DNA from: Lunularia cruciata
Lineage: Eukaryota > Streptophyta > Marchantiopsida > Lunulariales > Lunulariaceae
Direction: 5' to 3'
DNA length: 64,000 nt
NCBI GenBank assembly: GCA_948567375.1
Contig: OX419756.1
Coordinates: 36,966,333 to 37,030,332 of the forward strand
Shown: positions 1 through 64,000 of the stretch, piece by piece
Layout of the letters: the number at the start of each line of letters is the position of its first letter
How positions within the stretch are numbered: the first letter of the stretch is position 1
Program-made: the position numbers and the translations under genes
The notes under the pieces: generated by a model
What the model saw: only the letters and a program-made list of their open reading frames with translations
What the model was told of the DNA's origin: nothing
Database searches by the model: none

Positions 1-507
1 GGGCTGGGTCAACTCCCAATGTAAACATGTCATTGGCTGAAAACAAAGGATGCTGCATAATCAGCTGAGCCGCCCCCAACATCATGCTAGACTCAGTTTG
101 TGTAGTAGCAGGTGGCTGACTAGCAAGTAGTCCATCATGTACTCCATCACCACCTACCACACCTGCACTGGGACGTCTAGGAACCATGGATGTCGTCTGC
201 AATGCCTCAAATAGCATGAAGGACTGGGGAAGTCTGACCTGTCTCCCAACCTCTCCTCTTTGTGGGCCCAACTCCACTGATCCTCCTCTAGGCTCTAGAG
301 CACGTACTACACTCCTAGTCATTGCTGCAGATGCATCCACCTGTGCTACTCCGCACATGAAGTCCAAAGCATCTCTATCACCAGCATATGAGGTGCAAGC
401 CTCAGCACCCAAATCTGATCTCCTCTCAGCAATAGCCATACTAGCCAATCTTTGCTCCAATTGCTCAATCCGAGTAGCATAGCTGTGTCAAAAGTAAGAG
501 CAAGTAC
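1..507 (-). mobile_element. Ty3/gypsy element B, gag-protease linker (cut by window start)
   Basis: This stretch is closely similar to 39100-39590 in element C, on the same strand. There it joins gag to the protease. Read on the minus strand it encodes a low-conservation linker with no recognisable domain. Its right end is the insertion point of element A, and the same element resumes at 8359. The protease, methyltransferase, RT and integrase expected by comparison with C would lie to the left of the window. Confidence rests on similarity to the second copy, not on a domain match. Confidence 0.8.
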
Positions 508-1199
508 TGTAACACCCATATGTGCATGTGTGTGGTATTGTGATATTTAACTTGGTATTGCAAGTACTTAAGAGATACTATTTATATAGAGATAAAGGAT
601 GGTTCTATATTAGTCATGGTTAGCTAAAGTTAGTCATAGCTAAGATAGAGACGACCTTACTTTAGAGGAAGTAGAAAAGATGAGCACCACTATTTTGGAT
701 TTTAGTGTGTTGACTTGGTATTATTCCTAGGTGTTTGGCTTTGAGGAAAGAGTTGAGAACTCTTGGGTCCGCAAGCCTTTTTGTTTTGGATTCTTCTATA
801 GTCCAAGGATAGCCCATGTGAAGGAATCCTTGACTTAGTGGGTGGGTCAAGATAAGACCACATGCTTAGGGGAATATGCCCATATGAATGGATATTCCTT
901 TCTACTTTTTGACTTTACTTGACTTTTAGTCTAGTAACTTGAGTTACTGCAGTAATTAGTAACTTTGGTACGTAACTATTTCACAAGTATATAAACAAGG
1001 GGTGAAGAGGTACTCATCATCCTTTCATTTGCAACTATCTCTCTCTCATTGAGTTCTCTAGTGAGCAATGTCTTGGGTCTTGGAGTGTTAGCCTCGGAGG
1101 AGTATGATGGAGTTGGGGTTCCTTGCCTTCTTAGTCCATGGTGTGCTACCATAATAGCCATCAGATGTTCATCCTGAGTGAGAGATAGGCCGGCTCACA
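508..1199 (+). repeat. 5' LTR of element A
   Basis: The repeat begins TGTAACACCC and ends GGCTCACA, so it has TG...CA ends. A TATA box (TATATAAA) lies at 988-995, about 210 bases before the end, and marks the likely promoter and U3/R border. The 3' copy differs by scattered substitutions and one short tandem duplication near its start. A third copy of this LTR family lies at 11907-13318. Confidence 0.95.
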
Positions 1200-1203
1200 T
1201 TTT

Positions 1204-1220
1204 TGGTTCCGTTGCCGGGA
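1204..1220 (+). other. Primer binding site of element A
   Basis: Four bases after the 5' LTR comes TGGTTCCGTTGCCGGGA. It resembles the plant tRNA-Asp-type primer site (TGGCGCCGTTGCCGGGGA), with two changes in the first six bases. Position and sequence support its role in priming minus-strand synthesis. Confidence 0.75.
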
Positions 1221-2058
1221 CCTCTCTAGAAGGCAAGATAATGTTCCGCGTTCAATTTTACATTAGGCAGAAGGAGGCTATGAGAGCTCACTTGGAGAGA
1301 ACATTAGGAGAGGAGAGGGCTGAACTTATGTTAGAGAACCAAGATCCATTTGTATACTCTGTAGTTCATTATGATGTCTTTGAGGTGATTTTGTACATCT
1401 TGTACACATGAGAGGAATTGGAGAGATTGTGTGAGATGGATTGCAGATTTTGGGGATTAAGGTGATTTTGGACAAAATCTCAAGTTTGAGATCTGGACTT
1501 GAAATTTCTACAGATGATAGCTTGGGTTATCTTTCAGTTAGCAACCTTGAAATTATTAAGAGAGCTACTATGCGCATTGGGCTAGAATTTATGAAAGTTG
1601 ATAGGGTAAAGTGCTCCCGCAACTGCATGCTCTCGAGAAAATTGTACAGAGTCCGCAATTTCTTCAATTTTTAGTGAATTCTCCTGAAAATTTCCAAGAA
1701 AATTCAGTGCATTGTATTCTACCTGCTGCCACAAAAATTAGAGAGAGATCAATCTTGCGCAAGGAGTTTTGAGTTTTTGAAGTGAGTGTGGTGGTTTTTA
1801 GACCAAATCTGAAATATGGGTGCTGAATAGAAAGGTGTCTAGGCCAAATGGCTCAATGAAAAGATCTGAAATTTTGCAAGGAGGGACACCCTAGAGTTGT
1901 GATCAAGTGTGCCAAATTTCAGAGGACTGTAATATACTGGTTGAGAGATTTGAGTGACATTGTGAGGAAGGGTCAGTTCTGCAGAGTGGAGATCTCATGC
2001 ATGAGAAGTTTGAGATCAACAAAAAGCATGTTTGAGTGTTTAGATTCATCTTGGGAAC

Positions 2059-2532
2059 ATGGAGTGTCATCAAGAGTGGAAATTGAGATTATTCAAGGTT
2101 CCCCAAGGGTTTGAGCTGATTGTAGGGGTTGATTTGAGGAAAAAAAAGTTAACAATAGAATTTGAAGAGAGTATTGAGAGGATCCAAAAACCTACACCAC
2201 TTGGAGGAAAGAGTGAGTCTAAGTGCTTTCTATGTGGAGAGAAGGGACATAAGGCAAGTTCATATTGATTGACCTTTGAGAGCAAGAGATTGAGGGAAAG
2301 GAGAGGCTTACTTGACTTGGGTTTGCATGTTGGACCTTCTTCACCAAGATTGGGAGGGAAAAGATCTAAGACCAAGGAGTTGTGTGAGGTTTGTGGAGTT
2401 GAAGGACTTCCAAAAGGACATGAGTATAGTGGAGTAAAAGCACTTTTGGAAACTTTGGTGAAGGATCTTGGAGAGAGTCTTAGTACAGCTACAGAGAAAC
2501 TACCACCTTCATCAGCTAGTTCTCAAGATTAG
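2059..2532 (+). pseudogene. Leader ORF with a degenerate zinc knuckle, upstream of gag (element A)
   Basis: One reading frame, broken by a TGA at 2266-2268, runs for about 158 codons in the leader between the primer site and gag. It contains CFLCGEKGHKASSY, which has the CX2CX4H part of a retroviral zinc knuckle but Tyr where the last Cys should be. It also has a second Cys/His cluster, CEVCGVEGLPKGH. It is separate from the canonical knuckle of gag at about 3616-3657. It may be a remnant of an older gag, a captured fragment, or an extra leader protein; its role is unknown. The 1200-2058 part of the leader shows no recognisable domain. Confidence 0.5.
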
Positions 2533-2767
2533 TGATGGAGATAATCTTTCAACTTATGGATAAACTATCCATGAGAGTTAGATTAATATGCACTCTAGGA
2601 TTTGATGTTGCTATAGAAATCTTGGAGCAACCTGAACCTTTTGTGTTCCCTAGATTGGATTATTCTCAGATGGTGTTAGTCATATATATACTCTATTAGT
2701 AATAGAGTGAGAGAAAAGAAAAGAGACAAAAAAAATTGAGAGAAAAGAAAGATAGTGAGGGGTTAAG

Positions 2768-3999
2768 ATGGGGAAACTTCCGGTTTTCTTTGGCAAGGAT
2801 GGAGAAGATGTGGAGGCCTTTGTGAGAGACTTCAAGAGAGCTTGCATAGGAAACAATGAGAGGAGGAAGAATGAGTGGGCCTCATTATTACCAGATTTCT
2901 TTGAGGATGCAGCACTCACATGGTATGAGTCAGAATACCAAAAGAGAGAGAGAGTAGAGATGGGGAAGAGGAGTCTTCAGATACTTTGACTTCAGCACTC
3001 ATTGAGAACTTTCTTCCTGATGAGAGTTATGAGAGATTGATGAGTGAGGTTACATTTCTCAAGCAAGGAGATGGAGAGAAAGTGAGAGTCTATGTGGAAA
3101 GAGTGGAAAAGTTAGAGTCCAGATTTTGCATAGTGTTGAGGAAGGGTGGGGATGATGTGGAGACTACAATGATTGGCATAGGGGCCATGCTCACCAAGAA
3201 TTTTGTGGGAGGGTTGAGACCACAAATTAGAAGCAAGGTGAGATATGAGAAACCTTCTTCCAAGGTTGAAGCTATCAAGATTGCAATTCGTATGGAGGAG
3301 AGTTTGGAAGGGGATGAGAGTGATTTGGTGGTGAAGGAGGTTGTGCATCCTCCTCAAGGCTACAAGTATGGTGGAACTTCTGATACTTTGGTGACAAGGG
3401 TTGCACCACAAGTAGTAGTTGCTCCAATTCTTGCACCTCCACCAAAAGATCCACTCCAAACCATCACATAACAACTTGCGGATCTCAAGATCAATGTGGT
3501 GCAACTATGGGAGAAGAGAGAGGTGGATCAGAATGTAGGGAGAGGGCCTAGGAGTTATGGAAAATATCCATATAGAGGAGGCCAACCAGCCAACAATTTC
3601 AATGATAGAAATTGTTTTGGTTGTGGAGGAAGAGGCCATATCCAAAGGAATTGCCCAAATTCCACTTACCATGGAGGAAGGAGTTATGAGGGAGCCAATA
3701 GAGGGAAAGAGGGAGGTAGTGAAACCCAAGTGGCTCCTAATCCCAACAAAGGTAAGGGGATAGCATCCATAGATGTGGTTGAGAGAAAGGATGAGAAGGG
3801 AGAGTGCTCAAACCCCAAGGGTCTTAATTTGGAGCTTTTGGCACAAGAGAAGAAGAGAGCTCGTTTGCAGAGGATGTTCACTCTTCTCAAGGATTTACTT
3901 CAAGCAAGGATACTCCTATGTCTACTAGGAGCACTCGCACCTCAACACCATCAACAACAAAGACTCCAAGAAAGAAGTTGGGGATGGAGGATTTCTTGA
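2768..3999 (+). pseudogene. gag (capsid and nucleocapsid) of element A, frameshifted
   Basis: Gag forms the particle and binds the RNA. The ATG at 2768 starts the capsid part (FVRDFKRAC, then a WYESEYQ motif typical of plant gag). The frame shifts near 2950-2985 and continues in another frame from 2986. A TAA at 3469-3471 interrupts it. The nucleocapsid follows with a perfect CX2CX4HX4C knuckle, CFGCGGRGHIQRNC, at about 3616-3657. The ORF ends at 3999, overlapping the protease frame that begins at 3918. Capsid, knuckle and order support the assignment strongly; the exact mature ends cannot be seen. Confidence 0.85.
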
Positions 4000-4523
4000 T
4001 TTCAAAGCAACAATGGAACTACAATGTGTTGGAGGATGTTGGTAGTCACAAAGCTAACATCACAATGGGCCAATTGATTGCTTTGAACCCTACCTTGAGA
4101 AAGGAGCTAAGAGGTGGTTTGAGTTCTAGAAGGAGCAAGAAGAAGAAGAAGGCAAAAGTTCCAATATCAATGGGGATGGTGGATGCCAAGCCAACACCAT
4201 GGGAGGCTTGTGAATATGCCTCCAAGATTGATGTTAGAGTGAATGGTCACAACATCAAGGATGCATTGGTTGATGGAGGATCAGCAGTGAATGCCATGTC
4301 TGAAAGGTTGATGAAGAAGTTGGGTATGATACCCTCAAGACCTTCAACATTTGTGGTGAGCATGGCAAACAAGCAACAAGTTCGACCAGTAGGAGTGATG
4401 GATAAGGTGGTAGTTTCGGTCATGGGAGTTCAAAATCTCATGACTTTCCAAGTCTTGAAGGATTCAAGCTATGACTTACTTCTTGGGAGGCCATGGTTGA
4501 GAGCAGCACGCACAACTGATTGA
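3918..4523 (+). pseudogene. Retropepsin-like aspartic protease of element A
   Basis: The 201-codon frame contains ALVDGGSAVNAMSE, which corresponds to the aspartic protease active site. It has D-G-G-S in place of the usual D-S/T-G-A. The second conserved block, LLLGRPWL, lies about 85 residues later. The enzyme would cleave the gag-pol polyprotein. The N-terminal 100 residues are basic linker. It is in a different frame from gag and ends in TGA before the RT frame. The DGGS variant is also expected in the ancestor of element D, so it may be a lineage trait. Confidence 0.8.
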
Positions 4524-4538
4524 TGACACAAAGGGTAC

Positions 4539-5744
4539 TTGAGGATTGGGCCATCAAACCATAGAGTCACAGTTCCTATGACTAACACCACCAACACTTC
4601 ACATTCAGATACACCATCTTCTGATTATTGGGAATCAGATTCTGAAGAAGGAGCTTCAGGTGTGGACACAAGCATGGAGGATGAGACTTCCACGGAGGAG
4701 GATGAATCTGAATCTGATTCAGATGTGTATCCCTTGTCTGCTATGGATTTTGCACCTAAGGCAGAGGTTTTGAAGGACCCATACAAATCACCATTGACAC
4801 TTGAGGAGGTAGAGAGAAGGTTAGCTACCCTCAAGTATGGCCCAAATGTTACCAAGGAGGAGAAGGTGAGATTTGAGGAGATTTTCCGCAAGTTCATCCA
4901 TGTGTTTGCTTTTAGTTACAAGGATTTGAAGGAAGTCACCTTGGAGGAGCACAAGATAGAGGTGCAGTCACATGCAAGACCAATCCGCCAAAAGCAACGT
5001 CGCATTAGCCCACCAATATCTTTGGTTGTGAAGGAGGAGATTGATAAGCTCAAGGAGGCTGGATTTATCTTTGAGGTGAAGAATTCAGAATGGGTGTCTC
5101 CAATTGTCATTGTGAAGAAAAAGAATGGCAAGCTTCGGGTATGTGTGGATTACAAGAAGCTCAATGCTGTTACTAAGAAGGACTACTACCCATTGCCATT
5201 CATTGATGAGATCTTGGAGGAGGTTGCAGGTCATGAGAGGTACAGTTTTGGAGATGGTTATAATGGATACAACCAAATCAAGATTGCACCAGAGCATCAA
5301 CAACTCACCACGTTCACCACACCTTGGAGAACTTACGCTTTCAAGGTCATGCCTTTTGGGCTTTGCAATGCTCCAGCCACATTCCAACGGTTCATGAACA
5401 AGGTATTTGATCCTTTCATTGGGAAATTTGTGAGAGACTTCATTGATGACTTTTGTGTCTATGGGAGCAAGGAGGAGCACTTTGAGCACCTAATCAAAGT
5501 CTTGCAATGCTTGGATAAGGCAAATGCATCCCTCAACCCAAAGAAGTGCATTTTTGGATGTGAAGAAGGTCTACTTTTGGGGCACATCATCTCCAAGGAT
5601 GGAATAGCAGTTGATCTTGAGAAGGTGAGGAAAATCTCAGACCTTCTATTCCCTTCAAGCTTGACAAAGTTACGCCAATTCTTGGGGATGGTTGGATACT
5701 ATAGGAGTTCATCTTCTCATTTTCCAACAAAGCTTATGCATTGA
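4539..5744 (+). pseudogene. Reverse transcriptase of element A
   Basis: The 401-codon frame starts with an acidic linker (about residues 1-110), then gives the ordered Ty3 RT blocks. These are SEWVSPIVIVKKKNGKLR, VDYKKLNAVTKKDYYPLPF, the GYNQI block, MPFGLCNAPATFQRFM and the catalytic FIDDFCVYG near residue 305. GHIISKDGI and LRQFLGMVGYY follow. The usual fourth-block DG reads FGDGYNGYNQI. The frame ends shortly after the thumb because of a frameshift near 5715-5740; the RNase H part continues in another frame. The catalytic Asp pair is intact. Confidence 0.92.
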
Positions 5745-7602
5745 CCATCTACATGAAGAAGGGTGTAGATTACATGGTGATTTTGGAGGACAAGAAGGCT
5801 CTCAAAGCTTTTGAGGAGCTCAAGCAATCCCTTGTTATAGCTCCAATTCTTGCTAAACCTGATTGGAGTAAGCCTTTCATCCTCTACACTGATGCTTCTA
5901 ATGTAGCTATAGGATGCACTCTTAGTCAATTAGACCAAGATGGGCATGATCATCCAATAGCTTATGCTAGTAGGCAGATGGTTTCAGCAGAGAAGAACTA
6001 CTCTGTCACGGAGAGAGAAGGGTTGGCAGTGATCTTTGGTCTCAAGAAGTTTAGACACTACTTGATTGGAGGGAAATCCACCATTGTCACGGATCACAAG
6101 GCTTTGAAGTACATCTTCAACAAGCCTAATGTTGAAGGGAGACTAGCAAGGTGGATGATACTCTTGTCTGAGTATGACTACACAATTGAGGATAGGCCTG
6201 GAAAGAAACATGCAAATGCTGATTTGTTATCTAGAGCCTATGATCATGATGGAGATGAGCCAATGGATGATTCCTTCCCGGATGAGGAGCTCATGACAAT
6301 CTCAGTCACTCAAGAGATTCCAATGGAGTACAAGGAGATTGTGGATTTTGTGACAAGAGGTAACTATCCAGAAGGGATGCATGCTAGGGAGAGGAAGGCC
6401 CTTGCAGCAAGATCTAGACCTTACACAATGGTGGAGGATATTCTTTTTCACCAAGGAGCAGATGGTCTACGTAGAAGAGCAGTGGGTAAGGAAGAGTCTA
6501 TCCTACTCATAAAGGAGTTTCATGAAGGTTTAGTATGTGGAGGACACTTTGCAGGAAAGGTGATTGCTTTCAAGATTCTAGATGCAAGTTACCATTGGAG
6601 AGGGATTTTCAAGGATTGTCTTGATTATTGCAAAACTTGTCATGTTTTTCAAGCTTTTGCTAGAAAGTCTACATCCACTCCACCACTTAGATCAATTCCA
6701 TTGCTAGGACCTTTTGAGAAGTGGGGAATTGATTTTGTAGGACCTCTCAATAGAACCCCAAGGAACAATCGGTACATTGTGTTAGTTACTGATTACCTTA
6801 CCAAGTAGGTTGAGGCTAGACCATTGAGGGACAAGAATGAAGATGAAGTGGGTAGATTTTTTTATGAATGCATTATCACTAGGTTTGGATGCCCTTTGGA
6901 GTAGGTTTCTGATAGAGGAGGAGAGTTTACAGGAAGCATTACTATAGCCATTCTACAACATTTCTCTATCACCCATAGAGTAACTACATCCTATAAGCCA
7001 AATTCCAATGGCTTGGCAGAGAGAACCAATCAGACCTTGTGCATGATATTGGCCAAAGATGCAGAAATGGAAGGGGCTAAACATCATTGGAACAAGAGGA
7101 TTCATGCAATTTCGTGAGAGTATAAGACAACTATGAAAACTTCCACCAGATATTATCCATTTCAATTGGTGTATGGTATTGAGTCTACCTTACCTATTCA
7201 CTTTGATCTTCCTACCTTCCAAAGCATTCATAGGAGATTGAAGAAAGCACAAGGAGGTGATGCAGAGAAGTCAAGGAAGGATCAATTCATGGAGTTGGAA
7301 GAGGCAAGAGCAGTTGCTATGGTTCGAGTGGAGCAAGCCCAAAGGAAACAAAAGGAGAGCTATGACAAGAGGCGAGGCAAGGCAAGAAGAAGGTGGAGAC
7401 TTTCAAAGAAGGTGATTGTGTAATGTTGTTTGATTCCATTTGATTCAAGAGAGTGCAAAAGAAGTTTTTGCCTAAGTACTTTGGACCTTTCATAGTGGAG
7501 AAGGTGTGGGGCAATTACACCTATGATCTCAAGGAGTTGGGAGGAAGACACTTTGATAGGATTAACCATGATAAGTTGAAGATGTACCATAGAAGGTAGA
7601 GA
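5741..7602 (+). pseudogene. RNase H and integrase of element A
   Basis: RNase H follows the RT in a shifted frame. It shows YTDASNVAIG, TEREGLAVIF and TDHKALKYIF, which carry the catalytic acidic residues, and ends near PGKKHANADLLSR. The integrase zinc domain (H-H-C-C) is at about 6510-6650. The catalytic core has its three acidic residues in GIDFVGPL, SDRGGEFT and NGLAERTN. In-frame stops occur at 6806, 6901 and about 7115. A further frame change after 7423 leads to the C-terminal domain, which ends at about 7599. No chromodomain is seen. Confidence 0.88.
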
Positions 7603-7630
7603 GACCTTCACTTTGAGGACAAAGTGAAAA

Positions 7631-7647
7631 CTTAGTCCGGGGGTAAA
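7631..7647 (+). other. Polypurine tract of element A
   Basis: The sequence CTTAGTCCGGGGGTAAA lies directly before the 3' LTR. The G run next to the LTR start is the expected plus-strand primer of a Ty3 element. Confidence 0.75.
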
Positions 7648-8358
7648 TGTAACACCCATATGTGAATGTGTGTGGTATTGTGATATTTAACTAGGTATTA
7701 CAAGTACTTAAGAGATATTATTTATATAAAGAGATATTACTTATATAGAGATAAAGGATGGTTCTATATTAGTCATGGTTAGCTAAAGTTAGTCATAGCT
7801 AAGATAGAGGGGACCTTACTTTAGAGGAAGTAGAAAAGATGAGCACCACTATTTTGGATTTTAGTGTGTTGACTTGGTATTATTCCTAGGTGTTTGGCTT
7901 TGAGGAAAGAGTTGAGAACTCTTGGGCCCGCAAACCTTTTTGTTTTGGATTCTTCTATAGTCCAAGGATAGCCCATGTGAAGGAATCCTTGACTTAGTGG
8001 TTGGGTCAAGATAAGACCACATGCTTAGGGGAATATGCCCATATGAATGGATATTCCTTTCTACTTTTTGACTTTACTTGACTTTTAGTCTAGTAACTTG
8101 AGTTACTGCAATAATTAGTAACTTTGGTACGTAACTATTTCACAAGTATATAAACAAGGGGTGAGGAGGTACTCATCATCCTTTCATTTGCAACTATCTC
8201 TCTCTCATTGAGTTCTCTAGTGAGCAATGTCTTGAGTCTTGGAGTGTTAGCCTCGGAGGAGTATGATGGAGTTGGCATTCCTTGCCTTCGTAGTCCATGG
8301 TGCGCTACCATAATAGCCATCAGAGGTTTATCCTGAGTGAGAGACAGGCCGGCTCACA
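7648..8358 (+). repeat. 3' LTR of element A
   Basis: This is the direct repeat of 508-1199, again TGTAACACCC to GGCTCACA. It is 19 bases longer because of a local duplication near 7720-7750 (an AGATATTA..TATATA unit). The TATA box is repeated at about 8147-8154. It is followed by GTAC, the target duplication. Confidence 0.95.
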
Positions 8359-9863
8359 GTACTGCACCCCTACTAGGTGTAGATCCTCTACCACCACCTC
8401 TACCACCTTGTCCTCCATGAACTGGAGCTCCTCTACTACTTGCCATAGCAGCCCTACCACTCCGTAACTCCGGGTGTAGGTCAAAACACCAGTCACTAGT
8501 GTGACCAAATCTGTGGCAATGCTCACACTGCCTCTGTGTTGGCTGTGATGCACCAGAGGTATCAGGTCCGCTGCCCTGAGTACACTCTCTCCTATGGTGA
8601 GGTCTACCACAAGTCCAACAAGCAACACCACCACTCACTGGCTGCTGCTGACTCAAAAATGAGGGTAAGGGTCTAACTCCACTAGGCCCTCCACTCGCTC
8701 CATAGGATCTGGGTTGTCCACCCTGTCCTCAAAAACCAACTGGGCGTGGTGCACTCTGTTGCACTCTAGAAGAAGTCACAACCGTGGATGAGGTCTCCCT
8801 ACCAAATCCAGATGTCACCACTCTCTCTTCTACCATGTTGAGCTCAATACGCTCAGCCAAACCAAAGACTACTGCCAAAGTGGGCGAAGTAGCCTGCAAC
8901 AACGTAGCATCACGAACTCTACGTCGCAACTCCCTGTCCAGTATCCCATACCAAAACTGGACTGCCTAGGCCTCAGTAACTCCATGAGTGAAACTGATCA
9001 GCCGCCTCATGCGAGTGTATGCCTTGCATAGGCTCTCTCCAGCCTTCCGCTGGAACTCCTGCAAGCTCCTCAGCTTGTCAGTCCGCACTCCCTGGTAGTT
9101 CTGCCTCAAACATAGAAAGAACTCCACCATGGGGTTAAACCCCGGTACCACACCACCTCCTGCAGCGGTACTTCCACTCGTAGTAGCACTATCTCCAGCT
9201 AGTGCACCTCCACTAGCTCCACCAACACTACTCGAGCTAGAACTCGTGGGTACAGCCGATCTACTCCTGGCCACCGAGCCAAAGTGATGGAGACATAGTG
9301 TGGAGACCAATACTATCTCCATAACTCAATCTCCTCCAAATGAGCTCTCCTAAACTCATGGTAGTCATCCATCGGTGGACCCTCCAGATGCTTAAACAAC
9401 CCCTTCCATGCCATGAAGGGTGTGAACAAAGTCGGGTTCCGCATCTGCTGCAGATCACACCAACTATCGAACTCCTGGATGAAGTCATCCAACTCAATGG
9501 TACCCACTGTACCAGAGTAACGCCTAGGGCCTTTGGAGGCCCCATAAATCTCGTCCATGTCCCACAACAACGGTGCAGACACACCAAGTGCACTCTCAAC
9601 TGAATCAGCTCCTGTGTCGAACTCCAACTCAGAGTCAATCTCCTCCCTCATTGGGACCTGAGATACAAGCTGATACCGAGCACCACTCCGAGTAAACCCA
9701 CTGCGTACTGTAGGGCTAACTCCTCTAGAATCTCCAAAGAACTCCGTTGTGACAAAGTAACCACAACAGCGAACCCGAACCACCAACTGCTACCGCAAGT
9801 CGCAACCGCAAGTACCCCACCAAGTGCCAACACCACCAAGTGCCAATACCAACTAAGCACCAC
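8354..9863 (-). pseudogene. gag of element B, with two zinc knuckles, frameshifted
   Basis: This is the decayed counterpart of the 385-codon gag at 46779-47936. The capsid part has the same landmarks: a LDDFIQEFDSWCDLQQM block, then PFMAWKGLF, then a region rich in Ser and Gly. It is spread over several frames between 9863 and 8729. The nucleocapsid at about 8620-8490 has two Cys/His knuckles, CWTCGRPHHRREC and CEHCHRFGHTSDWC. The second is a perfect CX2CX4HX4C. Element A interrupts the reading frame just after this region. Confidence 0.82.
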
Positions 9864-10164
9864 CCACTAATGTAACTCTAACCGAGATAACTACACTAGG
9901 GGAAGGGCAACCTGTAACCTGCCATCATAACATGCACTCTCATGGTCTGCAGGTCATTACTTCCTGCCTCACCGGAGAGAAACAAAGGTAGTCTGACTGG
10001 TCATCACTCCAGCCTCACCACCGAGAGCACACCAGAGCACCAACGCTCAAAAGTCAGGGCACCTCACACAAACATGGTGCACAAACAGGAAGCAGAGAAT
10101 GGAAGGGGTCCAATCACAAGAAATCTAAACAAAAACCCTCCATCTCATAACACAACACGGGATT

Positions 10165-10177
10165 GACTCTGCCACCA
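10165..10177 (-). other. Probable primer binding site of element B
   Basis: On the minus strand TGGTGGCAGAGTC follows the proposed LTR end by two bases and begins with the obligatory TGG. The same block is conserved in element C at about 48239-48251. The matching tRNA is not identified. This site is the reason for placing the LTR end at 10180 and not at the alternative TG...CA boundary at 11082. Confidence 0.5.
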
Positions 10178-10179
10178 TT

Positions 10180-11537
10180 TGGCATTTGACATAAGAGGAG
10201 TTCGTATCTAAGTCCTAAGCTACCAGGATCACCAAGAATGGGATCAAACTGCCTTTCCTAGCCAAAGCTACATGTGTATAGATAACAATGGCACAGTCAC
10301 TAGGACAACAAGTGAGGGTGGACCAATTGGCTAGGGCACCAGTCTAGGAACAAGAGATCTAGGGGTCAAACCTTGTTACGCACAATCTAGCAGGAAAGGC
10401 AGATTTTGCCAACCAATGACCAAGATCTACTCTAAACTAGCTAGCCTCACGCCAACAAGCTGGCTTGCTGGCCCTTCTAGGCCTTCTTAGCCTCTCATAG
10501 CCCACAACCCTATGCCTCGAAGCCTCTAAATGCCAAATGAGGCCTTTCTTGTTGCCACTTTGAACCTCCTCCAAAATTGGCGAAACCTCTCTAAATCTGT
10601 GAAAGTCCTCCAAACTAGCAAAAGTCCTCCAAATCTAGCCAAACCGTGAAAAGTCCTCCAAATCTGGCCCAAAATCTGACGTAAACCCTAAAGATGGCTG
10701 TCCGCCAAATCCCCCGCTAACTTTCCACTCGAGCCAAATTGACAAAACAGGTTTTTCCAAATTACAATTTCATGAGAAGAGCTTCCCAACTCCACCTTCA
10801 ATTTGACTTTCTGAGCCCAACTCGTAGCAAATTGGTCCTACCTTCACCTCTTGAGCTCAAAATCACAACACTGCTCGAAAATTGCTCCTTCTTTGCTCAA
10901 AATTTGGCCAGCGCTTCCGTACACTGTCCGCCTAACTGCCAAATTTGCATCACTTGAACAAGCTTTTGCACACTAGGGAAACACAGAACTTGAATCGAGC
11001 TACCACGATCCACCGAGCTTGGAGATACCACCAACACTCAACGTTCCTGCACCCGATTTCCCCCTGACTTCACTTCTCTGATGTAATCAGATTGCTTAAC
11101 ACTCTCAACTCAACTCAACTCACCTCAAATCAGTACTTGATCTGTCACTCTATAAATTGCCAACAACTGGGCACTGACTACAATCAAGCCACACCCACTC
11201 AAGCATAGAGAATCTAGGTGACGCTCGCCGGCCTCTGTCCACCATAGCCAAGAACTCGAAGGCTCAACATCAGAGAAGTGAGCTCTTTGGAGCTCACTTC
11301 GAAACTATACTCCCTGGACTCGAGCTAGCACTAAAACCCTAACGGTCCCGCTGATGGCACACTTGACGGTGCAAACGGTGCAAAGTGACGGTGGGCCCCA
11401 CCGTGAAGTCAGTACCCCAAACACAAAATCTAACCATCGGAAAGTAGTCTCTGAGAAACTGCTAGAATAACTCTAACTACTATCATTGGAACTCCACTGT
11501 CCGAGCATCTAGATGCGGAACTACAAATGGCGTGACA
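10180..11537 (-). repeat. 5' LTR of element B
   Basis: On the minus strand the repeat starts TGTCACGCC and ends AAATGCCA, about 1.36 kb. Element C has the same sequence at 48254-50744 once two nested solo LTRs are removed. The first 450 bases also occur at 33005-33454. An alternative reading is a 456-base LTR (11082-11537, ending CTGATTACA); no clear primer site follows that end. Confidence 0.65.
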
Positions 11538-11906
11538 CCTTGCAGCTCAAGTGACACCTATTATTGTAAAAGAGTGGTAGTAAGGTCACTCTCATTATCA
11601 TTTCTGGTTTTCCTAGATCTAGGAATATTTGCAATTTGCTTTTTGAGTTATAAAACTTTGATTTTGACATATTTATGTACCATGTGTGTTGTGATCTACT
11701 AGCTAAGGTTCTGATCTAGTTCTTGAACTGGTCTTATTTTGATTTTTCTAAATAAGATCAATCAAAATAGAATTTTTTTTCTTTGTAATAATAAGCTCTT
11801 GATTTGCTGGACAACTTCAAAATGTTGTGTTATCAAATGTGAAGTGAAGTAAGTGCTTGCTAAGGGTCTGCTCTCATTTGGCTTGACAGGTTTGAAAAGT
11901 TGGGTC
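11538..11906. other. Unassigned flank between element B and an A-family LTR
   Basis: AT-rich sequence with no coding signal. A 10-base inverted repeat (TATTTTGATT and AATCAAAATA) lies near 11735-11770. No feature is recognised. Confidence 0.6.
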
Positions 11907-13318
11907 TATAACACTCATTTATGCATGCGTGTGCTATTGTGATATTTACTTTGGTATTACAAGTACTTGAGATATTATTTATATGGAGATAAATGATGGT
12001 TCTACATTAATCATGATTAGCTAGAGTTAGTCATAGCTAAGATAGAAGGGACCTTACTTTAGAGGAAATATGTAATACCAATAGCTAGACAGATGATCTA
12101 GAAATGAAATTTGGTTTGGTAATATTTGGAAGGATGTTATACATGATGGAATAAGTAGATCAGACAAAGGTATCAGCAAAAGAGTACGTCTACTAATAGG
12201 CCAAAAATAGAAACATGCTTGGAAACTTTAGAATCAATAGTTAAGCATATGATCTAGAGGTGAAACTTGGGGTGGTGACATCTCGAAGGATGTTACACAT
12301 GATGGAGAAAGAAGATCAGATAGAGATATCACCAAAGTAGCACTTCTACTAATAGGGAAGAAGCCAAAATAGACTTGAACTTCAGAGGCAATTTTAAAGC
12401 CCTAAACGGATGAATTAAGCCCCAAAAATGGGCAAATTCTCCTCCAATGGAAGAAAGGTTGGCCTTTCTCCCTCTTGGTTTGTCTCACCACGAGCTTTCC
12501 ATTGGTACCTCACCCACATGATTATGAGATTCCTACAAGAAGATGCCCTAAAAGATTCACTCTGGTCAAAGCTTATTTGACCAACCAGATGGGACCTTAA
12601 CTGACATGTCATCCGTCCAAGCAAGTTATCTAAGGGTGGAGCTTGCTGACAGGTCACCTATCCATGTACCTAATCCTAGTGGAGCTTCCTTGAAGGAGAT
12701 CCTCTTTGGCTATATAATAAAGAGAAGGTGTTTCTTTGGGGCATCGCAATTTGAGTGTGGAATTCATGTTTTCTCTCTATTGTGTTTCTGAAATGGAAAA
12801 AATGAGCACCACTAATTTGGATTCTAGTGTATTGACTTGGTATTATTCTTAGGTATTTGGCTTTGAGGAAAGAGTTGAGAACTCTTGGACCCACAAGCCT
12901 TTTTGCTATGGATTCTTCTAGCATCCAAAGATAGCCCATGTAAAGGAATCCTTGACTTATTGGTTGGGTCAAGATAAGACCACATGCTTAGGAGAATATT
13001 CCAATGGGTATGGATATTCCTTTAGACTTTAGACTTTATTTGCCTTTTAGCCTAGTAACTTGAGTTACTCTAGTAATTAGTAACTTTGGTGCATAACTAT
13101 TTCACAAGTATATAAACTAGGGGTGAGGAAGTACTCATCATCCTTTCATTTGCAACTATCTCTCTCATTGAGCTCTCTATTGAGTAATGGTTTGAGTCTT
13201 GGAGTGTTAGCCTTGGAGGAGTATGATGGAGTTGGGGTTCCTTTCCTTCTTAGTCCATAGTGCACTACCATAGTAGCCATCAAAGGTTCAGCCTAAGTGA
13301 GAGATAGGTTGGCTTACC
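11907..13318 (+). repeat. A-family solo LTR, split by an E-family LTR
   Basis: The parts 11907-12068 and 12790-13318 match the two ends of the LTR of element A, from its start (here TATAACACTC) to its end (GGCTTACC) and including the TATA box near 13108. The 4-base duplication GGTC flanks it (11903-11906 and 13319-13322), as in element A. No internal retroviral sequence is present, so this is a solo LTR formed by LTR-LTR recombination, later hit by another element. Confidence 0.85.
12071..12789 (-). repeat. E-family solo LTR inserted in the A-family LTR
   Basis: It begins TGTAATACCAATAG, like the E-family LTR at 58830-59569, and runs collinear with it through the GAGCTTTCCATTGG and TATATAATAAAGAG blocks. 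The terminal 30 bases are degenerate. GAAAT appears on both sides (12065-12069 and 12790-12794) and is a plausible target duplication. Confidence 0.8.
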
Positions 13319-13438
13319 GGTCTTGTTGGGAGCTTGCGTAGGTATCACTGCAAAAGTGGTATCTTGCTTGATGTTGGCTTACCGGTCTTGTTGGGAGCTT
13401 GCGTAGGTATCACTACAAAAGTGGTATCTTACTTGATG
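13309..13438. repeat. 65-bp tandem duplication at the LTR edge
   Basis: Two copies of a 65-base unit, nearly identical (TTGGCTTACCGGTCTTG...GGTATCTTGCTTGATG). The first contains the last 10 bases of the A-family LTR and its target duplication, so it arose after that insertion. Confidence 0.85.
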
Positions 13439-14285
13439 CTTATTTTCTGGAAAAGTGGAGGCTCACTTGGTGCTCACTATAAAACTATTGTCTTTATGTT
13501 TAGGTTTTGATGAGGAAGTTGGGTTTTACTTGGTACTTACTTGGGCTTCATTGCACATATAAATGTGCTAAGGTCTTGCTAGGGTTTTGTGGGACATATG
13601 ATTGCATTGAGATCTTGTTGGGGTCTCACTTACATAGGGTCTAGTTGTAGTCTTGCTCTTGTAGTCTTGCTATTTTCCTTGCCGGTCTTGCTAGGGTCTT
13701 GCTCATTATCATAAGGATCATTAAATCAATAGAATGTCATTATATAAGAGGTAGTATTATGAATATCATAAGTTATTAGAATGATGCATAATAAAGACAA
13801 GGCATTGTGAGTCATGACCTAATAAAAAGGCATCACAATGAAGCATACTAAAGGAAAATCATGCAAAGAAAAGCTATTATATATATGTATATAAACTACA
13901 CATAAGTGATATCTCATTATACCAACATATCCTCTATCATATAAGTAGTATCAATGGTACCTTCTCCAATGGTACTCTCTCTAACAAGAAGAGGACCAAT
14001 GGTACAATGGAGAGGAAGGTCACTACAATGGGTGGAAAGCGACTCTAGAGGAGGAATAGTTTCCATATCCTCCAAAACTATATCCTTTGACTTTTGTGGA
14101 AGGTGCTCTACCATTGGATCCATGCATCTATTGATAGGTCTAGCAATACATGAAGTATTATATCTTCAAAGGGAATCCCACTCCCCATCATGCATAAGGA
14201 GATCATAAAAGGTAGAGGTTAGATCCTCATAAGGATCCAAAATATACTCCTTTGACAACTTGATATCCACTCATTGGTGAGGAAC
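13439..14285. other. Unassigned region
   Basis: It contains loose repeats of GGTCTTGCTAGGGT and AT-rich sequence. A minus-strand frame of 68 codons (14123-13917) has no recognisable domain. Nothing else is supported. Confidence 0.55.
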
Positions 14286-14740
14286 TGTAATGTTTTGAGG
14301 ATAGCAAGGAAACACAAATGCACAAACACAAGTTTCACCCCCAAACTCCGATGCCTTAAAGGAACACCTTCACTTTATTATATAGACAATGAGGAACTCT
14401 TCCAAGGAAGCTCCACCATAGAATTAGGCACATAAATAGATAACATGTCGGCAAGCTCCACCCTTGGATAACTTGCTTGGATGGGTGACATGTTGGTCTT
14501 GGTCCTTCCTGGTTGGTCAAACAAGCTTTGACCAGAAGGAATATTTTATGGAATCTTCCTATAGTAATCTCAAAATCACATGGGTGAGGTACCATTAGAA
14601 AACTCTCGATGACATAAACCAAGGAGGAAGGGAAGGCAAGCCTTTCCTCAAATTTTTCAGAGGGGGAGAGGGGGGGGTGTCTACACATTTTTGAGGCCTA
14701 ATTCATCAGTTTAGGTCTCCAAAATTACCTTCAAAGATTT
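14286..14740 (-). repeat. Partial 3' LTR of element J (E family)
   Basis: The region matches 49997 to about 50430 of the E-family solo LTR, including the TTTATTATATAGAC block and the G-run before GGCCTAATTCATC. It stops where J protease sequence begins. Confidence 0.8.
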
Positions 14741-14749
14741 GCCCATTAG

Positions 14750-15889
14750 GCAACTCTACTTCTTAACTCCCATCTCTCTCTAGATCCATTCCCAATCTTA
14801 TTGCAACAGAGTGGGATAAGAAATTCTCTATTGCTCCCGAATCGATTAATACTCTCACTTGATTGCCTTCAAGGATTCCATTCACAACAATCAATTGTGA
14901 GGTTGCCTTTTGGGATCTTTGCACATTAGTCTTCTTCCTTCCCTTGCTTCTCTTCTTCCTTATTGAGCCAGTAAGGTCGCGCGGTACATTTACTGGAAAT
15001 CTTCATTTTCCAAAGTGTTTTCCACCTCTTCCTCTTCAATGCGCCTCTCCATGTTGTTCAAAGATTGCCTGTATGAAGACCGAGGGCCTCTAGGGAAACG
15101 AGTGCCATACTTGGTAGATGTGTGCCCAATATGGCCACAATTGTAACAACAGCGTTGTTCTCCTCAAGTTCCATCTCCTTGTGGGACTCCATCTCTTTGT
15201 TCTTCTACCCGTCCATGCTCTCCTTGAAGTGGTCATGCTCTTTGATCTTGAAATCAAAGGTTGCCCAATTCCATTGGTACGGGTCCACCCATGTGTGGCA
15301 TTTCTGCCCAATAATGTTGAGATGGAACTACTCCTTCACCTCCACCCAATGCTCCTGCTATTCTTTGTGCACAAGCAATGGCTTCAAATATCGTGTGAGG
15401 ATTTTGCACCATGACTTCTTGGTGAATCCGCTCCTTTAACCTTCATTTGAAATTATCAAGAGCCTTTGCTGGACTCATGTCGGTTATTGCGACTTGTAGA
15501 TCCAGAAATGTCTCCACGTACTCTTGTATGTTGTTCTTCTGTCTCAATCTCCATAGTCGGGTTTGAGCCATCTGCACAGATCCACCAATTGAAAATTCTT
15601 CAACAATCCTTCTTGCATTGATGTCCACGTGACCTCCCTTCTCTCTGCCAACATGGATTTTTCCCAAGCATCATACCATGTGAGGGCTTTATTGGTCAAG
15701 TACCCACATGCAAACACACCTACAGCATGCTCCGTGATCTCTGTTGAGAACAATCTGAAATATCGATTCAATTCATTCTCAAGATCCAATTTTCCACTAC
15801 TCCCATCATATGCTGCCCCTTGTAAGGCTCAATGTTGCAGGTCTTCTTCATCTAAAGTAGCAATGTGGCTTCATCGTTGATAGGGTTCA
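14750..15889 (-). pseudogene. gag and protease remnant of element J
   Basis: Gag capsid sequence includes NRYFRLFSTEITEHAV and LTWYDAWEKSM (about 15780-15660). A second frame carries NNIQEYVETFLDLQVAI. A knuckle with one Cys lost (CYNCGHIGHTSTKY) is near 15150-15110. The protease active site LIDSGAIENFLSHS is near 14850-14810, with the canonical D-S-G. The frames change several times and contain stops, and the protein ends at the deletion junction near 14740. Confidence 0.75.
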
Positions 15890-16665
15890 TAGGTATAGGT
15901 GCCTCTCCAAGTACTTCAGTCGCAAGTACTGGGTTTTGAGACTGCTCTTCTTTTTGCATGGCTTAATCATTCCTGAGGATTTGTACTTGACTTTGTAATG
16001 TCTCCATGGTCATCTTAATCTCAAAATTCATTCAACATCCCTTGCATCCCTTGCACCAGCTCTTGCAATTGCGGATCCATGGTTCCTGAAACACTCAATT
16101 GCTAATGTTTACTTCAATATAGAGTCAATATGATCACTCTAGAAGGCGCACAAACCATCAAAACTAATATTGGGACCTCCAAAGCTATCACTCGTTGATA
16201 ATACTCCTCGCCAAAATTTCTAACCACAAAATCTCTAATCATCACTTTTGGCCTCACTACATAACAAATTTCTACTTGAGTGTTGAAAGGAAGAGGATTA
16301 TGGACATTCACATCCATATCATCATAGTAGAATGTAGATTGTCAAATCCCACTCTTTGTCATATATCACCACAGGTAGAATCACCGAGTTTGGTGAGTTC
16401 ATCACCCTATCCATGAATTCTATGCCAAAGTAATAAACTAGCGATACCCTCATTTGCTCATGCTGGATGTACATAACCTTGATGTGGAATGGATTCGGGA
16501 ATAGAAAGCTAGGTGGGAAATTGTCCTACCGGTGCATCCATCCCGTCCGCTCTCTAAATTCCTTCCTAAGTCTAGCAACTACTCTATGTTCTCCACCTCA
16601 AATTACTCAATTTAAGTAGTTTGTGCTCTTCCAAGAGAGGTGATACACTCTCTTGGACTAAGATA

Positions 16666-16680
16666 CTCGTTCTGATACCA
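16666..16680 (-). other. Primer binding site of element J
   Basis: TGGTATCAGAACGAG lies one base after the LTR end on the minus strand. It matches the plant initiator-tRNA-Met primer site (TGGTATCAGAGC) at its first 10 positions. Confidence 0.85.
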
Positions 16681-16681
16681 T

Positions 16682-16907
16682 TGTAATGCTCCAAGGACAA
16701 GAGAAGAGAGAGAAACACAAACTACACACTCAACATTCGGTGCCCCAAAGGAGCACCTTCTCTTTATTATATAGACAAGGAGGATCTCCTCCAAGGAAGC
16801 TCCACCATAGGATTAAGCACACAGATAGGTGACCTGTCAGCAAGCTCCACCCTTGGATTACTTACTTGGATGGGTGACATGTTGGTCTAGGTCCTATCTG
16901 GTTGGTC
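16682..16907 (-). repeat. Partial 5' LTR of element J (E family)
   Basis: The LTR end next to the primer site, reading TGTAATGCTCC on the plus strand, matches the E family for about 225 bases. It then breaks off inside CTGGTTGGT at unrelated sequence, so the outer part of the LTR is lost. Confidence 0.8.
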
Positions 16908-18840
16908 TATACTAGATCTATAGATTTAGATCCTAAACTCTAAACTCTAAATATATTTATAGATTTAGCAAAAGAATGGATTTTACAATTTAAGATGTGA
17001 CTCTTCATCCACCACCAACCAATCCAAACCTCTATTTCCAAACCACTCAAAATTCATTAGTAATATGAGCAACACCCTATATACCATGAGCAACCTCCTT
17101 TCAAAAATTAGCAAACCCCTTCCTTCATTTGAGCAAACCCCTCACCTCTTAAGCAAACCCATTTTAAACCCAAAAAAACCTATTCTTGACCAAAGCAAAC
17201 ACATCCACACCCAAGCAAACCCATCACAAATACAACCAAGCCTATTCTACATATTAAGCAAATCCATCTTAGACCCAAGCAAACCCATCCAAAAACCAAG
17301 CTCATATGAACTCACATAAAATTGCAAACACATAGGAATTTTGACATGGGAAAAAGTCATGATTTATTTACTATGATGATTTGTACAAAGACATGCATGA
17401 GGTCCAATTGTATGCAATTCTACTTTCTAAAAACCAAGCTTTTGTTTCTTCTTTATATTGTAGGTCATTCCAATCTTTAGCCGCTATAAATTGTTTTCTA
17501 GAATTGGATTCTCTTCATCATCTACCTACATATCACATCTATTAATTAAGAACTTGTGTAAAATAATGCATGTCACTATCCACTTGAAGCAAATAAGAGT
17601 TCCTTTTGTTTTATTTTAGTTGCATTCTAAATTTATGCAAAGAATCCCATAGTCATTTGAGAATACCAATGCATTGTTCATTAACACATGGACTTATGCT
17701 ATGTAGAGGTTTAAATCTTTTCTATTTTGAGTGTGTGTCTATTTAAAAGAGTGAACTGCATGGTTTATGGATACAAAACTAAAATCACCCAATAGATATT
17801 AATGACATTCAGATGTGTTGCATGCTCCTTGTGGTTGAGTTCTGCCTAAAGATATGATATTTATAAATAGGTTGTGTTGTGTTGGAGCCAAGCATACCTA
17901 CATTGCACATAAAACACATCAAATACACATGGTCCATGAGATCCAAGCAAACACAAGACACATGAAATACACAAGGCATGTAAGACACAACAAGTGAATT
18001 TACCAATTACCAAACTTGTACCTTATGCTAAATACACAAGGCAAGTAAAGCACAATAAGTGAATTAACCAACTAAAAATCTTTACTGCAAAATGGATACA
18101 CAAGGCAAGTGAGGAACTTCAAGTGAATTAATAGATTGGAAATCTTTACCTCCCGCAAAATGTATAATTTTTCATTTATCATCACAAATCACCTGTCCAT
18201 TGACTAAGTACAATCCTTGTCTACTAAAATGAATTTCTTGGTCTATGGTGTATCTCTAAGCTAAAGGAAAAAGAATTTTATCTACTAATCCCATACACCC
18301 TTCAAATCCTTTTTGAGCAAACACTAAGGAAATTCTAGCACTCTCTTCCAACCATGTCAATTGCAATTAGTTCTCTAGAATGGACAATATGTGCCATGAT
18401 TACTCCATAAGTAAATTTGGTAGTAGATCTAGCACTAATACCCCATAGATTCATCCCTCTAGTCACAAAGGCTCCATTCCTACTATGTCCAAATATGTCC
18501 AATTGAAGCAATACAAAGTTTTTCTTTCTTCCTACATCCCTCCTTCTAAAAATGTTGTGACCTTAAGCAAATCCAAATCCACTAAAGCACTAAATGATCC
18601 ATGTGTATTCTCACCAATTTTTTAAAAGCAACAAGATCAAGCAATCCTAGGAACTTGATAACAAAATCTGAACTACTTGATGTTGCAACTCTTTCCTTCA
18701 GATACTAATCTCGGGGATAAATTTCCACCACATTAAAATTCTGTCCATGTCATTGATATCATCTTTGCCACTCCATCCTTCCAAACTTGACTCCCAAGAA
18801 TCTCCTTATGTATTATCTGTCCACTCAGACATTTCATGTT
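16908..18840. repeat. Degenerate tandem and low-complexity repeats
   Basis: At 17080-17320 the unit AAGCAAACCCA recurs many times in degenerate form. At about 17930-18130 a roughly 65-base unit containing ACACAAGGCAAGT and AAGTGAATTAACCAA recurs about three times. No protein domain is recognised here or in 18140-18840. Confidence 0.6.
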
Positions 18841-19029
18841 ATGAAATTCAGATTTTGAGTGGGATTGATTTCTTTATTTCTATTTGAAGAAGATTACAAG
18901 TACTTAAGCACAACATTATGGGATATTTCATGATGAAACTCTCAAATTACACCACTCTGCTCTTGTCACAACATATGATGAGAACATTAGGATGAGAAGC
19001 TAACATATTAGCTTATGATACTCTATCAA

Positions 19030-20410
19030 CACTCTCACTCAAGCTAACATCTTTGATGCCTAGATGAATTTTGAAATATTCAAATTTATCTAGGTAAAGG
19101 TTTGGTGAAAATATCAGCAACTTGCTGATCTATAGGAATATACTGCAGATCTATTTCTCCAGCCAATAACTTCTCTCTAATAAAATGACAATGAATCTTG
19201 ATATTTTTGGTCCTGGCATGAAATAATGAATTGCTGATAATTTCTGACAATTTAAAACTATTAATTTAATCTAGATGAATTTCATGAAATTTCATGAAAG
19301 TTCAAACAATTTCATGAAATAATGAATTGCTGACAATTTAAATTTAATCTAGATATAAAATTATAGTATAATGAAATGTATATCCCTTATCTTTTTATAA
19401 GATGTGAAGCCAAATTGATTCACAAGATCATTAATGATACCCCTATATTTTGATATTCTGCTTTTGTTTATGATAAGTAACATTAGGTTGCTTCTTCAAT
19501 GACCAACTAATTGTAGAATTTCTAAGGTAAAAGCATACCCTGATGTTGATCTTCTATCTTAAGCACTTCCGGTCCACTCCACATTAGTAAAAACTTGTAG
19601 AACTGGTAATCCCACCAGCTGGATAGTGAAGACCAAATTGAATGGAAAACTTAGCATAATGTACAATCCTTCGAACTGTATCAAGAGGTTGCTTCCTTGG
19701 TGCTTTCACAACTTGACTCACTAGTCCAAGAACTTAGTTTAGAACTGGTCTAGTAAAAGTCAAATAAAGCAAACTTCCAACAATCTGTCTGTATATATTT
19801 AGATCAACCACAACTCACCATCTTTAGCACTTAACTTTACTTAACACAAGTTGGGAGAGAGGAGAGATAGGCTTACACGCAATCATACCAAACTTCTCCA
19901 CCATGTTGAGAAAATATTGACATTGTAATAACTAAAGATCAATACCATCTTGAATAAACTCAATACCCAAAAAGTATTTGTGTTCTCCCCAAAGTCTTTA
20001 GTGTAAAACTTTCATTTCAATTGATTTTACTTGCTGAATGAGATCTTGACAGCTACAGGTGATGATTAGGGCATCAACATAGATGAGCAATAAAACCATA
20101 TTGTCACAAGCTTGTAGTTTGTACAACAAAGAATCTGAACTGCAAACTTGGAAACCAATCGATAAAAGATAGAAATTTATCTTGGCAATTCAAAGAGAAA
20201 GATAGTGATTAACATGTTTCTTCCAAGCACGTACATCGAGACCAGAAGGAGCACCTGCCGGACAAGTTTCAGCCTTGTGACAAGATTAAACAATTCTGTC
20301 TTTCAAAAAGACACACATTCTATATTTCCATGCTGAATAACTGTTCTTAGTCTTAGTTTCACCCTGGTTACCACCATATGTATCGAGTATAGTACTCATG
20401 GCACAAATAG
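19030..20410 (-). pseudogene. Ty1/copia deletion derivative: gag start joined to RT and RNase H
   Basis: The minus strand reads a copia gag N-terminus at about 20400-20285 (NSYSAWKYRMCVFLKDR). It then passes without protease or integrase into RT (LLLIYVDALIITC near 20060, with YVDD changed to YVDA; GIEFIQDG). It ends with RNase H, including KLLAGEIDLQYIPIDQQVAD near 19160, a hallmark of the copia RNase H end. Many stops and an AT-rich insertion or duplication at 19230-19400 are present. LTR-like blocks containing TTGATAGAGTA occur near 19034 and 20712 and may be the two LTR starts. Confidence 0.75.
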
Positions 20411-20712
20411 ATAAAATCAGATTGCTAATCAAATCACTCTGCAACCGAAACCATCTCACAAATTTGAACTGAAAGGCTCTCTCACAATCTCTTTTTCTTT
20501 GATATAATATTAAAAAGTGACAAATGAAAGTGGAGATACCAAAGTTCACCCAAGAATGGTATGCGCGACACAAGTCCTGTTCCAATATATATAGAAAGAG
20601 AAAGTCTGCAGTTTTGTTGAGTCGAACTTCACCATAGATTTGAAATGGTGACTAAAGATTAAACTTTCGCGAACAGCAACCACTAGGAATATTAGGTTGT
20701 GGTACTCTATCA

Positions 20713-23700
20713 ACCGCATTTTCCACCCAGTCTCATCAGCATGCAGCGACCATCACAAGGCCGACACATGTCAATATAAGTCCTCACAAATCCTTCAATC
20801 TGATCTTCAGGTTCCTGCCAATGCACCACCTCAAAACCCCATCGATGAGCATGCCGTGTGTGCCTCTCTGCTTTTATGAAAAGCTCCCTTCACGTCAATT
20901 CCTTTGCCAGTTCCGATAGAAACACGTAGAGATACCTCGCTTTCGAGGATTGATGAAACTGCTACTGCCCCAGATGTGCAAAAAGCCGAACGACCGATCT
21001 CCCAAAAGCTTTGAAATCTTAGAGCACGGAGACCGAATGTTGATAGAAATCAAACTCTCTGTTTGACGCTACAAAAGCTTAACAGCTCATACTCGTGTCT
21101 GACACAAATTTCAGATAGTGTCCCCAGATAGTGGAGGTCGAACGTCACGAAATGTGACAAACATCCTTTTCCTTTTCCCCGAGGTTTCCTAAAGGAACGA
21201 ACCTTAAAGCGGCGCTTGTGCTGCGACCGCGATGCCTTTAGCCTACATCATGAAGCAAAATGTAGTTCCAATTTTCCTCTATTGCATGGCTTCACCACTC
21301 TAGATCAACGACAGTCCAATCCTCCGTGTTTGAACCGCACACCCAAATATGGAACGCAAACTCTATGGCTCAACAAGGAAGCTTAGGACTGCTAGGCAGA
21401 TCTGAAAGCTACATAGGTATGGAGCTGTCACCATCATTTGTTCGGACCATGTGTGACCAAGAATTCTAAGAAACTTTAACTTAACTAAACTACCTGGGGA
21501 GTAAAACTTAGATTCCAAGCATGTATTCTACTAGGTTGTTGATTCAAGCAAGGACTGACCTACTCGAATTTCATTCACTTTATAAACCTGCAATCACCTT
21601 AACGAAGCTCGGTTTACAACCAACCTCAAACAGCCAAGAGATTGCTTGCATTTGTTAGTTCGTCACAATGGCTACTGTTTGTAACTCACGTCAACTTGCT
21701 TCGGTAGGACTCATGACATCAACAGATCCTTGTATCCTTGTTCCTTGATATTCTCTCCTGACCAAAAGCAAGTTCCCAAATTGTTTGAGGGAATCAATTC
21801 ATCAAGTCTACCCACACCCATTTGCGTAGAGCCCCTCCCTGCCAGTAGATACTGCATAGGCAACAACACTAATGCCATTCCCCATCCTGGCAATTCGGGC
21901 GAAAGTAGTTAATCAATTAAAGACGTACGTACGACTCCGGGGAAAGAATGTCAAAAGAGGAAACCAGCACTTGTGATGTCTTTTTTGACGTCCTGATCAC
22001 AGGTCAACAACAGATATATTCGACATGGTTGAGTTTGAGAAGCTTCTGCATGATCATTTCAGCTGTTTGCCTGCTTGTGTGGTGGTTGCATGACGAAATT
22101 CAGCATCTGGTCTCCCCGACCAACACATGCTGTCCATTGGGCCTTCCATCCATCGACCTCTTTATCCTAACGCAGGCTGCAATAACAAGGTCCATGTTGA
22201 CAGAATCTATCTATCCGCACACTACTTTAGCTTAAAGTGGCTTCTAGGTTTCTCGTAGATTTCTCCTCTGAACTAGGAGCTTGGCTTGTGCACTGCACAA
22301 TTAGAAACGAATCTTCATACCATATCATATCATATTTTTTTAATTTAATTATGCATGTTATGTTTATAGTGTTGTCAGTAATCAATTTAAACAGGTGCAT
22401 AATTATATACGACAACAACTGGAATGGGATGTCTAAATCTATGTCCATAAATCCAATCTAGTTTATTTTTTTAAATACAGATAAAATATTTTATTTGGAA
22501 AAATAAATATAAATTTTTATGATAACATAATTGTTTTCTAAAAGTTTAATGTGGATAAAAATGAAATTTAATATTTAAAGAACTTCATAATTTATTCTCT
22601 GGTGATTTAGAAGAGAAAATAAAATTTTCAAATAATAAAGAAGAATATCATAACTTGACAAAGTGACGTAAGAGAGAGAATGATCTGGCTACAATTGACA
22701 ATCAAAGCCTCTAGTACATATTGTTACTCTAGAGAATAATCTAGTGCCATGCATCAAAAGATTTAAACGACAAAATAACTGTTCTTTATTGAAGAGTTTT
22801 CGAAATATCTGAGTATGTGGAGGTTGGAGTACCTTATTATAATACTAGTTCAAAGAGAAGGAACCTTATAAATGATCCAAGTAGTTTAAAATTTAGTTTT
22901 CAAATTTGTCCAAGGTACATGTAGTTTAAACTCAGTTATCTAATTTGCCCAGTCAAATCTGTCAAATTGATATCTTTCCGCGTGCTTCCTCGGATGTCTC
23001 TTAGCTAGGAATTTAGCCAATACATCAACTAATTATTTGGATTCTTGTACCAGACTAGGATAGCACCTGCAATCAATTTCAACATGTAGTCTGTTGAATA
23101 CATATATTCGCGTTTCCAAAAATATGTCAACATTTGCTAAGAGCAGCACTTAAAATATTTCTTTCTTTCTTTCTTTCTGTTATTTCTTTTGTTAAGGTGT
23201 TTTTGATAAAAACGTGAAGAATTGTAAGTATTACTCGTCACCTAAACACCCCTTTTACATCTTGTGTTTTTACATTCGCAAACATCGGGTATGATTTGAG
23301 CGAATGGATATGTACTATCTTTTCTAAAGCACGTTAATTTTTTGTATTCTCCTGCTCTTCTCTTCTGTTTAAGCGCAGTTAGAATGGCAAATTATTCGTT
23401 ACTTCTGAAATTGAGGATCTAACATCCAAGGTATCTTTTTACAGCCTTTTCTGAAGAATCTTGAAAATTGTGGGTAACGTAGAGTTTCTGCTTTTCTTTT
23501 CCATGTGAACTTCACAGACCACAAGGGCCATAAAGTCAGAAAACACCATGAAAATTGACATGGTTATGATTAAGATAACCGTAAGTAAGTTATTGTTTAC
23601 TGGACCGTGTCAAGTTTTCATTAAATCCATTCCATGAGATTTCAAGTTACCATTAATTGAATTTAATGTGAAATTAAATAGACCACTGAAAAATTCATTA

Positions 23701-23820
23701 ATCAATTTGGATATCTTTGTAAAGGGAATGGCTATTCTTTACTTTATCGTAAAAACTCAATGGACATTTGAAATTTATTATAAATGTATCAAATCGTATT
23801 AAACTACCCAGTAAAATCCC
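20713..23820. other. Intergenic region left of the NEMP gene
   Basis: 20713-22240 is of mixed composition and 22240-23820 is AT-rich. A CTTT microsatellite lies at 23160-23176. No domain or conserved frame is recognised. Short frames such as 21948-22235 on the plus strand have no supporting homology. Confidence 0.55.
23774..23779 (-). terminator. Candidate polyadenylation signal of the NEMP gene
   Basis: AATAAA on the minus strand lies about 660 bases after the stop codon. Plant signals are loose, so this is only a plausible 3' end. The sequence 23780-24440 would then be 3' UTR. Confidence 0.3.
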
Positions 23821-24440
23821 CAATCACCTCCATTTCCCTACATACAACATCCACCTTTGCTGTTCAACAACGGAATCCATTTCGTAACATATCATGATGT
23901 CACTGACGTCAACTTTCAGAAGTGCACAGTTGAACATTTGAGAAATAACAGGATATCCTGCTTCCACCTCTTCAAAAAGATGTTCAATTTTGATATGCAA
24001 ATCTGGTCGAAATGTCAGGAGCAAGACCAGATGTAGAACTTGAACGCTTGTTGAGAAGCTACGAGAAAGCGTCCATTCTCGGTTCAACTTGGAAGAGTGC
24101 GGACAATGATGAAGTGATTTACAGTGATGAAGCGACAGTTCCGAATGTGACAGAAGTTTATCTTCAGCACGAAGTTACTTCCTTCATGCTGGAAGACGCA
24201 CGTACAGGATTCTATTTACAGCTTAGAATCTCACCTCGTGGCTATCATAAACCTCAATATCAACCTACTTGTCTCATACTAAGTGGGCAAAGTGCTGGCC
24301 TTGGCCCCAAAATCCAGACCACTATGAGATCTTGCATTGTACACTGACTGATCTATCTACTGCTACGACGTATACTTCTGAGGCTCCCCGTCCTTGGGGG
24401 GATTCTGACATGGGAATATGTTACAAACTGAAACAATGCT

Positions 24441-27400
24441 CTACGGTCTGCTAAGGCCGAAGAAGCCTCTTCCATATGTAGCTTCTTCGAGAATCGCAGT
24501 ACGGGCAATCTCGTCCTCACCCCGCTCATCCCGGTGTTCGTATGGAGCAACGAAGAATCTATCCTTGTTGGCCCTTTTCCAGTCTAGGAACTCTTTGGAA
24601 TTTTCAAGTTCCCTCACTGCCTTCAGTGTGTATTCTTTCGACGTGTCTTCATACTCTTGTTTACTTAGCGGCTTCTGCCCTGGAGACTTGTGAAACGTAG
24701 AAACAAAAGCTTCGTCATCAGCGTTGGTAGGCTTGGCCAGCTGTTTCCTCCGGCGCCCTGCACGTTAAAATGACAGCGTAATAGGAGGTAAGCTACCTGG
24801 TCTTTTTCGACATGACACTGCATAAGCATGTTCCTGCATTCCTCGCCCAGAGCAACTCACGCATGTGAGGAAAACATTAGCAAACGAGAAAGAATACCAG
24901 AGAATACCAAAAACCGTGTGAGTGAGTAGGTTTGAACCTGGAGTTGAGGCCTCGGATCTTGGACTGTTGCTGACTAACTGTGCACTTGTGATAAGGGAAT
25001 CAGTGCCAGGCAATCTCCGAAGAGCATCCATCTGTGCTTGTGTCATGTAAGTCTTCTTCTCCCTTCGAGGCGATTGAAAGGAAACGCCCTTGCCTATAAC
25101 AGGCCTGCCCAGGTAGAATACTCAGGTTAAAAACTGGAGACAAAATTATTCAATTGTTCTCTGAAAGAACGCGCATAAACTTACGACTTAGGCTTCCAAG
25201 CATTTATTTATCGTTCTTGATAGGTCGGATGGTAGAAGACAAAAACATTAAAATTTTACTTACCCTGATGACCAGCTTTCTTGCACATAGTCGCAGAACT
25301 CGGTGACACATAATCTAACATTCAAAATAATATATGCCGCAGCCGATCCTCCGATGAACGCCAGCAGCATAAACAACGGATCAATGGAGCTCTGTGATGA
25401 GAAAACAATCAAGTTATCTAACAGAAGCCATGTTCAAAAGTCTTGTGATTGTCACCTCCGGTATCATGAGAGCCTAGCTCTACACCAAGCAGAAAAAGCA
25501 GAAACGCCCAAAAGTAGAGCAGACCTAATGTATATATTGCTCTGGTGCAGATAACTAAATACCTGGAGCAGGCAGACAGAGCCTATCACTCGTATAGCCC
25601 ATTTCACAAATTTTGCTGTTCCATCATCAATGCTTCCATCTTCTGCAATTACCATCTTGCGGACACCCCAGTATCCAACCCACGCGCCAAGGAGACCAAT
25701 GCCCACTCCTAGGAAAACAGCCAACTGAAAACAAACAATAACGGGTCAGAAAGACTATTTGAAGTTAAAATCATAGGATTGAGATAACTCACAAACCTAC
25801 ACAACAGATTTCGAGAAACTGGCGCACTGGCTTAAGTTACAAAAACTAGCGTGGAACAAGAATTCAATGTTGTACACTTACAGGGTTGTACATATCTTCA
25901 CTGAAACCTAGCTCCAACAATATCGATGAAACGAGGCTACCAAAATAGCTTACCACCACCGTCCCAAGGCCAACCTGCAATCACCGAAAAGACATGTTGC
26001 TTCTTACAATGCTGGCCCCTTCAATTGTTCAAAGCTTCTCAAACAAGACACACAAACTTGATGCTCGCTCCGCGAAACGCAGTCATGTCCATAATACTCT
26101 TAAATCTCAGAGGTAAATTGGAAAGGATTCAGACTTACAAGAGAGCCATATAGAACGATGTACAAGGAGCTCTTGCGACCTGTTGGTAGAAGCTTCATTG
26201 ACTGTAGCAGGATCATTTCGATCATAAAGACGTGCATTACAAGGCATTAGATTGAGATCAGGTCTCGTCCATCCACCATGCCCAGGACGAAAGCAAGACG
26301 GTATCCCCAACTCAAGGATCACGAAGGGTCCATGTTTGAGACCTCAAATCTGACAGCAAATTGAAAAACTAGCACGTGTAGGAGAAGTCTAATAGATTAA
26401 CTTAGTTTCATTTAAGAATGGATCAGAAACTCAAGACTGCAAGTCTTACTGCGGGAAAGGTAAACTACAAGCAAATACAAGAGCACATTCAAATACATAT
26501 GAAACTTGTATCTGACATATATGAGGATACTAGAAGTACCTGATAGACAATGACAAGAACAACCAATATAATTCCCAAGGTCATCGCGGTAGTATAGTAA
26601 AATGGAACCCATCCACTCACAACAGGTGCCAAGACTAGCAAGATCGTGCCCAATCCCAGAAACACCAGCCGATATGCACTTCTTTCTGCAACCAATAAGG
26701 CGAGGTTTGAGCTGACACAATGTTGAAGTCAGGACTGCTTCGAACTACAATGACCAAGCTATTCTTCGCTATATCAGACACTGTAGAACGTCCAATTAAG
26801 ACCTTCACAAGAATGACCCAATCACGATACAAGAGAGTTACTACGTGGTGGTTTCGACGGATCACGAAAAGTAGTCGCAAGGTATCATCCAAGTTATCAA
26901 CAAATCCTGTCGTCTTAAAGATTTTCACTTTTCAATACACAAAACAGAAATTGGTTAGAAGTGATACCGTCATGCACGGAGACTGTCACACGAAGATCGG
27001 AAAGCGGTTCTGCTATACGGACATCAATGTATTTAGTTTCAAAGGGAGACATGGCACCACTCCATGATCCTGCCTTATCAAGGCTTCGCCAGCTTTCCTT
27101 CCCACATTGAGCTAGGCCCAGCAATCCGTTCCTGTAGAGTCAGAACCGTGATTAGAACAATCAGGAGAAGGAAAGGGAAAACGAGTATAAGCTGTGCGCA
27201 AGTTACGAGGGATCAAAAGTCAAAGTTTCCCTATCAAAGACTCTGCTTACAGCATGTACTTCATAACTTTCATATCCCACAGGGAAGACTGCTTGTAGAC
27301 AACGTTTCAATTGCTTTTTCTTTGTAGGCGCCTCACCTAGACCTCATGACGTTCTCAGTAGCTTACGTGTCGTATATGAAGTGCCTGCTTGTTGCATTAG

Positions 27401-28409
27401 AAACCCTAATTTAAGCCAACAAATAACATGGTGTAGAAGACAAGAGTACGTACTGATGAACACAAACATCAACTTTAGGAGTTCCAGAAAATAAACCGGC
27501 ACGGCTTGGAGCCTCAATCTTGACACGGAATGTGTGGAAAAACTTATCCGCATTCTGCCATCTGGAAATGCCGACTATTCGCAGGCGAGTAGCTACCACT
27601 AAATCACCGGGTTTCATTCCAGGTGATTCCTCCAGATACCCCTCAATGGCAAGGGGATGCACTGTGACTGATTTGTTCACCCCCACATCTGCAAGACGGC
27701 CGTAAGACCGAAGCAAAAATTAACATTATTGTCAAAAGATTTTGATTGGCGGTAAGAAGAACCAGGGTGCCATATGGTACAAAAGAGTTGATGTTATTGC
27801 TGCAGAGTTATTTGTCCATATTGGAATTTCCCCTTCTATATTCTCCGTTTAATTCTCTCCTACTTGTGTCTGAAAAAACAACCCCTGACAGCGCTTATTG
27901 ATAGGCTCATTGTACCGAGACCAACACACGAGAAAAAAATAGACCTGCAAGAAACGAGCTTTGCTACAGCTCGAGACGGGATGTTCTGCACCTGGAAACG
28001 AAGCTTGAAAACAGCGCAAATGTTACCAATCAAACTTTCTGCATGTGACCTACGAAATCTTTCAAAAGCGCTCGTTTAAAGTCGGAGCTAGAGGAAGGAC
28101 ATAAATGCCGCGTGTGTTAGAACACACTGTTGGAGAGAATATAAAATCCCCTTTAGGAGGGTCTCTGGAATTCCGATGACAATTGGCATTGTTCCTTTCG
28201 AGACGGGACTCAGAAAGCATGGAACATCCAAACTCAGAAACTTTTGAACATAAGAATGGAGAATGAAATTACTTCACCGTACCGTTCACGATATTCAAAG
28301 GCCCCAAGACCAAAGCTTCCGCCGGGGTGAAAAGGAGCACACAGAGCGCAAATCCAACAAACGAGCACATTCTCACCACCTTCAGTCGCTCTGTCTTCTT
28401 CAATTCCAT
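24441..28409 (-). CDS. PNET2: NEMP/PNET2-type nuclear envelope membrane protein, 10 exons
   Basis: Coding exons in transcript order: 28409-28283, 27688-27454, 27131-26968, 26685-26540, 26201-26139, 25974-25882, 25724-25563, 25391-25264, 25104-24938, 24757-24441. All nine introns are GT-AG and the phases agree, giving 1602 bases and a 533-residue protein. Residues 1 to about 30 form a signal peptide (hydrophobic CSFVGFALCVLLF). A lumenal domain follows to about 178. About five or six membrane segments lie between 181 and 353, including FYYTTAMTLGIILVVL, then MKLLPTGRKSS, GAWVGYWGVRKMV and SSIDP, all typical of plant NEMP (DUF2215) proteins. The C-terminus has LSKQEYEDTSKEY and ends in SRP before TAG. 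In Arabidopsis PNET2 proteins sit in the inner nuclear membrane and bind chromatin and lamina proteins; a similar role is inferred here. Confidence 0.93.
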
Positions 28410-30240
28410 TTTCGCTTTCTTGCAGGACTTTCTGGGTCCAAAATCCACCTCCGCCTACTCCTCATTCACCGCATGAGTTCCAATTCCTCGTTTCCTGCAA
28501 GATTCGCTAATCAATCTCTTGCCCGACCATAAATCTGTGATTGGAACGCTCGACGGATTTAATAATCCCTCTCTTCAGACCCACTCTTTTCTTCTCTCTT
28601 GCTGTCAGGAACTGTTCTCAAAAAAGAGAACGAAGAAGGAGGAGAGACACGGAAGTCGGGACATAATTCATTCCGTAGTATCCTGTGGACGAACGACCGT
28701 TTAACTGGACGAAGGCGACCCTAGTTCAACTCTGGCTTCAAACTTGGACTCCTTCTCTGCCGAAGGATTGGATATCGAACGGTCAGTGGGAGGAAAGGTC
28801 AAGCTGGCGGTTGAAGCATAACGCACTGTAACAGGTTGTGCTAAGCAATATTTTTCAAATATTTGTTTCAGTCCGACGTCACAGTGGATTGCTCGTGGAT
28901 GATCCGACGGAAAGAGGAAACTCCCTCACCGACTGCCTCGGACTGACTGATTCATTACGGGTTCACATCGTCATTTGCAGCTGGACCGTGGTATGTCAGC
29001 GTTAAACTGCCCGCATAGTTAACTTCAAACGCGTTGGGAAGAAATCTGTTCGCTAACACTTGTTGCAGTCGGTAAGAGATCGTGTAATGACCTCCGTTTG
29101 CCTGGATCACTCGAAATGCCCAAAACTGGAAATAAAGCTTATGCTGATTTTATTATTTTCAGTTTTTATTATAGTTTATTTTTCATCACTGAGCAAGCAA
29201 ACTATGATTTTCAGTACAAAAACCAAGGAGATGAGTGACACAAATTAGAAATATTTGGTTGCTCTCAAATATATATACACGAAGAATAGAATTTTAAGGT
29301 AATGCTTTGAAACAATATGAAATATAGAGAAGAACTATTTACATTCTAATTGTATATTCAAAAAAAATATAGAGTAAAGTCCAACAAAATCTTCCATGAA
29401 CGATTCTAAATATTTATAGAGTTAAAGAAAAGATATAAAAAAATTTGTCTTAATTTATTATTTCAACATAGAACCATATATAAAAAGAAATTATGAGAAT
29501 GATAAATTTTGATTTGAATCTATAAAAAATTCAGGAGAAACTTAATTGATGTGTTATTTGTTTCACCAATTTAGTTAGATTCTAATTTCAACAAATTAAC
29601 CTGGGTTGATATATGCAAAGAACACGAATCTAAGATATCCTTTGAGAAAAAATATAGATAAAATTATGATAAAATTTTAAACATTCATCAAGTTGATTTT
29701 CTTGCTATACTTGACGCATTTTCATATCAAATAAGTAATTTATTTATTTATTTTAATTCTAATAATATACATATCTAACTTAAGTGAATGAACAATTAGT
29801 GTATTGATTGACCTTATAACTCAGTGACTTAACTTTTTTAGAAACTTGCGATCATTTCCTCTAGGACTAAGATTAAAATTTTAAATTCTCTGGCCAAAAT
29901 TGTCTTAATTTTTATGAGTTCTTACTAACATTCAATTGTAATTCATGATTGTATAGAAACATTGAATATGAAATGTTGGATGATTCTGATAATATAGATA
30001 GTAATGCTAAGTGAACATGTTTTTGTGTTGACATTAAACAATTTCTCAATTTTCTGATTACAAAAAAATTAATTCTGTAAATAAGGTTTCTCTCAGAATA
30101 TTTCAGAAATAGATGAAAATGAAGTAATTCAAGATAAAAATTAAAATTCATTCTTCCGCATATGCAGACAAACAAATTAAGATCTAGAGTGGACGCAAAT
30201 TGCCGCATGCACGTGTGCACTACGAAAATTGTTGAAATTC
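28410..30240. other. Upstream region of the NEMP gene
   Basis: 28410-29110 is less AT-rich than its surroundings and should hold the 5' UTR and promoter. No unambiguous TATA box was placed. 29110-30240 is AT-rich with no recognisable feature. Confidence 0.5.
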
Positions 30241-30535
30241 TACATTATGGGTTGACGGTCGCTTAAGAATCCTTGGTATCACGGGGTCAAAGGGTGAACC
30301 GGGAACTTTTAAACCCGGAATATGACAAGGAAATTGGCTGGATGGCTGGACGCGGCCTTCCAGGGGCGAAGGCGCTTACAGCCGGGCTGGCTCCGTCCAT
30401 GTTACGGAGACAGCCGGACACACCCAGATGCGTCTATCCACCATAGACGGACGAGTTCAACCCCCTTATAATTGCGGCAGCCGGATGGGCTCCGCCTGAC
30501 GACGTGAACGCGTTTTGAGGATGGCAGATTAGGTT
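30241..30535. other. GC-rich island with hairpins
   Basis: A sharply bounded GC-rich segment lies in AT-rich DNA. It contains a 7-base perfect stem (CGTCTAT at 30431-30437 with ATAGACG at 30443-30449) and a second stem (CTCCGT at 30391-30396 with ACGGAG at 30404-30409, extended by GGCTG/CAGCC). No open frame of note and no tRNA or rRNA signature is recognised. It could be a structured RNA, a fragment of a GC-rich repeat or a CpG-rich regulatory island. Confidence 0.4.
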
Positions 30536-32213
30536 CTCCAAAGATGCTTTGGAGATTTACCTCTTCACATTTTAGAATTATTGGTAATAAGCAGTCCATT
30601 ATTGTATTTCTGAATTATGTCATATTATTGTTCTTACGTCGGCAAGCAATTATTGATTAATTTCAAGTCAAAGGATATTCGACCATACATGGAATACCAG
30701 TATGCCAGACTACCTTGTGATGGATAAACAATCGAGGATATGAGATTTTTGAGTTATTTTCTTTCTTTAGATAACTACTTAATTTGTGGGGTTGTAAAGT
30801 GAATCTTTATATTTACTATTTGGAGTCTAGTCACGTAATGCAAGTAAAGAACAGTTATATATATTGAGAAAGAACCCTTAAAGACATTATTCGTGTAGTA
30901 AAAGAATGATTTTCACAATTTGGATGTTCATGGAAAATTTGATGCTTTGAATACTAGTACGGATTAAAGACATTGAATACAATCCATGTTCTTCGGTTAT
31001 TTTTTTTATATTTTGTACATGAGATGCAAATTTGCATTTTTGTGCTATGGTTTTTTAACCACAATCAATCAACGTTTTGCCTTCAAATGATATCTTGGTT
31101 TCCAAGATGGTGGCATGCCATACAATTGACAATATGCAGTGAAAACCCAGATGTGTGCTAAGAGAAATACTGGTACTGAGATAGTAATCTACATCTCCTA
31201 GCAAGGAGAAGTCGTGGACAACCAAGAAAATGTGATACCAATGAAAACAATAACAAATGCAGTTTATTGTTAGGAAAAAGACACCCTTCTTGGAGGGGAA
31301 ACACAATCAAAGACTAGAATTTTCAAGCAAGATCTCTTGGTGAGATTCCAAATGTACTTAAGTACAAACAAACATTGCTTTTGAGAAAGAAGAGAGTATT
31401 ATTATATCTTTACTGTCATTTGATATAATTGTATCTTTGATTATATTGATTTTTGGATATCTTTGTCATATACTGAATAATCTCTTTTCAGGAGTAATTA
31501 TGCATAGGATTTTTTCAATTCAAGTGTAACAATGGGATAATATATTGTAGGTACAAACAGACAAAGATAAACTCACAACTACATGTAAAGCACCTTGCCA
31601 AGTAATGCCCAAGAAGTAGTGTCCAAGAGATAGAAGCCTACAAAGGAGTGTGCAGCCATTATCTTTGTCATGGAGTATGCAAATCTGCAAGAACTAAGCA
31701 CAAAGCCAAAAAGCAAGAGCTAAATTTTATGTCTGAGGCAAATGTGGTAGTAGACTCAGAAAAGAAACAGAGCAGAAAAGATTGGAGGAAAGTAAGCTCT
31801 AGGATCTGTGTTATGGTGTTGTCGTGCCATCTTTGCTGATTATCAACTAAGGACTAGTTAACCTTGCCAAAAAAGAAAAGTCTCAAAATCTTGAGAAACA
31901 TATAAGAGGGGATAGGCCAATATGGCACAAATTGACCTTTGAGCCTAGTGCAAATTAGTTTCATACATATTAACGATCAAAAAGGAAATTAATTAGGGTA
32001 TTTGCTGTAGAAACTAGCTGTCTTCCTGAACTTTATTCATATCTTGCTGCTTTGTTGAACCTTTATGCTCAAGGTCTTCTCTAAGGCTAAGGACATATAA
32101 ACATCCCTTCTAGTCTTTGCTTCTTCTAGCAATCTTTTGTAATATTGCACAATGGTTCATCACATGGAGAGGTGTAAGCAAAATGCTTAGATGTAAATAT
32201 TGTACAAAGATAA
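30536..32213. other. Unassigned AT-rich region
   Basis: No domain or repeat is recognised. Short frames are not supported by composition or motifs. Confidence 0.5.
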
Positions 32214-32368
32214 CTAATTAGACTATATGAATATTCTTATATCTACTCTATTAGGGCTTAGCCCCATTTGACGTATTTGGTCTCACCCTTGCACGGCTTG
32301 ATGGGGTCTTCCTATCCTTTGTGTTTTCTACATGGTCTCCCTTTCCCCCTCTAATTAGACTATATGAA
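32214..32368 (-). repeat. 119-bp insertion flanked by an 18-bp direct repeat
   Basis: CTAATTAGACTATATGAA occurs at 32214-32231 and again at 32351-32368. The 119 bases between them start AGGGGGAAAGGGAGACC on the minus strand and contain GGGTGAGACC and GGGGCTAAGCCCTAATAG. A direct repeat of this length is typical of LINE-driven retroposition. The insert may be a SINE or other short retroposon, but no tRNA-like head or poly-A tail is obvious. Confidence 0.45.
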
Positions 32369-32898
32369 AGCAGAAAGTATTCTCAAGACATAGAAGATAA
32401 GAAAAGAGCACTTGAAGCATTAACTTGAAACTAACGTATCTTTGACTTTCCAACTATGTCATTAGAAGATGATCAAACTAATGCCAATATGCATTGGCAA
32501 TAAAAAACAACAAAAGAATTGCTCAGCAATTATTCCAAGTCAATGCAAACCTCAAATAAAACAGTTTGGATATAAATTACACTTTTAGATATACCTATAC
32601 CAAGAATATATTATATAAATTTCCATAAAATTGCTCATAGGGGAGAAAGACACCCATATTGCTAACTTTGAAGATATTACTTGAAAGAATATCTACCCAT
32701 GAGTATCTAAGTGAAGCTCTCCAAGGCAGCTTGATAAGGTGGTCATTAATTAAGGAGTTTAGATAGAAATAAAATTCTCATTCAAATATCTATTAAACCT
32801 ATATGAAGATTAGGTGTGTGACAAAAAAATGTAGAAAATTCTCAAAATGTTTATTGAGACAACACGTTTAAAATATTAAATTTTATTATTGAGGTACA
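32369..32898. other. Unassigned AT-rich flank of element C
   Basis: No gene or repeat is recognised in this stretch. Confidence 0.5.
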
Positions 32899-33004
32899 TA
32901 TCATGCGTATATACATCGCTACACAACATACATCGCTGTCAACATCATACACTATAGGAGCACAACTCACACATAAGTCATACATAGACTCTAAAGTGCC
33001 ACAA
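32899..33004. repeat. Outer copy of a ~107-bp direct repeat around the LTR fragment
   Basis: It is about 91% identical to 33456-33563 by eye (shared block CTATAGGAG.ACAACTCACACATAAG). The two copies flank the LTR fragment 33005-33454 in the same orientation. Confidence 0.85.
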
Positions 33005-33454
33005 TAATCAGATTGCTTACCTCTCTCAACTCAACTCAACACAAATCAGTACTTGATATGTCACTCTATAAACTGCCAACAACTGGGCACTGATTACAGT
33101 CAAGCCACACCCACTCAAGCATAGAGAATCCAGGTGACGCTCGCCGGCCTCTGTCCACCATAGCCAGGAACTCGAAGGCTCAACATTAGAGAAGTGAGCT
33201 CTCTGGAGATCACTTTGAAACTATACCCCCTGGACTCGAGCTAGCTCTGAAACCCTAATGGTCCCGCTGACAGCACACTTGACGGTGTGAACGGTCCAAA
33301 GTGACGGTGGACCCCACCATGAAGTCAGTACCCCAAACACAAAATCTGATTGTCGGAAAGTAGTCTCTAAGAAACTGCTAAAATAACTCTAACTACTATC
33401 ACTAGAACTCCAGTGTCCGAGCAATCTAGATGCAATACTACAAATGGCGTGACA
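33005..33454 (-). repeat. LTR fragment at the 3' end of element C
   Basis: On the minus strand this starts TGTCACGCC exactly as the 5' LTRs of B and C do. It matches their first 450 bases, then stops at CTGATTA. The remaining 900 bases of the LTR are absent. It is on the right side and strand to be the 3' LTR of C, but it is truncated and bounded by the direct repeats. Confidence 0.7.
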
Positions 33455-33455
33455 A

Positions 33456-33577
33456 ATGTCGTGTGTATGTACATTTGCTACACAACAAACATCACTGTCA
33501 ACATCATACACTATAGGAGGACAACTCACACATAAGTCATACATAGACTCTAAAGTGCCACAATTGCCCCCCTAGCT
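33456..33577 (-). repeat. Inner direct-repeat copy and candidate polypurine tract of element C
   Basis: The minus strand reads AGCTAGGGGGGCAAT (33577-33563), a good polypurine tract, then TGTGGCACTTT, which looks like an LTR start. The 107-base repeat copy follows before the TGTCACGCC LTR fragment. A tract this far from the LTR start is not normal. Confidence 0.6.
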
Positions 33578-33731
33578 GGTGGTTAGGTCCCTCTAACTCC
33601 AGATAGCCATCTACTCTAAGTATATGGTATACCCTATAATGGGCAAAGATCATGAGGCCGGGTGCTATCAAGCCCCATCGTTAGTCGCCTATCTGCAATC
33701 TATACCATATAAAGAATGAACTAGCTATAGG

Positions 33732-33872
33732 TCAAATACATCTAGGACATAACCATTGTCCCTGAGGAACCACTGTGAGGGGAGGAGTCATACATGCAAT
33801 ATGTCATCCTCTTGAACAGCTATCACACACTAACATAGTAGCAGCTCCACTAGAAAAGCCACATAACATACA
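33732..33872 (-). pseudogene. PHD finger at the C-terminus of the element C polyprotein
   Basis: The minus strand encodes a Cys4-His-Cys3 zinc finger in PHD order: CMLC, then VCDSC 10 residues on, then H and C in HIAC, and finally QWLCPRC, three codons before the TGA stop at 33732-33734. A TGA replaces a codon between SRG and HIAC, where PHD fingers normally have the conserved Trp (TGG to TGA). PHD fingers bind histone H3 tails. Here it follows the SH3-like integrase end (GRTILRIREVLPSG), at the position where chromoviruses carry a chromodomain. A role in targeting integration is inferred. Confidence 0.82.
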
Positions 33873-35200
33873 CCTCAAGCCTGCACGTACAAGTGCCAAG
33901 CTTGGGTCCATAGTACCATCAATTTTTGGAAGGTGGCATGGCACACAATTGTGCACATGATCCTTCCAAACAACACCATCACGTCCTTCTAACACAAGGA
34001 CTCCAGATGGCAAAACCTCACGTATTCTCAAGATAGTGCGGCCAGTAGAAACATCAAGTGTCATTGGTGTTGTCTGCTATAGATATACATAGTCGCTTGG
34101 ATGAAATCAATGGATCGAGGGTCTATAACTCCCTCCTTGAATGGTAGCATAGCGTAAAGTATCTCTATGTTGAGCAATCGCCAAGTTCTCAAAGTCCATT
34201 GGCATCACTCTCCAAAAGATCTCTACCCGCTGAGAACATGCGCTCATCCATACATCAGGGTCATCTAAGTCCAAAACTACAGTAGCATCTTGATGAATGG
34301 ATGCAAGTAAATCTAGATCTCATCCATAGAGTAGAAAGTATGGAGAGAAGGATGCTAAGGAGGCTTGCCGGCTGAACCGATAGCCCATGGCCAACCAAGG
34401 TAATTGGAGATCCCAATCTCCCAAGTGGCCTCTCTAAAAAACCATACTTTCGCAATCCTTTCTTCACCGTCTGAACCACTCTCTCTGCTAAGCCATTTGC
34501 CTCAGGGTGATCCCGAGATGTAGTATGATGATCAATCAAAGCCTCGTCACACAAGACCTGAAACTCCCCCAAGAACTCTGTACCCTGATCAGTCAAAACC
34601 TTAGTTGGTGCACCAAAATGACTAAGAACTTGATCCAGAAATGAGTAAGTTTTCCCTTCACTAGACTTGTCAGGAAGTGCCACCAACTCAATCCACTTGG
34701 AGAAGTGCTCCACCATCACCAAAATGTATTGATGATGTCTCATAGTCAGCGGTAAAGGTCCGGCGAGTCCAAACTCCAATGGTAACCCAATCCCATGATA
34801 GGTAATGGGTGTAACTATGGCATAAGAGCATTGAATGATGCTCTAACTTGGTCACAAACCACACATCTAGCAAAAAACTGTTGTACCTTGGTCTGCATAC
34901 CGCACCACCAATAATGACTCTAGAGTAAGCTATATGTATGCTTTACTCCAAAATGTCCTAGCTCCTCATGAGCATGACGGACCAATTGTGATCTCTATGA
35001 TGGAAGTGGTACTACTCGCACTCTACCATCCTCCCATACACGCAAAAGGTGTCTACCCTCCTATCTAAACCGTTTGGCTTGTTGAAGAACATGGTCTCTC
35101 TCCTTGGCCCCAACTGTGCCACCCACAACACCAGTGCAAAGATAGTCCATCACTAAGACATCATCATGAATGTCTTGCTGAACTATACCAATATCTTCAC
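33873..35200 (-). pseudogene. Integrase of element C
   Basis: On the minus strand the zinc-binding part (HEELGHFGVKHTY and CVVCDQ) lies at about 34980-34850. The catalytic core includes LTDQGTEFLGEF and NGLAERVVQTV (34590-34480). The first catalytic Asp block reads MEFGLAGPLP instead of a DF.GPLP form, so this residue appears lost. An SH3-like end (34064-33900) leads into the PHD finger. Several stops and frame changes break the protein. It inserted the cDNA into the host genome. Confidence 0.85.
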
Positions 35201-36590
35201 TCTCTGGATCTGTGACCTCAATAACTCCTCCTGTATGGTTGAGAGAGATACCACCAAAGCCAATGCATGCCAACCTGGCACCATCTCCTCATCTGTCTCA
35301 CCATGCCAATGTGCTTTGGTCTGATCCTGTTGGCTCGGACATGGGTTTCTACTCAACCCATCTGCATCACGGTTCACCACTCCAAGTCTGTGAACAACCG
35401 TGAAATCATACTCCTATAAAATCAGAGCCCATTGTGCAAGCTTCCCTGAAAGCTTGTCGGACTCCATCAACCACTTCATTGGCTGATGATCAGTGATGAG
35501 AGTGAAGGGGTTACCAAATAGGTAACATTGGAAATGTGCTATTGCCCAAACTACTGCCAAGCACTCTCCCTCATATGAACTATACTTTGCCTCCACTGAA
35601 TTGTTAGAGCAACTAGTATAGGCCACCACAAACTCCTTCTCCTCATCATCATGCTGGGTGAGCACTGCTCCAAGCCCCAACATACTCCAATCAGTATGAA
35701 CCTGAAATGGTCATCCTCTGATCGGTCTCCTCAAAATAGGAGCAGATGTCAACCTCTTGAGCTCTACAAAAGCTCTCTCTTGCTTATCTCCCCAACACCA
35801 CTCTTGTGTAAGCTTGGTCAGCTTCGTCAAGGCCTTGGCAATGGCACTAAATCCTCTTACATAGAGGCAATAGAAGTTTGCCAACCCAAGGAATGCTCAC
35901 ACTCTGCTCACATCCGTAGGCCGAGGAATATGTGCAATAGCCTCCACCTTGCTCTGCTGAACACCAAGTCCTCCGGGGTAGATAGTGTGACCCAAATACT
36001 CAACCTGCTCGTGGAAGAATCTACACTTCCCAAGATGTAATTTGAGTCCATGAGATCTCAACCTCTCAAACACCTCCAACAATTGTCTCTCATGCTCCTC
36101 CACAGTAGTGCTATAAACCAAAATGTCATCAATATAGCACCGAGCAAACCAATCCATCTAGGATCCTATCCATGACACTCTGGAACTCAGCAGGAGTGTT
36201 CTTTAACCCAAATAGTAAGAACCTCCACTAATATAACACATCCTTGCCATGAGGATCAATAGCCTAAAATGTTGTCTTGGACTTATCCTCCTCCCTGATT
36301 GGCAACTGATGATATCCCGCTCAAAGATCCAAAGTACTGAAGACCTTTGCATGCCCAATCGCATCAAAAATCTCCTCCGGTGTAGGCATGGCATACCAAT
36401 CAGCCCTGGTCTGTCGGTTGATAGGATGGTAATCTCTACACATCCGCCCATCTGTATAGTTTCCATGCATATCCTTCTTGGTTGGCATCACTATCGTTGA
36501 TGCATACTCTCCATGTGAAATCTCCACCAAACTAGCCTCAAAAAGGTCACTACTCCGGCTCTGAATCAATGTCTTCTCCATCTCACTATA
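35200..36590 (-). pseudogene. Reverse transcriptase and RNase H of element C
   Basis: RT blocks read on the minus strand are MPTKKDMHGNYTDGRMCRDY, FDAIGHAKVFSTLDL, KTTF, FLLFGLKNTPAEFQ and the catalytic YIDDILVYS (about 36135). HGLKLHLGKCRFF and VEYLGHTI follow. RNase H (35683-35417) has the EGECLAVVWA and TDHQPMKWLM blocks. The style FGLKNAPAEFQRVMDR is that of chromovirus-related Ty3 elements common in algae and non-seed plants. Stops lie at the end of STLDL and before YIDDI, and there are frame changes. Confidence 0.88.
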
Positions 36591-36599
36591 TTGATAAGG

Positions 36600-37150
36600 A
36601 TGTCAGAAAACTAGTGTATCACTAGTCAGCTCAATCCGTATACCAGGTCCCTTCAGAGCACCCAAATCCTTCATATTGAAGGCAAAACAACTCGTGTGGC
36701 TCCTCAAGAACCTCCAAACCCTTCATCTTTCCTCTCTAGTAAGCTTGGGTCCAAGATCTGGCTCCCAAGTATCCTTTGTAACTGTAGTAGGAGTGGAAGA
36801 CATACTGACTGGCTGCTACACTGGGCCCTTGGGAGCAATAGTGTCATGCTCCCGACCACTAGAAGTCCCAACCTCTATGTGAAAAACTCCCTCCACTTTG
36901 GCTGCAAGCTCCACACGTCCTCTAGCTACATCCCATGTGGACCAAGGGTGTAATCCAAGTAGCCCACGCTCATTTGGATGGACTCCAAGTAGACCACTCT
37001 CCCTAGTAGCTACTGGATGTGTCCCAAGAATACCATGTCCACTCGGTCCATCGCCCCTAGCATGTGCTTGAATCGTCTCGATAGGCACAAGGCTCACAAG
37101 TGTCCGAGCGGTGATGCCTATCAAGCGCATCCTATGTTGCTCTGCCAAGC
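36600..37150 (-). pseudogene. Linker between methyltransferase and RT in element C
   Basis: The region continues the frame of motif IX/X (to 36816) with repeats of the type GLLGVHPNERGLLGLHP and ends near AKVEGVFHIEV. No domain is recognised. Stops precede the RT. Confidence 0.6.
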
Positions 37151-38110
37151 CAAGGCTCACAATCCAAGTCAAACAGTTCAAGTCCATAGCCTGACCTAAC
37201 ACTTGACGCCTAGATGCCTCTGACACTATTGGAACAACGGTAATACAGGTGCAAAAACCCATCACCCACTCTCTCTCATCAGCATTGGCCTCCACCAATT
37301 GCTGTAACTATGAGTCCCAAACAAGTCCAAGTCCTCCCTCTCGAAAAGCATGAGAGCTTGGGAAACTCATGAGTGTGGGAAATGTAGCTTGAGGTTGTCC
37401 AACTAGGTTCACCACTGCCATAGGTGACCTATTAGCCACTACCACTGTTTGAGACTGACGCCCAACATCCAAGATATCATCAACAAGGATGTGGTCAAGT
37501 CGTTGAATCCCATCATAAGCACGTTGTAGAACCTCTCTGGGTAAGAGGTTCGTCCACCAAAGACGAAGATGATGAGCTCGTGATCCCACTCTGACTGCAT
37601 CTAACAATACAGCAAGTCCCATCCAAGAATGGACCTGATGTGTACTCACCACCACTCTAGTGCGAGAATCACCCATCAAAGGAACGTTCTCTAAAAGGTA
37701 AGCTAGAGAAATAGATTGATGAACCTAGAGATGTCATAGTATCCATAACATCTCCCAAAACACACGAGGATCTTGAAGACCCAATCCTTTACCAACATGT
37801 GTATGTCCCTTACACAGCCATCCAGAAATCACCAAGTGAATAGGCCCATGTCTCTCTAGGTCATGCGCTCCTAGTAAGGAAATGTCTCCTGGTAGGGCCT
37901 TCTGGTAACCTCTGACTATGACATCGGTAATAACTCCGGATACCGATAGGCCAAGTGTGCCACATGATGTAGAGAGACTCGCCTAGCAGTCTCATCTCTC
38001 TCTACATACAAGTACCTCTGTACTCGTTTACCCGCATGTAACATCATAGCTAGTCCGGTGCTGATCCCACCAAACAACTCCAATAGGCATATCCTCTCTA
38101 CTGGATACTG
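37150..38110 (-). pseudogene. C5-cytosine DNA methyltransferase domain inside element C pol
   Basis: The enzyme family transfers a methyl group from S-adenosylmethionine to cytosine C5 in DNA. On the minus strand the conserved order is present. Motif I is LLELFGGISTGL (38098-38051). The motif II acidic site YVERDETARR is near 38010-37980. Motif IV is LVISGWLCKG, with catalytic Cys at 37814-37812. Motif VI is LLENVP (ENV at 37691-37683). A motif VIII-like block RLWWTN is near 37570-37540. Motif IX/X is ADEREWVMGF, then RRQVLGQAMDLN (37290-37170). The Pro before the catalytic Cys is Leu and the following Gln is Lys. A frameshift near 37920 and stops at 37736, 37727 and 37310 kill this copy. It lies between protease and RT in the pol order. 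Confidence 0.87.
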
Positions 38111-38479
38111 CCAAGTAATGAGTATGGTATCCAGAGGTATCAAAGCAATCACCTCTAGAGGCTCATCCTCACACTCATCTCTTGATGGTACAAAGGCTCC
38201 ACTCCAAGCCTGTTGCACCAACTGATCTGCATGCTGCTGCAATGCCTCCTCTGAACTACACAATGGAACATCCAAGGTGGATGGAACAATCCCACTTGTA
38301 CTCCAAAGCCAAGTGATCTCCTCTGGTACTGGAGTATCCTCTGCATGGGCATTCCCCTCCAACAAGTCACCAGGCCAAGTAATTGCACCACTGAAAGCTA
38401 AAACTGATGTTGCCATGGTCTCAAAGTGTAGTGAGCCAAGACTGCCACTACTGAAGCGTACTGGTGGGCAACATACCCA

Positions 38480-38854
38480 TCCCTCACCAGACTGCCAACC
38501 AAGTCTATAAGAGGTTGTCTCCTCCCAATAGTCAATGCTAAAACCCATGAGGTATAACACTGCTCCCCCAACTAGCACATCATATGACTCAGCTATTGTC
38601 GCAATAGCTTGAGCTCTCACCACTAAGCTATCAGTCAAATGACCAAGCTGAACCTGGACAACAAGCTTTCCACGTGTGATATATTGTGTCAAACCACCAC
38701 CTAGAGATGTTTGGATCTGAAATAGACACCTCTCCACATCGGTCTTCCGTAACTCCAGACCAACAATTGCAGCCTTCCCCAACATAAGGAGCTGCACACT
38801 AGAGTCTAACAAGACTCTTTGTGGTGTATAGACCTTCCCTGAAGGTCCCACCAA
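38480..38854 (-). pseudogene. Retropepsin-like protease of element C
   Basis: The ORF 38854-37916 (312 codons) begins with a protease fold. VLLDSSVQLLMLGKAAI is the active-site block, with D-S-S-V in place of D-S-G-A. YDVLVGGAVLYLMGF follows about 75 residues later and corresponds to the second hydrophobic-Gly motif. The rest of the same ORF is a linker followed by methyltransferase motifs I and II, so protease and methyltransferase were made as one polyprotein. Confidence 0.7.
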
Positions 38855-38999
38855 ACAAAAAATCCCCCTCTAGTTATCCAATAGGACAACACCAGGTGTG
38901 AACTGTGCTCTCTCAAAGGCCGGTCTAGTTGGCAACTCCTCCAGTCTAGCCGTTGCTGCCTGCTATAAACCATTGGTCGCTGAACGGATCCCATGCTCC

Positions 39000-39596
39000 T
39001 CAACCAAGTTAGCTCCACTACCAACCACCTCTGCTTTAGTAGTAAGAACTGCATCATCCCTACTCTCACACAATGTGGCAACCAACCGGAACATTGGGGC
39101 TGGGTCAACTCCCAATGTAAACATATCATTGGCCGAAAACAAAGGACGCCGCCCCCAACATCATGCTAGACTCAGTCTGTGTAGTAGCAGGTGGCTGACT
39201 AGCAGGTAGTCCATCATGTACTCCATCACCACCCACCACACCTACACTAGAACGTCTAGGAACCATGGATGTCATTTGTAATGCCTCAGATAGTGTGAAA
39301 GACTGGGGAAGTCTGACCTATCTCCCAACCTCTCCTCTTTGTGGGTCCAACTCCACTGATGCTCCTCTAGGCTCTGGAGCACATACTGCACTCCTAGTCA
39401 CTGCTGCAGATGCATCCACCTGTGTTGCTCTGCACATGAAGTCCAAAGCATCTCTATCACCAGCATATGAGGTGGAAGCCTCAGCATCCGAATCTGATCT
39501 CCTCTAAGCAATAGCCACAATAGCCACAATAGCCAATCTTTGCTCCAATTGCTCAATCCGAGTAGCCATAGTTGTGTCAGAAGTAAGGACATGTAC
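39000..39596 (-). pseudogene. gag-protease linker of element C
   Basis: Minus-strand coding linker closely matching 1-507 of element B. It includes IEQLEQRLA (start near 39560), a possible short coiled coil. It breaks off at element D. Confidence 0.65.
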
Positions 39597-40647
39597 TAGG
39601 ATTGATCGTGATCCCGAAGAACCAAGTACAACCTCGTCGTCTTCCAAAAAGGCGAAGGGACTGCGCCCAAAGGCAATTATTTCTGCCAAGGAGGAAAAGA
39701 TCCTCTTGAAAGCCAAAGCTAAAGCCTTGCAGAAAGAACTTAAGGAGACACTACTCAAAACTCGGGAACTGAGTTTGGAGGAGGAGATGAAGATGAAGTC
39801 TCTAGTTTTTCCGGCAGACATCCGATCCAAAGTAAAGGGTCTAATCTAAGCCAAGGTGGGCCAACCCGAGGAACCTTGGGTTAAGGCCACTAGCAATCCT
39901 GTCACCATTTTGAAACGTCCCAAAGTAAAAAGGGAACATGGAGAGACTTTGAACCTGAAGCTGAAGGCAAAGACAGTCAAATTGGGAAGAGTACTCCAAT
40001 ACAATATTGTAGCGGATTTGGCAGCCACAAATGCCAACGTTACATTCAAGCAATTATGGGAAGACAACAAGCTGTACAAGAAGCAGCTAAATTCGGCCCT
40101 TAAGAAGGTGAGGTCGATGTCAAAGGACCTGCCAGCTATCTATCGTATTGAACAAGAAGATCTAGGATCTCCCAAGGTTGACGCGGAGATTGCAGGGTGC
40201 ATGATCACATCGATACCCATTGATTCAAGGTCCGGTGTGAATGTCATGACCGAGGATACCGCAAATCGACTCGGGTATCATACGGTTGAGCCAACACCCC
40301 GAGTGTTGAAATTTGCAAACCAAACTAGGAGACGGCATTTGGGCATGCTGTTAGACATAACCACGATCATTGGGGGGCTGCCCTTCAAGTTGAATTACAT
40401 TGTGTTGCAACTAGTGACAAAGACTGGTTACCCTTTGTTGATCGGAAGACCCTGGTTGTATAGTGCCCAAGTTGTGGTGGATTGGCATCAGCAAAAGTTG
40501 CGATTCAAGGACATTTCGTCCAAAGATCAGAAGCTGGTGACTGTGAGTTGGACAAAAGTTCCTTGTCTTGGGGAAACAAGTTTGTTAGAAGAGGAGGATG
40601 AATCCAAAGACTCATCGTCTTTGTCCTCAGACGAATCCGAAGACTAA
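39597..40647 (+). pseudogene. gag tail and protease of element D
   Basis: One frame with a TAA at 39847-39849. The first part is a Lys/Glu-rich linker. The protease block IPIDSRSGVNVMTEDTANRL is the active site, with D-S-R-S where relatives have D-G-G-S, and YPLLIGRPWLYS is the second motif. The acidic end (EEEDESKDSS) leads to a TAA at 40645. The active-site change suggests loss of protease activity. Confidence 0.75.
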
Positions 40648-40677
40648 GTCCAAGTTAACTATTCGGAATGCTACAAG

Positions 40678-42471
40678 GTGGATGTCGAAGACAAAGATCC
40701 ATATGACCTTGCCTTGGGTGAACATGACTTGGAGGAAGGGGTTTTGATGGCAGCTCGCCTTGGGTTAAGCCAAGTAAGCCACGTTGAAGGAGTCATCAAC
40801 CCCGATGACTGTCAAGATGTTGTCTTGACTGAAGGTAAAATTTTAAAATTTTCAAAGAAATTTCAATTTTCATTGCACTGTTCATAGAATTCCAGGATGT
40901 ATTCGCCTGGTCTATTGATCAAATGCCGGGTATTCCACGAGAATTTGGAGAACACCAGATTGATCTGGTTGAAGGTGCGGTTCCGGTTTGGCAGAGACAA
41001 TACCGCCTGAACCCGAAGTACTCGCTTTTGGTGAAAGATGAAATCAACAAGTACTTAGGAGCCAGAATCATCTTCCCTATCTTAAGCAGTGAATGGGTCT
41101 CTCCCATTGTCATTGTCCCGAAGAAGAAAAAAGGGAAGATCCGAGTGTGCCAAGACTTCCGTAAGTTAAACATAGTCACAAGGAAGGATCATCATCCCTT
41201 GCCTTTTACCGATACAATTCTAGATCAAGTAGCTGGTCATCCTTGTTATAGCTTTCTCGATGGATTTTTAGGGTACAATCAAGTATCCATTCAAGAAGAG
41301 AACAAGGATAAAACCACATTCATGACCAATTGGGGCACTTTTGCTTACAATCAAATGCCCTTTGGGTTGTGTAATGCTCCCACTACTTTCCAATGGATGA
41401 TGAATTCAATCTTCAAAGATTTCCTGCGTAAATTTGTGGAAGTCTTCATTGATGATTTTTGTGTGTTTGGGCGAAGAGATGTACATTTAGATTACCTTCA
41501 CCAAACTTTTGAAAGGTGTTGTTTTGCCGGCTTGTCATTACACCCGGAGAAATGCTTCTTCACAATGAAGGAGGGAATTCTTCTAGGGCATCGGATGTCA
41601 AGCCAAGGTATTGAAGTCGATGTCGAGAAGGTTAAAGTAATTGCAGCTTTGGAATCCCCGAAGAACATCCGGGAGCTGAAAGACTTCTTGGGACATGTCG
41701 GATACTGTAGACGCTTCGTGTCAAAGTATGCGGTGCTTGTTGCACCCCTTACAAAGCTTCTGAAGAAATCAGAAGACTATTTGTGGGAAGCAAATCAAGA
41801 AGAAGCTTTCCAGGTGTTGAAGAAGAAGTTGGTTGAAGCACTAGTTATGAGGGCCCCGAATTAGGACGTCCCTTTTCATGTATATGTGGAACACTTTGTC
41901 CATGGCCATCGGTGTTGTCTTAAGTCAGAAGGACGAGAAGAAGAAGGACTGCCTGGTGTATTATACCAGCAGACAACTTTCAGTTTCTGAAAAGAACTAT
42001 TTGACAATTGAAAGAGAAGCACTTAAGATGGTGTATGCCTACAAGAAACTTCACCACTACCTGCTGGGATACGAGTTTGTCTTCTATGTTGACCACTACG
42101 CATTGCAACATTTGGTCAAGAAGGCAGATTTGTCCGGGCAAATTGCAAGATGGATCTTGTTGTTACAAGAATTCACATATATTGTACAAGTAAGGAAGGG
42201 GGCTTTGCATTCAAATGCGGACTTCTTGTCCAGGTTAGAAACTCAAGACCAGGAGTGGGAAATTGACGATCGGTTCCCTGACAAAGAGTTATATCAATTA
42301 ACAGCAATGCAAAGTACGAGGTGTGCAACAGAATATCATTATCTGCATACTCTCCATTGTCCTGAAGGGATGGACTTGGAGCAGAGAGCAATCTTTCTCA
42401 GGAAAATGGGGCCGTACCAGCTCAAACACAACATTCTATTCAAGATGGGCGAAGACAAAATACTTTGGTGA
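40678..42471 (+). pseudogene. Reverse transcriptase and RNase H of element D
   Basis: RT (40923-41864) is nearly complete: SSEWVSPIVIVPKKKKGKIR, FRKLNIVTRKDHHPLPF, LDGFLGYNQV, MPFGLCNAPTTFQ and catalytic FIDDFCVFG, then LRELKDFLGHVGY-type thumb sequence. It is in a different frame from protease and from RNase H. RNase H starts after a TAG at 41862, with YTSRQLSVSEKNYLTIEREA and VDHYALQHLV. Its first catalytic block (TDAS in relatives) is not intact. A TGA ends the frame at 42469. Confidence 0.88.
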
Positions 42472-42474
42472 TGC

Positions 42475-43626
42475 TTGGAGTCATACGAAGTAGGAGGAAT
42501 GATTGAATCTTTACACTCCAAAGCATTGGGAGGACACTATGCTCTGAAGAATACTGTAAAGAAGATTCTTTTGGCGGGGTATTGGTGGCCTACAATGTAC
42601 AAAGACATGCATGCTCATATCCAAAGTTGTGATGCTTGTCAAAGAACGGGGAAGCCGATGGCTACTTCTCAATGGCCTTTGAGACCAATTTTGCCATTGG
42701 CCCCATTTGAGAAATAGGGAATTGATTTTGTGGGTCCCATTCAACCAATGACCCAAGTCACAAGAAAGCAATACATTTTGGTTTTTATTGACTATGCTAC
42801 CAAGATGGTCAAAGCTGAAGCAACTTGCAGAGATGATGCCAAAAATGTGGTGGAATTTTTTTTTCAAAACATCATCTCACAATATGGGTATCCTTTGGAA
42901 TTGGTCAGTGACCGAGGGACACATTTTTTGAACTCTGTAATGGAGGCATTAAGCAAGTACTTTTTGATTAAACATCGGAAGACAACTCCTTATAACCCAA
43001 AAGCAAATGGCTTAACGGAAAAGGCGAATGGATTACTTTGCAAAATTTTGAATAACGTGACTGTCAATTATGCTTATGATTGGGATACAAAATTACCAGC
43101 CGCGTTGTGGGCATATCAAACAACATAAAATATTACAACCAAAAAAACTCCATACTTCTTGACATATGGCTTGCATCCCATACTACCAGTTGAATTTGAA
43201 GTACCGACATATCGGATTCTTTGCTAAGAACGATTGTCGGAGGAAGAAAGCCAAGATCTTTGGATCCATCAACTAATGTGGTTAGAAGAGAAAAGAGACA
43301 ATGCAATGCAAACCACGAAGGAAGTACAAGCACAGAGGAAAGTCAAGCACAATAAGCATATCAAGCCTATGGCTGTGTGCAAAGGAGATTTGGTTTTGTT
43401 ATATGACAATCGCCAAATATTTTTTCCAGGCAAGCTGCATTTGAGATGGATGAGGCCCTATCAAGTTCTTCATCTTTATGAAAATGGGTCCATACAGCTT
43501 ATAGACATGGAGGGCAATCCTTTTGCCACTCTAGTAAACGGGTGGAGAGTTTGGAGATATTGGACCATAGACTCAAAAGTCTCTAAGACACCCGAGGTCT
43601 ATGTTTGCGGGGACGCTCACATTTGA
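42475..43626 (+). pseudogene. Integrase of element D
   Basis: The zinc domain has H-H-C-C (LHSKALGGHYA, CDACQRTGKP). The core has GIDFVGPI, SDRGTHFLNS and NGLTEKANG with the three acidic positions. A TAG at 42714-42716 replaces the Trp codon before GIDF, and TAA and other stops follow at 43126 and near 43227. The C-terminal part ends with TGA at 43624, directly before the polypurine tract. No chromodomain or PHD finger is present. Confidence 0.87.
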
Positions 43627-44024
43627 AGGAGGGGGTATGTGGTACCCACATTTTTTGGTTTTTTTTTCAAAATAGACAAGAAGAAGTGTATAAAGAAGTC
43701 GGATTGCGCTTGTATGGCCGAAGAAGGCAAAGAAAAGCATCTTCAAGATGAAACCCGAGGTAATGTGGCTTCGGGTCATAAGGCAAAGTACTCAGACTTG
43801 CCCTATTAGCATACAACCCAAAGTAAGGAGTCTTCGTATCTAGGGGAGCTCAACCCGAGGCAAAGATAGTGTAACAACCTTTCTTCGGAGCGAGAAATTC
43901 TAGAAGGGACCATTCAAAACCGGTGGTCATACACGTGAAGTACAATTGACAGTGATAGGCGCATGCAAGAGGTGTGATTTCTCAGTAGAAACTCAAATTC
44001 AAGAGAGACGAAGAAGGTGCAACT

Positions 44025-44032
44025 CTATAAAA
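44025..44032 (+). promoter_or_regulatory. TATA box of the element D LTR
   Basis: CTATAAAA lies 387 bases after the LTR start. The homologous element G has CTATAAAA at 63932-63925 on the minus strand, upstream of the same conserved region. Confidence 0.65.
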
Positions 44033-44365
44033 ATCGAGCTAACGACAAAGCAATGTCAAGAAATTTTCCTTTGCCGCTGAGGAGTTGTCCTGCAGGAGAT
44101 TGTGGGAAGGGAAGTAGAGTTGAAGACGCGCTAGTGTGTAGAGGAGAATTTGAGAGAGTTAAACCGAGAGATAGTGAGGAAGAAGGAAAGATAGGAGAAG
44201 GAAAGAAGAACTCCAAATTCGCAGTGAGAAATCATGCGATTCAGAGGTTAGATGTGATTGCGAGAATTGAAGTCTTGAGCCGACTTTGGATCACCTTCTT
44301 GGCGTGGAACTAGAACGTAAGTTTTCCAGGTTTCATGACCAAAATAATTGAGAGTAAGTGTCTTG

Positions 44366-45649
44366 ATGGGTCCAAGCAAGGCAAGGGAAGAGGAGAATGC
44401 TAGCTCAAGGAGTGAAGCGTCTATTCCGATACAACAACTATAGAGAAGAAGGCGAGTATTGGGTGAAGAAGAGGTAAAGAAGGAGATCACTCCGCAGGTG
44501 GAAGTAGGTGCAAGTGATGGAGTGGAGTACCTACGAGAAATTGTGTGCCCATTGTTAGTGAAGTTAGAGCACAAGAAGAAGGAGATGCAGTCAACATGTC
44601 CAGAGGTGAAGACTGTGTTGCAGGTTTTGGCAAGATTGGAAGAAGAGAACTTGGAGTTGAAGAAGAGTATAATCCAAGGCAAGGAGGAAAGGGAAGTACT
44701 GCGAGGGAATGCAATAGTGCCATGTCAAGTTATTGAGAACTTGAAGAGAGAAGCGAGGTATCGAGAGGAACTTGTGAAGAAGAGTGACATAGCAAGGGAG
44801 AGACAAGTAGCAGAGTACAAAATCTTGAAGCAGTAGTTTGCTGATTCAAGACTAGAAATTATCCATGCTATGGCGAGGGTAGCAGAGAAGGAACAAGAGC
44901 TCAATAGATTGATGGAGAGTGTAGAAGAGAAGAAGCAACTATGGCAGCGGGAGTTGACAGTGAGATATAGGGAGGAAGAGAGATTACAAGAGTTACTTCG
45001 TAATCAAGAGGAGAAGATTGTGTAGAAGGAGAAGGAGAAAGAATTTGTGAAAGCCGAGTTCGAGGCGGAATTGGCAATGTACCAAGAAGATTGGCTTGCA
45101 GATTGGGAGCGTGAAAGGAAGATGAGATTGGAGCTATTGAAGGAGATCATAATCAGGATGAATGCGATGCTGAGTACAGAGGCCAGTGTTTGTATTGAAG
45201 AGACAAGGCTGCACGAGTTGAAATTGCTGGTGTAGGAGACAAGGAGGAGACATGCAAAGGATATAGACTTGAATGCTCTATTAATTAGTCTAAAAACTTG
45301 GGTAGATAGGAAGATATTGGAAGTCAAAGAAAATATCACGATTAGATTAGATCTAGTGAAGATAGAGATAGATAAACTTTGGAAAGATGTTAGAGTCAAA
45401 CCCGAAGTAGATGAAGTGGGAGTGCAGATGTCTTCAAAATTACCATTGGAGACAATAGAGAAGAGTGGGTCAGCAGATAAGGAATTAGATAGATTACCCA
45501 CTAGTGAAATGTCAGATCAAGAAAGAGAATTGTTAGATCTGGTCAAAGATGTAGGATTTGTGAAACCCGAGGATAGAGCAATAGGAAGTATAGTTACTTC
45601 GAGATCAAGTTTGAAAGCTGAGGAAGAAGTAGACATCGGATTGGATTAG
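44366..45649 (+). pseudogene. Coiled-coil ORF in the tail of element D
   Basis: From the ATG at 44366 one frame runs 427 codons. It is broken by four TAG codons (44441, 44834, 45023, 45233) and ends with TAG at 45647. The product is rich in Glu, Lys, Arg and Leu with heptad-like spacing (LARLEEENLELKKSI, EKEQELNRLMESVEEKK) and is predicted to be an extended coiled coil. The last 80 residues are not coiled coil. It is homologous to the longer minus-strand ORF of element G, sharing ARLHELKLLV-type and VDIGLD-type ends. It may be a structural protein related to gag or plant retroelement ORF1; its function is unknown. Confidence 0.6.
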
Positions 45650-46429
45650 TAACCGATTTGAGATTTGAATAGGCAGATATGAAGAAGTGCATTGTCATTT
45701 TGGATCTGTAGGTTTGTAGAGTCATTAGGAAGATAATTGTCGCTTGTTTCACTATTTAAGAGTGGCATTCGTAGTCAAATGTTGTTCAGTGCTCATAATT
45801 CTAAGAATAGATAAAGCAAAGTGTTGGGAAGCAGTGCTCATTGCTTAAGCTTGATTCCGAGTATCAGCTTTGTGCTTGTGTTTGTAAGTGTGTGGAGAAA
45901 TTCAAAGTGCAAGTCAGTGTGCTTGTTGGATGTTGGATTCTGCAGCCTTGATCTTCATTCTATGTGTTTGATCTTGAGTGAAGTGCAATTGAAGCAATGC
46001 CTTGACAGATCTGAGAGGAATTGTAATGTTGGTAGTATTCTACATTTGTGAGTGTAGTGTGAAGTTGATGTGAATCAATTTCAATTGAGGAAGTTGTGCT
46101 TTCAGTGGAGGGGTGGAACACAATTCTAAGGCAAAGTTGTTTTGCAGTGAAGTGTCGTTTTCAAGAGAGCTTGAATCATCACAATCAAGATTTTTTGGAA
46201 AGAATTGATGGAGTTGTGCTTAAGGAGTGTTAATTTGTGATAAGACTGAGAATTAGTGCTCATTACTCTCTTCTGGGTGTGGTTTCTACCTAAGAGATTA
46301 AAGATGCAACCAAGAAGAACTACATGTTACTGTTTGACTTTATATTTGACCAATTCTGACTAGTATCTCTGCATGAACAAACTTTACTTACCCAATTACC
46401 ACAAAAGTGATATTTGTCGGGTTGTCACA
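45650..46429 (+). other. Downstream part of the element D LTR
   Basis: Non-coding region conserved with 60575-61350 of element G. Conservation follows the DNA, including the last 100 bases before CACA. The frame 45821-46051 is conserved only because the DNA is. Confidence 0.6.
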
Positions 46430-46778
46430 TATGTGTAGATCCTCTACTACCACCTCTACCACCTTGTCCTCCATGAACTGGAGCTCCTCTACTACCTGCC
46501 ATAGCAGCCCTACCACTCCGTAACTTTGGGTGTAGGTCAAAACACCGGTCACTAGTGTGACCAAATGTGTGGCAATGCTCACACTACCTCTGTGTTGGCT
46601 ATGATGCACCCAAGGTATTAGGTCCACTGCCTTGAGTACACTCTCTCCGATGGTGAGGTCCACCACAAGTCCAACAAGCAACACCACCACTCATTGGCTG
46701 CTACTGACCCAAAAATGAGTGTAAGGGTCTAACTCCACTAGGCCCTCCACTCGCTCCATAGGATCTGGATTGTCCACC
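46430..46778 (-). pseudogene. Nucleocapsid part of gag, element C
   Basis: The minus strand encodes two Cys/His knuckles (about 46680-46640 and 46580-46540), as in element B, with a few stops. A Gly/Arg-rich stretch (GGQGGRGG) follows up to the junction with element D. Confidence 0.75.
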
Positions 46779-47936
46779 TTATCCTTGAAAACCAACTGGG
46801 CGTGGTGCATTTTGTTGCACTCTAGAAGAAGTCACAACCGTGGATGAGGTCTCCCTACCAAATCCAGATGTCGCCACTCTCTCTTCCACCATATTGAGCT
46901 CAATACACTCAGCCAAACCAAAGACCACTACCAAAGTAGGCAAAGTAGCCTGTAACAACGTAGCATCACAAACTCTACATTGCAACTCTCTGTCTAGTAT
47001 CCCATACCAAAACTGGACTGCTTGGGCCTCAATAACTCCCTGAGTGAAACTGATCAGCTGCCTCATGCGAGTGTATGCCTCGCGTAGGCTCTCTCCAACC
47101 TTCCGTTGGAACTCCTGCAAGCTCCTCAGCTTGTCAATCCGCACTCCTTGGTAGTTTTGCCTCAAACATAGGGAGAACTCCACCATGGGGTTAAACCCCG
47201 GTGCCACACCACCTCCTGCAGCGGTGCTTCCACTCATAGTAGCACTATCTCTAGCTAGTGCACCTCCACTAGCTCCACCCACACTACTTGAGCTAAAACT
47301 CATAGGTACAGCCAATCTACTCTTGGCCACCGAGCCTGAAGTGATGGAGACATAGTGTGGAGACCAATATTGTCTCCATAAATCAATCTCCTCCAAATGA
47401 GCTCTCCTGAACTCATGGTAGTCATCCATCGGCGGACCTTCCAAGTGCTGAAACAACCCCTTCCATGCCATGAAGGGTGTGAACAAAGTCAGGTTCTGCA
47501 TCTGCTGTAGATCACACCAACTATCAAATTCCTGGATGAAGTCATCCAACTCAATGGTACCCACTATACCAGAGTAACGTCTAAAGCCTTTGGAGGTCCC
47601 ATAAATCTCGTCCATGTCCCACAACAACGGTGCGGACACACCAAGTGCACTCTTAACTAAATCAGCTCCTATGTTGAACTCCAACTCAGAGTCAATCTCC
47701 TCCCTCATTGGGACCTGAGATATAGGCTGATACCGAGCACCACTCCGAGTAAACCCACTATGTACTGCAGTGCTATCTCCTATGGAATCCCCAAAGAACT
47801 CCATCATGATAAAGTAACCGCAACAGCAAACCATAACCACCAATTGCAACCGCAAGTCGCAACCGCAAGTACCCCACCAAGTGCCAACACCCCCACGTGC
47901 CAACCCAACCAAGTGCCAATACAAACTAAGCACCAC
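46779..47936 (-). CDS. gag capsid ORF of element C, 385 codons
   Basis: This is one of the few long intact frames of the window. After a Trp/Gly-rich start it shows IELDDFIQEFDSWCDLQQMQ, PFMAWKGLFQHLEGP and YHEFRRAHLEEI. A Ser/Gly/Ala-rich loop follows, then FSLCLRQNYQGV, LREAYTRMRQLISF and QAVQFWYGI, the order of a retrotransposon capsid (Ty3 gag type). It stops with TGA just before the knuckles. The M at 47936 is the first of the frame; an internal start is possible because the first 50 residues are poorly conserved in B. Capsid assembles the particle around the RNA. Confidence 0.8.
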   Translation of the reverse strand: MVLSLYWHLVGLARGGVGTWWGTCGCDLRLQLVVMVCCCGYFIMMEFFGDSIGDSTAVHSGFTRSGARYQPISQVPMREEIDSELEFNIGADLVKSALGVSAPLLWDMDEIYGTSKGFRRYSGIVGTIELDDFIQEFDSWCDLQQMQNLTLFTPFMAWKGLFQHLEGPPMDDYHEFRRAHLEEIDLWRQYWSPHYVSITSGSVAKSRLAVPMSFSSSSVGGASGGALARDSATMSGSTAAGGGVAPGFNPMVEFSLCLRQNYQGVRIDKLRSLQEFQRKVGESLREAYTRMRQLISFTQGVIEAQAVQFWYGILDRELQCRVCDATLLQATLPTLVVVFGLAECIELNMVEERVATSGFGRETSSTVVTSSRVQQNAPRPVGFQG

Positions 47937-48292
47937 CCACTAATGTAACTATAACCGAGATAACTACACTAGGGGAAAGGGCAACCTATAACCTGCCATC
48001 ATAACACGCACTCTCACAATCTGCAGGTCATCACTTCTTGCCTCACCGGAGACAAACAAAGGTAGTCTGATTGGTCATCCCTCTAGCCTCACCACCAAGA
48101 GCACACCAGAGCACCAACACTCAAAAGTCAAGGCACCTCACACAAACATGGTGCACAAATAGGAAGTAGAGAATGGAGGGGATCCAATCACAAATAATCT
48201 AAATGAAAACCCTCCATCTCATAACACAACACGGGACTAACTCTGCCACCATTTGGCATTTGACATAAGAGAAGTTCGTATCTAAGGCCTAA

Positions 48293-48701
48293 TGTAACAA
48301 TATGGAGTTTAGCAACAAAGTTAGTTGGGCTTACAAAGTAGATAATAAGACAAAATAGCCTAGAATATTCTAGAAGCATCTAAGAAGCTTCTTGGGAAGC
48401 TTCCCAACTAGTTAACTTGCGCCCTAAGCAGGTAGCTTCTAGAAGCTTCTAACTAGCTTAGCTTGCACGCCAAGTATGCGGCTTCTAGAAGGAAGCTTCT
48501 TGAGAAGCTTCCTGGTTAACTTGGTTTGCACTCCAAGAAAGCGGCTCAAGGAAGCTTCTTGAGAAGCTTCAAGGGTCTTGTATACTACCTATAAATACCA
48601 AAGCCGAAGCTCATGCTAGGCATTCAGAGTTTTCCCTCATTCAAGTGTCCCAATGTGAGTTTCCATACTCCTATTTCTCTCCTCAGTTTCGGTCTTTTAC
48701 A
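48293..48701 (+). repeat. K-family solo LTR with target duplication CCTAA
   Basis: It begins TGTAACAATATGGAG and ends GGTCTTTTACA, like the LTRs of element K. CCTAA flanks it on both sides (48288-48292 and 48702-48706), and the host LTR sequence is continuous across it when compared with element B. Its centre is full of GAAGCTTC-type palindromes. Confidence 0.95.
48363..48511. promoter_or_regulatory. Heat-shock-element-like array in the K-family LTR
   Basis: GAATATTCTAGAA (48363-48375) and TTCTAGAAGCTTC (48437-48449) are each three perfect inverted nGAAn units, the canonical heat shock factor site. Further GAAGCTTC pairs follow to 48511. This is a sequence match; heat response is inferred. 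Confidence 0.6.
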
Positions 48702-49996
48702 CCTAAGCTACCAGAATCACCAAGAATGGGATCAAACTGCCTCTCCTAGCCAAAGCTACATGTGTATAGATAACAGTGGCATAGTAACTAGGACAACAAG
48801 TGAGGGTGGACCAATTGGCTAGGGCACCAGTCTAGGAACAAGAGATCTAGGGGTCAAACCCTATTGCGCAAAATCTAGCAGGAAAAACAGATTTTGCCAA
48901 CCAATGACCAAGATCTACTCTAAACTAGCTAGCCTCACGCCAGCAAGTTGGCTTGCTGGCCCTTCTAGGCCTTCGTAGCCTCTCATAGCCCATAGCCCTT
49001 TGCCTTGAAACACTGAAATTTAGCCAAATGAGGCCTTTCTTCTTGCCACTTTGAACCTCCTCCAAAATTGGCAAAACTTCTCTAAATCTACAAAAGTCCT
49101 CCAAACTAGCAAAACTCCTCCAAATCTGGCCAAAATCTGACATAAACCCTAAATTGACTGTTTGCCAAATCCCCCGCTAACTTTCTACTCAAGCCAAATT
49201 GACAACACAAGTTTTTCCAAATCACAAATTCATGAGAATGGCTTCCCAACTCCACCTTCAATTTGACTTTTTGAGCCCAACTCACAACAAATTGGTCCTG
49301 CCTTCACGTCTTGAGCTCAAAATCACAACCACTGCTCAAAATTTGCTCCTTCTTTGCTCAAAATTTGGCTAGCGCTTCCACACACTATCTGCCTTACAGC
49401 CAAATCTGCATCAATCAATTGATCTTCTGCACACTAGGGAAACACTAACTTGAATCGAGCTACTAACGATCCACCGAGCTTGGAGATACCACCAACACTC
49501 AAAGTTCCTACACCCGATTTCCCCTTGACTTCACTTCTCTGATGTAATCAGATTGCTTACCACTCTCAACTCAACTCAACACAACACAGATCAGTACTTG
49601 ATCTGTCACTCTACAAACTGCCAACAATTGGGCACTGATTATAGTCAAGCCACACCCACTCAAGCATAGAGAATCCAAGTGACGCTTGCCGGCCTCTGTC
49701 CACCATAGCCAGGAACTCGAAGGCTCAACATCAGAGAAGTGAGCTCTCTGGAGCTCACTTCAAAAATATACCCATGGACTCAAGCTAGCTCTGAAACCCT
49801 AATGGTCCCACTGATGGCACACTCGACGGTGCAAATGGTGCAAAGTGATGGTGGGCCCCACCGTGAAGTCAATACCCTGAACATAAAATCTGACCGTCGG
49901 AAAGTAGTCTCTAAGAAACTGCTGAAATAACTCTAACTACTATCACTAGAACTCCAGTGTCGGAGCAATCTAGATGCGATACTACAAATGGCGTGA

Positions 49997-50737
49997 TGTA
50001 ATACTCCGAGTACAAGAGAAGAGAGAAAACACAGATTGCACACTCAAACATTCGATGCCCCAAGGGAGCACCTTCTCTTTATTATATAGGCAAAGAGGAT
50101 CTCCTCCAAGGAAGCTCCACCATAGGATTAGGGACACAGATAGGTGACATGTCAGCAAGCTCCACCCTTGGATTACTTACTTGGATGGGTGACCTGTCTG
50201 GTCTAGGTCCTATCTGGTTGGTCAAACGAGCTTTGACCGGATGGAATCTTTTAGGGAATCTTCCTGTAGGAATCTGAGAATCACATGAGTAAGGTACCAT
50301 TGGAAAGCTCTCGACGAGACAAACCAGGGGGGAGGGAAGGACATCCTTTCCTCCATTGGGGGGGGGGGAATCTGCACATTTTCGAGGCCTAATTCATCCA
50401 TTTAGGCCTCCAAATTGCCTTCAAAGATTTCAAGCATATTTCGGTTCCTACTCTATTAGTAGAAGTCCTCTTTTGGTGATACCTCTTTCTGATCTGTTTA
50501 GTCCATCATGTGTAACATCCTTCCAGATGTTACCAAACCAATTCTCACCTTTAAATCATATGTCTAGCTATTGGTTCTAAAGTTCTCAAGTCTATTTCGG
50601 TTTCTGCTCTATTAGTAGAAGTACTCTTTTGGTGATACTTCTATCTGATCTATTTTGACCATCATGTATAACATCATTCTAGATGTTACCAAACCGAATT
50701 TCACATCTAGATCATATGGCTAACCCTTGGTATTACA
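49997..50737 (+). repeat. E-family solo LTR with target duplication CGTGA
   Basis: 741 bases, TGTAATACTCC to GGTATTACA, flanked by CGTGA at 49992-49996 and 50738-50742. It interrupts the terminal bases of the element C LTR, whose last CA reappears at 50743-50744. Element J shows the same LTR with a gag and an iMet-type primer site. Confidence 0.95.
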
Positions 50738-50744
50738 CGTGACA

Positions 50745-51439
50745 TAGATAATTAACTTAGTAAAAAGGAAATATTGGAAGATGATGTTGACATATTGCTA
50801 CTATATGCTCCTTAGAAGCTTTCAATGATCTAAGATCAATGAAGACATGTGTGAAGATGGTAAATCATATTAAAGTTTACCATTGAGGTAGATAATTGAC
50901 TCATTAAAAAGGAAATCTTGGAAGATGGTGTTGACATATTTCTACTATATACATTCAAAAAAAAATTATGATCTAAGACTAACACAAATACATGTGAAGA
51001 CGGTATGAGAAAATTTACACATGAAAATTTTGGATAATGAAAAGGAAGTGATTCCAATGTAACTTACTTGAGCAAAGAGAATCACAATGATCTGTTATGT
51101 ATCCAAAAGGTATTAATGTCAAGACATTCTAAATTTACCACCTATACCGTAATGAACACAACCAATTAATATATTAGAGAACATTGCATCTTATCTAAAA
51201 ATTCACATATATGTCCATAGCTTCACTAAATTTGACACAAATCTTGGTAGTAGAAAGAAATAACTTTTGAGCAAAGCAAAAAAGAACACAAACTTCTTTG
51301 CATAACTAAGGAAGGATAATATCTACTTGTACTACATGATCCCAACATTTGGAAGATCAACTTGTGGAGATACTCCAACCAATTAAAGGTTAAAATAGGA
51401 GCTCTAAGGAGTAAATTAGAATCTTAAAATCTCCTTATA
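50745..51439. other. Unassigned AT-rich region between element C and the Helitron fossil
   Basis: It contains a partial local duplication (GATAATT..CTTAGTAAAAAGGAAAT..TTGGAAGATG near 50750 and 50890). No gene is recognised. Confidence 0.5.
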
Positions 51440-51866
51440 CACCACATTTTGCATATATTGACTTGGTCTTGATTTTTAGGAGCTCATCACACATGAGATT
51501 GCAACATACAACTACCTATGCAAGAAGATATGACTTGGTAGATAAAAACCAATATTATCCATTATTTGTCCTTTACTTTTTTATTGTCATAACATATACC
51601 AATAAGACATTTGGCAACAATGCAAGACAAAATTCCTTTGGTAGGTGACATAATAATATGGGGAATAAAGACTTGGATGCATGTATTACTCCTTATGATT
51701 ACTTTTGCTTCTATTACTCACGTCCTAAGTCTTGTAACAATCAATTTGGTGCCATTGCACAATCCAATTGATTGGTTAGGATTACGCAAGAGAATAATTG
51801 GAACACCAATCTTCAATTGGAGCTCGTGGTTTGCCACACTGTTGAATCAAAATGTATTGAGGAACT
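51440..51866 (-). pseudogene. C-terminal part of a Helitron Pif1-like helicase
   Basis: The minus strand shows the conserved end of plant Helitron helicases across several frames: LLRNPNQSIGLCNGTKLIV (about 51800-51745), VFIPHI, then a degenerate SFAMTINKSQGQ region, a VGLYLP-like block and YVAIS near 51500. The frames contain many stops. It continues in 57125-58345 on the far side of element K. This protein would unwind DNA during rolling-circle transposition. Confidence 0.8.
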
Positions 51867-51871
51867 CAATA

Positions 51872-52239
51872 TGTAAAAATATGGAGCTTACCAAATGAGT
51901 TATTCAAGACTAATGAAGTAGCAAGTAGACCAAATTAGCTAAAAAAATTCTAGAAACATAGAGGAAGCTACTTGGCACCTTCCAAGTGTTAGGTAATGTG
52001 CATGCCAAGGACAAAGCTTCTTGGGAAGCTTCCTGGCTAACTTAGCTTGCATGCCAAGTAGATAGCTTCTAGGGAAGCTTGAGAAGCTTCTTGGGAAGCT
52101 TCTCAAGAGCCTTGTATATTTCTCTCTAAATAACAAAGCCTACACTTGTGTGCATTTGGAGTTTCTTTCATTCAATAGTCCCAATGTGATCCTCCACTCT
52201 AGTCTTCTATTCTCCTATTTCTGTCCTTGGTCTTTTACA
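51872..52239 (+). repeat. 5' LTR of element K
   Basis: TGTAAAAATATGGAG to GGTCTTTTACA. TATATTTCTCTCTAAATA near 52115 is the likely promoter region. The GAAGCTTC palindromes at 52016-52105 correspond to the heat-shock-like units of the other copies, but the first unit is mutated to TTCTAGAA only. Confidence 0.9.
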
Positions 52240-52240
52240 T

Positions 52241-52260
52241 TGGTATTAGAGTAAGGATGG
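52241..52260 (+). other. Primer binding site of element K
   Basis: TGGTATTAGAGTAAGG lies one base after the LTR and corresponds to the initiator-tRNA-Met site with one change in the first 11 bases. Confidence 0.8.
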
Positions 52261-52479
52261 GATGGATATAATTTATGGACCACCAAATCCATTTCTGCCA
52301 AACCATTGGGATTTTTATATCCATGTACTACCTAAGCATCATTTCATGTAGTTCATTGTCTCATACTTTGGGCAGAATGTTTTGAATATGATCACCTTGT
52401 TCAATGAACCTTTGGTACTTATGGAGAATAGTAGATGTGTTGCATCTATGTGTTAACTTAGATAAACTATAGAATATTT

Positions 52480-53330
52480 TCTAGAGTAGTAGTCATTGCA
52501 TCAATGCTTGAGGTTATCATTATCATATAGCAACAAATTGAACACCTTACTCAATTGTTGGAAGAACAAGATAATCAACAAGTAGAGAGAGTACTATTTT
52601 GAGAAGGAGAAAATCAAATCTGATTTTTGAAGCCCAAGGTATTTCAAGGCAAGAGTCTCTTGATTATTGGAGAATTTTGTGTTTGATTGTAAATGTTATT
52701 TCAAAGCTATAAATCTTCAAGATGCATGGAAATAGATCCTCTTGGCTTCAAGTCAATTGGATAGAGTTGCAAAGCTATGGTGGTAGTCCCAAGTGGAGCA
52801 AGTTGAACAGAAAATTGTTGCACCAATCTTGATAGGGAGAATTCAAGATTGCAATAATTAAGTGATTATATGCTATAAGTGCAACACAAGCTACACGAGA
52901 TATATTGATAGAGTTGAAGCAAATAGGCTCTCCAAGAAGCTACATCATGCAATTCTAGAACACCATTATGCAAATTCTAGATATCCTAGAAAGTGAAGCT
53001 TTGGATGAATTTGTGAGGGGCATGAAGTCACAAACCAAATTAGAGAGGACTACGCTAGAGCCAAAACACTTGGAGGAAGCCATGAAATTGGCTGAGCATT
53101 TTGATTCCTTGGTTGTATTAAATTGGTCTTGACCTCAATCTTCATAGAACCTACCAATACACCACATATGGGTAGAGGAGCCGGTATCAATGGAGTTTGA
53201 TGCCGTCCAATGAAGACCACTTGGCATTGTAGATAGAGAAAGGTTACAAAAATTTTGGTTGCTTTTATTGTTGCCAAATTGGACATAAAATTGTTGAATG
53301 TCCACTCAAGAATGTGTGATCTTCACAATT
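52480..53330 (+). pseudogene. gag of element K
   Basis: Degenerate capsid sequence in mixed frames, ending in a perfect CX2CX4HX4C knuckle, CFYCCQIGHKIVEC, near 53250-53310. The equivalent region of the second K element at 59790-60570 is even more broken. Confidence 0.7.
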
Positions 53331-53410
53331 GCCCAAATGGAGGTTGTGGAGCAGAATAATCATGGAAACAAGGAATCCCAATAGGAGATTTCAAGCTATC
53401 AATTGGGAAC

Positions 53411-53755
53411 TTGATTAATTTTAATGAGATTGAAGGCTCAACATATGCAAGTTTGCTTCACTTACAAGGTACAATATTTGATCGTGGTTGTAGGATTTTG
53501 GTGGATTATAGAAGTTTAGAGAATTGCATGTCTATGCAATTAGCAAAGGAATTAAATATTTCTATCAAGCCAGTAATTGGAAGTAGATTTATGATGGCGG
53601 ATGGTACAAAGGGTTCTACTTTCTATATCTCACATCTTGTTACATTCAAGATTGGGAAGCAATATTTGGAGTGTATGAGGTTTGTAGTGGCACTTCTACA
53701 CTATGATATCATTCTAGGTTTGCCTTGGCTTGAACATCATAAGGTTCAATATTGA
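53411..53755 (+). pseudogene. Protease of element K
   Basis: A 114-codon frame shows the retropepsin fold: LVDYRSLENCMSMQLAKEL aligns with the D-S-G-A..N.I active-site block but has D-Y-R-S. HYDIILGLPWLEHH is the second motif, near the end. The catalytic triad is lost. Confidence 0.75.
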
Positions 53756-53999
53756 TTGGATCCAACAATAAATTCAAGTACAACATCAAGGTAGGAATTT
53801 TTTATTAGGTTGTTTAGCATCTTTGAGTAAGACACCTAAGAATAGTCACTCCCAAGATGGGAAGTTTGGTAGGAAAGAAGCCATAGAGTATGCTTTGAAG
53901 GAAGATAAGTCCCAAGACGGGAAATTTGTTAATAAAGTAGCCATAGAGTAAGCTTTGGAGGAAAATAGATCTATTTTTTTACTGTAGATCAAGCAAATT

Positions 54000-56304
54000 G
54001 CGCATGAAGAATTTGAAGAAGGCCAGAAGGCTCATCAAGCAATGGTTGATCAAATTGTTCAAAAGTTTTTAGATGTGTTCTTGGATGATCTGCCAAAGGG
54101 ATTACCCTTTGATCATGGTATGCCCTTTGAGATTGATTTATTGCCAAGTACTCTAATGAGTAGATCAATATATCGGCTCTTACCAAAGGAGTTAGATGAG
54201 CTTCAAAAAAACACTAACGGAGTTGTTGGGGAAGGATTTTATACAATATAGTATATCTCCTAGGGGAGCATTGACACTATCTATTCCAAAGAAGGATGGA
54301 ATACTTTTCTTTTATATTGATTATCATGGCCTCAATAAACAAACAATGAAGAATGCAAATCACTTGCCTTGAATTGATAACTTGCTAGATCAATTGAGTA
54401 CTTCTCCAAGTTGGATCTCCTAAACTTTGACTAACTTGAGTGGAGAGTTCTACCTAATGCTTCAAAAATCTTCATAAATCAGATGCGCTGGGTGTTGGAT
54501 GGGCTATTGGATCAATACATGGTGGTATTCTTGGATGATATTTCAATCTATAGCAAGATAGAGGTAGAACACAAAAATCACATGCAAGAAGTCCTAAGAT
54601 GACTACATCAATGGAATTTTTTCTACAAAAAGTCAAGTGTGCCTTTTGGAAGAAGGAAATTATCTTCTTGGATCACAAGATCTCATCAAAGGGAATCAAA
54701 ATGGAAAGGGTGAAAATCAAGGCCATTATTGATTGGACTACTCCAAAGGATGCCATAGAAGTATTGGGCATTTAATGGATTGGCAAGTTTTTACTGATGG
54801 TTCATCCACAACTATGCTCATGTAATTGCACTATTGATTGACCTCTTGGTGAAGAACTCAAGCTTTCAATGGACCACCAAGCACAAAAAAGAATTCTAGA
54901 AGCTAAAACATATGGTGTCTTCAAGACCTATCCTTTGAACATATGATATGCAACTACCTTGTGTGGTTGATTTTCATGCTTCTAACTTTGTCATTGGAGC
55001 CGTGTTGCAACAAGAATTTCTAGATGGGTTACATCCTACTGCCTTTGTGTCTCACCAACTAAACACCACAAAAAGGAATTACTATGCTTGAGATTAGGAA
55101 CAAATAGCAAAGGTATATACCACCAAGAGATGGAAGCATTATCTCTTGGTGAAACAAGTGATCATGCAGACCAATCACAAACTCTTGTTGCAAATAAGAC
55201 ATTTGGAGCACATGAAGTGTTGATATCATCAATAAGAAGAAAATTAAAATTTTCTTCTTCAAACTTTAGTACAAACTAGGTAGATTCCATGTCATCCCCA
55301 GTGCTCTATCATTACTACGTGATTTGAAATCTTTTTCTCTCATCATGGTCACAATTACGACAATGTCAATTGGTTCATAAGTCCAAATCAATTTTAGGAT
55401 AGCTTTACAACAAGACTCCTTCTTTCAGATGGTACAAGGGTGTCTTGCAACACACAACAATAGGAATAAATACCTTCTCCTTCAAGGAAGGCCTTTAATT
55501 CTAGGAAAACCATATCTATGTTCCAACCAAGGGTGATCTACAATTTGTAAGCCTTCAAAAAGCCCATGACTTACCAATCCCTTATCACATGGGTGTTGAC
55601 AAGACCTTGGGTACCATACAATGCCAATGGTGGTGGCCCAACATGACACAAGATGCTCAAGTGTTTGTCCAATCTTGTGAGAGCTCCCAACACAACAAGG
55701 CTTGCAACCTAAAACCAAGTGGACTCTTTCAACCATTGCATATCACATCTGCTCGATAGGAACATGTGAGCTTAGATCTCACCACATCCTTGCCCAAGAC
55801 AAAGCAAGGTCACACAACATTTGTGGTGTTTGTCAATAAGCTTAGTAAGCAAATCCATTTAGCACCAACCTTTGATATAGTGGATGCTCCAACATTGGCT
55901 TAGATCTACTTTGACAATGTCTTCAAGTATCATAGGATGCCTCATGTACTCATCTCCGACCATGATCCTTGTTTCACCAAGAATTTTGGCAAGCACTATT
56001 CCAAATACTTGGCACAAAGCTTGCTTTGTCCATAGCTTATCATCCTCAAACTAATGGACAAATCAAATGTGCAAATTGCACCTTGGAAGATATGCTTTAT
56101 GCCTTTGTCAACATTCATCATACCAATTGGGATGAGTGTCTTGTAGTTGTTAAGTTTGCCTATAATAATTCCAAATATGCAAGCTCCAACTTCTCTCCTT
56201 TATTCCTTGATTTTGGCCAAGACCCACTTGTTCCAAATTCTCTTCTTGCTCCTCCACCATCTCATGTCCCTCAAGCTTCCACCTTCTTGACCACCATATC
56301 CTAA
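54000..56304 (+). pseudogene. RT, RNase H and integrase of element K
   Basis: RT traces are FLDVFLDDLPKGLPFD and IPKKDGI near 54280, a lost LDLRSGYHQ region (deletion), and VVFLDDISIYS near 54530. RNase H traces lie at 54950-55200. Integrase shows YHMGVDKTLG, CQWWWPNM, LDLTTSLPK, LISDHDPCFT and YHPQTNGQIKC; the Glu expected after NGQ is Lys. The longest intact frame is 55969-56304. The style is chromovirus-like, but no chromodomain was identified in 56305-56640. Confidence 0.8.
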
Positions 56305-56644
56305 TCTTCTTGGAACTTGGTTTCAACTTGGAAACATGAAAATGTTTCCAAGTTGAAACCGTTTGTTCCTAATCCATATTCTTTTTCCTCTTCTATCTAA
56401 CCTCCTCCTCCTCCCATCTCTATCAATGATCATGAGGAGTATGAAGTTGATCATATCCTTGCACATCACCACATTCAACAAGGCTCCTAACAACATACAA
56501 AGTACAAAGTCTTTTGGAAAAGGTATCTCCTTCATGATGCCACTTGGGGAACCTCTTTCTCATCTCCAAAATGCACAAATGGCCATCTAGGATTTTGAAG
56601 CTTCCATGGTGATGAGGACGTCACCAACTAGCAGTGGAGGAATA

Positions 56645-57119
56645 TGTAACACTATGGAGCTTACCGATGAGTTAATCAAGACTAACAAAGTAGCAAACAG
56701 GTCAAATTAGCTAAGAATATTCTAGAAGCATCTAAGAAGCTACTTGGCACCTTCCAAGTATTGGATAATGTGCTTGCCAAGGAAGAAAGCTTCTTGGCTA
56801 GCTTAGCTTACAGGCCAAATTAAGTGACTTTTAGAGGGAAGTTTCTTGGGAAGCTTCCTAGCTAGCTTAGCTTGCATGCTAAGTAGGTGGCTTCTACAAG
56901 GAAACTTCTTGAGAAGCTTCTCACTTAACTTGGTTTGCACTCCAAGCAAGCAGCTTTTAAGAAGCTTATTGGGAAGCTTCTCAAGAAATTTATATATTTC
57001 CCTATAAATACCAAAGCCTTGTTCATGTTAGGCATTTAGAGTTTCTCTCATTCAAGAATCCCAATGTGATCTTCCACTCTGGTCTTCCATTCTCCTATTT
57101 TCCTCCTTGGTCTTTTACA
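56645..57119 (+). repeat. 3' LTR of element K
   Basis: TGTAACACTATGGAG to GGTCTTTTACA, 475 bases. A perfect triple heat-shock-type unit GAATATTCTAGAA lies at 56715-56727, followed by several GAAGCTTC palindromes. Confidence 0.93.
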
Positions 57120-57124
57120 CAATA

Positions 57125-58345
57125 GGATACAACAATTTTTGTGGCATTCTACATGTTGCCATATTTGACAATAAGCCATAGAATCAACATTATGATAAGT
57201 TTGCAATTCCTTTAGCACAGATTCAAGGATGACATTTTTGATAATGTCAATAGCTGCATTCTTGGGTACAAGTATGTTATGGTACATAAGGTACTCTATG
57301 GTTCCTACATGATGCTTAAAATCAAGATACTTTGCCTTGATAAGGCCATTCAAATTATGCTCCTCACTTGGTAGTTATAGTGCTAATAGAATAGCAATCC
57401 AATCTCAATCAATACCTCCTCAAACTGCAATTGTATGCAAATTACCATCACCAACATCAAGAATCTATTTGGAAAATTCTTTCTCTTGCACAAATGTAGA
57501 CATAAATAGTCTTATGTTGAGCTACAAACAAAGAATAATGTAATGATGTGCTGCCAAAGATAGAAGCATAGCAATGATGTTGCCACAATGTCAACTCATC
57601 CTTGTTTCAAAAACACCAATAAGATTTGTTAAAAGTCTCCATCAAGCTCAATTGTCTTGCCTCCACATGGTTTGGTTAGTGCTTCATGATCAACATTTTT
57701 CATGAGGTCTTGCAAAGTATGATCAATTGCCTCAAATGCATGGTGATGCATTATTGAAGCTTTGTCTCAAATAATGAGGTATACCTCATACAATAGCTCA
57801 CCTAGTATCATTGTTTGAGTGACATTGCATGTAGACTTGCCATTCAAAGGATAGGAATCTTGAATCTCAAATATCATGTGCATCCTTCTAGAAGCAAAAG
57901 TGCCACTATTCTAGATGATGCCACAGTAAGAAAAATATTGCCTTGCACATATAGCAAAGATATCAAAGTTTTCCATAAAAATTGTTTCTTGTACTTCCAT
58001 TGCCAAAGACAAAGAATGTTTTCTCTTCTTTGTTGGTGATGGGATTAAAAATGGTATCATATACCACACACTGATCTTCATTCAACATATCTTCCTTTCT
58101 AATTGCTTGAGTTTCAAGGAGCATTGATCATATGCCAACTCTTCTTGGATGAGTCTATTATGCATGCAAAAAGGTCTGTGTATGTTAAAAATGGTATTGG
58201 CGAAACTCTAAGTTCATCCATTTTGGTTTAAGACACACTTAATCTCATAAAGTGCTCTTTTGTTTTGCATATTCTTTGAGAGTTCTAGTGATGGTTCTCC
58301 ATATTCCTTATGGATCATAGCTAAGACATCATCATTAAGACTCTT
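57125..58345 (-). pseudogene. Core part of a Helitron Pif1-like helicase
   Basis: Read on the minus strand, the order of plant Helitron helicases is preserved over several frames. NRLIQEELAYD comes before MNEDQCVVYNTI, then FFVFGNGSTRN (degenerate Walker A), HHAFEAIDHTLQDLM and CGGKTIELDGDF (Walker B/motif III region). GDGNLHTIA and NILVPKNAAID with LKELQTYHNVDSM follow in the region after helicase motif IV. Stops are frequent. The right end is cut by the second K element at 58346, so the Rep domain is not seen. Confidence 0.8.
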
Positions 58346-60574
58346 TGTAACAATATGGAGTTTATAGATGAGTTAGTCAAGACTAAAAAAATAGAAAATA
58401 TTTTTAAATTAGCCAAGAATTATAAGAATATTCTAGAAGTATCTAGGAAGCTACTTGGTACTTTCCATACTATAGGGTAATGTGCATGCCAAGTGGTGAT
58501 TTCTAGGAGAAAATTTCTTGGGAAGCTTCTTGGCCAGCTTAGCTTGCACGGCAATTAGGTGGCTTCTAGAAGAAAGCTTCTTTGGAAACTTCCCAACTAG
58601 CTTAGCTTGCATGCCAAGTATGCGGCTTCTAGAAGGAAGCTTCTTGGTTAGCTTGGCTTGCACTCTACAAAGGCAGCTTTTAGATACCTTCTTGAGAAGC
58701 TTCTCAAGAGCCTTGTATATTCTCTATAAATACCAAAGCCCAAGCTCATGCTAAGCATTCGGAGTTTCCCTCATTCAAGAGTTTCAATGTGATCTTTCAC
58801 TTTGATCTTCCATTATCTTACTTCTCTTCTGGAATACCAAGAGCTACCCATATGATCTAGATGTGAAATTTAGTTTGGTAATATCTAGAATGATGTTATA
58901 CATGATGGTCAAAATAGATCAGATAGAAGTATCACTAAAAGAGTACTTCTACTAATAGAGTAGAAACTGAAATAGACTTGAGAACCTTAGAACCAATAGC
59001 TAGACATATGATTTAAAGGTGAGAATTGGTTTGGTAACATCTGGAAGGATGTTACACATGATGGACTTAACAGATCAGAAAGAGGTATCACCAAAAGGGG
59101 ACTTCTACTAAAAGAGCAGGAATCAAAATATGCCTGAAATCTTTGAAGGCAATTTTGGAGGCCTAAACGGATGAATTAAGCCTTGAAAATGTGCACATTC
59201 TCCCCCTCCCTCCAATAACAGAAATGCTAGCCTTCCCTTCCCCCTGGTTTGTCTCATTGAGAGCTTTCCAATGGTACCTTACGTGATTCTGAGACTCCTA
59301 TAGGAAGATTCCCTAAAAGATTCCCTCCAATCAAAGCTTGTTTGACCAACCAGATAGGACCTAGACCGACATGTCACCCATCCAAGTAAGTAATCCAAGG
59401 GTGGACCTTGCTGACAGGTCACCTATCTGTGTGCCTAATCCTATGGTGGAGCTTCCTTGGAGGAGATCCTCCTTGTCTATATAATAAAGAGAAGGTACTC
59501 CTTTGTGGCACCAAGTGTTGAGTGTGTAATTTGTGTTTCTCTCTCTTCTCTTATCCTCAGAGTATTGCATCTTCTTGGTCTTTACATTGGTATCAAAACA
59601 AGAATGGGATGTATAGGATTTATGGACCACCAAATCCATTTCCACCAAACTATTAGGATTTTTGTGTCCATGTACTACACAAGTATCATTTTATGTAATT
59701 CATCATCTTGTGCTTTGGGAAAAATTGTTTGAAGGTGATCATCTTGTTAGATGAACACTTGGTACTCCCAATTGTAACTTATGAAGAATGGTAGACATGT
59801 TGCATCTACGTGTTAACTTAGATAATTGTAAGTAATTTGATATAGTAGTAGCAATGGTGGCAATGCCCAAAGTTATCATTGTTATGCAACAACAAATTGA
59901 ACACCTTAATTGTTAGAGAAATAAGATCATCAACGACAAGAGTATGTAGAGAGAGAACCATTTCAAGTAGGAGAAGAGAAAATTTGAAGCCTAAGCCTAA
60001 GGTATTTGAAGGTAAGAATCTCTTGGGCATAGCTGAGAATTTTGTGTTTGACTGTTAATTTTATTTTGAAGCTAGAAAATCTTCAAGATGAACAGAGATA
60101 GATTCTCTTAGCTTCAAGCCAATTGGATAAAGTGACAAAACTATGGTGGTAATTCCAAGTGGAGCAAGTTGAACAAAAATTTGTTGCTTCAATCTTGACA
60201 TGAGAAGAATTCAAGAGTGAAAAATTAAGCAATTTTGAGCTATAAATACCACACGAGATAGGTTGCAAAATTGAAGCAAATTGGTTTTATAAGAAATTAC
60301 ATCACTCAATTCTAGAACACCATAATGCAAATTCCAAATATATTAGAAGGTGAAGCTCTAGATCAATTTATGAGGGGCTTGAAATCATGCATCAAATTGG
60401 AAATGACCATATGGAAGCTTAAACACTTGGAAGAAGCCATGTAGTTGGTTGAGCGCTTTGATTCCTTAGTTGCAACAACTTGGTCTTGACCTTGATCTTC
60501 ATAGAATTTTCTTGCACACTACATACAAGAGGAGAAGCTGACACCAATGGAGATCAATGTCATCCAATAGAGAT
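58346..60574 (+). mobile_element. Second K element (K2): LTR and gag fossil, broken by elements E and G
   Basis: A K-family LTR runs 58346-58829 and resumes at 59575-59586 after an E-family insertion. TGGTATCAAAACAAG follows as primer site, then a decayed gag (59790-60570) similar to that of element K. Element G begins inside gag at 60575, so the rest lies beyond G, outside the window. A perfect heat-shock-type triple GAATATTCTAGAA is at 58426-58438. Confidence 0.85.
58830..59569 (-). repeat. E-family solo LTR with target duplication TCTTC
   Basis: 740 bases in the opposite orientation to the copy at 49997, from TGGAATACC to GAGTATTGCA, flanked by TCTTC at 58825-58829 and 59570-59574. It lies near the end of the K2 LTR. 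Confidence 0.95.
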
Positions 60575-63500
60575 TGTGACACCTGGAAAATATCACTTTT
60601 GCGGTAATCAGGTAAGTAAAGTTTGTATCCCGCAGAGATATGAGTCAAAATTGGTAAAATACAAAGTCAAATAGTAAAATGTAGTTCTTCTTGATTTTAT
60701 CTTTAATCTCTCAGGGAGCAACTACACCCAGAAGAGAGTAACAAGCTCACAATCTTGACAGCTTGTCATGAATTCAAACACCCATAATCAAGACATAGCA
60801 AATTTTGTCCAAACAAATCTTGATTGTGGTGATTTAGATCCTCCCAAAGATAGCACTTCACTGCAAAACAAATTTGTGTTCCACCCCTCCATTGAAGGTA
60901 CAACTTCCTCAATCAAAATTGCTTCACATCAACTTCATGTTGCACTCACAAATGCAGAATACTACCAACACTACAATTCCTCTCAAATCTGTTAAGGCAT
61001 TGCTCCGATTGCACTTCACTTAGGATCAAACACATAGACTGAAGATCAAGGCTGCAGAATCCAACATCCAACCAGCACACTGACTTGCACTTTAAAATTC
61101 TCCACATATTCACAAACACACACAAAGTTGACACTTGGAATTAAGCTCAAGCAACAAGCATTGAAATCAGCACTTCACTTTATCTATCTTCAGAAATATG
61201 AATACTGAACAACATATGACTGCAAATGCCTCCTTTAAATAGTGAAGCAAATGACAAGTACTCACAACTATACCATTCTACACCAACTATTCTTACTTGC
61301 AAATCCAAAATGACAATGCACCTCTTCATATCTGCCTCTTCAAATCTCAAAAATGTTACTACTCCAATCTGATGTCTACCTCGACTTTGGCTCCCAATCT
61401 TGATGATCCTTTGATAATTTTACCATCCTTGGGTCTATCTAATCCTACTCCTAACTCTTCTATTTCTACAATCTCTTCACTACAAACTACAATTGAGGTC
61501 TTAGGTGATCTTTCTACCTCAATACCCCCTGACCCACTTTTCTCTAAAGTTTCAAGGAACAACTCCAAAGACACCTATAATCCTACTTCTATGACTTTGG
61601 GTCTCGTACATCTTGTACTTCACTAAAAATTTTATCTAACTCCGCTCTAACAAGATCTAGTCTGAGACACACATTGTCTCCTACCTCCAACATCTTCCTA
61701 TCTACACGTTCTGTCAAACAAATTAATAATTATTCAACTTTGTATCCTTTGCTTTTCTCTTGCGCATCTCCTACACCAATAACTTTAGCTCATGCAATCT
61801 TGCTTCCTCAAGTTTACCTTCAACTTCTGTGCTCAACATCGCCTTGATCGCATTGACTACTCCTTCTACTTCATTGGACTCTCTTATGACGGCAAGCTTT
61901 TCCTTCTTCTTTTCTTCCTCTAACTCACTACGATACATCTGGAGCTCATCTTCAAATTTAGCCTTCAATGCCTCTTTCTCCCTCCGATTCACAAAGATTT
62001 TCTCTTCTTCTACTTGCACCAATCCTTGCGACCAATCTTCTTCTCTACCGCACTCTGTTAACTCTTGTTGCTAGGCTTGATCTTTCTTTGTTGCTCTCTT
62101 TTTGAGACTCTCCAACTCCTGCTCCATTACCGCTATAATTGCTTTTGAGTGGATTAACTTGACTTGGGCATCTGCAATTTCCTCCTTCAATACTACAACC
62201 AACGCGGTCATCTCCTTTGCATCATCGTGACTCTTTACTAGATCTTCTCTCATCGCTTCAAAGTGCTTATTCCAAAGAACCTCCTCAACCCAAATTTCTT
62301 TGGCCTCCATCTCCACCCTTGTCAGCTTCCTTTGCAACAACAAGGTTTCCGCAACTCTAGGTCTTCACTACGGCCAACTCACCTTGCACCTCAAGATTGG
62401 CACTTATCATCTCCATCTTCTTCTGTTGGAGAAACATCAACAGCAGACACACTACCTTTGACAGGTAGTCCACTCCTTTGCACTTCTTGCCTTCTGCTTG
62501 GTCTTTGGGTTCCTTCCATTCTACCTCTTACACCTTATCCCAAAGTCGTGATCTTTGTACTTTCAAAGTTTCTTCCCCCGAGCTTTCCTCTTCTTCCGTG
62601 GTAACTTTACTAGGCCTTACTTCATCTTTGGTCATAACATTCTTCCCCTTGGCAGTTTGGGGTTGTGCCATGACTTCCTCTCCCTTCTTCCTCTCACTGC
62701 CCCGTTCAAGAGTAGAGACTTTGAGACTCGGCTTTCTTGCCTTAATCATTGGCCTTTGTGTTTGTTGGACCTCCACCTCACCTTCATTGTCACTGCTTGA
62801 TTCTCCACTTTGTAGCATGAACTCCTCTTCTTCTGCCAACACTTCTCCCTTTGATCCGGTTTCTCCTTCCGACTCTCCTTTTGATTCTTGCGTGGCTTCC
62901 TTCGTCTTCACCAACACCGTTGTCAAGTTGAGCTTTGGTATTTTTTGAGGTTGGACTATCGCAACACGACTCTTGACCTTAGCTCTCTTTCTAGCTCTTA
63001 GAAGGTTAATTGCTACAATTTTCTCCTTCCAACTCTTCTTGTAATATTCATCTACATCTTGCACTCTCTCCATATAATATCACTCATCTACATCTACCTC
63101 CTTTTGCAAATCTAAATGAAAGTGCAAGCGCATTCAATTTCTCTCTTTTGAGGTCAGCAAGTTCAACCCAAAATAAAAGTGCGCTGCAAAAGGCACAAAA
63201 TAATGCGGTGGCATGTCCATTCTCCACCCAAAATCATCTGCCCCACTCTCTAATGCAGACATTTTGCCCAATCTATTGCTTCTCCCACAAACATTTGGTG
63301 AAAGAACACCGCTTGTTGCATAGTAACATGGGTGGTTTGCTCTGGCTTCAAAATTGCCATCATTGTGCTTACTATCCCTCTCCGCTTGGTGTCTCTTTAA
63401 CTATCCATCTTATACACATTCTTGGTGCAAGAGTGATTGAACAAATTCCTCACTTTGGCAGTTTCTTCTTAAGCATCACCCTTCCGATATAAGGTGGTAC

Positions 63501-64000
63501 CTCCTTTCTTTCCTACTTCTCTTCCCAAAACTACTCTCCAATCTGCCTCCATCCATTGAGTTTGATTACCTCTCTTCCCCTTGTGCTTTAGTCCATCCTT
63601 GCAATTGCTCATTGCAATTTCTACCATGAAACTTGGAAAAATGAAGTTCTAGTTCCAGGCCAGGAACGTGATACAAAGTCTTGTCAAGACTTTGATCCGC
63701 GCTATTACTTCTAAATGACAAATTGCAAGTCCACTCGCCACACTCTGCTTATTCACCTTTTGGGTCATAGTGTGTTTTCTAACCCTCTTCTTGTGGAAGA
63801 TAATTCTCAAGATCCTAACCCACTCCTCTTCCTGCAGATTTACAATTTGCATTCCTTTGGGTTGACTCTGAATAGGCACCGAGTAGCAACTCGACATTGT
63901 TCTACTTCCTTGTGCAACTTGTAATTTTATAGTCCTGCCCCAATTGGTCATTCTTCAGTTGCTCCTCCTCTCCAGTCTCCGATTTGGTGAAGTTGTTTCT
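60575..64000 (-). mobile_element. Element G: tail of a D-related Ty3 element (runs off the window)
   Basis: The terminus TGTGACACCTGG (plus strand) is homologous, reversed, to the CACA end of element D. Homology extends through the downstream region, the coiled-coil ORF and the TATA box (63925-63932). Integrase and the rest of pol would lie beyond 64000, unless G is a solo LTR of more than 3.4 kb. It is inserted in the gag of K2. Confidence 0.8.
61359..63627 (-). pseudogene. Long coiled-coil ORF of element G
   Basis: From the ATG at 63627 several frames can be followed. Near 63370-63200 one reads QQAVFFHQMFVGEAIDWAK and WTCHRIILCLLQ, which recalls the N-terminal domain of plant retroelement ORF1/Athila-type proteins (tentative). 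A long acidic and basic linker follows (63073-62528, 181 codons open). Then come coiled-coil segments (62343-62071 and 62022-61771) with LKEEIADAQVKL and MYRSELEEEKKKEK. The end (61574-61359) matches that of D. The stop at 61771-61773 is at the same place as one in D. The frames are not continuous. Confidence 0.6.

Follow-up and report, generated by a model that had tools for sequence, protein, structure and literature searches.

The window (the whole 64,000-nucleotide stretch of Lunularia cruciata DNA analyzed here) contains a Ty3/gypsy element, copy C, that carries a C5-DNA-methyltransferase-like (MT) domain and a PHD-type finger. Copy C is decayed; relatives in the same genome are better kept and code for an enzyme resembling DNA methyltransferases and a finger resembling histone readers. 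As a whole, the family seems best explained, at roughly even confidence, as self-silencing gypsy elements with two protein products, a DNMT3-type writer and an integrase steered by a PHD finger. The initial annotation had recognized the element, which is real, but had understated its size: copy C spans 49998-46430 plus 39597-32899, with a 6.8-kb insertion between. The features of copy C and of a second family copy, in window positions, are as follows.

49545..49998 (-), repeat A1, terminal at the 5' end of copy C, by match to repeat A of better copies; former TG terminus changed to CA
49531..49544 (-), primer-binding stretch CATCAGAGAAGTGA, directly after A1
46430..49530 (-), 5' leader and gag part, by blastn to L014, in which a 409-b piece at 48293-48701 was unmatched
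39598..46429 (no strand given), foreign insert, outside the element, carrying an antisense gypsy element with RT and RNase H on the + strand
38430..38842 (-), approximate, aspartic-protease-like domain, LLD-S/G-AQ motif read by eye
37066..38098 (-), ends approximate, DNMT3-type C5-methyltransferase domain, typed on better copies; interrupted by in-frame stops and, near 37.95 kb, a frameshift
36816..36818 (-), in-frame UAG, then CAG CCA, at the MT/RT junction
35946..36635 (-), approximate, reverse transcriptase (RVT_1 6.6e-14 on one piece; complete domain in a better copy)
35376..35780 (-), approximate, RNase H (RT_RNaseH 8.1e-33)
34236..35065 (-), approximate, integrase (rve 3.8e-11 on one piece)
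33738..33872 (-), C4HC3 PHD finger, C-terminal in the integrase ORF, with one internal stop
33564..33574 (-), approximate, polypurine tract, a G-run adjoining B1
33457..33563 (-), repeat B1
33006..33454 (-), repeat A2, 91.2% identical to A1 (K2P 0.081)
32899..33005 (-), repeat B2, the 3' end of copy C
8359..11540 (-), second family copy, 5' part (A1, leader, gag), 93.8% to L014
1..509 (-), second copy, continued, 93.9% to L014, leaving the window edge

The flanks of copy C (ATTA/TGTA) gave no clear sign of a target duplication. Another element, with an LTR pair, lies at 510-8358 of the window.

The minus-strand order of MT motifs I (LLELFGGISTGL), IV, VI (LLENVP), VIII and IX/X claimed for copy C was borne out by eye; its motif IV retains the catalytic Cys with a P to L change. 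The domain lies, as had been described, between the aspartic-protease-like stretch (the related proteins P0016 and P0019 are labelled aspartic protease in Pfam) and the RT, from which the in-frame UAG divides it, and a C4HC3 PHD finger terminates the integrase, as seen by eye in copy C and by PF00628 in a better copy. In a Pfam search the RT, RNase H and integrase pieces of copy C matched and its MT and PHD pieces did not; better copies from the same genome were therefore needed. These matched both families that the initial annotation had named for a search, PF00145 with 3.4e-7 (30.5 bits, cut-off 22) and PF00628 with 7.4e-10 (39.1 bits, cut-off 24). Matches to NCBIfam stayed under the models' cut-offs, dcm (TIGR00675) on the element and bacterial transposases on its integrase.

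The PF00145 search of the genome gave at least 123 scored matches among 2161 candidates, a set that includes some host genes and from which copy C itself is absent. Twenty of the 123, picked for long open frames, were fetched as 10-kb stretches, and the element was present in 20/20. Since these copies were picked by MT match and open frames, and the 48 proteins of the comparison were found by MT, MT-less elements are absent from the sample. The better copies have the order RT-RH-IN with gypsy-type RT and RNase H, placing them in Ty3/gypsy, and among solved polyproteins Ty3 Gag-Pol comes nearest (9.9e-97). Matches in viral contigs comprised 11 loci of 52-141 query residues each.

The UAG occupies the same position and context in 24/24 junctions found, a context that under the CARYYA rule suggests a leaky stop with readthrough. 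The zinc ligands of the C4HC3 finger, assigned to the PHD family also by PF00628, are invariant across 13 aligned fingers. Readers of H3K4me0 are recognized by the absence of an aromatic cage residue before CDxC and by likeness to known readers. The PHD matches point both ways here: CHD4, KDM5 and ATXR5 are near, but the two best matches, which count against the proposed H3K4me0 reading, were KMT2C and KMT2D, not known as H3K4me0 readers.

In the proposed cycle there would be two products, the frames of both being present: Gag-protease-DNMT3, terminating at the leaky UAG, and an extended protein, made by readthrough, that adds RT, RNase H, integrase and PHD. The element RNA would prime on its own leader, and cDNA with B-A repeats at both ends would be circularized, as the exact A|B junction suggests. 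The integrase would open the circle at a CA-GC-TG site within the repeat and insert it with a 4-bp duplication, in agreement with the termini and duplications seen. The DNMT3, plausibly within the particle because it would be made at Gag level, would methylate the element's DNA before or shortly after insertion, and the PHD finger, by sensing histone state, would guide where the integrase goes, most likely into chromatin that lacks H3K4 methylation. Insertions so guided would be silenced early and do little harm, and hence be kept. More tentatively, these copies may represent an ancient circle-integrating gypsy lineage in which a DNMT3, encoded before the leaky stop on the Gag side, and an integrase-borne reader of H3K4me0 type form a fixed pair. 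Such a lineage would find unmarked silent chromatin, insert and methylate the new copy, with self-silencing as a way of life. Animal DNMT3 holds an ADD reader and the methylase in one protein; if the proposal is true, the writer/reader pair restores across two proteins what animal DNMT3 joins in one.

It is possible, though we consider it less likely than the proposed cycle, that the MT protects cDNA against deamination or nucleases of the host, or acts on particle RNA as a methylase, and that host enzymes silence the copies. Decay of copy C (CG 25%, CHG 18%, CHH 3%) shows that it was formerly methylated; CG and CHG decay without CHH decay is the pattern expected from host maintenance methylation alone, so that it fits this account and does not identify the enzyme responsible. 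As a control, the two LTRs of the element at 510-8358 gave CG 1/22, CHG 2/24 and CHH 8/494, too few sites for comparison. By motif order, the host seems to own DNMT3 (L001, L004) and DRM (L002) genes. Both cDNA protection and RNA targets are raised in the discussion of PMC5890265, and the SymbioLINE enzyme tested there gave no DNA methylation in yeast; retrotransposon MTs therefore need not act on DNA. Against shielding or RNA methylation, the same paper describes retrotransposon DNMTs as methylating CG sites de novo, and the MT is nearest DNMT3 in sequence and in fold, as typed on better copies. Its motifs I to X keep their order, unlike those of DRM; the putative host DRM gene has a rearranged order. 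The catalytic residues of this putative C5-cytosine methyltransferase are invariant in 31 rows, all found through MT; some environmental MTs have EC instead of PC in motif IV, which counts against the proposed function.

The repeats follow a split layout, A-coding-B-A-B, of the DIRS type described for KnitGypsy-Dnmt3, and not the two like flanking LTRs of Ty3/gypsy. The element itself falls outside DIRS, having an rve integrase rather than a tyrosine recombinase. In all 16 copies read (15 plus L020) a lone A makes up the 5' end, with the primer site directly after it, and 14/16 have equal 4-bp flanks, that is, target duplications; DIRS elements are not known to make target duplications. The primer-binding stretch of better copies is complementary to 14 nt within repeat A, suggesting self-priming of the element RNA. 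Priming by tRNA was also considered and set aside in favour of self-priming. A G-run stands beside B1 in 20/20 fetched copies, five with an altered base in the stretch shown. Several observations count against the proposed cycle: A1 was not seen within the sequence stretch examined in L010, L016 and L017, L025 could be explained by B1 x B2 recombination, and the flanks of copy C show no clear duplication. An unlikely alternative is that A+B forms an ordinary TG...CA LTR whose 5' copy has lost its B, with integration of linear DNA. Although A2+B2 by itself resembles a complete TG...CA LTR, the uniform 5' ends and equal flanks argue against this, as does the position of B1 between the polypurine tract and A2, since plain A+B reverse transcription would not retain B1.

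That MT and PHD are passengers retained by descent in an otherwise ordinary gypsy element appears quite improbable, even though within the genome the MT pN/pS is not low. Among 12 intact copies it was 0.50 (66 pairs) versus 0.49 for the gag spacer, so that selection on MT is not evident there; in more diverged pairs it was 0.34 (14 pairs) versus 0.42 (52 pairs). The RT row, with a pooled pS of 0.58 in the diverged pairs, was omitted, since it had taken in further gypsy elements from the window. In the architecture, pN/pS and cross-species comparisons the MT stretch begins after motif I. Across species, RT, RNase H and integrase are conserved better than MT, which counts against the best explanation: identities to P0014 were 81% for RNase H, 79% for RT and 68% for MT, and to P0022 82% for integrase and 48% for MT. 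Across deep splits, in contrast to the passenger reading, MT is better conserved than capsid and protease, and the same three architecture groups appear in the tree of MT and in that of RT. The invariant catalytic residues and a PHD-type finger in 22/22 argue the same way, in sets found through MT from which MT losses would escape. The host-gene insertion limited to copy C that the initial annotation had raised can practically be dismissed: no supporting evidence was found, the domain recurs in other copies, which match PF00145 as the criterion of their selection (20/20 fetched), its identity to host DNMT3 is 25%, and element and gene sequences are set apart by a branch with 100/100 support.

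Chromatin readers occur in other Ty3/gypsy elements, on the integrase as a chromodomain in chromoviruses, and in CrREM1 of Chlamydomonas as PHD plus chromodomain in an antisense ORF, with the PHD off the integrase; both lack a methyltransferase. Tf1 of fission yeast shares self-priming, from the 5' part of its own RNA, and has ordinary LTRs and neither MT nor PHD. The initial annotation had placed the capture in a plant with a large genome. The assembly, at 566 Mb, is not notably large, and the MT also occurs in Marchantia, Sphagnum and many environmental elements; the capture is therefore old and not peculiar to L. cruciata. In Marchantia polymorpha, compared as proteins, gag-PR-MT proteins such as Mp_4g09160 (P0003) have MTs 63-74% identical and are annotated as hypothetical proteins.

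Elements of this kind, a C5-methyltransferase on a Ty3/gypsy element, were first reported in algae (PMC5890265), and the likeness to the charophyte case that had been proposed holds, with a PHD on the integrase here. In KnitGypsy-Dnmt3 of Klebsormidium nitens, an LTR Gypsy element, the Pol ORF includes a Dnmt3 that is unpermuted, and the figure legend gives DIRS-structured repeats with Gypsy domains; by description, both families thus carry Dnmt3 inside a Gypsy coding region with DIRS-type repeats. The main text of PMC5890265 has 0 occurrences of "PHD", and its available part is without mention of a leaky UAG, self-priming or land-plant copies. The K. nitens name was absent among 46 MT-search matches and the 4 proteins, P0048 among them, returned with P0048 as query. 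In dinoflagellates, SymbioDIRS-Dnmt3 and SymbioLINE-Dnmt are likewise retrotransposon-borne, and SymbioDIRS-Dnmt3 shares the A-coding-B-A-B repeats; these use a tyrosine recombinase or an endonuclease, whereas the Lunularia family has a DDE integrase with PHD (PMC5890265 for the dinoflagellate elements). The Lunularia family shows a fuller, probably ancient form of the kind known from algae. The same paper, of 2018, saw the capture as one within the Klebsormidium lineage, a view that may require widening. Transposons are usually targets of DNA methylation; a long-lived lineage with both writer and reader would allow a test of whether self-silencing can succeed as a strategy, and relatives in M. 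polymorpha, a laboratory plant, would make testing practical.

The minus strand of the window carries the Ty3/gypsy copy (49998-46430 plus 39597-32899) to which the initial annotation had assigned both a C5-methyltransferase (MT) and a PHD finger. Pieces of this window copy matched reverse transcriptase (RT), RNase H (RH) and integrase (IN) in Pfam. Its MT and PHD pieces, taken alone, gave no Pfam match, because a frameshift and stops split the MT and one stop lies inside the PHD. Both domains are nevertheless real and occur outside the window copy, based on PF00145 and PHD matches in better copies. There, an open frame of 1428 amino acids on the Gag side matched PF00145 (3.4e-7), and its gag match was below the cut-off; inspection by eye showed two CCHC knuckles, one canonical and the other variant, as well as an LLDxGAQ motif resembling that of proteases. 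The Pol side is represented by a frame of 1037 amino acids with matches to RVT_1, RNase H, Integrase_H2C2 and rve, and with a PHD match (7.4e-10) at its extreme end.

We searched the window's own genome (566 Mb, 74 contigs) with PF00145 and scored 123 matches out of 2161 candidates. The element was present in all 20 of the matches that were taken as 10-kb stretches, picked for long open frames. Among eight loci of this search (L001-L008), L005-L008 carried the family MT. Three others, L001, L002 and L004, have the appearance of host genes; judged by motif order, the host genome contains a rearranged DRM and two or more genes, or parts of genes, of DNMT3 type.

A search with the MT part returned 46 proteins: 14 from Marchantia polymorpha (63-74% identity), one from Sphagnum fallax (49%), whose gene model looks like a patchwork, and 31 (sources ena, jgi and lgn) taken as environmental. 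These relatives make a liverwort the probable host. Three domain orders were found among the 48 related proteins P0003-P0050:

Order 1: gag, protease (PR), MT; some gene models continue into RT
Order 2: RT, RH, MT, IN, PHD
Order 3: MT, RT, RH, IN, PHD

An integrase match was present in 25 of the 48, and 22 were judged for a terminal finger after the incomplete P0013, P0022 and P0039 were left out. The strict C4HC3 pattern stood at the end of 20, and P0044 and P0049 have, by eye, a terminal C4HC3 with a longer first loop, bringing the fingers to 22/22. Trees built for MT and for RT from one set of 19 rows both recovered the three architecture groups, which argues for long co-inheritance, with the RT bootstrap unsettled and the liverwort row combining the MT and RT of two copies from one family. 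Environmental P0024, P0026 and P0029 read GWECQ at motif IV, with Glu replacing Pro before the catalytic Cys. Past the PHD, environmental P0033 contains DPWAGTG and VVTSPWF (residues about 1640-1880), amino-methyltransferase-like by eye and without a Pfam match, and P0041 has a weak PTM/DIR17 Tudor match below the cut-off (residues 2122-2177; 0.0042), a possible second reader.

The solved fingers nearest to the PHD were, in order, KMT2C and KMT2D, then CHD4, KDM5 (Lid), WSTF and ATXR5. The liverwort finger has no aromatic residue immediately before CDxC; this absence, and likeness to CHD4, KDM5 or ATXR5, are signs of readers of unmodified H3K4. Both features speak for unmodified H3K4 as the predicted target, but the top matches, KMT2C and KMT2D, do not.

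Compared with Marchantia P0003/P0004, identity was 69-71% for MT, 67-68% for capsid, 57-59% for protease and 46-47% for the gag spacer; compared with P0015, P0016, P0018 and P0019, it was 49-53% for MT and 23-27% for capsid. Where comparable (P0014, P0022), MT was less conserved than RT, RNase H and integrase. Within the genome, pN/pS was 0.20 for PHD (129 pairs with synonymous change, 20 copies) and 0.50 for MT (66 pairs, 12 copies) versus 0.49 for the spacer; hence selection on MT is not clearly visible in young copies. More diverged pairs gave 0.13, 0.34 and 0.42 for PHD, MT and spacer, respectively.

After MT, an in-frame UAG followed by CAR YYA (CAG CCA, CAG CTA or CAG TCA) was present in all 24 junctions found (the 20 fetched copies, the window copy and L006-L008); the junction was looked for and not found in L003 and L005. 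UAG-CAR YYA is a readthrough context of plant viruses. Without readthrough, the product would be Gag-PR-MT only, and MT would therefore be as plentiful as Gag.

Copies start with repeat A (449 bp, TGTCACGCC...) and end in B1-GC-A2-B2, repeat B being 106 bp with final bases CGACA. A1, A2 and B2 were readable in 16 of 20 copies (L020 at the inner A), 14 of which had equal 4-bp flanks (exceptions L013 and L021); A1 was not seen within the 10-kb stretches of L010, L016 and L017. A1 and A2 were 89.4-99.8% identical (median 97.7%, 16 copies). The window copy, at 91.2% (K2P 0.081), is older by this divergence. Bases 257-270 of A are complementary to the 14 bases that follow A1, a complementarity that none of 2000 base-shuffled versions of A equalled. 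This primer site was identical in 15/15 copies where it was located, and its complement within A was unaltered in 14 of 17 and carried a single changed base in the other 3. The sequence of B1-GC-A2 is the palindrome GACAGCTGTC, in which CA and TG flank two bases, an arrangement expected of two integrase ends fused together. A circular intermediate, opened at this palindrome, may be inferred because of that resemblance and because the A2|B2 junction corresponds exactly to the joined ends of a cDNA delimited by the primer site and the polypurine tract before B1. L025 has A1 and a single B (A-coding-B) between equal 4-bp flanks, a structure compatible with a circle carrying one repeat but also with later recombination.

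Two different antisense elements lie in the window, each inside a different copy of the family and about 15 bp apart or less by internal element position:

510-8358: antisense element whose LTRs, each about 700 bp long, share 94.6% identity
39598-46429: antisense element that lacks an LTR pair and bears little resemblance to the other

Relative to five better copies, C-to-T type changes affected about 25% of CG, 18% of CHG and 3% of CHH sites in the window copy. Hence, this copy was methylated at CG and CHG sites, whatever the enzyme responsible. The control for this decay within the window was too small.

Our literature search, a weak test of absence from print, returned nothing on PHD in DNMT-bearing elements, nor on liverworts; the words PHD and Marchantia have no occurrences in the main text of PMC5890265. 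Streptophyte and dinoflagellate cases are cited in a 2025 paper (PMC12344493). De novo CG methylation has been demonstrated for SymbioDIRS-Dnmt3 (PMC5890265), and no such demonstration for the Klebsormidium enzyme was found in the parts of that article consulted. Published there in 2018, the Klebsormidium nitens DNMT3 lies within a Gypsy element with DIRS-like repeats, and these two features, as far as that article describes them, are shared with the liverwort family (PMC5890265).
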